Shown here: in pieces, positions 1 to 64,000 of the stretch | Numbering within the stretch: the stretch's first letter is position 1 | Layout of the letters: every line of letters starts with the position of its first letter | From: Arenimonas daejeonensis | GTDB taxonomy: Bacteria; Pseudomonadota; Gammaproteobacteria; Xanthomonadales; Xanthomonadaceae | DNA length: 64,000 nt | Assembly: GCF_007993735.1 (NCBI RefSeq) | Contig: NZ_CP042453.1 | Span: forward strand, 2,170,001-2,234,000 | Direction of reading: 5' to 3' | Notes under the pieces: model-generated | Told to the model about the DNA's origin: nothing | Databases searched by the model: none | The model's input: the letters and a program-made list of their open reading frames with translations, nothing else | Made by a program: the position numbers and the translations under genes

Positions 1-776
1 TGCTGCTTGCGGGTCTCTATGCGGCGGGCGAAACAGCCGTGCGCGAACCGCATCCGACCCGCGACTACACCGAACGCATGCTCGAAGCCTTCGGCTGGCC
101 GATCACCTTCGGGCCCGGCTGGGCAAGGCTGAGTGGCGGGCACCGCCTGCGCGCCACCGATGTGGACGTGCCGGCGGACTTTTCCTCGGCGGCATTTTTC
201 CTGGTCGCGGCGTCCGTGATTCCCGGTTCCGAGCTGCTGCTGCGCCGGGTCGGCATGAACCCGCGGCGCACCGGCCTGCTGGCCGCGCTGCGTCTGATGG
301 GCGCCGACATCACCGAAGAAAAACCGGGCGAGCAGGGCGGCGAACCGGTGGCCGACCTGCGGGTCCGCCATGCGCGACTGCGGGGCATCCTGGTGCCCAC
401 GGACCTGGTGCCGGACATGATCGATGAATTCCCCGCGCTGTTCGTGGCGGCGGCCCTGGCCGAGGGCCGGACCGTGGTTTCGGGGGCGGCCGAACTGCGG
501 GTGAAGGAATCGGACCGGATCGCGGTGATGACCACGGGTCTGCGTGCCTGGGCGCCCGGATCGAAGAAACCCCCGACGGGGCTGTGATCGAGGGGGCGCC
601 TGCGTGGCGGGTCTGCCGACAGCCACGGCGACCACCGGATCGCGATGAGCCTGGCCATCGCGGCCCAGTGCGCCGAAGGCGAGGTACGGATCGGCGACTG
701 CGCCAACGTGGCCACGTCCTTCCCCGGATTCATCGAACTGGCGACCTCGGCCGGATTCGCTCTGCGGCCCGCCTGA
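1..776 (+). CDS. aroA: 3-phosphoshikimate 1-carboxyvinyltransferase (EPSP synthase), 5' end outside window
   Basis: EPSP synthase joins shikimate-3-phosphate and phosphoenolpyruvate in the cytoplasm, the sixth step of the shikimate pathway. The visible C-terminal part (about 258 residues of a usual 430) carries the family signatures [12 protein letters not shown] near 497-532 and [10 protein letters not shown] near 626-655. The start lies upstream of the window. The frame breaks at about 548 (GCCTGG where GCCCTGG is expected) and is restored after two more missing bases at about 595-601, so the last 50 residues are back in the original frame. These look like sequencing errors. cmk follows after 23 bases, an order common in gammaproteobacteria. 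Confidence 0.93.
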
Positions 777-799
777 CGCTTCGTCTAGAATCCCTCTCC

Positions 800-1491
800 A
801 TGCCCCGCATCCCCGTCCTGACCATCGATGGCCCCTCCGGCTCCGGCAAGGGCACCATCAGCCGGGCCGTGGCCGAGCGCCTGGGCTGGCACTACCTCGA
901 TTCGGGGGCCCTGTACCGTGCGGTCGGCCTGGCCGCTGCCTGGGAGAGCCTGGACCTCAGTGACGCCGAGGCCGTGGCCCAGTGCGCCGCCCGGACCGAG
1001 ATCCGGTTCGAATCCCAGGGGGGCGGCGATCTCCACGTGATCGTCAACGGCAAGGACGCAACCCACCAGCTGCGCATGGAAACCGCTGGCGCGGCGGCCT
1101 CCGCCATTGCCGCCCATCCCCGGTCCGGGCTGCGCTGGTGGACCTGCAGCACCGGTTCCGCCGGTCCCCGGGCCTGGTCGCCGACGGCCGGGACATGGGC
1201 ACGGTCATCTTCCCGGACGCCCCGTACAAGGTCTTCCTGACCGCCAGTGCCGAGGAAAGGGCGCAAAGGCGCTATAAGCAGTTGAAGGAAAAAGGGGTTT
1301 CGGTTAATCTTGCCGGCCTGCTGCACGAAATCGCCGCTCGCGACGAGCGCGATGCCGGACGTGCCGTGGCGCCCCTGAAACCCGCCGAAGACGCGGTGAT
1401 CGTGGACTCCACCGGTACGCCCATCACCGAGGTGATCGAGCGCGTGCTGGCGGTGCTGCCGGAAAAACTCCGTCCGCCCCGCCAGGCGTAA
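800..1491 (+). CDS. cmk: Cytidylate kinase (frameshifted in this sequence)
   Basis: CMP/dCMP kinase phosphorylates CMP with ATP in pyrimidine salvage and nucleic-acid precursor supply. The start ATG at 800 is followed at once by the P-loop [10 protein letters not shown]. The [16 protein letters not shown] motif near 1174-1220 and the C-terminal [16 protein letters not shown] segment are typical. Corrected length is about 230 residues, normal for the family. One G appears to be missing near 1120 (a GGG run read as GG), which splits the gene into two frames. The gene is essential or nearly so in relatives, so I read this as a sequencing error. It lies directly upstream of rpsA, as in E. coli. 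Confidence 0.93.
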
Positions 1492-1553
1492 CCGACACCC
1501 CGGCGCATCCCGCCCCCGACCCGGGCGCGGCTTCCGAAGCAGGAAACCAGGTC

Positions 1554-1571
1554 CCGCGCCATGAGGCGCGG
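1554..1571 (+). promoter_or_regulatory. Hairpin in the rpsA leader
   Basis: A perfect 7-bp inverted repeat (CCGCGCC, loop ATGA, GGCGCGG) lies in the 162-base gap between cmk and rpsA, 83 bases before the rpsA start. No T-run follows it, so it is not an obvious terminator. S1 mRNA leaders are known to be structured and autoregulated in E. coli. A role here is inference. Confidence 0.3.
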
Positions 1572-1653
1572 AGTCTCCATCCACGCGCGCAAGCGCCAAC
1601 AGGTGGGTCCGCTGCAGAAGCGGCGGCCCGTATGTCCAACCGAGTATCCAACA

Positions 1654-3336
1654 ATGACTGAATCTTTCGCTGAACTGTTCGAACAGAGCCAGAACGCCCT
1701 GAGCAAGCTCAAGCCGGGTGCGATCGTTTCCGGCACCGTGGTCGAGGTGCGCTCCGACGTCGTCGTGATCAACGCCGGCCTGAAGTCGGAAGGCATCATC
1801 CCGATCGAGCAGTTCCGTAATGAAGCCGGCGAACTCGAAGTCGCCGTCGGCGACACCGTCAAGGTCGCCCTCGAGTACCTCGAGAACGGCTTCGGCGAGA
1901 CCGTGCTGTCCCGCGAGAAGGCCAAGCGCGCCATGGTGTGGGACGAACTCGAAGCTTCCATGGAAGCCGGCGAGATCGTCACCGGCCGCATCAGCGGCAA
2001 GGTCAAGGGCGGCTTCACCGTCGACATCCGCGACGTCCGCGCGTTCCTGCCGGGTTCGCTGGTGGACGTGCGTCCGGTCCGTGACCCGGGCTACCTGGAA
2101 GGCAAGGAACTCGAGTTCAAGATCATCAAGCTCGACCGCAAGCGCAACAACGTCGTGGTCTCCCGCCGTGCGGTGGTCGAGTCCGAGTCGAGCGTCGAGC
2201 GCGAGCAGCTGATGGAGCGCCTGCAGGAAGGTGCCGTGATCAAGGGTGTGGTCAAGAACCTCACCGACTACGGCGCGTTCGTGGACCTGGGCGGCATCGA
2301 CGGCCTGCTGCACATCACCGACATGGCCTGGAAGCGCGTGCGCCACCCGTCCGAAGTCGTGAACGTGGGCGAAGAGCTCGACGTCCGCGTGCTGAAGTTC
2401 GACCGCGAGCGCAACCGCGTTTCGCTGGGCCTGAAGCAGCTGGGCGACGATCCGTGGGACAACATCGCCCGCCGTTACCCGACCTCCTCGCGCCTGTTCG
2501 GCAAGGTCTCCAACGTCACCGATTACGGCGCGTTCGTCGAGATCGAGCCGGGCGTCGAAGGCCTGGTGCACGTGTCCGAGATGGACTGGACCAACAAGAA
2601 CGTCAACCCGTCGAAGGTCGTCCAGCTGGGCGACGAGCTCGAGGTGATGGTGCTGGACGTGGACGGCGAGCGTCGCCGCATCTCGCTGGGCATCAAGCAG
2701 TGCACCCCGAACCCGTGGGAAGCGTTCTCGGCCCTGTTCAAGAAGGGCGACAAGGTGTCCGGCCAGATCAAGTCGATCACCGACTTCGGCATCTTCATCG
2801 GCCTGGACGGCGGCATCGACGGCCTGGTGCACCTGTCCGACATCTCCTGGAACACCACCGGCGAAGACGTCGTCCGCAACTTCAAGAAGGGCGACACCCT
2901 GGAAGCCGTCGTGCTGGCCGTGGATCCCGAGCGCGAGCGCATCTCGCTGGGCGTGAAGCAGCTCGAGCAGGACCCGGTGGGCCAGTACATGGCCACCACC
3001 CAGAAGGGCACCATCGTCACCGGTACCGTGAAGGAAGTGGACGCCAAGGGCGCCACCATCGAGCTCGACGGCGGCATCGAGGGCTACATCCGCGCCAACG
3101 ACATCGCCAAGGAGCGGGTCGAGGACGCGACGCAGCACCTCAAGGTCGGCGACAAGGTCGAAGCCAAGTTCACCGGCATGGACCGCAAGGGCCGCGTCAT
3201 GCAGCTCTCGATCCGCGCCAAGGACGAGGCCGAGCTGCAGGAGAACCTGGCGGAGGTCAACAAGTCCTTCGACGCGTCCTCCGGCACCACCAAGCTGGGC
3301 GCCCTGCTGCGTGAGCAGCTGAACAAGGGCGAGTAA
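1654..3336 (+). CDS. rpsA: 30S ribosomal protein S1
   Basis: S1 binds mRNA and helps the 30S subunit unfold and load structured messages. The 560-residue protein has six S1/OB repeats; recurring motifs such as GxVxxxTDYGAFV and DGLLHITDM / [10 protein letters not shown] mark repeats 3-5. I chose the ATG at 1654 because the product then begins [12 protein letters not shown], the conserved S1 N-terminus. No purine-rich Shine-Dalgarno sequence precedes it (the upstream bases read GAGTATCCAACA), as in E. coli rpsA. The frame is intact along 1.7 kb. It lies between cmk and ihfB, the classical arrangement. Confidence 0.98.
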
Positions 3337-3413
3337 TCGCAAGTCCGGTTGGCGTGGCCCGGGTTTCCGGGCCACGCCGCCACCCCTTCAAGGAACCCGA
3401 GGGACCGCCCGGA

Positions 3414-3713
3414 ATGACCAAGTCCGAACTGATCGAGGTGCTCTCGCGTCGCCAGGCCCATCTGAAGGCCGACGACGTCGATCTGGCCGTCAAGACCCTG
3501 CTCGAGATGATGAGTGGCGCGCTGACCCAGGGCGAACGCATCGAGATCCGCGGTTTCGGCAGTTTCTCGCTGCATTTCCGTCCGCCGCGCCTGGGCCGCA
3601 ATCCCAAGACCGGCGACTCCGTGGCCCTGCCCGGAAAGTACGTCCCGCATTTCAAGCCCGGCAAGGAGTTGCGCGATCGCGTCAACAGCCGCCCGGCTGC
3701 TTCGGAAGGCTGA
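3414..3713 (+). CDS. ihfB: Integration host factor beta subunit
   Basis: IHF-beta pairs with IHF-alpha to bind and sharply bend DNA in recombination, replication and transcription. The ATG at 3414 gives a 99-residue protein beginning [10 protein letters not shown]. The beta-arm region shows [19 protein letters not shown] followed by KTGD, the signature of the HU/IHF family including the intercalating-proline arm. It lies 77 bases after rpsA, as in many gammaproteobacteria, and is followed closely by lapA and lapB. An upstream in-frame ATG at 3354 would add 20 residues not found in the family, so it is rejected. Confidence 0.97.
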
Positions 3714-3769
3714 GTTTCCGGCCCGGCATCGGCTAAGCTTGCCGCGACCCGGCCCTGGATCTTCCGCGC

Positions 3770-4039
3770 ATGCGACTGATCAAAGCCCTGCTGGCCCTCC
3801 TGTTCGTCGCGTTCGGCGTGTTGTTCGGTGCGCTCAATCGCGAGCCGGTGCGCATCGACCTCGGTTTTTTCTCCATCGTGGATTTCAGCCTGGGTACCAG
3901 CCTGCTGTTGGCGGTATTGCTGGGCGCGCTGCTGGCCGGCCTGGTATTGACGGCCGGCGTGATCTGGCCATTGCGCCACCGCCTGCGCCGCAACAGCCCG
4001 GCCCCTGCCGAGCCGCAAGGCGCACAACCCCATGAGTGA
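3770..4039 (+). CDS. lapA: LapA-family inner membrane protein
   Basis: LapA (YciS) is a small inner-membrane protein encoded with LapB, which controls LpxC turnover and lipopolysaccharide assembly. The 89-residue product has two clear hydrophobic segments (about residues 4-22 and 40-66) separated by a short loop containing NREPVRIDLGFF, typical of the LapA domain. The basic RHRLRR after the second helix suggests a cytoplasmic tail. Its stop overlaps the start of lapB by 8 bases, which implies translational coupling. Confidence 0.88.
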   Translation: MRLIKALLALLFVAFGVLFGALNREPVRIDLGFFSIVDFSLGTSLLLAVLLGALLAGLVLTAGVIWPLRHRLRRNSPAPAEPQGAQPHE

Positions 4040-5206
4040 GCTGGCCTGGCTGCTCCTGCTGTTGCCCGTCGCAGCGGCCAGTGGCTGGCTGGCAGGGCGT
4101 CGTGGCGGCGAGCGCAAGGGCGGGGGGCGCGGGTGTCGCTTCTGTCCAACACCTATTTCCGTGGTCTGAACTACCTGCTGAACGAGCAGCAGGACAAGGC
4201 CATCGAGGTCTTCCTGCAGATTGCGGCCGTGGACAAGGACACGGTGGAAACCCAGTTCGCGCTGGGCCACCTGTTCCGCCGGCGCGGCGAGGTGGACCGC
4301 GCCATCCGCCTGCACCAGAGCCTGGTGGCCCGCAACGGCCTGAGCGACGAACAGAAGACCCGTGCCGTGCTTGCCCTTGGCGAGGACTACATGCGTGCCG
4401 GCCTGCTGGACCGTGCCGAGACCCTGTTCACCGACCTGGTGCGCATGGGCGTGCTGGCGCCGCAGGCGCTGAAGCACCTGATCTCGATCTACCAGGCCGA
4501 GCGCGACTGGGGCAAGGCGATCGAGCACGCGCGGCAATACGAGGCGGCCAGTGGCGAACCGATGGGCAAGCTGGTCGCGCAGTACCACTGCGAACTGGCC
4601 GAAAAAGCCCGGCTGGCCGGCGACATGGAGCAGGCGCGCCACCACGTGGCCGAGGCCTATGCCGCCGACAGTCATTCGGTGCGCGCCGGCCTGGCCGAGG
4701 GCCAGATCGAACTGGCGGACGGCAACGACGCCGCCGCCATCCGCGCGTTCGAGCGGGTCGCGCGCCACGACATCGAATTCCTGCCCGAGATCCTGGATCC
4801 GTTGCTGCGCTGCTACGAACGCCGGGGCGAGCAGGCGCGCGCGCGCGGTTTCCTGATGGAGATGATCGAACACTACCCCGGCGTCTCGCCGGTGCTGGCG
4901 CTGACACGCATCATCGAGCAGGAACAGGGGCAGGCCGCGGCGCTGGCCTTCCTGTCCCGGCAACTGCAGCAGCGGCCATCAGTGCGCGGCGAGGCCGCCT
5001 TCATCGACCTGAGCCTGAAGGACACCGCCGTCGATCCCGGGGCGACGCTCAAGACCCTGAAGCAGATCACTGACCAGTTGGTGGTGCGCACGCCGGGGTA
5101 TCGCTGCCAGCGCTGCGGTTTCGGCGCGCGCGCGCATCACTGGCAATGCCCGGGCTGCAAGTCCTGGGGCAGCATCAAGCCGGTGCACGGCGCGGTGAGC
5201 GAGTGA
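4032..5206 (+). CDS. lapB: Lipopolysaccharide assembly protein B, TPR protein (frameshifted N-terminus)
   Basis: LapB is an inner-membrane-anchored TPR protein that with FtsH regulates LpxC and so LPS synthesis. The ATG at 4032 encodes a hydrophobic anchor (MSELAWLLLLLPVAAASGW). One G seems missing from the G-run near 4121-4126, after which the second frame continues with SLLSNTYFRGLNYLLNEQ and a row of TPR helices. The C-terminus holds the rubredoxin-like zinc ribbon, CQRCGF and CPGCKSWG, characteristic of LapB. Corrected length of about 391 residues matches E. coli LapB (389). The last codon overlaps the next gene. Confidence 0.9.
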
Positions 5207-6212
5207 TTCCAGCCGTGTCGCTGTCGCCCTGGATCCTGTTCCTGACCGGCAGCCTGGTGTCCTGGGGCGGTGGCCGCGTCCTGGCGCCGCTATGCCCTGC
5301 GGCGGCAGCTGGTGGACCAGCCGGGTCCGCGCCGCCTGCACCAGCAGCCCACGCCGCGTGGCGGCGGGCTGGGCATCGCCTTGGTCCTCCTAGCCTGTTC
5401 GCCGTGGCTGGGGGCGGGTGGGGCGGCTTTCGCCCTGGGCCTGCTGCTGGTGGCCGGCGCCGGTCTGGCGGATGACCTGCGCAACCTCTCCGCCCTGCCC
5501 AAGCTCGTGCTGCAGGTGCTGGGCGCCTTGCCGGTGGCCTGGGCCTGGCCGCTCGCGCCGGAACTGCTGGGGTCCGCGGGAGGCGTGGCAGCCGGTGTGC
5601 TGGTCGTGCTCGTGTTCGTCAATTTCTGGAACTTCATGGATGGCAGCAATGGACTGGCGGCAAGTCAGGCCCTGCTGGTCGGCGTCGGATTGGCCTTGCT
5701 CTGCGGTCCGGGGTCGCCTCCAGGCCTGCTTGGACTGGCCCTGGCGGCGGGCTGCCTCGGCTTCCTGCCGCACAATGTGCCCCGCGCGCGCCTGTTCCTA
5801 GGTGATGTCGGCAGCCTCACCCTCGGCCTGGCGGTGGCGGCGGCGCTGCTGATGGCGCTCGGGCAGGGCAGCGCGAACGCCTGGCAGTTGCTGTTGCTGC
5901 CTTCGGCGTTCCTCCATGGATGCCGGCTTGACCCTGCTCTGGCGGCTGTGGCGCCGGCAGAAGTTCTGGCTGGCCCATCGCGAGCATCTCTACCAGCGGG
6001 CCGTGGCCCATGGCTGGACGCATCTGCGCATCTGCGGCGTTTATCTGCTGTGGACGCTGCTGGCGGTAGCGCTGGTGCTGTCGTTCGCCGATGGCCCGGA
6101 CTCCCGCCAGCGGTGCACGACACTGGCGATGCTGGCGTGCGGCACTTTGATCTACCTGTTGGCGGGACGTTTCTGGCCGCGCCGCGAGAACCTGATGGAG
6201 TCTGTTGGATGA
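5203..6212 (+). CDS. MraY/WecA-like glycosyltransferase family 4 membrane protein (two frameshifts)
   Basis: Enzymes of this family transfer a sugar-1-phosphate from a UDP-sugar to undecaprenyl phosphate, the first step of a lipid-linked glycan. Conserved motifs are TPRGGG, the NFMDGSNGLA loop and LFLGDVGS, plus about ten hydrophobic segments. The start is taken as GTG 5203, overlapping the lapB stop, because the first membrane helix (SPWILFLTGSLVSW) is needed. The frame changes near 5263-5272 (CCTGGGG context) and near 5912, just before MDAGLTLLWRLWRR. Corrected length is about 336 residues. It is co-directional with the next two sugar genes. Substrate is not deducible. Confidence 0.8.
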
Positions 6213-8084
6213 AACACAAACCCGGCGCGTCGTTGGTGCTGCCGCGCCTGCTGATTGTTCTGCACGACCTTGTGATGATCGCCTTCATCTGGGTCGGCCT
6301 GCGCTGGCTGGCCAGCGTGGCGGGTGCGCCGGCCGCGCCATCGCTGGGCTACGAACTGCTGATCGTCCTGGTCACGCAGGGTGTGGTGCTGCGCATGGTG
6401 GGCCTGTACCAGGGGGCTGTGGCGCTTCGCCAGCCTGCCCGATCTCGCCAACCTGGTGCGCGCGGCGCTGCTGGGCGTACTGCTGATCGTCGCCACCCTG
6501 TTCCTGCTCGGCATGATCGACCAGGTGCCACGGCGCGTGCTGTTCCCGTACCCGGTGGCCCTCGTGGTGGCGCTGGGCACTCCCAGGCTGTTGTACCGGC
6601 TGTGGAAGGACTACCGGCAGTCGGAACATCCCGCCAATGCGGTGCGTGTCCTGGTGCTGGGCGCCGGCCGCACCGCCGAGACCCTGCTGCGCGACCTGCG
6701 CAGCGATGGCCGCTACCAGCCGGTCGGACTGCTGGACGACCAGCCGGCGCTGAAGGGCGCGAAAGTGCAGGGCGTACCCGTGCTCGGCACGCTCGACGAA
6801 CTGCCGTACATCGCCCAGGAAACCGCGCCCAAGTTGCTGGTGATCGCCATGCCCTCGGCCAATGCCGCCGAAATGCAGCGGGTGGTGTCCCTTTGCGACG
6901 AGACCGGCGTGCCCTTCCGCACCGTGCCGCGGTTGTCGGACATGTTGTCCGGCAAGCCGCAGCGCCTGCAGTTGAGCGAGGTCAGGATCGAGGATCTGTT
7001 GGGGCGCAAGCCGGTCGAATTCGACGAGGCCTGGAGTTCGGTGGCTGGCAAGCGCGTGATGGTGACCGGCGCAGGCGGTTCGATCGGTTCCGAGCTGGCG
7101 CGACAATGCGCGGCCGCAGGTGCCCAGTCCGTGCTCCTGCTCGAACGCGCGGAACTGCCCCTGGACGACATCTGCTGCGAACTGATGCGCGACTATCCCG
7201 GCGTCAGCGTGCAGCCCATGCTCGCCGACTGCGGCGACGCCACAGCCTGCCGCATCGCTCTGGCCCAGGGCATGGATTACGTATTCCATGCCGCTGCCTG
7301 CAAGCAGGTGCCCATGCTGGAGGGGCAGGTGCGCGAAGCCCTGCGCAACAACGTACTGGCCACCGCGACCGTGGCCCGCGCCTGCCTCGAGGCCAGGGTC
7401 GGTAATTTCGTGCTGATCTCGACCGACAAGGCGATCTGCCCGGTCAACGTGCTCGGCGCCAGCAAACGATTCGCCGAGCTTGCCTGCCAAGTCGTATTCG
7501 CGGGCGGACCCGTGCAGTTGTCGATCGTGCGTTTCGGCAACGTGCTCGACTCGGCCGGCAGCGTGGTGCCGTTGTTCCGGAAGCAGATCGCGGAGGGCGG
7601 GCCGGTGACCGTGACCCACCCCGAAGTCACGCGTTACTTCATGACCATCCCCGAAGCCTGCCAGCTGATCCTGCATTCGGTGAGCCTGGGCAGCGAATCC
7701 TGCGCGGTGTATGCGCTGGACATGGGGCGCCCGGTGGCGATCCGGGAGCTGGCCGAGCAGATGATCAGGCTGAGCGGCAAACGTCCGGGCATCGACGTCG
7801 AGGTGAGCTACATCGGCCTGCGCCCAGGCGAGAAGCTGCACGAGATCCTGTTCCATCCGCAGGAACGCTACCAGCGCACACGCCACCCGCGCATTCTCCA
7901 GGCCGAACCCCGCGTCGTGCGGGCCGACGCGTTGCGGCCGTTGCTGGCCGAAATGGAATCGCTGCTGCAGCAGTCAGACGCCGAACTGGCGATGTTCGCG
8001 CTGCTGCGTCGGGCCGTGCCCGAGTACAATCCGGAGTCCGCCCCGATGTTGTCGCCTGCGACGCATCGGGATCCTACGCACTGA
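6209..8084 (+). CDS. CapD/FlaA1/WbpM-type nucleotide-sugar dehydratase (one frameshift)
   Basis: These membrane-anchored SDR enzymes act as UDP-N-acetylhexosamine 4,6-dehydratases/epimerases for O-antigen or capsule sugars. The N-terminus has several membrane helices. The middle has a Rossmann-like region (LVLGAGRTAETLLRDL), and the catalytic SDR domain starts at VTGAGGSIGSELAR. STDKA is conserved, but the usual Met in NVMGATK is Leu here (NVLGASK). Length of about 625 residues is normal. An extra G in CCAGGGGG near 6411-6416 shifts the frame. The start overlaps the preceding stop (ATGA), and galU follows after 15 bases. Confidence 0.87.
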
Positions 8085-8099
8085 CCGGACGGGAGAGAC

Positions 8100-8977
8100 A
8101 TGTCATTCCAGATCCGCAAGGCCGTATTCCCCGTTGCCGGCTTGGGCACCCGCTTCCTGCCGGCCACCAAGACCGTGCCCAAGGAAATGCTTCCGGTGGT
8201 GGACAAGCCACTGATCCAGTACGCCGTGGACGAAGCGATCGAGGCGGGCTGCGATACGCTGGTCTTCGTCACCAACCGCTACAAACATTCGGTGGCCGAT
8301 TATTTCGACAAGGCCTACGAGCTCGAACAGAAGCTTGAAAAGGCCGGGAAGTCCGAACTTCTGGCGATGATCCGCGATGTGCTGCCGCGGCACGTGCGGG
8401 CCGTTTTGTCACCCAGGCCGAAGCCCTGGGCCTGGGACACGCGGTGCTGTGCGCGCGTCCGGTGATCGGCGACGAACCCTTCGCGGTGCTGCTGCCCGAC
8501 GACCTGATCTGGAACAAGGGGCCCGGCGCACTCAAGCAGATGGCCCAGCTGGCCGCGCAGGAATCCGCCAGCGTCATCGCCGTCCAGGACGTGCCGCCGG
8601 AACAGACCGGAAGTTATGGCATCGTCGCCACCCGTGATTTTTCCGGTCGCCATGGCGACATCACGGCCATCGTCGAAAAACCGCGGCCCGAGGTCGCACC
8701 GAGCACGCTCGCCGTGGTTGGCCGTTATGTGCTCAGCGGGCGCATCTTCGACCACCTTGCCCGCACGAAGCCAGGTGCTGGCGGCGAGATCCAGCTCACC
8801 GACGGCATCGCTTCGCTGATGACCGAGGAACGGGTGCTGGCCTACCGGTTCCAGGGCCGCCGTTTCGACTGCGGCAGCCGCATCGGGCTGGTGGAGGCGA
8901 CCATCGAGTTCGCCCTGGACCACGAAGATCTCGCGGAGCCCGCGCGGGCCTACATGCGCGCCGCCCTGGAGCGCTGA
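8100..8977 (+). CDS. galU: UTP-glucose-1-phosphate uridylyltransferase (one frameshift)
   Basis: GalU makes UDP-glucose from UTP and glucose-1-phosphate for LPS, exopolysaccharide and trehalose pathways. The N-terminal nucleotide-binding motif [19 protein letters not shown] is intact, followed by [12 protein letters not shown]; the second half shows [18 protein letters not shown] and [10 protein letters not shown]. One T seems missing near 8403-8407 (GTTTTG for GTTTTTG), which breaks the frame after LPRHVRAV. Corrected length is about 293 residues, as expected. The stop abuts a convergent minus-strand gene with no gap. Confidence 0.93.
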
Positions 8978-9400
8978 TCAGGCCAGCCAGCGCCAGGCGA
9001 CGGCCAGGACCACGGCCAGCGCGACCGCAAGGCTGATCAGGCCCGCCGCCTGCAGGCGCCGGGCGATGCGCAGGGCGTCGCTGCCATGGCGCAGTGGTGC
9101 GTTCTGGAAGTTCCAGCCCGGCCGGCGGCCATTGGTTCTGCCGGCGCGTCTGGCTGGCCCAGTCCAACAGGAATCGCCCGAGCAGGACGGCGCAGGCTGC
9201 CGTGGCGAGCTGGAGCAGGAGGACACCGCCCCGACGGCCTGGACTGCAGAGTCCGGGTCGTGCTCCGCCTGCGCCTGAGTCCGGCGCAGCCAGAACTCGA
9301 AAGCCAGCAACAGTACGAGACCGAGTGCGGCGGCCACACCCAGCGCCCGACCCAGCTTGCGCCGTTGTGCGAGGTTCTTTCGTTCCTGCCGCGAGTCCAT
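8978..9400 (-). CDS. Hypothetical small membrane protein (two compensating frameshifts)
   Basis: I do not recognise a family. Read with one missing G near 9228 and one extra base near 9120, the 140-residue product is coherent. It has a basic N-terminus (MDSRQERKNLAQRRKLGR), a hydrophobic helix (VAAALGLVLLLAFEF), a second helix (VLLLQLATAACAVLLG) and a C-terminal helix (AAGLISLAVALAVVLAV). The raw frame replaces the second helix with a Ser/Arg-rich stretch, which is why I infer errors. It sits convergently against galU and divergently from the oxidoreductase at 9460. Confidence 0.55.
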   Translation of the reverse strand: MDSRQERKNLAQRRKLGRALGVAAALGLVLLLAFEFWLRRTQAQAEHDPDSAVQAVGAVSSCSSSPRQPAPSCSGDSCWTGPARRAGRTNGRRPGWNFQNAPLRHGSDALRIARRLQAAGLISLAVALAVVLAVAWRWLA

Positions 9401-9459
9401 GCTTTCCAGCCGTCGGGGTGAGCTGACATCCTAGACGCTGATCGCTTCCGGTACCGGCC

Positions 9460-10740
9460 ATGGATGCTTCCAGTTACTACCGCGCGTCGGCGCGCCCGCA
9501 GGCGGGGTTCGCGCCGCTGGACGGCCGCCGCGACGCTTCGGTGTGCGTGGTCGGCGCGGGGTTTGCCGGGCTCAACACCGCCCTGGGGCTGGCCGAGCGG
9601 GGCCAGCGCGACGTGGTGCTGCTGGATGCCGACACGGTCGGACATGGCGCGTCCGGGCGCAATGGCGGCTTTGTGTTCGGCGGGTTTTCGCGGGGCGAGG
9701 AAGCCTTGCTGGCCGAGCTCGGGCCGGTGCGTGCGCGTGCGCTCTACCAGGGCACGCAGGACGCGGTGCAGTTGATCCGTACCCGGATCGCACGCCACGG
9801 CATCGACTGCCAGGCCACCGACGCCGGCGTGCTGTGGGCCAACTGGTTCCGGGATCCGGCGCCGCTGCGCGCCCGCCAGCGCCTGCTGGCCGAATATTTC
9901 GGCGTGCAGTGGGACTGGGTGCCCGCCGCCGAACTGGCGGAGCAGGTGCGTACCCGCCGTTACGGCGATGGCCTGTACGAACGCAACGCGCTGCATTTCA
10001 ACCCGCTCGATTACGCACGTGGCCTGGCCACGCTGGCCCATGGCCACGGTGTTGGCATCCACGAACATTCGCCGGCGATCGCACTGCAGCGCGACGGCCA
10101 TGGCTGGCGCGTGCGCACGCCCGGCGGCGATGTCGCCGCCCGGCAGGTGGTGCTGGCCTGTGGCGGCTACCTGGCCGGCCTGCGCCGCGAAGTGGATGCG
10201 GGCGTGCTGCCGATCGCGACCTACGTGATGGTCACCGAACCGCTCGGCGCTCGGCTGGACGAAGCCATCCGGACCCGGGCCGCCATCTACGACAGCCGGT
10301 TCGCCTTCGACTATTACCGGCCGCTGCCGGATACGCGCATCCTCTGGGGCGGGCGCATTTCCGTGCTCGACCGCTCGCCCGAGGCCGTGAAGCGGCTGCT
10401 GTACCGCGACCTGCTGAAGGTTTTCCCGCAGTTGGAGGGGGTGCGGGTCGACTACGCCTGGTCCGGCCTGATGAGCTACGCCCGCCACCAGATGCCGCAG
10501 ATCGGCCGTGTGGACGAGGGGTTGTGGCTGGCCCAGGCCTTCGGCGGCCACGGCGTGGCGCCGACCACGATGGCCGGCGAAGTGCTGGCGGCGGCGATCG
10601 CCGAAGACGACCCGCGCTGGCGCGAGTTCGCCGACTACGGGCTGGTATCGGCCATGAAGCCGGCCGGCTACCTTGGCGCGCAGCTGAGCTACTGGTGGTA
10701 CCAGGCGAGGGACGCCTGGAAGGACTGGCGCGGGCGCTGA
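9460..10740 (+). CDS. FAD-dependent oxidoreductase, DAO family
   Basis: D-amino-acid-oxidase-fold flavoenzymes oxidise amines or amino acids; this one resembles the PuuB-like subgroup (gamma-glutamylputrescine or sarcosine-type oxidases). The dinucleotide-binding motif VVGAGFAGLNTALGLAERG lies at residues 29-47, followed by GASGRNGGFVFGG, typical of the DAO family. The C-terminal FAD-contacting QAFGGHGVAPTTMAGEVLA is also present. The frame is intact over 426 residues. It stands alone between a divergent membrane-protein gene and a palindromic terminator. Substrate cannot be told from sequence; no polyamine genes are near. Confidence 0.8.
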   Translation: MDASSYYRASARPQAGFAPLDGRRDASVCVVGAGFAGLNTALGLAERGQRDVVLLDADTVGHGASGRNGGFVFGGFSRGEEALLAELGPVRARALYQGTQDAVQLIRTRIARHGIDCQATDAGVLWANWFRDPAPLRARQRLLAEYFGVQWDWVPAAELAEQVRTRRYGDGLYERNALHFNPLDYARGLATLAHGHGVGIHEHSPAIALQRDGHGWRVRTPGGDVAARQVVLACGGYLAGLRREVDAGVLPIATYVMVTEPLGARLDEAIRTRAAIYDSRFAFDYYRPLPDTRILWGGRISVLDRSPEAVKRLLYRDLLKVFPQLEGVRVDYAWSGLMSYARHQMPQIGRVDEGLWLAQAFGGHGVAPTTMAGEVLAAAIAEDDPRWREFADYGLVSAMKPAGYLGAQLSYWWYQARDAWKDWRGR

Positions 10741-10752
10741 AACCCGGCGAAA

Positions 10753-10778
10753 GAAACGGCGCCCAAGGGCGCCGTTTC
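10753..10778. terminator. Bidirectional terminator-like palindrome
   Basis: A perfect 12-bp inverted repeat, GAAACGGCGCCC then AA then its complement, lies between two convergent genes ending at 10740 (+) and 10801 (-). The A-rich left edge and T-rich right edge give a short U-run in either direction, so it can serve both genes. Confidence 0.75.
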
Positions 10779-10800
10779 GGTATCACACGAGGGCAGGGGA

Positions 10801-12000
10801 TCAGAGCGATTCGAAGATGCCCGCCGCACCCATGCCGGTGCCGATGCACATGGTCACCATGCCGTACTTCTGCTTGCGGCGCTGCAGGCCGTGCACGATG
10901 GTCGCGGTGCGGATCGCACCGGTGGCGCCGAGCGGATGGCCCAGGGCGATGGCGCCGCCCAGCGGGTTCACCTTGGTCGGGTCCAGGCCGCAGGTGCGGA
11001 TGACGGCGAGCGCCTGGGCGGCAAAGGCTTCGTTGAGCTCGATCCAGTCGATCTGGTCCTGGGTGAGGCCGGACTGCTTGAGCACCTTCGGAATCGCGGC
11101 GATCGGGCCGATGCCCATCACTTCCGGACGCACGCCCGCAACCGAGAAGCCGACGAAACGCGCCAGCGGGGTCAGGCCGTATTCCTTGATCGCCTTTTCC
11201 GAGGCCAGCATCACCGCGGCTGCACCGTCGGACATCTGCGACGAGGTGCCGGCGGTGACGCTGCCACCGTTGCGGAACACCGGGCGCAGCCTGGCCAGGC
11301 CTTCGAGGCTGGTATCGGCACGCGGACCTTCGTCGTTCTCGACCAGCAGCTCGCGCAGCTTGACCGTGTTGCCGCCGAGCACCGGCTGGCGCGAGATCAC
11401 CTGGTAGGGAGAAATCTCGGCCTTGAACTCGCCGGCGGCCTGCGCGGCCAGCGCCTTCTGGTGCGAAGCGACGGCGAAGGCGTCCTGGTCCTCGCGGCTG
11501 ATGTTCCATTCCTCGGCGACCTTTTCCGCCGTGATGCCCATGCCGTAGGCAATCGCGACGTTTTCGTCCTTCGCGAACACCTGCGGACTCAGGGCGACCT
11601 TGTTGCCCATCATCGGCACCATGGACATGGACTCGGTGCCGCCGGCCAGCATCAGGTCGGCGTTGCCCAGGCGGATCTGGTCGGCCGCCATGGCCACGGC
11701 CTGCAGGCCGGACGAGCAGAAGCGGTTGATGGTCTGGGCGGCGATCACGTTCGGCAGGCCGGCCAGCAGCAGGCCGATGCGCGCCACGTTCATGCCCTGC
11801 TCGCCCTCGGGCATGGCGCAGCCGATGATGGCGTCGTCGATGCGGGTCGGGTCGATGCCCGGGACCTGGGCGACGACTTCGCGCAGCACGTGCGCGAGCA
11901 TTTCGTCGGGACGGGTGTTGCGGAAGACGCCGCGCGGGGCCTTGCCCACCGGGGTGCGGGTGGCGGCGACGATGTAGGCGTCCTGGATTTGCTTGGTCAT
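10801..12000 (-). CDS. Acetyl-CoA C-acyltransferase (thiolase, beta-oxidation)
   Basis: Thiolases of this type cleave 3-ketoacyl-CoA with CoA in the last step of beta-oxidation. The 399-residue product from ATG 12000 shows the acyl-enzyme cysteine in INRFCSSGLQAVAM, the NEAFAAQAL loop, the catalytic His in GHPLGATGAIR and the second cysteine in MCIGTGMGAAG. An upstream in-frame extension exists but the family starts at MTKQIQDAYIVAATRTP. It lies 22 bases downstream of the HAD/crotonase gene on the same strand, forming a two-gene beta-oxidation operon. FadA or FadI cannot be told apart safely. Confidence 0.93.
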   Translation of the reverse strand: MTKQIQDAYIVAATRTPVGKAPRGVFRNTRPDEMLAHVLREVVAQVPGIDPTRIDDAIIGCAMPEGEQGMNVARIGLLLAGLPNVIAAQTINRFCSSGLQAVAMAADQIRLGNADLMLAGGTESMSMVPMMGNKVALSPQVFAKDENVAIAYGMGITAEKVAEEWNISREDQDAFAVASHQKALAAQAAGEFKAEISPYQVISRQPVLGGNTVKLRELLVENDEGPRADTSLEGLARLRPVFRNGGSVTAGTSSQMSDGAAAVMLASEKAIKEYGLTPLARFVGFSVAGVRPEVMGIGPIAAIPKVLKQSGLTQDQIDWIELNEAFAAQALAVIRTCGLDPTKVNPLGGAIALGHPLGATGAIRTATIVHGLQRRKQKYGMVTMCIGTGMGAAGIFESL

Positions 12001-12022
12001 GTGATTTTCCTTGGGCGCCGGG

Positions 12023-14392
12023 TCAGTTGCGGAGCGGCTTGCCGTTCTTGAGCATGTAGGCGATGCGTTCCTGGGTCTTGGGCATCTGGGCCAGGGCAAC
12101 GAAGTGTTTGCGCTCGAGCTTGAGCAGCCATTCCTCGTCGACGATCGCGCCGCGGTCCACTTCGCCGCCGCACATCACGGTGGCGATGCGCTTGCTGACT
12201 TCGTAGTCGTGTTCGGAGATGAAGCGGCCCTCGAACATGTTCTCCAGCATCATGCGGAAGGTGGCGATGCCGACGTCGCCGGCCACCTGCACCTGGCGGG
12301 CGGGCAGGGGCGGGCGGTAACCCGACTCGGCCAGCGCCAGGGCCTGGGCCTTGGCCACGTGCAGCAGCTCGTACTGGTTGAACACCACCACGTCGTTGTC
12401 GCGGGCCAGCTTCAACTCCTTGGCTTCCAGCGCCGAGGCCGAGACCTTGCCCATCGCGATCGTCTCGAAATAAGGCTTCAGCGCGGCGAACACATCGCCA
12501 CCCGGACCCGCCGCGGCGGAAGCGCGCACGGCGATCTCCTTCAGGCCGCCACCCGCCGGCAGCAGGCCGACGCCGGCCTCGACCAGGCCGATGTAACTTT
12601 CCAGGCCGAACACGGTGCGGGCCGAATGCATCTGGAACTCGCAGCCGCCGCCAAGGGCGAGGCCGCGCACGGCCGCGACCACCGGCACCAGCGAATACTT
12701 GATGCGCTGGCTGGTGGCCTGGAAGGTCGCCACCATCGCCTCGAACTCGTCCAGCTTGCCGGCCTGCAGCGAGGCGATGGCGCCGGCGAGGTCGGCACCG
12801 GCCGAGAACGGCTCTTTCGGCTGCCAGATCACCAGGCCGCGGAAGTCCTTTTCGGCGACATCGATGGCCTGCTGTACGCCGGCCAGCACGCCGTCGCCGA
12901 CGGTGTTCATCTTGGTCTTGAAGCTGAGCACGGCGATGCCGTCGCCGTCGTGCCACATCCGCACCGCGTCTGTTTCGAACACGGTCTCGCCCGGCGCGGC
13001 GCGTTCACCCAGCACCGGATCCGGGAAACGCTGGCGGTTGTAAACGGCCAGGTTCGAGCGCGGCAGCTTGTCGTTGCGCACCGGGCTGAAGCTGCCCTCG
13101 GCGGCGTGCACACCCTCGCGACCGTCGAACACCCAGTCCGGCAGCGGCGCGCTGGACATGGCCTTGCCGGCCACGATGTCCTCGGCGATCCACTCGGCCA
13201 CCTGCTTCCAACCGGCGGCCTGCCAGCTCTCGAACGGGCCCAAGCTCCAGCCGTAGCCCCAGCGGATGGCCAGGTCCACGTCACGCGCGGTCTCGGCGAT
13301 CGAGGCCAGGTGGAAGGCGCTGTAGTGGAAGAGGTCGCGGAACACCGACCACAGGAACTGCGCCTGCGGATGCGTGCTGGCGCGCAGCTGGGCGAACTTC
13401 TCGGCCGGGTTCCTGTTCTTGAGGATCGCCACGACCTCGGCATCGGCGGCGCCGGTGGCCGGACGGTAGTCCTGGGCCTTGAGGTCCAGCACCACGATGT
13501 CCTTGCCCTTCTTCATGAAGATGCCGGCGCCGGTCTTCTGGCCCAGCGCGCCCTTGTCGATCAGCGCGCGCAGCCAGGTCGGGGCGACGAAATACTTGTG
13601 CCAGGGATCGTCCGGCAGGGTGTCGGCCATGGTCTTGATGACGTGGGCCATGGTGTCGAGGCCGACCACGTCCGAAGTGCGGTAGGTCGCCGATTTCGGA
13701 CGACCCAGCAGCGGGCCGGTGAGCGCGTCGACTTCGTCGAAACCGAGGCCGAACTGGGCGGTGTGGTGCAGGGTGGAGAGGATGGAGAACACGCCGATGC
13801 GGTTGCCGATGAAGTTCGGCGTGTCCTTGGCGTAGACCACTCCCTTGCCCAGCGTGGTTACCAGGAAAGTCTCAAGTCCTTCAAGTACTTGCGGTTCAGT
13901 CTTCGCGCAGGGAATCAACTCGGCCAGATGCATGTAGCGCGGCGGGTTGAAAAAGTGCACGCCGCAGAACCTGTGGTGAAGTGATTCTGGAAGAACTTCC
14001 GCCAAGCCATTGATTGACAAGCCTGAAGTATTGGAGGCGAGGATCGCGTGCGGAGCCACGTAGGCTTCGATGCGGTCGTACAGCGCCTTCTTCCAGTCCA
14101 TGCGCTCGGCAATGGCCTCGATGATCAGGTCGCAGTCCTTGAGCAGGTCCAGATGCTGGTCGTAGTTGGCCGGCGTGATCGCGGCCGCCTTGGACTTGCT
14201 GGCGAACGGGGCGGGCGAGAGCTTGCCCAGGTTGGCGATGGCCTTGTCGACGATGCCGTTGGGCGGGCCTTCCTTGGCGGCAAGGTCGAACAGGACGGTG
14301 TCGACGTCGGCGTTGACGAGATGGGCGGCGATCTGCGCGCCCATCACGCCGGCGCCGAGCACGGCCACCTTGCGGATGCGGAGTTGCGACAT
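12023..14392 (-). CDS. 3-hydroxyacyl-CoA dehydrogenase / enoyl-CoA hydratase fusion
   Basis: This bifunctional enzyme hydrates 2-enoyl-CoA and oxidises 3-hydroxyacyl-CoA in beta-oxidation. Domain order is the reverse of E. coli FadB. The NAD-binding dehydrogenase comes first (GAGVMGAQIAAHL at about residues 14-26, HFFNPPRYMHLAELI near 145), then a crotonase domain in the C-terminal third (VRGLALGGGCEFQMH). Length is 789 residues with an intact frame. Bases 13860-14040 have clearly lower GC (about 50%) than the rest of the gene, although the protein there is conserved. It is transcribed with the thiolase gene and probably controlled by the TetR gene upstream. Confidence 0.93.
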   Translation of the reverse strand: MSQLRIRKVAVLGAGVMGAQIAAHLVNADVDTVLFDLAAKEGPPNGIVDKAIANLGKLSPAPFASKSKAAAITPANYDQHLDLLKDCDLIIEAIAERMDWKKALYDRIEAYVAPHAILASNTSGLSINGLAEVLPESLHHRFCGVHFFNPPRYMHLAELIPCAKTEPQVLEGLETFLVTTLGKGVVYAKDTPNFIGNRIGVFSILSTLHHTAQFGLGFDEVDALTGPLLGRPKSATYRTSDVVGLDTMAHVIKTMADTLPDDPWHKYFVAPTWLRALIDKGALGQKTGAGIFMKKGKDIVVLDLKAQDYRPATGAADAEVVAILKNRNPAEKFAQLRASTHPQAQFLWSVFRDLFHYSAFHLASIAETARDVDLAIRWGYGWSLGPFESWQAAGWKQVAEWIAEDIVAGKAMSSAPLPDWVFDGREGVHAAEGSFSPVRNDKLPRSNLAVYNRQRFPDPVLGERAAPGETVFETDAVRMWHDGDGIAVLSFKTKMNTVGDGVLAGVQQAIDVAEKDFRGLVIWQPKEPFSAGADLAGAIASLQAGKLDEFEAMVATFQATSQRIKYSLVPVVAAVRGLALGGGCEFQMHSARTVFGLESYIGLVEAGVGLLPAGGGLKEIAVRASAAAGPGGDVFAALKPYFETIAMGKVSASALEAKELKLARDNDVVVFNQYELLHVAKAQALALAESGYRPPLPARQVQVAGDVGIATFRMMLENMFEGRFISEHDYEVSKRIATVMCGGEVDRGAIVDEEWLLKLERKHFVALAQMPKTQERIAYMLKNGKPLRN

Positions 14393-14422
14393 GGATGTAG
14401 CTCCGTGGGAGGAGGGAAAGGG

Positions 14423-15046
14423 TCAGCCGCCGGCGCGCAGGCCGGCGGCGGCGAAACGGATCAGGGCCTGGGCGGCCTTTTCGCAGTGGGCCTTCTCGGA
14501 CACGCCCGCCTGGCGCTTGATCAGGCCGAAATCGGCCATCGCGTAGGTCAGCGCGCCGGCAGTGAAGTCCAGGCGCCAGACCAGGTCTTCCTTGGCCAGG
14601 CCGGGCAGTGCGGCACCGATGGCCTTGGCGAATTCGCGCAGCACGTGGCCGTAGTTGTCGGACAGGAACTTGCGCAGGCGGTCGTTCTTCTCGGCGAAGG
14701 CGCGGGCCAGCACGCGCACGAAGGCCGAGCCGCCGTGGCGGTCGATGGTCAGGGCCAGGGGCGGCTCGATGAAGGCGGCCAGGATCGCCTCCAGGTCGCC
14801 CGGGCGCTCCTCCTGGGCCTTGCGCAGCTGGGTCAGGCGGCGCTCGCTCATCTCGTCCATGCGGCGGCGGAAGACCTCGTTGACCAGGTTCTCCTTGCTG
14901 CCGAAGTGGTAGTTCACGGCGGCGATGTTGACGTCGGCCCGGCTGGTCACCTGGCGCAGCGAGGTGCCGGCGAAGCCGTGCTGGGCGAAGAGTTCCTCGG
15001 CCGCGCCGAGGATGCGTTCCTTGGTGTTGAAATGGGTCGTCGTCAT
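14423..15046 (-). CDS. TetR-family regulator, probable control of beta-oxidation
   Basis: The 207-residue protein has an N-terminal TetR helix-turn-helix (ERILGAAEELFAQHGFAGTS then LRQVTSRADVNIAAVNYHFG, residues about 10-50) and a variable ligand domain. It stands 30 bases upstream of the HAD/crotonase gene on the same strand, so it very likely heads the fad operon. TetR proteins such as PsrA sense long-chain acyl-CoA in pseudomonads; a similar role is inferred here from position, not from a diagnostic residue. The promoter region 15047-15276 is shared divergently with ndk. Confidence 0.82.
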   Translation of the reverse strand: MTTTHFNTKERILGAAEELFAQHGFAGTSLRQVTSRADVNIAAVNYHFGSKENLVNEVFRRRMDEMSERRLTQLRKAQEERPGDLEAILAAFIEPPLALTIDRHGGSAFVRVLARAFAEKNDRLRKFLSDNYGHVLREFAKAIGAALPGLAKEDLVWRLDFTAGALTYAMADFGLIKRQAGVSEKAHCEKAAQALIRFAAAGLRAGG

Positions 15047-15062
15047 GGCCTGCCAGCGTTCG

Positions 15063-15125
15063 ATTCAAACGGGTGTTGGCGAGTGTACCCGCATCCGGTC
15101 GGCCGTCAAATGGACAATTCAAACG
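15063..15125. promoter_or_regulatory. Repeated ATTCAAACG boxes upstream of the TetR gene
   Basis: The 9-mer ATTCAAACG occurs at 15063-15071 and again at 15117-15125, 54 bp apart, just upstream of the TetR gene. The first continues as CAAACGGGTGTTGG, close to the CAAAC-N(2-4)-GTTTG pattern known for PsrA. Autoregulation through these boxes is inference. Confidence 0.35.
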
Positions 15126-15276
15126 ACTGACGGAACGGACAGTGCGCCTGGACGGGTCAGGGCGGGGTGGGCGATGCTGCTGGAAATATTCAGGGAAATG
15201 CGCTAAACCCTCGTTAGTGCGGGGTTTTGTGATAAATTTACGGGCTTCCGAAACCCCTGAACCCAGGAGTTAGACC

Positions 15277-15702
15277 ATGGCGCTGGAGCGCACCATTTCC
15301 ATCATCAAACCCGACGCGGTCGCCAAGAACGTGATCGGCGAGATCTACGCCCGATTCGAGAAGGCCGGCCTGAAGGTCGTCGCCGCCAAGATGAAGCACC
15401 TGTCCCGCAAGGAAGCCGAAGGTTTCTATGCCGTGCACCGCGAGCGCCCGTTCTTCAATGCGCTGGTCGAGTTCATGATCTCCGGCCCGGTGATGATCCA
15501 GGTGCTGGAAGGCGACAAAGCCGTGCAGAAGAACCGCGACCTGATGGGCGCCACCAATCCGAAGGAAGCCGCGCCGGGCACCATCCGCGCCGACTTCGCG
15601 CAGTCGATCGACGCCAATGCCGTGCACGGTTCCGACAGCCTCGAGAACGCCGCGATCGAAACCGCGTACTTCTTCGCCGCCACCGAGCTCTGCCCGCGCT
15701 GA
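15277..15702 (+). CDS. ndk: Nucleoside diphosphate kinase
   Basis: Ndk transfers the gamma phosphate from ATP to NDPs through a phosphohistidine. The 141-residue product has the standard start [15 protein letters not shown], and the active-site motif [10 protein letters not shown] contains the catalytic His. An AGGAG ribosome-binding site precedes the ATG by 8 bases. The frame is intact. It leads the co-directional block rlmN-pilF-rodZ-yfgM-bamB-der, and rlmN starts 12 bases after its stop. The upstream gap 15047-15276 contains an AT-rich stretch near 15225-15240 that could hold the promoter. Confidence 0.98.
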
Positions 15703-15714
15703 TCGGATGACGTC

Positions 15715-16923
15715 GTGACCCAGGCCGAACACAAGTCCATCCCGCTGCTGGTGAACCCGGCGCCGGAAACCGCGCCGGCAACGCCGGAACGGGTGAACCT
15801 GTTCGACCTGGATCGCGAAGGCATGGAGCGCTTCTTCGCCGAAACCCTCGGCGAGAAGCGCTTCCGCGCCCACCAGGTGATGAAGTGGATCTACCACCAG
15901 CACGTCACCGATTTCGCGCTGATGACCGACATGGGCAAGGCGCTTCGCGCCAAGCTCGAATCCCATGCCGAAGTCCGCCCGCCGCAGGTGCAGTTCGACA
16001 AGCCCTCGACGGACGGCACCCACAAGTGGCTGCTGGGTATGGACTCGGGCAATGCCATCGAGACCGTGTTCATCCCCGACAAGGGCCGCGGGACGCTGTG
16101 CGTTTCGAGCCAGGTCGGCTGCGGCCTGAACTGCCAGTTCTGTTCCACCGCCACACAGGGGTTCAACCGCAACCTCAGCACCGCCGAGATCATCGGACAG
16201 GTCTGGGTTGCCTCGAAGCACCTCGGCAACAAGACCCACCTGCACCGCAAGCTCACCAACGTGGTGATGATGGGCATGGGCGAGCCGCTGCTGAACTTCG
16301 AAAACGTCGTGCGCGCCATGAGCCTGATGCGCGACGACCTGGGCTTCGGCCTGGCGAACAAGCGCGTCACGCTCTCGACCGCCGGCCTGGTGCCGATGAT
16401 CGACAAACTGGGCGAGACGGCGGATGTTTCACTCGCGGTTTCGCTGCACGCCCCGAACGACGAGCTGCGCACCCAGCTGGTGCCACTCAACAAGAAATAC
16501 CCGATCGAGGAACTGATGGCCGCCTGCGTGCGCTACCTGCGCCGCCGCAGGAAGGGCGAATCCATCACCTTCGAATACACCCTGATGAAGGGTGTCAACG
16601 ACACGCCGGAAATCGCCCGGCAGCTGGCGAAGCTGATCAAGCACTTCAGCAACCAGCTGCAGTATTCCGAGGCCGGCAAGGTCAACCTGATCCCGTTCAA
16701 CCCGTTCCCCGGCACGCGCTTCGAGCGCAGCGGCGAAACGGAAATCCGTGCGTTCCAGAAGATACTGCTCGACGCCGGCGTGCTGACGATGGTGCGCCGC
16801 ACGCGCGGCGACGACATTGATGCCGCCTGCGGCCAGCTCAAGGGGCAGGTCATGGACCGCACGCGCCGCCAATCCGAATTCAAGCGCAAGCTTGAGCAAC
16901 AGGGAGTTTCCGATGCGGCCTGA
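15715..16923 (+). CDS. rlmN: 23S rRNA A2503 / tRNA A37 C2-methyltransferase
   Basis: RlmN is a radical SAM enzyme that methylates C2 of A2503 in 23S rRNA and A37 of some tRNAs. The iron-sulfur motif CxxxCxxC is visible as CGLNCQFC, preceded by [19 protein letters not shown] and the SLHAPND motif are also typical. The 402-residue product starts at GTG 15715, 12 bases after ndk, with a somewhat longer N-terminus than E. coli RlmN. The stop overlaps the pilF start by 11 bases. The frame is intact. Confidence 0.96.
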
Positions 16924-17704
16924 GTCTGCTCGCCCGGTGGTATTCGCTGTTTTCCTCGCATTGTTGGGTGCCTGCGCAAGCAGCCCGGATTCCGGCAAGT
17001 CCAACGGCGGCACCGGTGTCGGCGGCACCCATGCGGCGATGAGCAACAAGGGGCTCGCCAACCTCAACCTGGCGCACAACTACATGGCCGCCGGGCAGCT
17101 CGACTACGCCATCGACCGCGCCAACCGCGCGCTGCGCAGCGACCCGGACTCGCCGGATGTGCAGATCGTGCTGGGCATGATCCGCGAGAAGCTCGACGAC
17201 AAGGTCCGCGCCGGCGAGCACTACGCCGAGGCCGTGAAGCTGGCGCCAGACGCCGGCCACGTGCTGAACGTGCGCGCCGTCTGGCTCTGCCGGCAGGGCG
17301 ACTCGGCAGAGGCGGATGCCTACTTCACCCGGGCGGTGAAGGATCCGTTCTACAAGAACAAGCAGCAGGCCTACTTCAACGCCGGCAAGTGCGCCCTGGA
17401 CGCCGGCCAGCTCGACCACGCCGAGCAGTACCTGCGTGCGGGCGTGGAGCTTGCACCCGAAGATCCGCGCCTGCTGGCCGAACTGGCCGAAGTGAAGTAC
17501 CTGCAAGGCGACTACATGGCGGCGCGCGCCTTCTACCAGCGCCGCGAAGCGCTGGGTGCACCCAGCGCGGACCTGCTCAACCTCGCGGCCCGGATAGAGC
17601 AGGGGGCCGGAGATCCGGTGGCCGCCGAGCGCTACCGCCGGCGACTGAACGACCAATTTCCCGACTACACGCCACCTGTCACGGAGGGGTTGCGCCAGCC
17701 ATGA
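16913..17704 (+). CDS. pilF: Type IV pilus biogenesis/stability lipoprotein, TPR protein
   Basis: PilF (PilW) is an outer-membrane lipoprotein that helps secretin PilQ multimerise for type IV pili. The product has a signal peptide ending in a lipobox (LALLGAC, Cys 21) and then TPR repeats from about residue 45 ([20 protein letters not shown] and similar units). The length of 263 residues fits the family. I chose ATG 16913 because it puts the lipobox at the expected distance. The gene overlaps rlmN and, by ATGA, rodZ. The rlmN-pilF-rodZ order is typical of gammaproteobacteria. Confidence 0.92.
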
Positions 17705-18564
17705 GCAACGAGAACACGCAGGAGGTCCTGTTCCAGGATCCGATCGGTTTGCGTCTTCGCCAGGGCCGTGAAAAGGCCGGGTTGAGCATCGAACAGGTAG
17801 GCCAGCAGCTCAAGCTGCCGATCGCCATCATCGAGGCGATGGAGCGCGACGATTGGCCGCGCCTGGGCGCGCCGGTCTATGTCCGAAGCTATCTGGGCAG
17901 CTACCTGCGCCTGGTCGGCCTGCCGGCCGCGCTCGCGGAAAACGTGGCCCAGAACGGCGCGACACCCAAGCTCGTCCCCCTTGGCACGGGTTCGAGGATG
18001 CGCCATGCACTCAAGCATTCGGTGCGCAACATGGTTTACCTGGTGATGACGGCAGTGCTGGTCATCCCGGTCGTGCTGGTCGCGCGCCACTACCAGTCCG
18101 CGGGAAGCACCCAAGTGCTGACGCTCGAACCCGAGGTCGTGTCGACGCCGGTGCCGGCCCCGGCACTGGCTTCCGACCCGTCACTGGCCCCGCCGATGGT
18201 GAGTGAGCCCGCCGCCGAGGCCCCGCCGCAGACGCAAGCGGCCGACCCGGCGCCAGTCATGGCCTCGATGGCGCCGTTCCAGAAAACCGCACCCACGTCC
18301 ACGGAACTGCTGCTGCGGTTCAGCGGCGAAAGCTGGATTGAAACCGTGGACGCAAGCGGCGCCCGGATCGAACGCGGCCTGGTCGCCGGCGGCAGCGAAC
18401 GCCGTTACGCTCCCGGACAGGTGGCCCGCATTACGCTCGGCAACGCCGATGCGGTCGAGGTGAGTTTCGCTGGCGAGACGGTGGACCTGGCGCCTTACCG
18501 CGCCGCGAATGTTGCCCGCTTTGCGGTATCCTCTGGCGGCGAGCCCGCTCCCGCCGAACACTGA
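17701..18564 (+). CDS. rodZ: RodZ-family helix-turn-helix membrane protein
   Basis: RodZ links MreB filaments to the cell-wall elongation machinery. The 287-residue protein has a cytoplasmic HTH_25 domain (GLRLRQGREKAGLSIEQVGQ, about residues 16-80), one membrane helix (MVYLVMTAVLVIPVVLVA, near 112-129), a Pro/Ala-rich linker and a C-terminal periplasmic DUF4115 domain (RFSGESWIETVDASGARIE). This is the full RodZ architecture. The start overlaps the pilF stop. The downstream neighbour is a yfgM-like gene; ispG and hisS, which sit between in E. coli, are absent here. Confidence 0.9.
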   Translation: MSNENTQEVLFQDPIGLRLRQGREKAGLSIEQVGQQLKLPIAIIEAMERDDWPRLGAPVYVRSYLGSYLRLVGLPAALAENVAQNGATPKLVPLGTGSRMRHALKHSVRNMVYLVMTAVLVIPVVLVARHYQSAGSTQVLTLEPEVVSTPVPAPALASDPSLAPPMVSEPAAEAPPQTQAADPAPVMASMAPFQKTAPTSTELLLRFSGESWIETVDASGARIERGLVAGGSERRYAPGQVARITLGNADAVEVSFAGETVDLAPYRAANVARFAVSSGGEPAPAEH

Positions 18565-18631
18565 CGCCGGCGGCAACGCTGCGGCACCCACCTCCCCCCC
18601 CGCGTTCCGCACGGGCCCGAAGAAGCATCGC

Positions 18632-19281
18632 ATGGACCAGATCGACGAATACGAACAGGGCGAACGCGTTCGCACCTGGTTGCGCAACAATGGATCCTCG
18701 CTGATCGGCGGTATCGCCATCGGCCTGGGCTGCCTCTTTGGCTGGCAGTGGTGGCAGGGCCAGCAGGCACAGGAGAAGGTGGTCGCAGCCGCCGAATTCG
18801 CCGCGTTCAACAAAGCGGTCGAAGCCGGGCAGGACGACAAGGCCGCGGCCCACGCGACCGCGCTGCAGCAGAACCATCCCGATACGCCGTATCCCGCGCT
18901 GGCCGCACTGCGCAGTGCCGAACTGCTGCATTCGCAGGGCAAGGACGAGGACGCGTTGAAGGCCTGGAATCCGTCGGTGGCGAACATCTGGACCCGGTCC
19001 TGGTCGAACTGGCCAAACTGCGGGCCGCCCGGCTGCTGTCGGGCATGGGCCGGCACGAGGACGCACTCAAGCGCCTGGACGCCATTGCCGATCCCGTCTT
19101 CCCCGCAGTGGCCGCGGAGATCCGCGGCGATGCCCAGATGGGCCTGGGGCACCGTGACGCCGCCCGTGCCGCCTATGAAATCGCATTGGCTTCGCTGGAC
19201 GTCGGTTCGCCCACGCGAGCGATGGTCGAGATGAAACTCACCGATGCGGGCGGTTCGCCGTCTGCCCAGCCGGAGATTTGA
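18632..19281 (+). CDS. yfgM: YfgM-like TPR protein (one frameshift)
   Basis: YfgM is a single-pass inner-membrane protein with a periplasmic TPR domain that works with SecYEG/PpiD and outer-membrane biogenesis. The product begins MDQIDEYEQGERVRTWLRNN, followed by a membrane helix (LIGGIAIGLGCLFGWQWW) and TPR-like helices. One C is missing at 18963 (GCCTGG where GCCCTGG gives the LESVGGEHLDP reading), so the last third is in another frame. Corrected length is about 216 residues. It lies directly before bamB, as in E. coli. Confidence 0.86.
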
Positions 19282-19285
19282 CCGC

Positions 19286-20506
19286 ATGTCGTTCCGCATC
19301 CTGTTCCTCGCCGTGGTCCTGGTGTCCGCCACTGGTTGCAGCACCATCAAGGGCTGGTTCGGCGACAGCAAGGGCAAGGCCCTGGCGCCCGCCGAGCTGA
19401 CCGAGATCGCCAGCCCGATCGCGGTGGACGCGGCCTGGGGCAAGAACCTCGGCGACGGCCGCGCCCGGCTGGGCCTGCGCGAGAAGGTGGCCATCGAGAG
19501 CGACCGCCTGTTCGTGTCCAACGACGACGGCCGTGTTCTGGCGATCGACGCCAACAGCGGCGACACCCTCTGGGATTCCGAAGCGGTGAAGACCGGCAAG
19601 ACCGGGAACATGCTGTTGTTCTGGCGCCGCAAGGAAATCGAAGCCGGCCTCAGTGGCGGTCCGGGCGTCGGCAATGGCCTGGTCGTGATCGGTGGCCGCA
19701 ACGGTGAAGTGATCGCCCTGGATGCCGACTCCGGTGCCGAGCGCTGGAAGACCGCGGTCACCTCCGAAGTCATCAGCACGCCCCTGGTCACTGCCGGCCT
19801 GGTGGTGGTGCGCAGCAACGATGGCCGCACCTTCGGCCTGGATGCCGCCGACGGCACCCGCAAGTGGGTGTTCGACCGCGGCCTGCCCAGCCTGGGCGTG
19901 CGTGGCAACGGCTCGCCGATCGCCGGCGGCGAACTGGTCTACCTGGGTTACGACGACGGCTCCGTGGTCGCGTTGCGCCTGGCCGATGGCCAGTTGGCCT
20001 GGGAACAACTGGTCGCCGAATCGGATGGCCGCAACGAACTCGAGCGCATGGCCGACGTGGACGGCGAAATGCAGCTGGGTCTCGCGGAACTCTATGCCAC
20101 CAGTTACCGCGGCCAGACCATGGCGATCTCCACCACCAGCGGTACGCCGATCTGGAGCCGGGACGTGGGTGGTTACGGCGGCCTGGCCCTGCTGGCCGAC
20201 CGGCTGATCGTCGCCGACCCGAGTGGCACCGTGTGGGCGCTGGACCGCAATGGTGGCAGCACGCTTTGGAAACAGGAGGCGCTGGCGCGTCGCTGGCTGA
20301 CCACGCCGGCGATCCACGGCAACTACGCGGTGTTCGGCGACATCGAGGGTTACCTGCACTGGATCCGCCTGGACGACGGCCAGATCGTCGGCCGCGACCG
20401 CGTCCAGAATTCCGCCATCCTAGGCACGCCGCAGGTATCGGCCACCGGCATGCTTTTCGCGATCACCGCGGAAGGCAAGCTGGCCGCCTACCCGCAGCCG
20501 CAGTAA
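19286..20506 (+). CDS. bamB: Outer membrane assembly lipoprotein BamB
   Basis: BamB is the beta-propeller lipoprotein of the BAM complex that inserts outer-membrane proteins. The 406-residue product has a lipobox (VSATGC, Cys 18) and repeated PQQ-type blades such as [37 protein letters not shown] and [22 protein letters not shown] 19286 is chosen because it begins the signal peptide. It follows yfgM by 4 bases and precedes der, the standard order. The frame is intact. Confidence 0.96.
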
Positions 20507-20542
20507 GCCGGCCGCGGCCCGCGAGGGCCGGGCCAAACGCGC

Positions 20543-20590
20543 GGCGCACCCCGGTGCGCCGTTACACCGCCCGGCTCGTGCCGGGCGTTT
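20543..20590 (+). terminator. Tandem hairpins between bamB and der
   Basis: Two perfect 8-bp hairpins lie in the 131-base gap: GGCGCACC/GGTGCGCC at 20543-20560 and CGCCCGGC/GCCGGGCG at 20568-20587. The second is followed by TTT. It is probably a terminator for the upstream operon; der would then have its own promoter or depend on read-through. Confidence 0.5.
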
Positions 20591-20637
20591 CGCGCTTCGG
20601 CGCGGACGATTTCCAAGAGTTTCGGGAGAGATCCACC

Positions 20638-22034
20638 GTGTTGCCATTGGTCGCTCTGGTCGGCCGGCCGAATGTCGGCAAGTCCACGATCTTCAACGCG
20701 CTGACGCGCAGCCGCGACGCCCTCGTGCACGACGAGCCCGGCGTGACGCGCGATCGCCACTACGGTTTCTGCCGCCTGGTGGAAGAACGGCCGTTCGGCC
20801 TGTGCGACACCGGTGGCCTTTCCGGTGAGGAAGAGGGCCTGGCCGGCGCCACCGCGCGCCAGGCACGCGCCGCCGTCGAAGAGGCCGACCTGGTGCTGTT
20901 CGTCGTGGACGGCCGCGAGGGGCCGTCCGGCCTGGACCAGAACATCCTGTCTTTCCTGCGCAAATCCGGCACGCGCTTCTTCCTGGTCGTGAACAAGACC
21001 GACGGCATCGACGTACAGGCCGCCGTGGCCGAGTTCGCGCGCTTCGGTGTCGAGCGTGTCATCCCGGTCGCCGCCGCGCACCAGCGCGGCATCCCGGAGC
21101 TGCTCGAGGAAATCATTCCCGAGCTGCCGGAAGACGGCGACGCCGACGTGCTGGCCGACGACCCGGATCGCATCCGCATCGCCTTCATCGGCCGCCCCAA
21201 CGTCGGCAAGTCCACCTGGTGAACCGCCTGCTGGGCGAGGAGCGCATGATCGCCTCCGACGTGCCCGGCACCACCCGCGATTCGATCGCGGTGGACCTGA
21301 CCCGCGACGGCCGCGACTACCGCCTGATCGACACTGCCGGCCTGCGCCGGCGCGCGAAGGTCGAGGAAGCGGTGGAGAAGTTCAGCGCCTTCAAGACCCT
21401 GCAGGCGATCGAAACCTGCCAGGTGGCCGTGGTGATGCTGGACGCGGGCGAGGGCGTTACCGAACAGGACGCCACCGTTCTGGGCCTGGTGCTCAACGCC
21501 GGCCGCGCCCTGGTGGTCGCCGTGAACAAGTGGGACGGCCAGGACAAGTACACGCGCGACCAGGCGATGTCGATGCTCGAGCGCAAGCTCTCGTTCTGCG
21601 AGTGGGCCGAACGCATCACCATCTCGGCCAAACACGGCACCGGCATGCGCGAGCTGTTCAAGGCCATCCATCGCGCCCACGCCTCGGCCACGCACCAGTT
21701 CAGCACCGCCGAGACGACCAAGGCGCTGTCGATCGCCATAGAGAGTTTCCCGCCGCCGGTCGTGCGCGGGCACGCGGCCAAGATGAAGTTCGCGCACCCG
21801 GGCGGCGCCAACCCGCCGACCTTCATCGTGCACGGCAACCGACTGAAGTCGCTGAGCGAGAGTTACCGTCGTTACCTCGAGAACTTCTTCCGCAAGCGCT
21901 TCAAGCTGGTCGGTACGCCGATCAAGTTCGTGTTCAAGGAAGGCGAGAACCCCTACGAGGGGAAGAAGAACGTGCTCACCGAGCGCCAGGTCAAGGCCAA
22001 GCGCCGGTTGATGAAACACGTCAAGGGCAAGTGA
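20638..22034 (+). CDS. der: Ribosome biogenesis GTPase Der (one frameshift)
   Basis: Der (EngA) is an essential tandem-GTPase needed for 50S assembly. Two G domains are seen: GRPNVGKST at the N-terminus with [11 protein letters not shown] and NKTDG, and a second GRPNVGKST at about 21190-21216 followed by [10 protein letters not shown] and NKWDGQDK. The C-terminal KH-like domain ends in NPYEGKKN. The frame breaks exactly in the second P-loop, at CCTGG 21215-21219, where one more C restores [13 protein letters not shown] 20638 is chosen because GGGAGAG precedes it. Corrected length is about 466 residues. Confidence 0.95.
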
Positions 22035-22605
22035 TACCGCGCGCCGCGATCACGCTCGGCATCCTCGCCGGCGGGCGGGGGCAGCGGTTGGGCGGGCGCG
22101 ACAAGGCCTGGGTGCGGCACCGGCAGCGTTTCCTGGTCGAGAACATCCTGATGGCCGTGCCCGGCGAATTCGCCGGGCGCCTGGTCAGCGCGCGCGCGCC
22201 GGATGCGCGCTTCGAAGCTATGGGCCTGCGGGCCGTGTTCGACCGGCGCGATGATTTCGCCGGGCCGCTGGCGGCGTTTGAAGCGCTGTGCGGAGCCTGC
22301 GACACCCCTGGCTGCTGACCGTTCCCGTGGACCTCGACGGCCTGCCTGCGAACCTGGTGGATACGCTGGCCGCCGCGGCAGGCGCCGACGGTGTGGTGGT
22401 GCATGATGCCGACGGCCTGCAGCCGTTGCTGGGCCTGTGGCGCACGGCGGCACTGGCGACTGCTGCGACTTCGATGCTGGATGCCGGTGAGTCCGCCGCG
22501 CGCCGCCTGGTGGCACGATTGCAGGTGAGCCGGTGCGATGTTTCGCCGCACCGCATCCTCAACCTCAATTTCCCGCACGATTTCCCCGAGGGTTACGCGC
22601 CGTGA
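22031..22605 (+). CDS. mobA: Molybdenum cofactor guanylyltransferase (one frameshift)
   Basis: MobA adds GMP to molybdopterin to make the bis-MGD cofactor. The N-terminus shows [19 protein letters not shown], the nucleotidyltransferase signature. [12 protein letters not shown] matches the metal-binding Asp motif. The start GTG 22031 overlaps the der stop. At CCTGG 22307-22311 one C appears to be missing (ACCCCTGG for ACCCCCTGG); restoring it gives [13 protein letters not shown]. Corrected length of about 191 residues is normal. The gene runs into moeA with an overlap, forming a molybdenum cofactor operon. Confidence 0.88.
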
Positions 22606-23830
22606 GCCAGGACTTCCCGACCCGCATCGGTTTCGACGAGGCGACCGCCCTCATCGCTGCGCGATCTTCGCGCCTGTCGACCGAGCGCGTGGCCTTGTCG
22701 CGTGCGCGTGGCGCCACCCTGGCAGCCGACCTGGTCGCGCCTATCGCATTGCCGGGTTTCGACAATTCCGCCATGGATGGTTACGCCGTGCGCGCCGACG
22801 AAGCCAATGCTGCCGCTGAAACCGGGCTGCTGCTGGCCGGCGAACAGTTCGCCGGCACCAGCCTCGGGCTGTCCCTTGGGGCAGGGCAGTGCAGCCGCAT
22901 CACCACCGGCGCTCCGATGCCGGCCGGCGCGGACACCGTATTGATCAAGGAAGATGCGAGGGAGGAGGGGGACGTGTCTTCCCGGCCGTCGTCCTGCGCA
23001 AAGGCATGCATGTGCGTCATGCGGGCGAGGATGTCGCGGTCGGCGACACCGTGCTGCGCGCGGGCCAGCCGCTGACGCCGGCGCGCTTGAGCCTCGCCGC
23101 CGCGCTCGGCCAGGCCGAGCTGGAGATCGTCCGGCGACCGACCGTGGCCGTGTTCACCACCGGCGACGAACTGCGCCCGCCCGGCCAGCCGCTGGCATCG
23201 GGCGAGATCCACGACAGCAACCGTGTGCTGCTGCAGACCCTGCTGATGGCCGAAGGCCTGGAGCCCGTGGCCTGGCCGGTGCTGCCCGACGATCCGGTGC
23301 GCATGGCGGCGGCCCTGCGCGACGCGGCGTTTTCCTTCGACCTGGTGATCACCTGCGGTGGCGTGTCGGCCGGCGAGAAGGACCACCTGCCGGCGCTGCT
23401 GCGCGAACACGGCGAAGTGTATTTCTGGAAAGTGCGCATGAAGCCCGGCATGCCGGTGCTGTTCGGACGCCTGGGCGAGGCACTGGTGCTGGGCCTGCCG
23501 GGCAACCCGGTGTCGGTGCTGGCGACCTTCCTGACGCTGGGGCGCACGCTGCTGGACGGTCTGCAGGGACGCAGCGAAGCGCGCGCCACCTGGAAAGCGC
23601 GGCTGGCGGCACCGATCAGCAAATCGCACACGCGGCTGGAGTTCATGCGCGGCAACCTCGGCGGCGACGCCGGAGGACGGCTGTGCGTGACGCCCAATCC
23701 GGCGGTCGCCTCGCATCGCCTGCGCGCCGCCGCCGATGCCAATGCCCTGATCCAGCTGCCGGAAGGGGCAGGGGAGTATGCGGTGGGCGACATCGTCACC
23801 GTGCTGCCCTACGCCGGGCTGCCCGGCTAG
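22602..23830 (+). CDS. moeA: Molybdopterin molybdenumtransferase (one frameshift)
   Basis: MoeA inserts molybdate into adenylated molybdopterin. Visible motifs are LPGFDNSAMDGYAV, RITTGAPMPAGADTV, the TTGDEL motif, CGGVSAGEKD and LPGNPVSV, all in MoeA order. The frame breaks near 22968, in a GGGGG run, between IKEDAREE and VFPAVVLRKG. Corrected length of about 410 residues fits. The start GTG 22602 overlaps the mobA stop, and the rhodanese-MoeB gene follows after 9 bases. Confidence 0.92.
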
Positions 23831-23839
23831 ACTTCGCGC

Positions 23840-24973
23840 ATGGAAATGATCGCGGAAATCACCCCGGCACAGGCGCGCGAGCGCCAGGCCGGCGGCTGCG
23901 TGCTGGTGGACGTGCGCGAGCCCGGCGAACACGCGCTGGGCCTGCCCGAAGGCGCAATTGCGGTGGCGCGCGCGGCGCTGGAAGCCGAGCCACGGCGCTG
24001 GTTGCCCGATCCCGATGCCGAGGTGCTGCTGATCTGCGGCAGCGGCCGCCGTTCGCTGCTGGCCGCCGATGCGTTGGCCGCGGCCGGGTATTCGCGCCTG
24101 CGATCCGTGACTGGCGGTTTCGAGCGCTGGCGCGCCGAGGGCTTGCCGGAAACCGCCGGCGCGCCAGAGGACGCCGATTTCCTGGAACGTTATTCCCGCC
24201 ACCTGCGCCTGCCGCAGGTCGGCATCGAAGGCCAGCGCAAACTGGCGCAGGCGAGGGTGCTGCTGGTCGGCGCCGGTGGCCTGGGATCGCCGGCGGCGTA
24301 TTACCTGGCCGCCGCGGGCGTCGGCACCCTGGTGCTGGCCGACGACGACGTGGTGGACCGCAGCAACCTGCAGCGGCAGATCCTGCACACCGAGGCGCGC
24401 ATCGGCGTGGCCAAGGTCGAATCGGCGCGCATCGCGTTGTCGGCGCTCAATCCGCGGCTGCAGATCGAAACCGAACGTGTTCGGGTCAATGTCGACAATG
24501 TCGAGGCGCTGGTGTCCGGCGTGGACGTGGTCGTGGATGGCGCTGACAACTTCCCGGTGCGCTACCTGCTGTCGGACGCCTGCGTGCAGTTGGGCAAACC
24601 GCTGGTCTACGGAGCGGTGCACCGGTTCGAGGGCCAGGTGAGCCTGTTCGATGCCGGCCGCCGTCGTGGCCAGGCGCCGTGTTACCGCTGCCTGTTTCCG
24701 GAACCGCCCGCGCCCGAGGACGCGCCCAACTGTGCCGAAGCCGGCGTGCTGGGCGTGCTGCCGGGCGTCATCGGCCTGCTGCAGGCGACCGAGGTGTTGA
24801 AGCTGATCCTCGGCTTGGGCGACTCACTGGCAGGTCGCCTGCTGCATTTTGATGCACTGGCGATGCGTTTCCGTGAGACGCGGTTGGCTGCCGATCCAGA
24901 CTGCCCAGTCTGTGTGCCGGGCCGGCATTTCCCTGGCTACCAGGCCTTGCAGGAACTTTGCCGGGCAGGCTGA
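23840..24973 (+). CDS. Rhodanese - MoeB/ThiF fusion, molybdopterin-synthase adenylyltransferase
   Basis: This protein probably adenylates the C-terminus of MoaD (or a ThiS-like carrier) and hands on sulfur. Residues about 8-110 form a rhodanese domain with the active-site loop LICGSGRRS. Residues about 120-377 are an E1-like ThiF/MoeB domain with the nucleotide motif VLLVGAGGLGSPAAYYL, DRSNLQRQ, and paired zinc cysteines (CYRC and CPVC). The rhodanese domain is N-terminal, whereas in eukaryotic MOCS3/Uba4 it is C-terminal. It follows mobA and moeA, which supports a molybdenum cofactor role. The frame is intact. Confidence 0.88.
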   Translation: MEMIAEITPAQARERQAGGCVLVDVREPGEHALGLPEGAIAVARAALEAEPRRWLPDPDAEVLLICGSGRRSLLAADALAAAGYSRLRSVTGGFERWRAEGLPETAGAPEDADFLERYSRHLRLPQVGIEGQRKLAQARVLLVGAGGLGSPAAYYLAAAGVGTLVLADDDVVDRSNLQRQILHTEARIGVAKVESARIALSALNPRLQIETERVRVNVDNVEALVSGVDVVVDGADNFPVRYLLSDACVQLGKPLVYGAVHRFEGQVSLFDAGRRRGQAPCYRCLFPEPPAPEDAPNCAEAGVLGVLPGVIGLLQATEVLKLILGLGDSLAGRLLHFDALAMRFRETRLAADPDCPVCVPGRHFPGYQALQELCRAG

Positions 24974-24982
24974 TCTGACTAC

Positions 24983-25020
24983 ACCGTGCTGTAAGCCATC
25001 AAAGCTTGTGACAGCACGGT
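24983..25020 (+). terminator. Hairpin after the molybdenum cofactor operon
   Basis: Perfect 10-bp arms ACCGTGCTGT and ACAGCACGGT enclose 18 bases that contain a further AAGC/GCTT pairing. It begins 10 bases after the stop of the rhodanese-MoeB gene and is followed by TTTCTGG. It is likely a rho-independent terminator with a weak U-run. Confidence 0.6.
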
Positions 25021-25069
25021 TTCTGGCGGTCGGGAGGGGCTGGTGCACCCCTGTAATCCTGCCTGCATC

Positions 25070-25097
25070 ACTTCGCATAATGTATATTATGTCAATT
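25070..25097 (+). other. dif: dif site (XerC/XerD chromosome dimer resolution site)
   Basis: The 28 bp consist of a left arm ACTTCGCATAA (25070-25080), a central TGTATA (25081-25086) and a right arm TTATGTCAATT (25087-25097). From memory, E. coli dif has arms GGTGCGCATAA and TTATGTTAAAT with the same TGTATA centre; the inner parts of both arms and the centre are identical here. It lies in the only sizeable AT-richer intergenic gap nearby (24974-25264), where I see no gene. Transcription direction switches on either side. In xanthomonads filamentous phages integrate at dif; no phage genes are visible here. Confidence 0.9.
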
Positions 25098-25206
25098 AAA
25101 GAATACGGCCATGCAGGTGGCCTTGGTCCCTACGGTGAGCCCCCTTCTTCCCAACCTGGAAGCACTTGGATCCTTTATGCCACCTGTTCAGCCCACGGCA
25201 GAAAAT

Positions 25207-25239
25207 CGAAGGCCCGCGGCATTCCGCCACGGGCCTTCG
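25207..25239 (-). terminator. Terminator after the DUF4136 lipoprotein gene
   Basis: Arms CGAAGGCCCG (25207-25216) and CGGGCCTTCG (25230-25239) pair perfectly around a 13-base loop. On the minus strand the hairpin is followed by ATTTTC. It begins 26 bases after the stop of the lipoprotein gene. Confidence 0.7.
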
Positions 25240-25264
25240 TGTCGAAACGGTCCCGCGCTGGCGT

Positions 25265-25854
25265 TTACTTCGCTGGCGGCGTGCCCGCATCGGCGGCCGG
25301 CGGGAAATAACGGAACATGTTCTCGATGCCGATCTGGACGGCTTCACTGTTCTTCTGCGGCGAGTCGCTGACGGTCTTCTCGGCGGTACCGCGCCAGATC
25401 GCCTGCTTGGTCGAGGTCTGGAACATGTCGACAATCAAGGTGCCGACATCGTAGGTGCGCACCGTGGTGGTGGCGCTGCCCATGCCGCCGTAGGCATACG
25501 GACGCATGTACGGGCCGCCCCAGCCGTAGCCGGCGTACATCGGTGCGTTGTAGTAGGTGTTCACCGACTGCTGCTGGTGCACGGAGACGCCGACGCCCAC
25601 CACCACCTGGCCGGTCTGGCCTTGCGGAACCCTGGTCCAGCCCTTGGACTGGAGCTGGGCGTCCACGGCGCCGATGATGCGGGACACCATAAGGGCGAGA
25701 CGCCCTGCCCGGCCAGGTCGTGGTCCAGCCAGCTGTAGGTCCTGAGCTGGGCGAAATCCACCGCCGGGTCGTAGTCGATGCTGGTGCGCGGCGCGGTGGT
25801 GGCGCAGGCAGAAAGCAGCAGGACCAGGGACAACAGCACAAGCTTCTTCATCAT
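25265..25854 (-). CDS. DUF4136-type lipoprotein (one frameshift)
   Basis: The product starts MMKKLVLLSLVLLLSACATT, a lipoprotein signal with Cys 17, so it should be anchored to a membrane facing the periplasm. The mature part contains YDPAVDFAQLRTYSWLD, characteristic of DUF4136, then a Gly/Tyr-rich middle and the C-terminal DMFQTSTKQAIWRGTAEKTV. Function is unknown. One C seems missing near 25690 (CGCCCTTATGG), which splits the gene. Corrected length is about 197 residues. A GAGGAG ribosome-binding site is upstream. It is the first gene on the right of dif. Confidence 0.78.
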
Positions 25855-25981
25855 CGACTCCTCGGCAAGGTGGGTTGAATCATGGCATGGGCGCCGCCGG
25901 GCGCTGAGTTGGACCTTGGCCCCATCGCCCGGACAGTATCGCCGTGGACGTGACGGACGTTGCAAGGGCTAGAATGCGCGC

Positions 25982-26326
25982 GTGATTTCCGTCCGCGCCC
26001 TGCTGAACCTGCTGCTGGTCCTGGCCCTCGTGGCCGGTGGCCTGGGGCCGGTGTCGGCCGGGCACGGGATGGCGCAGGCCGAGGTCGCTGCGGATGCCGC
26101 CCCGCCCTGCCACGGTGAACCCGCGGCCGAGCCGGTGCCGGACCCTTCCGGCAACTGCTGCGGTGGCGAGACCTGCCGGTGCGACTGCCTGCACGTCAGC
26201 GCCTGGCTGGTGCAGGTGCTTCGTCCGCCGTCGGTTTTGCCGCCCGGCGCGCGCGGCCTTTCCCTGCGTGACATCACCCCACCCTCGGCGGCGATGCGGC
26301 CGCCGCTGCGACCTCCGATCGCCTGA
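25982..26326 (+). CDS. copL: CopL-family metal-binding leader protein
   Basis: CopL is a small Cys/His-rich protein encoded at the head of xanthomonad copper operons and needed for copper-induced expression. The 114-residue product has a signal-like hydrophobic N-terminus (LLNLLLVLALVAGGLGPVSA), then HGMAQAE, CHGEPAAE and the cluster NCCGGETCRCDCLHVSAW, fitting copper binding. A TAGAAT box at 25970-25975 lies only 6 bases before GTG 25982, so the mRNA may be nearly leaderless or a different promoter is used. It is followed by the TolC-like gene. Confidence 0.78.
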   Translation: MISVRALLNLLLVLALVAGGLGPVSAGHGMAQAEVAADAAPPCHGEPAAEPVPDPSGNCCGGETCRCDCLHVSAWLVQVLRPPSVLPPGARGLSLRDITPPSAAMRPPLRPPIA

Positions 26327-26410
26327 TCTGCCGCAACGGTATCTGATCCTGTTCGCCGACCCTGGCGGCCAATCGTCCTGCGTTCCGCGGGATGTCCTGG
26401 AGATTCACCC

Positions 26411-28030
26411 ATGACCCTGTTTCCCCGCCGCGACCTGCTGGCGCTGGCCCTGCTCGCGGCCCTCGCCGGCTGCGCCACCACTTCGCCGCGCCCCGGCGAT
26501 GCCGATATCGATGAATTGCTGACCGCCCGCGGCGGTCCGCCTGCCGTATCGGATCAAACACCCGAATCCGTGCGGGCCTGGTTGTCCGAACCCATGACCG
26601 CCGAGCGCGCCGTGCGCATGGCGATGCTGCGCAGCCCGCGCCTGCAGGAGGAATACGCGCGCCTGGGACTGGCGCATGCCGAAGTGCTGGAGGCGGTGCA
26701 GGTCGAAAACCCCCGGCTGTCGCTGTCCTGGCTCGCGCTTGATCCCGGCTCGGGCGAGGACCACACGGTCGGACTCAGCCTGCCGTTGGCGGACCTGCTG
26801 GTGCTGCCGATGCGCGCACGCCTGGCCGATGCGGAATTCGAACGCGCCCGGTTGGAAATCGCCGCTGCCGTGCTGGGCGTCGCCAGTGAAGTCGAAGCGG
26901 CCTGGTACGCCGCCATCGGCGCGCAGCAGGTGGCGCAGATGCGCGCCGCGGTCGCCGAAGGCGCCGCCACCAGCGCCGAGCTGGCGCAACGTTTTTACGA
27001 CGCCGGCAACATCAGCGAACTGCAACTGCGGCAGGAACAGGCCATGGCCAGCAGCGCGCGGATCGACTCGCTGCGTGCGTCCTCCGAGGCGGCGCGGGCC
27101 CGGCTGGAACTCACCCGCGCAATCGGCCTGAGCGGCAAGGACGCCGACTGGGCACCGGCCGATCGCCTGCCGATGCCCGTGGCCGAAGAGGATCCGGCGG
27201 AAACGCTGGTGACGCTGGCACGCGAGGGCAACCTCGAACTGCTCGCCGCGCGCCAGGAGGTCGAGGTGCTGGCCGATGCCCTCGGCATCACCCGCCGGCT
27301 GCGCTGGATTGGCGGCAGCGAGATCGGCTACGAGCAGGAAGACGATGCCGATGGCCAGCGCCTGCGCGGCCCGACACTGGAACTGGAACTGCCGATCTTC
27401 AACCAGGGCCAGGCGAAGCTGGCACGGGCCGAGGCCTTGCTGGCCGGCGCTCTGGCGCGTGTCGCCCAGGCCGAGCTGGCCGTCGAACAGGGCGTGCGCC
27501 TGAATGCGCACACGGTGGCCACCCTGCGCGACGTGATCGTCGCGCACCAGCAGGCGCTGATCCCGCAGCGCGAAGCCGTGGTCGCACGTCGCCAGGAGCA
27601 GCAGAACTACATGCTGATCGGCGTGTTCGAGCTGATCCGCGCCAAGGTCGACGAATATGACGCCTACCAGTCCTACCTGGAAGCCGTGCGCGACTACTGG
27701 CTGGCGCGGGTGGAACTGGCGCGCATCGTCGGTCAGCGCCTGCCCAGCGACGCGGCCATCGGCGAACGCACGCCGAGCGTGCAGGAGATCCTGTCGCCGG
27801 GTGAGGCGGGCATGGACCACTCCGGCCACGGCGGCATGGATCACGCGGCGCCCGAGACGGTTGATCACTCCAAGCACGGCGGCAGCGCGCCGGCCGAACC
27901 GGAAGCGATGGATCACTCCGGCCACGAAGGCATGGACCACGGCGAACCGGCCCCTGAATCCGAACCGGAACCGGAAAATGACGCCGAGGAAGAAGACGAA
28001 CACGCCCACCACCACGGAGCCACGCCATGA
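26411..28030 (+). CDS. TolC-family outer membrane protein with His/Met-rich C-terminal tail
   Basis: The 539-residue lipoprotein (lipobox LAALAGC, Cys 21) has the coiled-coil outer-membrane-efflux domain repeated twice. Helical stretches include EVEAAWYAAIGAQQVAQMRA and ARVAQAELAVEQG. The C-terminal tail from about residue 468 is unusual, with repeated MDHSGH / VDHSKH / MDHSGHEGMDHG units, a Glu-rich stretch and HAHHHG. Such runs suggest copper or silver binding in the periplasm. No RND pump or membrane-fusion gene is next to it. The stop overlaps the multicopper oxidase start (ATGA). The frame is intact. Confidence 0.85.
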   Translation: MTLFPRRDLLALALLAALAGCATTSPRPGDADIDELLTARGGPPAVSDQTPESVRAWLSEPMTAERAVRMAMLRSPRLQEEYARLGLAHAEVLEAVQVENPRLSLSWLALDPGSGEDHTVGLSLPLADLLVLPMRARLADAEFERARLEIAAAVLGVASEVEAAWYAAIGAQQVAQMRAAVAEGAATSAELAQRFYDAGNISELQLRQEQAMASSARIDSLRASSEAARARLELTRAIGLSGKDADWAPADRLPMPVAEEDPAETLVTLAREGNLELLAARQEVEVLADALGITRRLRWIGGSEIGYEQEDDADGQRLRGPTLELELPIFNQGQAKLARAEALLAGALARVAQAELAVEQGVRLNAHTVATLRDVIVAHQQALIPQREAVVARRQEQQNYMLIGVFELIRAKVDEYDAYQSYLEAVRDYWLARVELARIVGQRLPSDAAIGERTPSVQEILSPGEAGMDHSGHGGMDHAAPETVDHSKHGGSAPAEPEAMDHSGHEGMDHGEPAPESEPEPENDAEEEDEHAHHHGATP

Positions 28031-29349
28031 AACTGACCCGACGCAATCTGCTGATCGGCGCCGGCGCCGGCCTGGTCACCACCACGGCGGTGCAGGCGGG
28101 CGCGCAGTCCGGCGGCCATGAAGGCCATGTGCCGTCACAAACGCCAGAAGGCGTGCCCTCCCCCGCCGTGCATCGGGCCGGCAAAGTGCGCACGCTCAAC
28201 GGCTGGTCCCTTCCCCACCGCATGAACAGTGGCGTCAAGGAATTCCACCTCGTCGCCGAAGAATTCGAACACGAGTTCGCGCCCGGCTCGAAGGCGATCT
28301 GCTGGGGCTACAACGGCGGCACGCCGGGTCCGACCATCGAGGCAGTGGAAGGCGACCGCGTGCGCATCCATGTCACCAACCGCCTGAAGGAAGCCACCAC
28401 CATCCACTGGCACGGCCTGATCCTGCCCAGTGGCATGGACGGCGTCGGCGGACTGAGCCAGCCGAAGATCCAGCCGGGCGAAACCTACGCCTACGAGTTC
28501 GAGCTCAAGCAGCACGGCACCCACATGTACCACCCGCATGCCGACGAGATGGTGCAGATGGCGATGGGCATGATGGGCCTGTTCATCATCCACCCGCGCG
28601 AAGGCGACACGGTGGACCGCGACTACGCGCTGCTGCTGCACAACTTCGCCCTGCATCCGGGCACGCGCCGGCCGGACCCGGCGGTGATGCAGGAATTCGA
28701 CCTGTGGACCTTCAACTCCAAGGTCTTCCCGGCGATCGAGCCGATGGTCGCGCGCACCGGCGAACGCGTGCGCATCCGGGTCGGCAACCTCAGCATGTGG
28801 AACCATCCGATCCACCTGCACGGGGTGCAGTTCGAGGTCACCGGTTCCGACGGCGGCCGCTGGCCGGAGTCGCGCTGGCGCAAGGAGGTCACCGAGATCG
28901 TCGGCGTCGGCCAGATGCGCGACATCGAGTTCGACGCCATCGCCGGCGACTGGGCCTTCCACTGCCACATGTCGCACCACACGATGGGGCCCATGGGCCA
29001 CGAGATCCCGAACACCCTGGGCGTGGACCAGTCCGGTGTCGAGGAGAAGATCCGGAAGATGCTCCCGGGTTACATGGCCATGGGCCAGCACGGCATGTCC
29101 GAACACCAGGACCACACCGACAGCGGCCACATGAAGGGCCCGGAGAACACGCTGGCGATGATGGCCGGCAAGGGCCCGTTCGGGAACATCGAGATGGGCG
29201 GCATGTTCACCGTGGTGAAGGTGCGCGACGACCAGGCGCCGGACGATTTCAGCGACCCGGGCTGGTATCGCAATCCGGCCGGCACGGTGGCGCGGCGGGT
29301 CAGCGCCGACCCGGGTTTCGGCGACCCGGTGCGGCGCAAGCCGGCCTGA
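28027..29349 (+). CDS. Tat-exported multicopper oxidase, two cupredoxin domains
   Basis: Likely oxidises Cu(I) to the less toxic Cu(II) in the periplasm. The N-terminus TRRNLLIGAGAGL is a twin-arginine signal. Copper ligands are visible in order: TTIHWHG, HGTHMYHPHAD, NHPIHLHG and HCHMSHHTMGPM, the last matching the type-1/type-3 pattern HCHxxxHxxxxM. At 440 residues it is shorter than three-domain CopA/CueO, and only two cupredoxin domains are seen. A Met/His-rich insert (MAMGQHGMSEHQDHT) follows. It lies between the TolC-like gene and the MerR regulator. Confidence 0.9.
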   Translation: MKLTRRNLLIGAGAGLVTTTAVQAGAQSGGHEGHVPSQTPEGVPSPAVHRAGKVRTLNGWSLPHRMNSGVKEFHLVAEEFEHEFAPGSKAICWGYNGGTPGPTIEAVEGDRVRIHVTNRLKEATTIHWHGLILPSGMDGVGGLSQPKIQPGETYAYEFELKQHGTHMYHPHADEMVQMAMGMMGLFIIHPREGDTVDRDYALLLHNFALHPGTRRPDPAVMQEFDLWTFNSKVFPAIEPMVARTGERVRIRVGNLSMWNHPIHLHGVQFEVTGSDGGRWPESRWRKEVTEIVGVGQMRDIEFDAIAGDWAFHCHMSHHTMGPMGHEIPNTLGVDQSGVEEKIRKMLPGYMAMGQHGMSEHQDHTDSGHMKGPENTLAMMAGKGPFGNIEMGGMFTVVKVRDDQAPDDFSDPGWYRNPAGTVARRVSADPGFGDPVRRKPA

Positions 29350-29357
29350 TTCCGGGC

Positions 29358-29390
29358 TTGACTCTGGACCAGGGTCCAGGCTCGACACTG
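29358..29390 (+). promoter_or_regulatory. MerR-type promoter/operator
   Basis: A perfect dyad CTGGACC-AG-GGTCCAG (29364-29379) follows directly on a TTGACT -35 box (29358-29363). It ends before CTCGACACT, a weak -10. A dyad inside a stretched spacer is the hallmark of MerR-family metal-responsive promoters. It lies 26-50 bases upstream of the MerR gene, between the oxidase and the regulator. Confidence 0.7.
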
Positions 29391-29415
29391 CCAGCCTCAG
29401 TCGAGGATCACGACC

Positions 29416-29812
29416 ATGAAGATTGGCGAGTTGATGAAGCGCACCGGTGTCCCGATCGACACCATCCGCTATTACGAAAACCACGGCATCCTGCCCCCGG
29501 CCCAGCGCCGGGAGTCCGGCTACCGTGATTACGATGAACAGGACGTGGCGCGCATCCGCTTCGTGCGGCGCGCCAAGCACCTGGGTTTCACCCTTCGCGA
29601 GATCCGCGACTTGCTGGCGCTGTCACGGCGCCCCGACGAGGACATGGCCGCCGTGCGCGAGGCGGCCACGGTGAAACTGGCCGATATCGAGCAGCGTATC
29701 GGGGAACTGCAGCGTATCCGCGACGGCCTGCGTCATCTGGTGGACGCCTGTCCCGGTCACGGCGACCGGGGTCGATGCCCGATCCTTGCCGCCCTGTCGA
29801 CGGAGACGACCC

Positions 29813-29826
<14 letters not shown>
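29416..29826 (+). CDS. MerR-family copper/heavy-metal regulator (CueR-like)
   Basis: The 136-residue protein begins [20 protein letters not shown], the MerR helix-turn-helix, followed by a dimerisation coiled coil. The C-terminal metal loop reads [14 protein letters not shown]. CueR has CPG-x5-C at this place; here the two cysteines are one residue further apart. Control of the following P-type ATPase and of its own promoter through the dyad at 29364 is inferred. Its end overlaps the ATPase start by 14 bases. Copper is the most likely signal from context, but zinc, lead or silver cannot be excluded. Confidence 0.85.
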
Positions 29827-32176
<2,350 letters not shown>

Positions 32177-32184
<8 letters not shown>

Positions 32185-32210
32185 ACCCGGCGCCCGCCGT
32201 ATTCAATCGA
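32177..32210. terminator. Inverted repeat shared by two convergent gene ends
   Basis: TCGATTGAA (32177-32185) and TTCAATCGA (32202-32210) are perfect 9-bp arms around 16 GC-rich bases. The arms contain the last codons and stops of the ATPase (+) and the phosphopantetheinyl transferase (-). It may serve as a bidirectional terminator; no long U-run is present. Confidence 0.45.
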
Positions 32211-32875
32211 CGGCAACATAGGTCCAATGGGCGGCGCTGATGTCCGTGGGCAGTCCATGGGCCTGGATGCGCAGGCCAGGCCAGCCCGCGACCGCCAGCG
32301 CACCGGTGTCGCCCAGGGGCCAGACACAGGCTTCGGCGTCGCCGGCCGCTCCGGGGCGCGCACTGATCCGTCGTGCCTGCGTCGCCTGCAGGCCTTCGCC
32401 GCCGCGTTTTCCACGCGCTTCCTTCAGCGCCCAGAACATGTAGAACCGGCGCTCGCGTTCGACGCCGGCTTCGGTTTCGTCCAGCCGCGACACTTCATCG
32501 GCGGCGAACATGTGGCGCGCCAGGGCCATCACATCCCGGGGCCGGCGTGGAAGTTCCAGGTCCAGTCCGATCGGCTGCGATGCGACCGCGGCCGCCAGGT
32601 GTTCGCCGCTGTGACTCAGCGTCGCCCAGGCGCGCACCCCGTCGCGCAGCAGCTGCGGGCGGGGCCCGGCCTGGTCGTCCCAGCACCATTGTCCCGGCTC
32701 GCCGCCGAAACTGCGCGCGGCCAGTTCACGCACCAGCCAGTGGCCGGCGAGGTACTGGCGCTGGCGCAGCGGCGCCTGGATGGTCTGCAGCCGCGATTCT
32801 TCCGCCGCGCTCAGCCAGCCGTCACCCGCGTCCGGATGCGGGAACGCGGCGAGCGTGGTGACTTCGAGCAGGCAT
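32203..32875 (-). CDS. 4'-phosphopantetheinyl transferase (Sfp superfamily; frameshift at start)
   Basis: Transfers phosphopantetheine from CoA to the active serine of carrier proteins. Motifs are PIGLDLELP (magnesium-binding) and FWALKEARGK (the WxxKEA motif). The reading frame lacks a start codon. Assuming one extra C just after ATG 32875 gives MLLEVTTLAAFPHPD and about 223 residues, normal for the family. It lies 24 bases from a small gene and about 1.1 kb from the aryl-polyene cluster, so it probably activates the two acyl carrier proteins encoded at 47500-48064. It is convergent with the copper ATPase. Confidence 0.82.
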
Positions 32876-32899
32876 TTTTAGTCACAGCGCCGCGTGCGC

Positions 32900-33310
32900 C
32901 TAGAGTGCAGCAACGCTGGCGTTGATGTCCTGAGCCAGATTGGCGATCCACTGGTGATACTTCGGGTGGATGTAGGCCTGGCCCCGGCGTTCCTTGTAAT
33001 TCAGGTTTTCGCTCGATACGTATTCGATCTGGAAACCGCGCGGATCGTAGACAACGGCGACAACCACAGTGTGCTTGCCCCGGATGACGTTCCGGAAGGT
33101 CATGCGCCCCGGAACCTCATCGATCAACTGCCAGCCACGAACGTTACCTGCGGCGGCGATGGCGCCACGCAGGCTGTCGGGTGCCGGCGTTTTCCCGGCC
33201 GGGCCAACGAACAGCATGCGCTGCGGCGGATCAAGCTTGTCTGTCTTGGCGGCGGCCATGACCGGTGCCAGCGCAAGGACGAGAGAAAGCAGGACGGTCG
33301 TTGTTTTCAT
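32900..33310 (-). CDS. Hypothetical exported protein at the end of the pigment operon
   Basis: I do not recognise the family. The 136-residue product has a cleavable signal (MKTTTVLLSLVLALAPVMAA, then AKTDKL). The mature part has no cysteines and contains QRMLFVGPAGKTPAPDS, NVRGWQLIDEVPGRMTFR and the aromatic-rich YIHPKYHQWIANLAQDIN. It is probably periplasmic. It lies 29 bases after the last ketosynthase gene and before the phosphopantetheinyl transferase, all on the minus strand, so it is likely co-transcribed. A role in handling or displaying the pigment is inference from position only. Confidence 0.7.
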   Translation of the reverse strand: MKTTTVLLSLVLALAPVMAAAKTDKLDPPQRMLFVGPAGKTPAPDSLRGAIAAAGNVRGWQLIDEVPGRMTFRNVIRGKHTVVVAVVYDPRGFQIEYVSSENLNYKERRGQAYIHPKYHQWIANLAQDINASVAAL

Positions 33311-33339
33311 CGGATTGCCTCGGGAAATCGTGTCGGTGG

Positions 33340-34569
33340 TCAGTGCGGCCAGCGCCGGAATACGAGCGAAGTGTTGATGCCGCCGAAGGCGAAGTTGTTG
33401 CTCATGGCGTATTCGCCGTCGATGCGGCGGCCGTCGCCATCGAGGTAGTCCAGCGCGCCGCAGCGCGGGTCCACGTCCTCCAGATTGAGCGTGGGATGGA
33501 ACCAGCCTTCGCGCAGCATCTCCAGCGTCACCCAGGCCTCGAGCGCACCGCAGGCGCCGAGAGTGTGGCCGGTGTAGCTCTTCAGTGAGCTGATCGGCAT
33601 GCGCTCGCCGAAAACGGCATTCGTGGCCGCGGTCTCGGCGATGTCGCCGTGGTCGGTGGCGGTGCCGTGGGCATTGACGTAGCTGATGACGTCCGGCGCA
33701 AGGCCGGCATCGTCCAGCGCCAGGCGCATCGCCACCGCCATGGTCGCGGCATTGGGCTGGGTCACGTGCTGGCCGTCGCTGTTGGTGCCGTAGCCGACGA
33801 TTTCCGCATGGATGGTGGCGCCGCGCGCCAGCGCATGTTCCAGGTCTTCCAACACCAGCGTGCACGCGCCCTCGCCCACCACCAGGCCGTCGCGTGCAGC
33901 GTCGAAGGGCCGTGGCGTCAGTTGCGGAGTGTCATTGCGGTTGCTGGTGGCGAACAGGGTGTCGAACACGGTGGCGGCGGTGACGTCGAGTTCCTCCGAA
34001 CCACCGGCCAGCATCGCCACCTGGCGCCCAGACTTGATCGCCTCGTAGGCATAGCCGACGCCCTGGCTGCCCGAGGTGCAGGCGCTGGAAGTGGTGATGA
34101 TGCGGCCGGTGATGCCGAAGAACACGCCCATGTTCACCGGCGCCGTGTGGCTCATCATCTTGATGTAGGTGGTGGCGTTGATGTACTGCGTGTTCATCTC
34201 GGCCAGCATGCGGCCGAAGTCGCTCATGGACGACGGCGTTCCGGCGGACGACCCGTACGAGATGCCAACTTTCCCGGATTTCAGCAGCGGATCGCCCAGC
34301 AGCCCCGCATCGATCAGCGCCAGCTCGCTCGCGCGGGTCGCCAGCAGGGCGACACGCCCCATGCTGCGGGTGGTCTTGCGGTGATAGTGGTCGGGCAGCT
34401 CGAAGTCCGCGCAGGGCACGCCCAGGCGCGTGTTCAGTCCCTTGTAGGCGCCCCACTCTTCGTAGGCCCGCACAGCGTTGCGGCGCGACTTCAGCCGTGC
34501 CAGCACCGTCGGCCAGTCGTGCCCCAGCGGACTGAGCGCGCCGCGCCCGGTGACCACCACGCGCCGCAT
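33340..34569 (-). CDS. Aryl-polyene ketosynthase (FabF-like)
   Basis: Condensing enzyme that extends the acyl chain on an acyl carrier protein. The 409-residue product has the Cys-His-His triad: TTSSACTSGSQG (Cys), NAHGTATDHGD (His) and GHTLGACGALEA (His). It begins MRRVVVTGRGALSPLG. Four bases overlap with the reductase gene (ATGA). In aryl-polyene clusters a complete KS works with a chain-length-factor-like partner, which here may be the 48823 gene. The frame is intact. Confidence 0.92.
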   Translation of the reverse strand: MRRVVVTGRGALSPLGHDWPTVLARLKSRRNAVRAYEEWGAYKGLNTRLGVPCADFELPDHYHRKTTRSMGRVALLATRASELALIDAGLLGDPLLKSGKVGISYGSSAGTPSSMSDFGRMLAEMNTQYINATTYIKMMSHTAPVNMGVFFGITGRIITTSSACTSGSQGVGYAYEAIKSGRQVAMLAGGSEELDVTAATVFDTLFATSNRNDTPQLTPRPFDAARDGLVVGEGACTLVLEDLEHALARGATIHAEIVGYGTNSDGQHVTQPNAATMAVAMRLALDDAGLAPDVISYVNAHGTATDHGDIAETAATNAVFGERMPISSLKSYTGHTLGACGALEAWVTLEMLREGWFHPTLNLEDVDPRCGALDYLDGDGRRIDGEYAMSNNFAFGGINTSLVFRRWPH

Positions 34570-35297
34570 CAGACCATGCCCCCGTTCACCGAGATCACCT
34601 GGCGGGTGACGTAGGCCGCTTCGTCCGACATCAGGAAGGCGACCACGGCCGCGACTTCCCCGGGTTTGCCGATGCGGCGCAGCGGGATCATCTTCATCGC
34701 TTCCTCGACCACTTCGGCCGGAAGCATCTCGGTTTCGATCAGGCCCGGGGCGACGCAGTTGACGGTTATCTGGCGTTTGGCCAGTTCCAGCGCCAGCGCC
34801 TTGCTGGCGCCGATGATGCCGGCCTTGGCCGCGCTGTAGTTGGTCTGCCCACGGTTGCCGGCCACGCCCGACACCGAGGACAGGGTAACGATGCGGCCCG
34901 GCTGGCGCCGGCGCACCATCGGCATCACCACCGGCTGCAGCACGTTGTAGAAGCCGTCCAGGTTGGTGTGGATGACCTCGTCCCACTCTTCGCCGCTCAT
35001 CGCCGGGAAGGCGTTGTCGCGGGCGATGCCGGCATTGCAGACCACGCCGTGGTAGGCGCCGTGGCTTTCGATGTCGGCCGTGATCGCCGCGGCGCAGCCG
35101 GCGCGGTCGGCGACATCGAACTGGATCACGCGGGCGCTGCGGCCCAGGGCGTTGACCTCGGCAGCCACCGCTTCGGCGTCTTCGCGCCGGCTGCGGCAGT
35201 GCACGACCAGGTCGAAACCGTCGCGCGCCAGGCGCAGGGCGATGGCGCGGCCGATGCCGCGGCTGGCGCCGGTGACCAGGACGGTGCGTTCACTCAT
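34569..35297 (-). CDS. 3-oxoacyl-ACP reductase (FabG-like)
   Basis: NADPH-dependent SDR that reduces the beta-keto group during polyene chain building. The 242-residue protein shows VTGASRGIGRAIAL at the N-terminus, the catalytic Ser in TLSSVSG, YSAAKAG (Tyr-x3-Lys) and the C-terminal NGGMV. It overlaps its neighbours by 4 bases on both sides, showing tight coupling with the ketosynthase and dehydratase genes. The frame is intact. Confidence 0.93.
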   Translation of the reverse strand: MSERTVLVTGASRGIGRAIALRLARDGFDLVVHCRSRREDAEAVAAEVNALGRSARVIQFDVADRAGCAAAITADIESHGAYHGVVCNAGIARDNAFPAMSGEEWDEVIHTNLDGFYNVLQPVVMPMVRRRQPGRIVTLSSVSGVAGNRGQTNYSAAKAGIIGASKALALELAKRQITVNCVAPGLIETEMLPAEVVEEAMKMIPLRRIGKPGEVAAVVAFLMSDEAAYVTRQVISVNGGMV

Positions 35298-35755
35298 GAG
35301 TTCGGATTTCCCAGGTAGGCGTCGGCATCGGGTGGTTCGAACACCGAGACGTTGGCGGTGGCGATTTCCTCGTCGCCGTCGTAGATGCGGCAGGCGAACA
35401 GGCCCAGGCCGTTGTCGCCGAACAGTTCGCAATGGGCGTCGATGCGCAGCCGCAGGCCCAGCGCCAGCGTGGCGCGATGGGCCTGGTAGCGGCGCGTACC
35501 GAGCAGGAAGCCGGGTTTCACCGGCTCGCCGCGGCGCAGCGCCCGGCCGCCGGCCCAGGCCGCGATGCACTGGGCCATGTATTCGATGCCGACCCAGGCC
35601 GGCAGCTGGTCGCCGTCGAGGAAGGGATGGTCGTCACGGATCACCGCTTCGACCGACACGTCGTCGTCCTCACAGCGCAGCACGCGGTCGATCCACAGCA
35701 TGCCGCCACGGTGCGGCAACATGCGTTCGACGGCGGCCTGGCGCGGGTCGTTCAT
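35294..35755 (-). CDS. Hotdog-fold 3-hydroxyacyl-ACP dehydratase
   Basis: Removes water from 3-hydroxyacyl-ACP to create the conjugated double bonds. The 153-residue product begins with MLPHRGGMLWIDRVL, then HPFLDGDQLPAWVGIEYMAQ, matching the FabA/FabZ-like dehydratases of aryl-polyene clusters (ApeP type). It overlaps the second ketosynthase and the reductase by 4 bases each. A second dehydratase domain is fused to the ligase at 45295. Confidence 0.88.
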   Translation of the reverse strand: MNDPRQAAVERMLPHRGGMLWIDRVLRCEDDDVSVEAVIRDDHPFLDGDQLPAWVGIEYMAQCIAAWAGGRALRRGEPVKPGFLLGTRRYQAHRATLALGLRLRIDAHCELFGDNGLGLFACRIYDGDEEIATANVSVFEPPDADAYLGNPNS

Positions 35756-36935
35756 GCCGCCCCCAGGACCAGGGCGGCGTTGCTGCCGCCGAAGGCAAAG
35801 GACTGGCTGAGCACATGGCGCAGCGGTTGGTCGGCCCGCGCACCCGGCGTCACCAGGTGCAGCGGCGCCAGCGCCGGGTCCACTTCGCCGTCCCACCAGT
35901 GCGGCGGCAGTGCACGGCCGCCATGGCGCGTCAGCGCCAGCCAGCACAGCCCCGCTTCGATCGCGCCGGCCGCGCCCAGCGTGTGGCCGGTCAGCGGTTT
36001 GCTCGAACTGCAGGGCGTGTCGGCGCCGAACACACGCGACACGACGGCGGCTTCCATCGCGTCGTTCTGCGGCGTGGCGGTGCCGTGCAGGTTGACGTAG
36101 CCGATGTCGGCCGGCTTGAGGCCGGCGCGCGACAGCGCTTCGTGGATGGCGCGTTCGGGGCCTTCACCGGTCGGCTCGGGCGCGGACATGTGGTGGGCGT
36201 CGGAACTTTCGCCCCAGCCGGCGAGGCGCACCGGGCCGGGTTCGCGCGTCATCAGGAACAGCGCGGCACCCTCGCCGATGTTGATGCCGTTGCGGTGGCG
36301 CGAGAACGGATTGCAGCGGGTCTGCGAAACCGAAGCCAGCGCGCTGAATCCGGCAACCGTGAATTCGCACAGGGAGTCGGCGCCGCCGGCGATCACCGCA
36401 TCGGCCAGTCCGGCGCGCAGCAGGCGAGCGCCGGAGGCCAGGGCCTTGGCGCTGGACGAACAGGCGGTCGAGATCACGTGCGCCGGCCCGCGCAGGCCGA
36501 GCACGTGGGCCAGGTAATGCGCAGGCGTGCCCATCTCCTGCTGCGCGTAGTGGAAGTCCTGCGGCCAGCGGCCATCCCGATGGAATGCGCGGTGCGCGCG
36601 CTCGCTTTCACCGACGCCCGAGGTGCTGGTGCCCAGCACGACGGCGACACGGTCCGGACCGTACCGATCGACCGCACGTTCGACCTCGGCGCGGATCGGC
36701 GCCAGTGCGAGTTCGATCAGCGCATTGTTGCGTCCCTGCAGCGGAGCGGCCATTGCCCGAGTCCGGGCATGGGTCCGGGGACCAGGCCGAGCGCCAGCCG
36801 ACGGTTGGACGTGACCGTGTCGGTCGGCGCGACGCCACGCGGCGCGTCTGACGCGAAGAGGTTCGCGGCGACCCCGTCCACGTCGCGGCCCAGGGCATTG
36901 GCCATGCCGAGCGTGTTGAGGAACACCTCGCTCAC
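35752..36935 (-). CDS. Second ketosynthase of the pigment operon (one frameshift)
   Basis: A FabF-like condensing enzyme with STACSSSAKALASG (active Cys), NLHGTATPQNDAME (His) and GHTLGAAGAIEAG (His). The N-terminus (VSEVFLNTLGMANALG) is in another frame. One G seems missing near 36757 (CTCGGGCAATGG), joining GLG to AMAAPLQGRNNALIEL. Corrected length is about 394 residues. The start is GTG 36935. It may start the chain on the aryl primer or be an alternative elongating enzyme. It overlaps both neighbours by 4 bases. Confidence 0.87.
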
Positions 36936-37477
36936 GGCGCCACCGGTACGGAATGGATGTCGAGCACATAACCCTGGCGCCGCTGGCGGAGCCGGACATG
37001 AGTCGCGGAAACGTAGACCACGGTGGCGACGATCTCGCCGTCCTGCAGCAGCCGGCGGTTGCTGCTGGCCTCGGCCAGGTGCCATCCGGCGGGCAGGCGC
37101 GCATTGATCGCCGCCACCGGCCAGTACACCAGCTGCAGGTCGTCGAGCACGCGTTCGCCCGACAGCACCGGCGGCAGCCATTCAGCGCGAGTCTGGTCCA
37201 GGGTCGTCCCGTTCCAGTCCACGCGCAGCGCGACCTGGCCCTGCGCGTGCATGACCAGGCGCACCGACGCGGCATCCACTTCCACCAGCGCTTCGATGCT
37301 TTCGCGTCGCTCGCCGTGGTGGAAATCGAGCCGCTGCCGCAGCACCAGCTCGCGACCGAGCTCCGCCGGTGCCAGCCGCAGCGGTGGCATGGCGCCCGGC
37401 GCAGGCGCGCGCGTCGGTGCGCTGGCGCAGGCGGCCAGCAGTGTCGTGGACAGCACCAGGCTCAGGAAACGGAACAC
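36932..37477 (-). CDS. DUF3261 lipoprotein of aryl-polyene cluster
   Basis: The 181-residue protein starts at GTG 37477 with a lipobox (TTLLAAC, Cys 17) and a mature part containing RLDFHHGERRESIEALVEVD and DDLQLVYWPVAAINARLP, the pattern of the DUF3261 proteins regularly encoded in aryl-polyene clusters. It is thought to be outer-membrane or periplasm located and to help pigment transport; the exact role is unknown. It overlaps the halogenase-like gene by 16 bases and the ketosynthase by 4. Confidence 0.8.
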   Translation of the reverse strand: MFRFLSLVLSTTLLAACASAPTRAPAPGAMPPLRLAPAELGRELVLRQRLDFHHGERRESIEALVEVDAASVRLVMHAQGQVALRVDWNGTTLDQTRAEWLPPVLSGERVLDDLQLVYWPVAAINARLPAGWHLAEASSNRRLLQDGEIVATVVYVSATHVRLRQRRQGYVLDIHSVPVAP

Positions 37478-38706
37478 AGTTGCTCCAGTACGGCGAGGCG
37501 CCGCTTGTTTTCGGCAACGTAGGGATTGCGCGTGTCCCAGGCGTACCCGGCCAGGATCGCGCAGATCATGCGGCGGATGTCCGGGGTCGGGTTGGGATGG
37601 AAGATGATTTTCTGGAAGCCGCCGGCGTACCAGGCATCGACGAAGCAGCGGAAGGTGTCCACGCCCGCGCGCAGCGGCCTGCCGTAGTCCGCTTCCCAGT
37701 CCACCGGCTCCCCGGCGAACACACGCTGCAGGCAGGCGCTGGCCAGGCTGGCGGACTTGAACGCTATGGTGACCCCGGATGAGAACACCGGGTCCAGGAA
37801 TTCGCCGGCATTGCCCAGCAGCGCGTAATTCTTGCCCCAGAGCGACTTCACGTTGGCCGAATAGCCGACGATCTGTCGCGCCGGCGTGTCCCATCCGGCC
37901 CCGGCGAGCAACTGCGACAGCCCCGGGTCTTCACCGACGATGGCACGCAGGCGCTCGGTCTCGCTGCCGGTGTATTGGTCGAGGAAGGCCGTCTCCGCGA
38001 CCACGCCCAGCGAACAGCGGCCATTGGAGAACGGGATGGTCCAGTACCAGACATGGTCGTGCCTGGGATGCACGGTGATCAGGATCTTGTTGCGGTCGAA
38101 AGCCGCCGAGCCCGGCGCGATGTTGTCGCGCACGTGGGTGAAGATGGCGCCGCGCACTGGGAAACCCGAGGGGCTTTCCAGCTTGAGCATCCGCGGCAGG
38201 ATGCGCGCGAAGCCGCTGGCGTCCAGCAGGAAACGCGCCTGCACCGCATAGGTTTCGCCATCGGGCGAACGCACCGTCACGCGCGGCCGGTCGCCTTCGA
38301 CGTCCACCGACAGCACTTCGTGCCGGTAACGCACCGTGGCGCCCAGACGCTCGGCCTCGTCGGCCAGCACCTTGTCGAAGTCGGCGCGCTGCACCTGGTA
38401 GGTGGTGCCCCAGCCTTCGGAAAACTTGTCGCGGAAATCGAACTGCGTGTGCCGGCCGTCGCGCGCGAAGGCGGCGCCGTTCTTGTACTGGAAGCCGGCC
38501 TCGATCACGGCCTTGAGCATGCCCGCCTGTTCGATGAACTGCATGCTCTGCGGCAGCAGGCTTTCGCCGATGGAAAACCGCGGGAACTGTTCCTTCTCCA
38601 GCATCAGTACTTCCCTGCCCTGCTGGCGCAGCAGGCCGGCGGCCACGGCTCCGGCCGGGCCGGCGCCGATGATCAGGATCTCGACTTGTTCGGTGCGCAG
38701 GTCCAT
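37462..38706 (-). CDS. FAD-dependent halogenase-like oxidoreductase
   Basis: The 414-residue flavoprotein carries GAGPAGAVAAGLL (FAD motif, residues 14-26). It also has GFQYKNGAAF with Lys 75 at the place of the catalytic lysine of phenolic flavin-dependent halogenases, and WYWTIP (residues 220-225), which fits the WxWxIP signature of that family. FLDPVFSSGV is also typical. Xanthomonadins are brominated aryl polyenes, so halogenation of the pigment aryl head is a sensible role. A non-halogenating oxidoreductase of the same fold remains possible. The frame is intact; it sits 14 bases after the MMPL gene. Confidence 0.82.
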   Translation of the reverse strand: MDLRTEQVEILIIGAGPAGAVAAGLLRQQGREVLMLEKEQFPRFSIGESLLPQSMQFIEQAGMLKAVIEAGFQYKNGAAFARDGRHTQFDFRDKFSEGWGTTYQVQRADFDKVLADEAERLGATVRYRHEVLSVDVEGDRPRVTVRSPDGETYAVQARFLLDASGFARILPRMLKLESPSGFPVRGAIFTHVRDNIAPGSAAFDRNKILITVHPRHDHVWYWTIPFSNGRCSLGVVAETAFLDQYTGSETERLRAIVGEDPGLSQLLAGAGWDTPARQIVGYSANVKSLWGKNYALLGNAGEFLDPVFSSGVTIAFKSASLASACLQRVFAGEPVDWEADYGRPLRAGVDTFRCFVDAWYAGGFQKIIFHPNPTPDIRRMICAILAGYAWDTRNPYVAENKRRLAVLEQLCSVS

Positions 38707-38720
38707 GGGGGCTTGGGTGC

Positions 38721-41038
38721 TCAATGGGGTGAGGGTTCGGGACGGAAACAGGGCGACAGCACCCAGACCAGGCCGATGCCCAGCAGCAGGCTCAGGCCGA
38801 AGCTGTGCAGGGCCGGGGTGGCCGACAGCGCCAGCAGGCCGAAGGCCAGCAGGGTGCTGGCGGCACCAAGGAGACGGCCAGCCAACTGGCCGGGTCGTCG
38901 CGATGTTCAAGCAGGAAGATGCCGTAGTCCACCCCCATGCCCAGCAGCAGCAGCTGCGCCAGCACGCCGAACAGCTGCAGTGGTACGCCCAGCCAGCCCA
39001 GGGTCGCCAGGCTCAGCGCGGCGGCCAGCGCCGTCGGCAGCAGCGCACGCCAGGCGTGGCCGCGGAAACGCAGGAACAGGGCCAGGGCCACGGCCGCATA
39101 ACCGGCCAGCAGCAACCCGCCCATCTTCTGCCGGTACTCGCCGAGCAGGCGTGAATAGGTGGCGGTGCGGTCCACCCAGCGCACGCCCGGCAACTGTTCG
39201 CCCAGCGTCGCCAGTGCAGGCAGGGCGGCGCGGTCCGGGCCTTCCAGCAGGACCACACTGCCCCACTGCCCGTCCACTTCACCCAGCCACAGCGGGCGCA
39301 GCGGTGCGGACACCGGGTGCACCAGCCAGTCGTCCGGTGTCAGCGGCGGGTGCGTGCTGTCGGCCGGCGGGACGGGTTCGTCCAGTGCAGCCGCGGCGCG
39401 CGACCGTGCCGCGTGTTCCGCGGTCGCGACCAGGCGGGCATCGGCCTGCTGCCGAGCCGTCGAGGGCAGCCAGTCGCTGACGGCACGCCAGCCGCCCAGC
39501 TCGCCGGCCTGCACCAGCGGGGCGAGTCGATCCGTCAGCGCCTCTTCGGCCTGCCGCAGCGTTTCCGGGTCGTCGCCACTGACCAGGAAGTACTGCGCCG
39601 GACTCGGCAAACCCAGCTTCCGGCCCAGCGCCTGGTCCTGTGCCAGCAGGGCCGGCGGCGAACTCTGCAGGCTGCGCAGGTCGTCATCTACCCGCAGCTG
39701 CGACAGGCCGCCGGCGATGAAGGCCAGCACGACCGCAGCCATCACGTAGCCGCCCGCCCCGGGACGCCAGCGCGGCCAGATGGCCAGGCTGCCGGCGACA
39801 GCGTGCGCGAAGCGGCTGGTACGCGGTGTGCCTCGATCGAGCCACGGGAACCACAGCACCACCGTGAGGAAGGCCGCGACCAGGCCGGTGGCCGAAAACA
39901 ACGCCATCTGCCGCAGCCCCGGGAACGGCGCCAGGCCCAGGGCGAGATAGGCCAGCGCGCTGGTGACCAGGGCCAGTGCGAGTCCCGGCAACAACGCACG
40001 CAGCAGGGATCGCGGCGCCTGCCCGGGCGTGGCCTGGCGGCTGGCGAAATAGTGGATGCCGTAGTCCTCGGCCACGCCGACCAGGCTGGCGCCGAACAAA
40101 GGGGTCAGCAGGTGCACCTGCCCGAACACCAGCGCGGTCGCCGCCACGCCGGCCGCGACACCGACCAGCAGCGACAGCGCCACCAGCAGGATCGGCCGCA
40201 GGCTGCGGAACGACAGCCACACCAGCAACACCACGGCGGCCAGCGATCCCAGGCCGATGGTATTGACCTCTCGGCTGGCCTGGGCCGCGGCGGCTTCTGC
40301 ATGCAGGGGAACACCGCTGCGCAAGACTTCGAGTGGCGTGCCGGCCGCGTCACGCGCGGCGGTTTCAGCCGTTTCCAGCGCGTGCTGCAGGCGTCGTTCG
40401 CCGTCGAGCGCGAAGGCCGAGGTGCGGCTTTCAAGACGCAGCACCGCCCAGCGGGCCTCGCCCTCCTGCAAGGTCAGCAGGCCATCTAGCGGCTGCACCC
40501 GCCCTGCCCTCGCCTGCCACCAGTCCGGCCACAGTCCCAGCGGGTCATCCTGCCAGCGCATCAGGCCGCTGCCGGGGCCGAAACCGTAGAGCGCGGCGAG
40601 TGCGGATTCCGCGAGTGCCGCGGCGTCCGTTGTTTCCAGCCGTTTGCGCTGTGCCGGAGTCAGCAGGCCGCGGCGGTGAGGGGCATACAGGGCCAGCGCC
40701 TGCGCCAGCGTGTCCCCGTCGTCGTGCACGGCGGCCAAGGGTTGCGGCGGTTGATCCAGAGCGGCGAGGAATGCGGCCGAGGCGCGGCGCGTGCCGGCCC
40801 AGTCCCCGGCCTTGAGCAGCACGACGACCTGGCGCGTGGCGGCTTCACCGATGCGGGCGTTGGCCGCGCGCTGCAACGCGTCCTCGCCTTCGCCCGGCAG
40901 CAGGGCCATGACGTCGCTGTCCAGCCGGGCGTCGCGCCAGAAGCCGGTCTGCTGCGCGCCGATCGCGACCACCACGGCCAGCCACAGCCAGGCCAGCAGC
41001 GGCCACAGGCGTGCGCGGGCTTGCGTGGGCTCAGTCAA
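38721..41038 (-). CDS. MMPL-family exporter (one frameshift)
   Basis: Large inner-membrane transporter of the RND/MMPL superfamily, thought to extract the finished polyene from the inner membrane. Two sets of membrane helices flank two periplasmic domains: residues about 250-400 (SLAAVVLLVWLSFRSLRPIL, GVAEDYGIHYF, ALALVTSALAYLALGLAPF) and the C-terminal set (LLLLGMGVDYGIFLLEH). One C is missing near 38875, after which the second frame supplies STLLAFGLLALSATPALHS and the true stop at 38721. Corrected length is about 772 residues. It is neighboured by a LolA-like gene. Confidence 0.88.
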
Positions 41039-41672
41039 ACCGCGCCGCCTCGGCCGGGCTGGCGGTGGCCGGTTCGTCGCTCAGTTCGAGGAACCGGAGC
41101 GTGGTGTGGTCGCCGCCGGTTTCCTCCAGCGCCACCTCGTCCACATGTTCGTCGCCGCGCAGTTCGATGACGCGGAAAACCCGCTGCAGTCCGGCATCGC
41201 GTGGATGCAGCCGCAGTTGCCAGCGGCCATCGGGCAGGCGGTCTTCGTTGATCTCGAACTGCGGCGCCAGCGCGTCCAGGTCTCCGGCGACCAGGGCCAG
41301 CAGCAGCGAATTCACCGACGCCATGGCAGGCGAAACGGCGGCATCCAGCACTACCCGGGTGCTGCCGTCGGGTTGCCGGGTGAGCAGGCGGTCGCGTGTC
41401 AGCACCGTGCTGGAGGCGAAAGGCTCGGTGGTGTCCCAGATCACGCCGCGGTCGCGCAGCAACAGGAAACGACCGCGCGAAAGCAAAGGGTTCTTGAAGC
41501 CCTGCAACTGCTTGCGCTGCTCGAAGCTTCCGCGCAGTACCGCCGGCCGGGCCAGTCGGCCGCGGGCATCGTCGCTGGCCGCCTGCGGCGTCATGTCTTC
41601 GTTGGCGCACGCCACGGGCGAAGCCGAGGCCAGCAGCGCGGCCAGGATTGCCGCGGCGAAGGCCCTGGTCAC
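41031..41672 (-). CDS. LolA-like outer membrane lipoprotein carrier
   Basis: The 213-residue protein starts at GTG 41672 with a cleavable signal (AFAAAILAALLASASPVACA) and has the LolA-type sequence LRGSFEQRKQLQGFKNPLLS followed by GRFLLLRDRGVIWDT. In aryl-polyene clusters such proteins probably shuttle the lipidated pigment across the periplasm, receiving it from the MMPL protein. It overlaps the MMPL start by 8 bases and the thioesterase stop by 4. Confidence 0.85.
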   Translation of the reverse strand: MTRAFAAAILAALLASASPVACANEDMTPQAASDDARGRLARPAVLRGSFEQRKQLQGFKNPLLSRGRFLLLRDRGVIWDTTEPFASSTVLTRDRLLTRQPDGSTRVVLDAAVSPAMASVNSLLLALVAGDLDALAPQFEINEDRLPDGRWQLRLHPRDAGLQRVFRVIELRGDEHVDEVALEETGGDHTTLRFLELSDEPATASPAEAARFD

Positions 41673-42085
41673 GGCGACAGGCCCAGCCGCTGCCGCAGCA
41701 CCGTCGGCGAGGCGTAACACATCTCGCCCGTCGCCATGTCCACCGCCACCTGGATGCTGTGTGCGCGCGTCAGGACTTCGCCGGTGGCGGCGTCGCTGAC
41801 CAGGTAGTCGATCTTCAGCCGGTTCTCCCACTCGACGATCTGTGCGCGCACCTTCAGGCGCTGGCCGAACCGCGCCGAACGCACGTACTTCACGCGCAGG
41901 TCAACGATCGGCCAGGCGTAGCCGGAGTCGCGCATCTGCGGGTAGTCGTAGTCGTAGCGCTGCAGCAATGCGCAGCGCGCCAGCTCCAGGTATTTCATGT
42001 AGTGCCCGTGCCAGACCACGTCCATCGGGTCCAGGTCGTGGAAGGCCGGCGTCAGCTCGATCTCGGCGGAAAGATCAGTCGGCAT
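41669..42085 (-). CDS. YbgC-like thioesterase (hotdog fold)
   Basis: The 138-residue protein contains DLDPMDVVWHGHYMKYLELAR, the 4-hydroxybenzoyl-CoA thioesterase/YbgC active-site region with the catalytic Asp. It may release stalled acyl chains from the carrier proteins or CoA. The start ATG 42085 is preferred because upstream in-frame sequence is the 3' part of the ammonia-lyase gene. It overlaps that gene by 11 bases. The frame is intact. Confidence 0.88.
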   Translation of the reverse strand: MPTDLSAEIELTPAFHDLDPMDVVWHGHYMKYLELARCALLQRYDYDYPQMRDSGYAWPIVDLRVKYVRSARFGQRLKVRAQIVEWENRLKIDYLVSDAATGEVLTRAHSIQVAVDMATGEMCYASPTVLRQRLGLSP

Positions 42086-43624
42086 ACAGGCTCCATGCCT
42101 CGGCGCGGATCGCCGCCAGCAGCTGGCGCAGCTCGACGTCCAGCGCCCGGTCCTCGACCACCAGCGGCAGGCGCGCCGCCAGGTCGGCGTACATCGCCTC
42201 GGGCGCTGTGGCCAGTTGCGCGCCGCCATCAAGCGCGCGACGCAGGGCGATGCCCTGGCGTGCGGTGACCAGCAGCGCGGCGGTCACCTGTTCGGTCAGT
42301 TCGATCACCCGCAGCGCATCGCGCGCGGCGATCGTGCCCATGCTGACCTTGTCCTGATTGTGGCATTCGGTGGAACGCGAGAACACCGAAGCCGGCATGG
42401 TCAGCTTCAACGCCTCCGCCGTCCACGCCGAGACGCTGATCTGCAGCGCCTTCAGGCCGTGGTTGAGCGAAGCGCGGTCGCCGCTGGCGGCCGAAAGGTT
42501 GGCCGGCAGACCGTGGTTGTAGCGTGCGTCCACCAGCAGGGCCATCTGCCGGTCCAGCAGGTCGGCCAGGTTGGCGACCAGGTTCTTCAGCGAGTCCATC
42601 GCGAAGGCGATGTGGCCGCCGTAGAAATGGCCGCCGTGCAGCACCATCTCCTGCTCGGCATCGATGATGGGGTTGTCGTTGGCGCTGTTGAGCTCGTTCT
42701 CGAGGTTGGCGCGCAGCCACGGCAACGCGTCCTCCAGAACGCCGATCACGTGCGGTGCGCAGCGCAGCGAGTAGCGGTCCTGCAGGCGCTGTTCGTTGCG
42801 CGGCGGCCGGTCGGCGGCCAGGTCGGCGCGCAGACGCGCGGCCACGCGCTGCTGGCCCGGATGCGGTTTCACCGCGAACAGCGTCTGGTCGAAGTGGTGC
42901 GCGTTGCCGGCGCTGGCGACCACGTTGTAGGCGGTGATGCGCGTGGCCAGGCGCCCGAGGTGGTCGGCGCGGCCGAAGGCGAGGCAGGCCAGCGCGGTCA
43001 TCACCGCGGTGCCGTTCATGATCGCCAGGCCTTCCTTCGGGCGCAGGCGCAGCGGCGACAGGTCATGTGCGGCCAGTGCGTCCGCGGCCGGTTTCACCTG
43101 GCCCTGGTGCCAGACTTCGCGCTCGCCGCACAGGGCGGCGGCGACGTAGGACAGCGGCGTCAGGTCGCCGCTGGCGCCGACCGAGCCTTCGGCCGGGATC
43201 AGCGGCAGGATGTCGTGCGCCAGCAGCGCCTCGAGCTGCCGCAGCAGGCCCAGGCTGACGCCGGACACGCCCTGCGCCAGCGACTGCAGGCGCACCAGCA
43301 GCACCGCGCGGGTCTCCTCCGGATCAGGAACCGCCCCAGCCCGCAGCCGTGGTAGGCATAGAGGTGGTGCGGCAGTTCGTCCACCAGGGCCGGTGGAATG
43401 GCCACCGTGCAGGAGTCGCCGTAGCCGGTGCTGACGCCATAGACCACGCCGTCCTCGGCGATAAGGCGGTCCACGAATTCGGCGCCGCGGTTGATGCGCG
43501 CCTGGAACGACGGGTCCGCCGACAGCACCGGACGTGCCTGGCGGCGGGCGACCGCGAGCACGTCCTCGATCCGCAGCGGACGGCCGTCGATCAGGATCGG
43601 ACGTGGATCAGGAATCGCGGGCAT
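42075..43624 (-). CDS. HAL/TAL-type aromatic amino acid ammonia-lyase (one frameshift)
   Basis: MIO-dependent lyases remove ammonia from His, Phe or Tyr. The MIO tripeptide Ala-Ser-Gly is seen in GSVGASGDLTPLSY. YGVSTGYGDS and ENELNSANDNPI are further family motifs. Corrected length is about 516 residues. One G seems missing at 43324-43328 (CCTGATCC for CCTGGATCC), after which the frame continues EETRAVLLVRLQSLAQG. A tyrosine lyase would yield 4-coumarate, a possible aryl starter, as in flexirubin clusters. Substrate cannot be set from sequence alone. It overlaps the acyltransferase gene by 17 bases. Confidence 0.88.
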
Positions 43625-44550
43625 CGGTGGTGGTGTCCCAGAAAGGAAAGAAGTTGAACCAGTCGTAGGGCGATTCTCGCAGGCTGGCGGCCAGCCAGTG
43701 CGAAAACCGGCCGGCATGGGCGTCCAGCCCGGCCTGGCGGTCGCCGCGGGCCAGCACCACCTGGTCGGTCATCGGCTGGATGCGGGCGTGGTAGCCCTCG
43801 CCCTCGTGCAGGCAGGACAGCAGCCAGACCGGGCAGCGCAGCACCGCAGCGATCAGGTAGGGGCCGGCGGGCAGGTCCACCGGGTGGCCCAGGAACACCG
43901 TGCGGGCGATGCGGTCGCCCGACACGGGCACGCGGTCGCCGGCGATGGCGATGAACTCGCCGGCCGCGACCCGGTCGGCCAGCAGCATCGCCGTGGTCGG
44001 CGAGAAGTCGGTGACCTGCATCAGCCGCACGCTCGCGTCCGGGTTCAGGCGTTCGAGGATACGGTTGAAACGCTGCGCATGCGCCGTGTGCACCAGGATG
44101 GTCACGCGCAGGCCCTCGCGCCAGCCGGCCGCCATCTGCATCAGCTCCAGGCAGCCGGTGTGGGCGGTCACGATCACCCCGCCCTGCCCCGTGCGCTGCG
44201 CCCTGCCCAGCATGTCGGTGTGGCCGGTGAAGGCGACTTTCGACCGCGGGTAGTGGCCACCGATGGCCAGCATCTTGTCGAGCAGGGTTTCGGCGAAACG
44301 CAGGAAGTGGCGCAGGCTCGCGCGCGCCGGGTTGCCGGGCGAACACGCCGGGTTCGGCAGCATGCAGCCGCCGCAGGTATTCCAGCGACGAACGCCGCGC
44401 CAGCGGACTGCCCAGCCAGTAGGCGAACACCACCGGGTACAGGCAGGCCCGGAACGGCCAGCGCCCCAGCCACCGGTAGATGCCGTACAGCACCCAGGTG
44501 CCGCCGACGAAGGTGCTTTCGCCCAGTTCGGCCCAGTGCCGGCGTTTCAT
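43608..44550 (-). CDS. LpxL-type acyltransferase of pigment operon (one frameshift)
   Basis: Lysophospholipid/lipid A type acyltransferase with the catalytic HX4E in VTAHTGCLELMQM. It has an N-terminal hydrophobic segment (VLYGIYRWLGRWPFRACLYP). The C-terminal WLAASLRESPYDWFNFFPFW is typical for the group. In aryl-polyene clusters such enzymes are thought to attach the pigment or a fatty acid to a membrane lipid. A base is missing near 44335 (TTCGCCCGG), and the second frame starts at PGNPARASLRHFLRFAE. Corrected length is about 314 residues. It overlaps the GT2 gene by 4 bases. Confidence 0.82.
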
Positions 44551-45298
44551 TGCCGCACCAGTTTGCGCGCCAGCAGCCGCGGCAGGCGCCACAACATCCC
44601 GAGGAACAGGCGGGTGTGCATAGCGGTGATACGCACGTTGTCGCGCCAGAGGTCGAAGTGCGAGACGCCGTCCTCGGGATACGTCACCCGGGTCGGGCGG
44701 TTGCGTACCGGTACGCCGTCCCAGTGCAGGCGGACGATGATCTCGGTATCGAAATCCATGCGCCGGCCGATGCGGGTACGGTCGAGCAGGCGCAGGGTCG
44801 GCGCCAGCGGATAGACGCGGAAACCGCACATCGAATCGGCGATGTCGAATGACAGCGTGTTGATCCAGACCCAGACATGGCAGGCGTAGCGGCCGTAGAG
44901 CCGGCTGCGCGGCACCGAGTCGTCGTAGACCGGGCGGCCGTTGATGATCGTGTCCGGCTCGGCGCGTGCCTGCGCCAGGAAAGCCGGCACGTCGGCGGTG
45001 TCGTGCTGGCCGTCGGCATCGAGCTGCAGCACGTGGCTGTGGCCGCGGCGGCCGGCTTCGCGCAGCCCGGCCATCACGGCGGCGCCCTTGCCCTGGTTCG
45101 GCTCCAGTCGCAGCAGCGAAATCCAGCCCGGTTCGGCCGCGGCCAGTCGGCGCAGCGTTCCGGCGCAGTCCGGGCCGGAGCCGTCGTCCACCAGCAGGCA
45201 GGGCACGCCGTGTGCACGCAGCCGGTCCATCAGCGGCACGATCGCCCGCTCGTGGTCGAAGACCGGGATCACGATCAGCGGCGAAAATCCCGGCTCAT
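44547..45298 (-). CDS. Family 2 glycosyltransferase of pigment operon (frameshift at start)
   Basis: A GT-A enzyme with LIVIPVFDHERAIVPLMDRL, LLVDDGSGPD, NQGKGAAVMAGLREA and the DADGQHD metal motif (DxD). It resembles dolichyl-phosphate-mannose-synthase-like transferases and may add a sugar to the lipid anchor of the pigment. The start ATG 45298 is in another frame. Adding one T to the TTTT run near 45284 gives MSRDFSPLIVIPV and a 4-base ATGA overlap with the ligase gene. Corrected length is about 250 residues. Confidence 0.85.
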
Positions 45299-46977
45299 GC
45301 CGCCGCCCCGGGATCGAACAGCAGGCGACCGCTGGCATGCACGCCATGGTCCGACCGGTAGCGGAAGCCCAGTTTGCCGGTGCCGGGCTGCCAGTCGAGT
45401 TCGACCTGCAGGGTCGTGCCCGGGCGGACGAGGTGGTGGAACTTCACCGTCTCCATGCACAGGAACGTGGCGGGAATCGCGAACGCTTCGCGCCCCAGGC
45501 GCACTGTCCAGTCGAGCATGGCCACGCCGGGCAGGATCGGCGACTGCGGGAAGTGGCCGTCGAAGGCGGCCAGTTCGGGCCGCACTTCCGGGGTGAGGCG
45601 GGCGTGGTTGTGATCGCGTTCGAGCCAGTGCGGCACCGGCATGTGCGGGTGGAACAGATCGGCCAGTTGGCGTTCGCTGGTCTTGCCGCGGGTGTCGCTG
45701 GGCAACACGTCGAGGAAACGCCAGCGGCGCGGCAGCGCGATCGCTTCGGTGTGCCCGGACAGCCAGGCGCGCAGCACGTTGCCGAGTGCAGCCTTGCCCT
45801 GCCCTGCCAGAAGCTTGCGCCCTTCGGTGCTCGGCACGGCAGCCACCGCGACCAGGATGCGATGGCCAGGCAGGGCGATCACGCGCGCTTCCGACAGCAG
45901 TGGAGATTCCAGCAGGCGACGTTCGATCGCGCTGAGCGAGATGCGGCGTTCCTCCAGCTTGAGGATACGGTCGGCGCGTCCGCGCAGCTCGAAGCCGCCG
46001 TCGGCATGGGCCAGCGCGCGGTCCTGGGTGGTGTACCAGTGCTCGTCGGCCAGATGCGGCGAGCGCAGTTCTAGCAGGCCCTCGCGGATGCGCCAGGCGA
46101 CGCCGGGCAGCGGCTGCCAGGGTTGCGGCAGGCCGCCGCCGCGGCGCCAGGCGATGCCGCCGGTTTCTGTGCTGCCGAACACTTCGATGGCCGTCTGCCC
46201 CCAGAGCCGCTGCACGTCGTGCGCGGCATCCGCCGGCAGCGGGCCGCCCGAGGAAAACACCGCGCGCAGGCCGCGCGACAGCGCCGTCCAGTCCTGGTTG
46301 TCGGGCAAACGCTTGAGGTGTGCCGGGCTGGCCACCAGCACCAGTGGCGGCGGGCCCAGCGCGGTCAGTTCCTCGTTGTAGGCCAGGCGCCGGGGTGCGA
46401 AGGCGCGCTGCGCCGACAGCGGCCAGAGCAGGCGGAACAGCAGGCCGTAGATGTGCTGGTGCGACACGGTGCCGTGCACCACCGCGTCGCCAATCAGTGT
46501 GCCGAACTGCGTTTCCAGCGCGGCGATTTCCCGGTCCAGCTGGCGCAGCGTCTTGACGATGGCGCCGGGCTCGCCGGTGGAACCGGAGGTGTAGAGCACG
46601 AGCCGGCAGCTGTCGGCGTCGAGTTCCTTGTCCACCGGCGCTGGTGCAGCGGTCGTGGGCTTCCGGCCCTGCGGCAGGTCGCCCGCCCAGCCCTGCACCT
46701 GGTCCGAAAGCCGGGCCAGGGTGGCGGGCAATGTGTCGCCGGGCAGCCACAGCGTCTTGCCGGCCTGCCAGCCTCCGAACAGCGCGGCGGCGAATTCGAG
46801 GCCATCGTCCAGGTGAAGCGCGTGGTTGATACCGTTTGCCGCCTCGAAACACGATCGCCAGGCGGCGATGCGGGCGAGGAACTCACCGCGCGTGACATCG
46901 GCGGTCACGGCAAGGTCCTGCGGCGCCGACGACGCCAGCGCAAGCCGTGCCAGCGGTATGCGGGAATCAGCGCTCAT
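45295..46977 (-). CDS. AMP-dependent acyl ligase fused to a hotdog dehydratase
   Basis: The first about 430 residues are an adenylate-forming ligase (LYTSGSTGEPGAIVK, VFGSTETGGIAWRR, ELRGRADRILKLEERRIS). The last about 110 form a FabA/FabZ-like domain (FDGHFPQSPILPGVAMLDW). The ligase probably activates the aryl acid starter and loads it on an acyl carrier protein, and the second domain dehydrates chain intermediates. In E. coli aryl-polyene clusters these are two proteins, ApeH and ApeI. 560 residues, frame intact. It overlaps the membrane-protein gene by 11 bases. Confidence 0.9.
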   Translation of the reverse strand: MSADSRIPLARLALASSAPQDLAVTADVTRGEFLARIAAWRSCFEAANGINHALHLDDGLEFAAALFGGWQAGKTLWLPGDTLPATLARLSDQVQGWAGDLPQGRKPTTAAPAPVDKELDADSCRLVLYTSGSTGEPGAIVKTLRQLDREIAALETQFGTLIGDAVVHGTVSHQHIYGLLFRLLWPLSAQRAFAPRRLAYNEELTALGPPPLVLVASPAHLKRLPDNQDWTALSRGLRAVFSSGGPLPADAAHDVQRLWGQTAIEVFGSTETGGIAWRRGGGLPQPWQPLPGVAWRIREGLLELRSPHLADEHWYTTQDRALAHADGGFELRGRADRILKLEERRISLSAIERRLLESPLLSEARVIALPGHRILVAVAAVPSTEGRKLLAGQGKAALGNVLRAWLSGHTEAIALPRRWRFLDVLPSDTRGKTSERQLADLFHPHMPVPHWLERDHNHARLTPEVRPELAAFDGHFPQSPILPGVAMLDWTVRLGREAFAIPATFLCMETVKFHHLVRPGTTLQVELDWQPGTGKLGFRYRSDHGVHASGRLLFDPGAAA

Positions 46978-47499
46978 GACGTGGCCGCAGCAGGCGTTCG
47001 CCCAGGAACATGGCGCCGATCAGCAGGTAGGCGACCAGGCCGTTGTACAAGGCCCAGGTCGCATCCGACGCGGCCAGCGCCGTCCACAGGGCGATGCCGC
47101 CGTTGACCGCGAAAAACAGACACCAGGCCCGGGTTACCTTGGCGACATAGGCAATCGCCGCGGGCGGCAGGTCCGGGTGTTGCAGGCGGGCCAGGCGTTC
47201 GATCACGGTCGGGGATGCCGCAGGCTGAGCGCGAACACCGCCAACAGCGCGGCATTCACCAGCACGGGGTAGAGCTTGAGCGGCAGGCCATCGTTGCTGA
47301 GCCAACTGGCCAGTACCAGCAGGCCGGCGCCGGCCGCCGCGCCCAGCCAGACCGGCTCGCGCGAGGCGAGCGCACGCAGCGCGGCCAACAGCAGCAGGAA
47401 CAAAGCGACCCAGCGCGGCTCGAAGCGCGCGAGCCCGTACCAGATCGCCAGGGGGTACAGCAGGGTCGCCAGCCAGGCCAGGGCCGTCGCGGCGCGCAT
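46967..47499 (-). CDS. COG4648-type small membrane protein of pigment operon (one frameshift)
   Basis: Hydrophobic protein of about 178 residues with five or six membrane segments (TALAWLATLLYPLAIWYGLA, WVALFLLLLAALRAL, LVNAALLAVFALSL, CLFFAVNGGIALWTALA, YLLIGAMFLGERLL). Such proteins occur in aryl-polyene clusters with unknown function. One C is missing near 47216 (CATCCCCGACC), after which the frame continues PTVIERLARLQHPDLPP. It abuts the acyl-carrier gene without a gap. Confidence 0.8.
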
Positions 47500-47769
47500 T
47501 CAATCGCCTGCGTGTGATTCGGCGCCAACGTGCATCATGCCGTGCAGGGCATCCACCACGTCCTGCACGGTGCGCACGGAACGGAAAGCCTCCGGCTTGA
47601 GGTTGCCGCCGAGCAAGGGCTTGAGCTGCACGATCAGGTCCACGGCGTCGATGCTGTCGATGTCCAGGTCTTCGCCGAGTTTCGATTCCAGGTTCACTTT
47701 GGCGGGATCTATGCCGAAGGTGTCGTGGAGGATGGCGACGATGCGCTGGAAAAGCTGGTCCTTGGTCAT
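47500..47769 (-). CDS. Acyl carrier protein 2 of pigment operon
   Basis: The 89-residue protein carries the phosphopantetheine site in EDLDIDSIDAVDL (Ser of DSI) and the four-helix ACP pattern (IVAILHDTFGIDPAKVNLES). It should hold the growing polyene or the starter unit. It lies 34 bases after the first ACP gene. The frame is intact. Confidence 0.92.
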   Translation of the reverse strand: MTKDQLFQRIVAILHDTFGIDPAKVNLESKLGEDLDIDSIDAVDLIVQLKPLLGGNLKPEAFRSVRTVQDVVDALHGMMHVGAESHAGD

Positions 47770-47803
47770 GGTCTTGCTCGTGCGGTGCGACGGCCGGGCG
47801 GCC

Positions 47804-48064
47804 TTACAAAGTGCGGTTGGCCGCCACGAACGCGCTCAGTGCGCGCACGCTGGCGAAATGCTGGCGGGTTTCTTCGGAATCGGCCGCCAGGGTGACGCCG
47901 TACTTCTTCTGCAGCGCCAGTCCCAGTTCCAGGGCGTCTATCGAGTCCAGGCCCAGGCCTTCGTTGAACAACGGCGCCTCGGGGTCGATGTCCTCGGCGG
48001 TGATGTCCTCGAGTGACATCGTGGTGATGATCAGTGCCTTGATTTCAGGTTCAAGCGCCAACAC
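47804..48064 (-). CDS. Acyl carrier protein 1 of pigment operon
   Basis: The 86-residue protein has the phosphopantetheine site in EGLGLDSIDALELGLALQ. Two ACPs next to each other are a constant feature of aryl-polyene clusters. The start overlaps the end of the acyltransferase gene by 14 bases. The phosphopantetheinyl transferase at 32203 is the likely activating enzyme. The frame is intact. Confidence 0.93.
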   Translation of the reverse strand: MLALEPEIKALIITTMSLEDITAEDIDPEAPLFNEGLGLDSIDALELGLALQKKYGVTLAADSEETRQHFASVRALSAFVAANRTL

Positions 48065-48830
48065 GTGCCAACTCCGTCTTGAAGGTTTCGCCCAGGTGCC
48101 CGGTTAAACGGCGCGCCGCCAGGGCTTCGGCGGTCCCGCCCGCCAGGAACGGCGCCACCGGGATATCGGGCAGGACCTCGATCCGTACGTGAAATCGCCG
48201 TGAAGGCACACGATACCATTTCTCCCCTTTCCCCAGCGTCCGCGGCGTGCAGGAGACCAGCACGGGCGTCACGTCCAGGCCACCCCGCACCGCGATATTC
48301 GCGGCGCCCCGCTGCAGTGGCCCGAGGTCGGCGCCGGGCGGGGTCCGGGTGCCCTCCGGGAAGATCACCAGGTTCTTTCCTGAACGCACCGAGGCGATGC
48401 AGTCGTCTATCAGCCCGGCGCCATTGTCGTTGCAGATGTAGCCCGTGGCCTGCAGCGGGCCGCGCGTGAATGGGTTGCGGGCGAGCCGTGCCTTCACCAC
48501 GCAGTCCGCTTCGGGGATGCGCGAGACCAGCAGCACCACGTCGATCAGGGTCGGGTGGTTGGCCAGCACCAGCAGGCCGCGCCGCTGCAGGCGTTCAAGC
48601 CCGTGGATCTCGTAGGTCATGACGCCGATGCGGTGCATCAGGCCGACATGGCCCGCGAAACTGTGGCGGATCAGGGAGCGTGCGATCCGCCCCTGCCGAG
48701 GCAGGTCGCGTACGCACAGCCGCAGCATCGGGAACACGACCAGCCCCAGCAGCACGCCACCCAGGCCGAAGGCCACGAAGGACACGCCGGTGCCGAAGAT
48801 CCGCCAGAGCCGGTCCAGGCGCTCACCCAT
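48051..48830 (-). CDS. PlsC-like 1-acyl-glycerol-phosphate acyltransferase
   Basis: The 259-residue membrane protein has the acyltransferase motifs NHPTLIDVV (HX4D) and FPEGTRT, with an N-terminal hydrophobic segment (GTGVSFVAFGLGGVLLGLVV). In pigment clusters this type probably makes the lipid that carries the aryl polyene. It overlaps the ketosynthase-like gene by 8 bases. The frame is intact. Confidence 0.88.
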   Translation of the reverse strand: MGERLDRLWRIFGTGVSFVAFGLGGVLLGLVVFPMLRLCVRDLPRQGRIARSLIRHSFAGHVGLMHRIGVMTYEIHGLERLQRRGLLVLANHPTLIDVVLLVSRIPEADCVVKARLARNPFTRGPLQATGYICNDNGAGLIDDCIASVRSGKNLVIFPEGTRTPPGADLGPLQRGAANIAVRGGLDVTPVLVSCTPRTLGKGEKWYRVPSRRFHVRIEVLPDIPVAPFLAGGTAEALAARRLTGHLGETFKTELARVGA

Positions 48831-49554
48831 GGCGTCGCCAGCGCCGGCCGCTGCGTGGCGAGGCGAGGACGGTTTCGCCGGACAGAAAGAAACGCAGCAC
48901 GTCCAAGCCATGCGGCAGCAGGTGTGCACCCGACGGAGGCACGTCGGCTTCGGCCGGTTCCAGCGAGAAGACGGGCTTTCCGGTTTCCGGCGGTCCCAGG
49001 CGCCAGGCCCAGGCGAAAAAACATTCCGGTTCGTCGCGGAAGCCGGCGTAGTCCTCCGGCGTCGGCCCTTCGTAAACCACCACCAGCACATCACGTGCGC
49101 CCTCGGCCAGCAGGGCCAGGGCTTCGGTCACGGCGGCTTCGGCGGACTCGGGGCCAGCCGAGACGGCGAGGTAGTTGCCGGTCAGGGTGCGCGCGATCGA
49201 ATACTGGGCGGCGATGGCGTTGTGGGTGGACAGGCCGAAATGCGTGGGCGACAGCGGTTCGCCACGAGCCAGGCCGCCCAGCATCTCGAAGGTGCGGGCG
49301 ATGTCGCCGTGCCGGGAAGCGAAGACCATCGGGGTTGTTTCGCCGTAATCGGGCTGGCAGCGCCAGGCAACCTGCAAGGCCATGCGGCCAAGGCGCTCCA
49401 GGCGGCGACGCTGCATGGCGGGCATCTCGGACAGCGCCGGCACATCGTCGCCTTCGGGCAACCAGGACCGGGCAGCCCAATCGTGCCAGGCCTGGGCGGA
49501 GTCTAGGCCCGGGGCGAACGCGGCCCAGGACAACACGCTGAACTGGTTGTTCAT
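48823..49554 (-). CDS. Ketosynthase-like chain-length factor, first gene of the pigment operon
   Basis: The 243-residue protein belongs to the short beta-ketoacyl-synthase-like group (pfam13723 type): MPAMQRRRLERLGRMALQVA, STHNAIAAQYSIARTLTGNY and LALLAEGARDVLVVVYEG. The active Cys is absent (LAVSAGPESAE at the corresponding place), which suits a chain-length factor that pairs with the FabF-like enzyme. The start is ATG 49554; an in-frame ATG 12 bases upstream is also possible, and neither has a clear ribosome-binding site. The promoter should lie in 49555-49627. Confidence 0.8.
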   Translation of the reverse strand: MNNQFSVLSWAAFAPGLDSAQAWHDWAARSWLPEGDDVPALSEMPAMQRRRLERLGRMALQVAWRCQPDYGETTPMVFASRHGDIARTFEMLGGLARGEPLSPTHFGLSTHNAIAAQYSIARTLTGNYLAVSAGPESAEAAVTEALALLAEGARDVLVVVYEGPTPEDYAGFRDEPECFFAWAWRLGPPETGKPVFSLEPAEADVPPSGAHLLPHGLDVLRFFLSGETVLASPRSGRRWRRHG

Positions 49555-49627
49555 GCTTCCCGGCATCTTGTGATTTGATCGCGAGCCTCGAGGGCGGTCA
49601 TCTTCCCATTCCCGGGGCGGAACAAAC

Positions 49628-49651
49628 AAAAAAGCCCGGCGTTAGCCGGGC
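49628..49651 (-). terminator. Rho-independent terminator after the tRNA genes
   Basis: Stem GCCCGGC/GCCGGGC with loop GTTA (49634-49651), followed on the minus strand by TTTTTT (49628-49633). It ends the tRNA-Ala/tRNA-Glu transcript and separates it from the pigment operon. Confidence 0.88.
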
Positions 49652-49670
49652 CTTCTGGACATCGCTGCGC

Positions 49671-49746
49671 TGGCGTCCCCACGGGGATTCGAACCCCGGT
49701 CGCTACCGTGAAAGGGTAATGTCCTAGGCCTCTAGACGATGGGGAC
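49671..49746 (-). tRNA. tRNA-Glu (anticodon TTC)
   Basis: Read on the minus strand the 76 bases start GTCCCCATCGTCTAGAGG, with anticodon loop CCTTTCAC (TTC), T-arm GGTTCGAATCC and an encoded 3' CCA. The acceptor stem GTCCCCA/TGGGGAC pairs fully. It closely follows the E. coli tRNA-Glu sequence. Confidence 0.97.
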
Positions 49747-49770
49747 TTGGACAGCGTGTCTTTGAATCGG

Positions 49771-49846
<76 letters not shown>

Positions 49847-49867
49847 ACCGAAGGAAGAAGCGGAAGT

Positions 49868-50389
49868 TTAGACAGGCGCCGCGGACTCGTCAAGCACAGG
49901 CCACGTTTTCTCGTCGGCCGCTTCCGGCTCGATGGCCGAAAGGGTGTGCGGGCCATGCCCCTGCCCGTCCAGATAGTCCAGCCACTTGTTGAGGAAGCTG
50001 TTCATGCGCAGGCGATGGCTGAGCATCGCCTGCACGCTGGGGCGCAGGCCGAGCACGTCCTGCCAGTGGCGGCCGACATAACAGTGGGTGACTTCGGCCT
50101 GGCGGGCGTCGCGGTAAAGCCGCACGTAGGCCGATGGGTCGGGCTGGCCGGTGACGGCGTCGTGCATCCGGTAGCTGAGCCGCAGTTCAACCGTGTACGG
50201 GTGTTGTTCAAGCACTTCGACCAGCAGGTCCAGGCCACCGGGAATACGCGAGACATATGTGCCGGCGGGCAAGGCCTGCGGCTGGAACATGCGGCTCAGG
50301 CGCTGGAAATTCTCGCCGTACAGTCCCATGAGCCAGGCGAAGCGGCTCAGGTGGGGCAAGGCGTTGCGATGGCGTCCGGCGGCCGGCAT
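49868..50389 (-). CDS. DUF1249 protein (YqiB-like)
   Basis: The 173-residue protein has the DUF1249 pattern: RFAWLMGLYGENFQRLSRMF, LRLSYRMHDAVTG and KWLDYLDGQGHG. Function is unknown. It is a soluble protein with no signal. It lies 38 bases downstream of ppsR on the same strand and upstream of the tRNA genes. The frame is intact. A shorter start is possible at the internal Met 21. Confidence 0.78.
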   Translation of the reverse strand: MPAAGRHRNALPHLSRFAWLMGLYGENFQRLSRMFQPQALPAGTYVSRIPGGLDLLVEVLEQHPYTVELRLSYRMHDAVTGQPDPSAYVRLYRDARQAEVTHCYVGRHWQDVLGLRPSVQAMLSHRLRMNSFLNKWLDYLDGQGHGPHTLSAIEPEAADEKTWPVLDESAAPV

Positions 50390-50427
50390 GGGCCGATGCT
50401 AGCACAGCGTCCCGGACACTCCGGGGC

Positions 50428-51249
50428 TCAGAACATGTGCCGGTGGATGCCCTGTTGCGCCAGCACTTTGCCGGCGATTTCCTCGATCGAGGTATGGGTG
50501 GTGCTGAGTGCGGGAATGCCTTCCTGGCGGAACAGCGCCTCGGCGGCGGCGACCTCGGAACGGCAGGTTTCGATCTTCGCGTAGCGGGAATTGGGCTTGC
50601 GTTCCTCGCGGATCTTCTGCAGCCGCACCGGGTCGATGGTCAGGCCGAACAGCTTGCGGCGGTGGCGGACCAGTCGTTTGGGCAGTCCGGCGCCCTCGAG
50701 GTCTTCCTCGGTCAGCGGGTAGTTGGCGGCTTTCACGCCGTAATGCAGGGCCATGTACAGGCAGGTCGGCGTCTTGCCCGAGCGGGACACGCCGACCAGG
50801 ATCACATCGGCGTCGTCGTAGTGCAGGTCGATGCCGTCGTCGTGGGTCAGGGCGTAGTTGGTGGCGTTGATGCGCTGTTCGTAGGCGGCGAAATCCACCA
50901 TGCCGTGGGCATGGCCGACCCGGGGTTCGCGGCGGATGCCGAGTTCGTGTTCCAGCGGGCTGATGAACGGGGCGAACAGGTCCAGCATCAGGGCGCCGCT
51001 TTCGGCCAGCAGGCCGTTGAGGTCGGGGTCCACGACCGTGTTGACGATCACCGGCCTGCAGCCGGCCACGGCCCCGGCCTGGCGGATCTCGGCCACGGCG
51101 GCCTCGGCCTTCTCCACGCTGTCCACGAAGGCGATGCGCCGGGTGTCGAATTCGACCCCGTTGAACTGGGTCAGCAGGCTGTGGCCGATGGTTTCGGCGG
51201 TGATTCCGGTGCCGTCGGACACATAAAAAACCGGTCGAACTCCCGCCAT
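50428..51249 (-). CDS. ppsR: PEP synthase regulatory protein (DUF299 kinase/pyrophosphorylase)
   Basis: PpsR inactivates PEP synthase by ADP-dependent phosphorylation and reactivates it by phosphate-dependent removal. The 273-residue product begins with [19 protein letters not shown], has the P-loop [15 protein letters not shown] near residues 151-165, and the C-terminal [13 protein letters not shown]. It is divergent from ppsA with a shared 162-base gap (51250-51411), the usual arrangement. Confidence 0.95.
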
Positions 51250-51411
51250 GCCGCACTCTCCCTGCCCGCGTCGCCTGGCGACGCATGAATTCCTTGTGGA
51301 TTCAAGCTTGTATGGGGTAGCCCCGGGGTCGCATCATACGCAGCTTGAAACCTCTCTTGTGGGGCGCCCGCCGGCGGGCCGTGCCCCCTCCCCGAGCGAT
51401 TGGAGACCCCC

Positions 51412-53781
<2,370 letters not shown>

Positions 53782-53782
<1 letters not shown>

Positions 53783-54677
53783 TGCGGCCGGCGGCGGCGG
53801 ATCAAATCGGCGCCACCGCCCCGGGCCTGCTGTCGCAGGCCATGGCTTCCGACTGGCTGCTGCGCATCGGCCTGGCCCTGCTGATCGCCGGGCTGGGCAT
53901 GTGGCTGGCGCGTCTGCTGTCGCGGGCGCTGGATCGCGGGATGGGCCGTTTCGGGGTCGAACAGATCCTGCGCGACTTCCTGCGCAACCTGGCCTATGCG
54001 ATCGGCCTGATCGTGGTCTTCGTGGCGGCGCTGGATGCCTGGGCGTGCCCACCACGTCGCTCCTTGCGGTTCTGGGTGCCGCGGGCCTGGCCATTGGCCT
54101 GGCGCTGAAGGATTCGCTGTCCAACATCGCCTCGGGCGTGATGCTGATCGTGCTGCGCCCGTTCCGGGCCGGCGACGCGGTGGTGATCGCGGGCCAGGAA
54201 GGCATCGTCGAACAGGTGCGGATCTTCCAGACCCTGCTGCGCACCTACCAGAACCACGACGTGATCCTTCCCAACAGCCAGATCACGACGGCGCCGATCA
54301 TCAACTACACCGCCCGCGCCCAGCGGCGCATCGACCTGCCGGTGGGCATCGGATACAACGACGACCTGGCAGAGGCGCGCGCGGTGCTGCTGGGGCTGGC
54401 GGCCCGGAATTCACGCGTGTTGAAGGATCCGGCCGCCGACGTCCTGGTGACCCGGCTCGGCGAGAGCAGCATCGAGCTGGTGCTGCGTGCCTGGTGCGCC
54501 ACGCCGGACTACGTCGAGGTCCGCAGTGAACTGATCGAGGCGATGGCGCGCGAGTTCTCCAACGCCGGCATTTCCATTCCCTATCCGCAGCGCGACCTGC
54601 ACGTGTACCACCATGACGCCGATGGACGGCCGTTGGCGCAGGTCACCGCGGCGGTCGACGACCCCGACCGCGGCTGA
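53782..54677 (+). CDS. MscS-family mechanosensitive channel (one frameshift)
   Basis: Small MscS-type channel that opens on membrane tension. Three membrane helices are seen (LRIGLALLIAGLGMWLARLL, NLAYAIGLIVVFVAAL, LLAVLGAAGLAIGLALKDSL), then the pore-lining and beta domain (NIASGVMLIVLRPFRAGDAV, ILPNSQITTAPIINY). At CCTGG 54038-54042 one C is missing (GCCCTGG expected), restoring ALGVPTTSLLAVLGA. Corrected length is about 298 residues. The start overlaps the ppsA stop by one base; an internal Met at 53839 is an alternative. Confidence 0.88.
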
Positions 54678-57611
54678 TCAGCCGCCGACCACCCGGTTCC
54701 GGCCGGCGTGTTTGGCGTCGTACAGGTGCTGGTCGGCGCGTGACACCAGCCGCTCGTGGTGCGACAGGCCGGTGCGTCCGGCGACGCCGATGCTGGCGGT
54801 GATCTTCAGGCCCGGTGCGAAATCGCTGCAGTCGATGGCCTCGATCGCCTGGCGCAGGTGTTCGGCCTGGCGCAGTGCTTCGGCCATGTCCATCTGCGGG
54901 AACAGCAGGGCGAACTCCTCGCCGCCCCAGCGCGCCACGCGTTCGTCGCCGCGCCAGCGCCCGACGTTCTCCCGGCCCATGCCTTCCTGCATCGCCTTGG
55001 CCACGCGGCGCAGGGCTTCGTCGCCGACGTCGTGCGAGAAGCCGTCGTTGATGCGCTTGAAGTGGTCGATGTCGAGCAGTCCGAAGCACAGCGGCTTGTC
55101 GCCCAGCACGGCGTCCTGGTAGGCCGCGGCCAGGGTCTCGTCCATGCTGCGGCGGTTCGGCAGCCCGGTCAGGGCGTCGGTGCGCGAGAGCTGTTCGAAT
55201 ATCTCGCTCTGCTTGCGGATGGTCTCGTTCTTCTGCTCGAGTTCGGTGTTCTTCTCGCTCAGTGCACGGGTGCGGTCCTCGACCACACGGCTCAGCTGCG
55301 CTTCGCGCGACTTCAGCTGGCTGACGCGGGCGCGGTAGAGCGCGTACAGGAACAGCGCCAGGGTGGCGCCGGCCAGCGGCAGGAACCAGGCGCGCTGGTA
55401 CAGCCGCGGCTGGATTTCGAAGTTCACCGACGCCGTTTCCGGGCTCCAGCCACTGCCGCGCTGCGCGGCGCTGACCTGGAAGCGGTACCGGCCCGGCGGC
55501 AGGTTGGTGTACTGGGCGTTGCGGCGCTGGTTGCGTTCGACCCAGCCGTTGTCGAAGCCCTCCAGGCGGTAGCGGTAACGGATCTGCTCGGGTGTGCGGT
55601 AGCTCAGGCTGACGTAGTCGAGCTCGAGCTTGCGGGTGCCCGGCGGCAGCACCAGGTTGCCGTTGGCGCTGGCATTGCGGTCGTCCACGCGCAGGCCTTC
55701 GATCACCACCGGCGGCGGCGCCAGCTGGTAACGCGGCAACTGGTCGGGCTGCACCACCGACACGCCCTTGGCCGTGGCCACCCAGATGCTGCCGTCTGCG
55801 GCGCGCAGCGCGGCCGGACCGGCGCCGCCGTTGCACTGGGCGCTGCCCATGCCGTCGGGCTCGGCGAACTGCTGGTAATCCAGGCCCTGCTGGCGGCCAT
55901 CGGCCACCGCCTCCATCTCGTCGCGGCGCACATAGACCACGCCGGCATTGGAGGTCAGCCAGAAGTTGCCGTAGGTGTCGACCACGACCTGGAAGATGGT
56001 GTCCACCGGCAGCCCCTGCGCGGAGCCGACGATGCGCAGTTCCTCGCCGCGCAGGCGCACGACGCCGCGGTCGGTGGCCAGCCACATCGTGCCGTCATCG
56101 TCCTCGTGCATGCCGAACACGTCCTGTGCCTGCTCGAGCGAACTAAGGTCGTAGGTCTTGGCCTTGCCGTCAGAGATCAGCGCCGCGCCGTTCGTGGTAC
56201 CGACCCAGATGTCGCCGCGCCGGGTCTCGAACAGGCTGAGGATGAAATTGCGCGGCAGGCCGTCCTCCTCGCGCAGCACCTGGTTCTGGCCGTCCTTGCT
56301 GCGCAGCAGCCGCGCGACGTTCCCACCCACAAGGTGCCGTCGCGGCCCGCCACCACCGCGCGCACTTATGGTTGGACGGCAGGCCGTTGTCGCTTGTCAG
56401 CCGTTCCCGCACCGCGCCGTCCTGCCAGCGCGCCAGGCCGGTGGAATAGGTGCCGACCCAGATCGAATCACCCTCTTCCGCCAGACTCAGGATGGCGTCA
56501 CCGGACAGGGCTTCGGTCTGCTCGACCGTTTCGTCCTGCCAACGGTCCAGGCCACGGCTGGTGCCGATCCAGATGCTGCCGTCGCTGCCCTGCAGCAGCG
56601 CACGCACATAGTCGTCGGAGAGGCCGTGATGGCTGTCCAGGGTGATGAAGGGTGTATCGGCGAAGCGCAGCAGCCCGGCATTGGTGCCGACCCAGACGCT
56701 GCCCTCGCGGTCCGCGAACAGTGAGGCCACGCGGTTGTTCGGCAGGCCCTCGGCCGCGTCGAAGGTTTCCAGTCCGCGGCTGCCCAGTCGCATCAGCCCG
56801 CGGTTGACGGTACCGATCCACAAGCTGCCCTGGGCGTCTATCTGCAGGCTGGGAATCGCTTCCGCCGGGAAGTCGGGCGTGACCAGGCCGAATTTGCCGC
56901 TCCGGCCGACATACACGCCCTTCTCCGTGCCCACGTACAGGTCGCCATTGTCATCCATGGCCAGGCTGAAGGCCGAGCCGGCCGGCAGGCCGGCGTCGGC
57001 GGAGAACGACTGCACGCGGTCGCCCTCGATGCGCGCCACGCCTTCGCCGGTGGCGACCCAGACCGCGCCGGCGCCATCTTCAAGCAGCGCGAAGGTGTCG
57101 TCCGAGGGCAGACCCTGTTCGGTGCGGAAATGGGTGGCCTGGCCACCGTCTAGCCGGGTAACGCCGCGGCTTTCGGTGGCTACCCACAGTCGCCCGGCAT
57201 GGTCCTCGATGGCCGCCGCCAGTTCGTCCTGGCCCAGGCCTTCGGCGGTGGTGTAGGTGCTCCAGGTTTCGCCGCGCATCACGCTGACACCACCGCGCGA
57301 AGTCGCCACCACCAGCGCGCCGCTGAAACCGACCCGCACCGAGCGGATGCCGTTGTCGCGGATCTCCGGCACGTTCTGGCGGCCGAAGCTGCGGAATTCC
57401 TGGCCGTTGTAGCGGACCACCCCTTCCCAGGTGGCGAACCACAGATAACCCTCCGGCGTCTGGGCGATACCGTTGACCTGGTTGTGCGGCAGGCCGTCGC
57501 GGGTGGTCCAGACTTCGCGGGCGTAGGTCGCCAGCGATTTTTCTTCCAGCGCGGCGGCCGGCGCGACGGCGCCGAGCAGCAGGATAGGAACAGTCCCCAG
57601 GAAAGCCGCAT
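54678..57611 (-). CDS. Two-component-propeller sensor diguanylate cyclase (three frameshifts)
   Basis: Transmembrane sensor that should make c-di-GMP. A signal peptide is followed by about a dozen beta-propeller repeats (GSLWIGTVNRGLMRL, GSVWVGTNAGLLRF, GSIWIGTSRGLDRW), a Y_Y_Y domain (NLPPGRYRFQVSAAQ), one membrane helix (AWFLPLAGATLALFLYALY), a coiled coil and a GGDEF domain with RWGGEEFALLFP. Bases are missing near 57597 (CCAGG context), 56365 and 56320. Corrected length is about 978 residues. It converges tail-to-tail with the MscS gene. The ligand of the propeller is unknown. Confidence 0.87.
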
Positions 57612-57624
57612 CACGGCCCGCGCC

Positions 57625-58179
57625 TCACAGGCCACCCAACTTGCCCATGTGCTGGCGGTAATGCGCCAGTTCCTTCACCGACTCGCGGATGTCGGACAGG
57701 GCCGTGTGCGCGCCGACTTTGCTGAAGCCGTCCAGCAGTGTCGGCGCCCAGCGCCGCGCCAGTTCCTTCAGCGTCGAGACGTCGAGGTTGCGGTAATGGA
57801 AATAACGCTCCAGCCGCGGCATGTGCCGGACCAGGAAACGCCGGTCCTGGCAGATCGAGTTGCCGCAGATCGGCGACTTGCCGGCCGGCACCCAGTGGCT
57901 GAGGAATTCGACGGTCAGCGCTTCGGCCTGCGCCATGTTCACCTGGCTGTCGAGCACGCGCTTCCAGAGGCCGGATCGGCTGTGCGTGCCGCGGTTCCAT
58001 TCGTCCATCGCGTGCAGGCGTTCCACCGGATGGTGGATGGCGAGCTCGGGCCCCTCGGCCAGGATGTTGAGCTGGCTGTCGGTGACCAGGGTGGCGATCT
58101 CCAGCACCGAGTCGGTGTCGGGATCGAGGCCGGTCATTTCCAGATCGATCCAGATCAGGTTCTGCTCGTGGGCGGGCAT
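57625..58179 (-). CDS. orn: Oligoribonuclease
   Basis: Orn degrades 2-5 nt RNAs and the c-di-GMP product pGpG. The 184-residue DEDDh exonuclease shows [20 protein letters not shown] (first two acidic residues) and [18 protein letters not shown] (His and Asp of the last motif), with [13 protein letters not shown] in between. It lies 13 bases upstream of the diguanylate cyclase on the same strand, so both may share a transcript. The frame is intact. Confidence 0.96.
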
Positions 58180-58243
58180 GCGCGGCTGGCGGCAGTGGGG
58201 ATGGCCGCATCATACTTCAGCGTCGCCCGACGAGAGGCCCGCC

Positions 58244-58705
58244 GTGAACCCGCAGGAAGCCCTGGACCACTACCGCATCCTCACCTCGATGCTGGCCCCC
58301 GCCCTGCTGATGGCGGCGACCGGATCGCTGCTGGTGTCGGCCAATGCCCGCCTGGCCCGGGTGGTGGACCGGCTGCGGGCGATCATCGCGCAGCTCGACG
58401 GGGGCGACGAGTTGAGCCGGCCCGAACTCGAGGACCAGATCCTGCGCCACCGCCGCCGCGCCCACCTGGTGCTGCGTGCCTGCCTGATGCTGTACCTGGG
58501 CCTGGGCGCCTTCGTCGGCACCAGCCTGGCCCTGGCGGTGGATGCGCTGCTCGGTTTCCGCCTGCCCTACCTGCCCACCGGACTGGCCGTGGTCGGTGTG
58601 CTGGGCCTGCTGGGCGCCAGCCTGTACCTGGGACGCGAAGTCAGCCTGTCGGTGAAGAGTTTCGATGCCGAGCTCGACATCGAACTGGCGCGCCGCCGGC
58701 GTTGA
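58244..58705 (+). CDS. DUF2721 membrane protein
   Basis: The 153-residue protein from GTG 58244 has three hydrophobic segments (MLAPALLMAATGSLLVSANA, ACLMLYLGLGAFVGTSLAL, TGLAVVGVLGLLGASLYL) around a charged helix (RLARVVDRLRAIIAQLDGG), the DUF2721 layout. Function is unknown. It is divergent from orn, with 64 bases between the starts. The frame is intact. Confidence 0.8.
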   Translation: MNPQEALDHYRILTSMLAPALLMAATGSLLVSANARLARVVDRLRAIIAQLDGGDELSRPELEDQILRHRRRAHLVLRACLMLYLGLGAFVGTSLALAVDALLGFRLPYLPTGLAVVGVLGLLGASLYLGREVSLSVKSFDAELDIELARRRR

Positions 58706-58754
58706 GACGTCCGTGACAGCCAATTGTTCAGCACCGCCGTGGCAACGTTCCGGC

Positions 58755-59504
58755 ATGCGCAGACCCTTGATGCTGTCGACCGTGTTGCTGCTGGCCGGGC
58801 TGGCGGATCCCGTGAGCGGCCGATGTGGGCGACCCTGCCCCCGACCCGCCCGCCTGCGTGATCCTGCTGCACGGCCTGGGCCGTACGTCCCTGTCCATGG
58901 CGCCGATGGCACGCGCACTCGAGGAGGCGGGGTACCTGACGGCCAACATCGGTTATCCCTCGCGCGAGCATCCGGTCGAGGTGCTGGCGGCTGATGCATT
59001 GCCGCGTGGCATAGCCGAATGCCGCCGGGCGGGAGGCAAGACCCTGCATATCGTCACCCACTCGATGGGCGGCATCCTGACGCGCTACTACCTGTCCCGG
59101 CACACGCTGCCGGATCTGGGGCGGGTGGTGATGCTGGGGCCGCCGAACCAGGGCAGCGCGGTGGCGGACCGTCTGATGGACCAGCGGGCCTATCGGATCT
59201 TCAATGGTCCGGCCGGACAGCAGTTGGGCACAGGGCCCGAGGGCATCGCGGCTCGTCTGGGGCCGGTGGAATTCCCCTGGGTGTGCTGGCTGGAAATGAA
59301 CGCACGGTCGTGGATGCATTCCTCTCGGACGGTATCGAGGAAGCAAGCGACGGAAAGGTGACGGTAGACGAGGCCCGGGTGGAAGGCATGGCGGACTTCC
59401 GCGTTTTGCCGGCGAACCACACGTTCATCCTCTCTGATGATGAAGCGATCCGGCAGGTGAAGCATTTCCTTCGCGACGGTCGTTTCAGCGACCAGGCGCC
59501 GTGA
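58755..59504 (+). CDS. Alpha/beta hydrolase, lipase-like (two frameshifts)
   Basis: Probable secreted or periplasmic esterase/lipase. The N-terminus is signal-like (MRRPLMLSTVLLLAGLADPV), followed by VILLHGLGRTSLSM (oxyanion region) and the nucleophile elbow THSMGGILTRYYL. An acidic/His part follows (PANHTFILSDDEAI, probable catalytic His). One extra base near 58818 and one missing C at CCTGG 59276-59280 explain the frame changes. Corrected length is about 249 residues. It resembles the triacylglycerol lipase-like proteins with short lids; substrate is unknown. Confidence 0.82.
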
Positions 59505-59528
59505 ATTTCCCGGGCGATCTGTCCGCGA

Positions 59529-60017
59529 TCAGGCGGACTTGCCGCGCTTGCGGCGGAAATAGTCGGTCAGGCGCTGTCCGGCCTCTTCGGCCAGCAGGCC
59601 GCCCTGCACCGCCACCCGGTGGTTGTGCCGCGAATCGGTGAGCAGGTCGAACACGCTGCCGGCGGCGCCGGTCTTGGGATCCTTCGCGGCATAGACCACG
59701 CGCGCCACGCGGGCATGTACCAGGGCCATGGCGCACATCGCGCAGGGCTCCAGCGTGACGTAGAGCGTGCTGCCCAGCAGGCGGTGGTTGCGCCGCGCCA
59801 CGCCGGCCCGGCGCAGGGCGACTATCTCGGCGTGCGCGGTCGGATCGAAGTCGATGATGTTGCGGTTGGAGCCTTCGGCCAGCAGTTGGCCGTCGGCGTC
59901 CACCAGCACCGCGCCGACCGGGACTTCGTCGTCCTCGCGTTCGGCGCGGTCGGCCAGCGCCAGGGCCTGGCGCATCCAGCGGGTGTCGTCTTCGCTGAAG
60001 TCAGGCTTGGGGCTCAT
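59529..60017 (-). CDS. tadA: tRNA-specific adenosine deaminase
   Basis: TadA deaminates A34 to inosine in tRNA-Arg(ACG). The 162-residue product has the zinc/catalytic motifs [10 protein letters not shown] (HAE) and [17 protein letters not shown] (PCxxC). [12 protein letters not shown] is also typical. ATG 60017 is chosen; the raw frame runs on into the end of guaA only because of a missing base there. It lies 4 bases after guaA on the same strand. The frame is intact. Confidence 0.95.
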
Positions 60018-60021
60018 CGGG

Positions 60022-61590
<1,569 letters not shown>

Positions 61591-61613
61591 GGGGTTCCGG
61601 TTCGCCATGTGAA

Positions 61614-61636
61614 GAGGGAGGCGCGTGGCCTCCCTC
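61614..61636 (-). promoter_or_regulatory. Hairpin between guaB and guaA
   Basis: Perfect 9-bp arms GAGGGAGGC and GCCTCCCTC enclose a 5-base loop in the 54-base guaB-guaA gap. No clear U-run follows in the direction of transcription. It could stabilise or attenuate the guaBA transcript; the role is inference. Confidence 0.4.
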
Positions 61637-61644
61637 GTTTTGCT

Positions 61645-64000
<2,356 letters not shown>

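Follow-up and report, generated by a model that had tools for sequence, protein, structure and literature searches.

The chromosomal dif site of Arenimonas daejeonensis, its position and its surroundings in related genomes

Proteobacterial dif sites have been described as 28 bp sequences with an 11-6-11 layout that are intergenic, low in GC, present in a single copy and located near the switch in GC skew (Carnoy and Roten 2009, PMC2731167). The motif GGGNAGGG is named KOPS in PMC6199493, and according to that account its polarity in Pseudomonas aeruginosa PAO1-UW is set by dif, which may differ from the point opposite oriC. For the filamentous phage XacF1, dif of Xanthomonas is reported to be the attB site (PMC5666396), and the Xer activation factor XafT is described as being encoded by an IMEX element of Vibrio cholerae (PMC9765430).

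We analysed a stretch of 64,000 nucleotides of the A. daejeonensis chromosome, referred to below as the window, and its surroundings in the 3,032,442 bp contig. From these data we conclude with great confidence that window positions 25070-25097 constitute the chromosomal dif site, as a preliminary description of this DNA had claimed: the site is present once, lies approximately opposite dnaA and is flanked by converging motifs, and the genome encodes XerC, XerD and an FtsK gamma domain. Sequence, copy number, position, motif polarity, gene content and conservation were each demonstrated for this dif. By analogy with the characterised E. coli system, XerCD would bind and cleave the site and resolve chromosome dimers in A. 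daejeonensis. Recombination between sister chromosomes would generate a dimer, and the septum-bound translocase FtsK would pump DNA along the GGGNAGGG polarity until two copies of dif meet. The FtsK gamma domain would then activate XerD, and strand exchange by XerC and XerD at the 6 bp centre would yield two monomers.

Sequence, setting and copy number of the site

The preliminary description had placed dif at 25070-25097, where the + strand reads ACTTCGCATAATGTATATTATGTCAATT from the XerC arm to the XerD arm. In the 11-6-11 layout defined in PMC2731167, the XerC-binding arm ACTTCGCATAA occupies 25070-25080, the central hexamer TGTATA 25081-25086 and the XerD-binding arm TTATGTCAATT 25087-25097, all on the + strand. 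The dif sites of Thiobacillus denitrificans and Methylobacillus flagellatus given in the same source each differ from it by 2 mismatches. The conserved inner arms and the 6 bp centre are present within the 28 bp, and the outer bases of the XerD arm differ between relatives. Against what we take to be the E. coli dif sequence there are 5 mismatches, and as all of them fall in the outer arms, bases 5-23 are identical; the claim that the inner arms and centre are the same as in E. coli thus stands.

The site is intergenic, in a gap of 291 bp that extends from the end of a moeB-type molybdopterin-synthase adenylyltransferase gene on the left (23840-24973, + strand; NF006444, 578.5 bits with a cut-off of 449) to the stop codon, at 25265, of a gene for a DUF4136 protein on the right (25265-25690, - strand; PF13590, 98.5 bits). 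GC content of this gap is 56.7% compared to 68.2% for the window, in agreement with the gene-free, AT-richer gap noted previously. The 28-mer itself is 25% GC, a value equalled or undercut by 40 of the 63,973 28-mers of the window. A hairpin at 25207-25239, between dif and the DUF4136 gene (fold z of -4.99 for the + strand, -2.36 for the - strand), is probably the terminator of that gene. Six of 10 window frames were without a match in NCBIfam; these were mostly mechanical frames and were dropped, and the DUF4136 frame then matched Pfam. Copper-resistance-like genes adjoin dif at 26411-32005 and encode a TolC-like protein, a multicopper oxidase and a heavy-metal P-type ATPase. Near dif, genes for a TolC-like protein and a multicopper oxidase recur in four of the 20 loci from relatives that we compared.

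A 26-base dif pattern allowing up to 3 mismatches matched once in the window, with 1 mismatch, and gave no match in 100 dinucleotide shuffles of the window. When a 21-base core was searched against the entire contig with up to 3 mismatches, the single match was exact and began at 2195072; the reversed control of this core had no match in the contig. The site is therefore present in one copy by this search, and the better second dif that would have spoken against the preliminary description was not found in the 3.03 Mb contig. We also built a weight matrix from 50 of 51 dif sites identified in our genome set (see below). As the A. daejeonensis site is among them, its own score of 54.2 bits is circular. 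The matrix recovered dif and its own reverse reading in the window and nothing else; the other-strand reading scored 17.6 bits, dif being partly palindromic. Further stretches of the same genome contained nothing above 2.4 bits. Repeats between 23500 and 27000 were imperfect similarities, and none covered the 28 bp among the matches listed (25 of 37 inverted pairs). An exact search with the 28-mer found no match in a genome-contig database from which records of this genome may be left out.

Motif polarity, Xer machinery and the position of the terminus

In 474.8 contiguous kb there are 168 copies of GGGNAGGG, with 69 on the + and 10 on the - strand to the left of dif and 17 and 72, respectively, to its right. 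The best single switch in polarity falls in the 1.9 kb between contig positions 2193766 and 2195703, which contain dif (2195070-2195097), and leaves 27 of the 168 motifs on the wrong side; placements of the switch with at most two more errors than the best one cover 2182302-2198208. From dif to 2266 kb, where the skew peak discussed below is approached, the counts are 1 and 22, indicating that the motifs track dif and not the skew peak. Four permuted motifs served as controls. GGGANGGG had no switch at dif (16/9 to the left, 20/18 to the right) and GGAGNGGG switched only on the right (13/14, 9/22), while GGNGAGGG (46/14, 20/40) and GAGGNGGG (13/3, 7/20) switched in the same sense as GGGNAGGG. 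As control motifs switch too, part of the GGGNAGGG signal reflects general G-richness of the leading strand. With this reservation, KOPS polarity converges on dif.

The recombinases that would act on the site are encoded by the same genome. XerC (399750-400601) scored 360.7 bits with TIGR02224 (cut-off 335.15) and XerD (117630-118493) scored 361.2 bits with TIGR02225 (cut-off 329.6), such that both genes sought on the basis of the preliminary description were recovered above the cut-off of their model. An FtsK gamma domain is encoded at 2122727-2122909 (PF09397, 97.7 bits). Four more tyrosine-recombinase matches, at 371.5, 1562.7, 1580.3 and 1589.9 kb, were below both Xer cut-offs or not in the match lists of those models. 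A literature search on the orientation of dif with KOPS and FtsK, in which most terms were required jointly, found nothing.

Pieces of dnaA were located at 730.6-731.9 kb, 1.464 Mb from dif at 2195.08 kb. If this one contig represents the complete closed chromosome, the distance from dnaA to dif amounts to 48.3% of the circle, which places dif roughly opposite the origin; the exact opposite point, at about 2247.5 kb, lies 52 kb past dif and outside the window. The dnaA matches are in several frames (G000:C1:730595-731897), and both guaA (window 59529-61031) and engA (window 21219-22034) look truncated. The split dnaA, the short guaA and engA, and a completeness of 86% in one contig suggest indel errors in the assembly.

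GC skew was sampled around the chromosome in 20 evenly spaced pieces of 20 kb. From dnaA to the window nine of 10 samples were positive (the weakest at +0.0002), the exception being that at 1516001 (-0.0047), and in the other half eight of 10 were negative, the exceptions being those at 1 (+0.0198) and 606401 (+0.0006). For the window as a whole the skew is +0.0149. Across the 474,800 contiguous bases from 1970801 to 2445600 the cumulative skew reached its maximum at about 2267.8 kb, 73 kb past dif and outside the window. A switch set at dif gains 12,826 as opposed to 29,590 at the best position; this is less than half and was counted against dif. In 2000 block bootstraps with the switch at dif, a fraction of 0.447 gave an offset at least as large as the 73 kb observed. 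The 95% spread of the change point was -215 to +236 kb with the switch simulated at dif, which is nearly the whole stretch, and -229 to +105 kb around the best point. The bootstrap fraction implies that skew neither locates nor moves the terminus at such resolution, and given the simulated spread we rejected the change point at 2267.8 kb as evidence against dif. The 73 kb offset of this noisy peak is within the 0.1-200 kb range reported in PMC2731167, although above its third quartile of 21 kb.

The earlier claim that the terminus lies inside the window is to be qualified. dif fixes the end of segregation, and this segregation terminus is in the window; the skew peak and the point opposite the origin are beyond it, with the skew too noisy to distinguish its peak from dif.

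Conservation of dif and insertions beside it in relatives

With up to 2 mismatches, dif was found in 51 of 120 genomes including that of A. daejeonensis, once in each. No match at this threshold was present in the other 69, whose dif is either more divergent or missing from the assemblies; this was counted against the identification. In 20 loci from relatives, 134 of 143 GGGNAGGG motifs were oriented to dif and the flanks outside the 28 bp were mostly different, those of G001 and G024 being alike. In 10 of the 16 same-genus loci compared, moeB and dif were separated by 73 bp to 3.3 kb; moeB was on the XerC side in nine of them and on the XerD side in the remaining locus. This exception is A. 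fontis (G012; locus L087, 9999-10026, and again L166), where dif is inverted between moeB and tolC/multicopper-oxidase neighbours of unchanged order. When we scanned 50 of 80 moeB loci, seven contained dif, five from named Arenimonas and two assigned to same-genus genomes, and 43 did not; the latter include the Arenimonas-named loci L115, L117, L118 and L127, within the moeB stretch examined. In this clade dif persists while its neighbourhood changes, and filamentous-phage genes and other inserts adjoin it in several relatives.

We searched for Zot (PF05707) in every one of the 34 genus and family genomes that have dif, out of the 51 dif-positive genomes overall. Five contained a match. In four of these (G021, G034, G042 and G063) Zot was 1.2-3.4 kb from dif; in the fifth (G005, 21.1 bits) the two were on different contigs. 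The A. daejeonensis genome had no Zot match, so that a filamentous phage was not detected at its own dif. The preliminary description had called dif an integration site of filamentous phages in xanthomonads, and this is borne out in relatives, where Zot is less than 4 kb from dif in four of the five genomes containing it. Genes of the suggested filamentous prophages were found beside dif of sister genomes and not beside that of A. daejeonensis. The hosts of XacF1 and A. daejeonensis presumably belong to one family.

In A. caeni (G021), genes that match Rep (PF02486, phrog_453), Zot, a PHROG labelled "minor head protein" and a protein binding single-strand DNA adjoin dif. At a distance of 5,967 bp the XerC arm and centre of the host site recur in the same orientation (L092, about 4030-10026), and a phage-sized insert is enclosed between this half-site and the intact dif. 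This genome also has an open reading frame with a weak VC1465-family match (21.0 bits) that terminates some 35 bp away from dif. A second half-site, which likewise repeats the XerC arm and centre, was found in G008 1,391 bp from dif (L086, 3413-4830; 5.3 bits in the weight-matrix scan) and bounds a 1.4 kb insert; the contamination estimate of this assembly is 9%. One gene in the insert exceeds the cut-off for the VC1465/XafT family, whose members are Xer activation factors; it scored 80.7 bits when taken as an open reading frame and 97.5 bits in six-frame translation. Two further short frames in the insert matched nothing in NCBIfam, PHROG or Pfam, and no replication or coat gene was seen. Half-sites were thus present in two of the 20 relatives' loci; the scan found none in the other 18 and none in the A. 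daejeonensis window, and hence no sign of an IMEX at its dif.

Searching the 34 genomes with the VC1465 family gave 19 matches in 14 genomes, above the cut-off only in G008. Six of these matches were within 140 bp of dif (G008, G012, G026, G034, G042 and G043), all on the XerC side and pointing away from dif; the one in G012 carries two internal stops. The other 13 are elsewhere, among them the weak match of A. daejeonensis at 281 kb. A tentative reading, which we consider doubtful, is that dif in this clade repeatedly serves as a docking point for very small elements with their own Xer activation factor, the G008 insert perhaps representing a minimal Xer-exploiting class and the A. daejeonensis site an empty instance. 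The small XafT-bearing insert of G008 would be the part of this work to pursue.

Other genes were also seen beside dif. In G022 (L093, 4514-9156) genes for a tyrosine integrase and a SIR2-like protein of 1284 aa (phrog_15208, 1457 bits) extend to within about 100 bp of dif, and this pair is perhaps a defence-carrying insertion. On the XerC side of dif in G015 (L089, 10212-15153) there are an integrase-like gene and one for a KfrA-type plasmid protein, a further candidate mobile insertion.

As integrated elements do adjoin dif in relatives, the A. daejeonensis site could in principle be a dif-like attachment site left by a phage or plasmid element and not the resolution site proper. This is highly improbable, since no second such site was found in the contig, the window holds no further half-site, Zot is lacking from the matches of this genome, its sole and weak Xer-activation-factor match is distant from dif, both genes flanking dif are ordinary and the FtsK motifs converge on it. 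An AT-rich palindrome arising by chance in an intergenic gap would account for the low GC and partial palindromy of the site. The shuffles and the reversed control, which gave zero matches, and the recurrence of dif, which 51 of the 120 genomes share and whose flanks mostly differ among the 20 loci compared, make such a coincidence extremely unlikely. The chromosomal dif site remains the reading that we adopt.

Terminus-proximal genes and comparison with known systems

dif provides a firm map point, and it places rpsA, guaB and the pigment-type and copper-resistance-like clusters of the window near the terminus. rpsA is at window 1561-3336 (S1 domains; TIGR00717, 693 bits). The preliminary description had likewise called rpsA, guaB and the pigment cluster terminus-proximal, and rpsA, guaB, part of guaA and a pigment-type cluster are indeed in the window. 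At 37462-49094 we observed halogenase-like, aromatic ammonia-lyase, acyltransferase and AMP-binding/ApeI-type genes, which we take to be a xanthomonadin-type aryl polyene cluster.

The distance between rpsA and dif was compared in a subset of 30 from the 34 genus and family genomes with dif, A. daejeonensis included. The two were on one contig in 18, a condition that biases the distances short in draft genomes. Among these, the distance was 22-88 kb in nine genus members (22 kb in A. daejeonensis) and 42-357 kb in nine genomes beyond the genus; it was 118 kb (G039) and 42 kb (G063) in the two one-contig genomes other than that of A. daejeonensis. Transcription of rpsA was toward dif in all 18, and the gene lay on the XerC side in 12 of them and on the XerD side in six. 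Given these distances and the uniform orientation, a terminus-side, co-oriented rpsA is usual here, and its position near the terminus is a clade trait. The suggestion that such a position is unusual was therefore not upheld.

The A. daejeonensis site resembles the proteobacterial dif/XerCD systems of PMC2731167 in its 28 bp, its 11-6-11 layout, its intergenic location, its low GC, its single copy and possibly its vicinity to the skew switch. The outer XerD arm reads CAATT as opposed to TAAAT and AAAAT in two sites quoted there, which is no difference of weight. As in P. aeruginosa PAO1-UW, KOPS polarity goes with dif, which may lie apart from the point opposite oriC; unlike PAO1-UW, the A. 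daejeonensis dif is 1.7% of the chromosome from that point and falls in the symmetric class (<5%) of PMC6199493. The skew switch of PAO1-UW is at most 15 kb from dif in that account, whereas the noisy peak found here is 73 kb away. The likeness to XacF1 (PMC5666396) lies in the Zot-bearing genes that adjoin dif in relatives, and the difference in that A. daejeonensis itself has no Zot match. Similarly, dif-integrated inserts with VC1465-family genes in relatives recall the IMEX with its Xer activation factor (PMC9765430), although none is beside dif in A. daejeonensis. The site is a textbook, ordinary example of dif, and the known picture of dif and Xer is unchanged by it.
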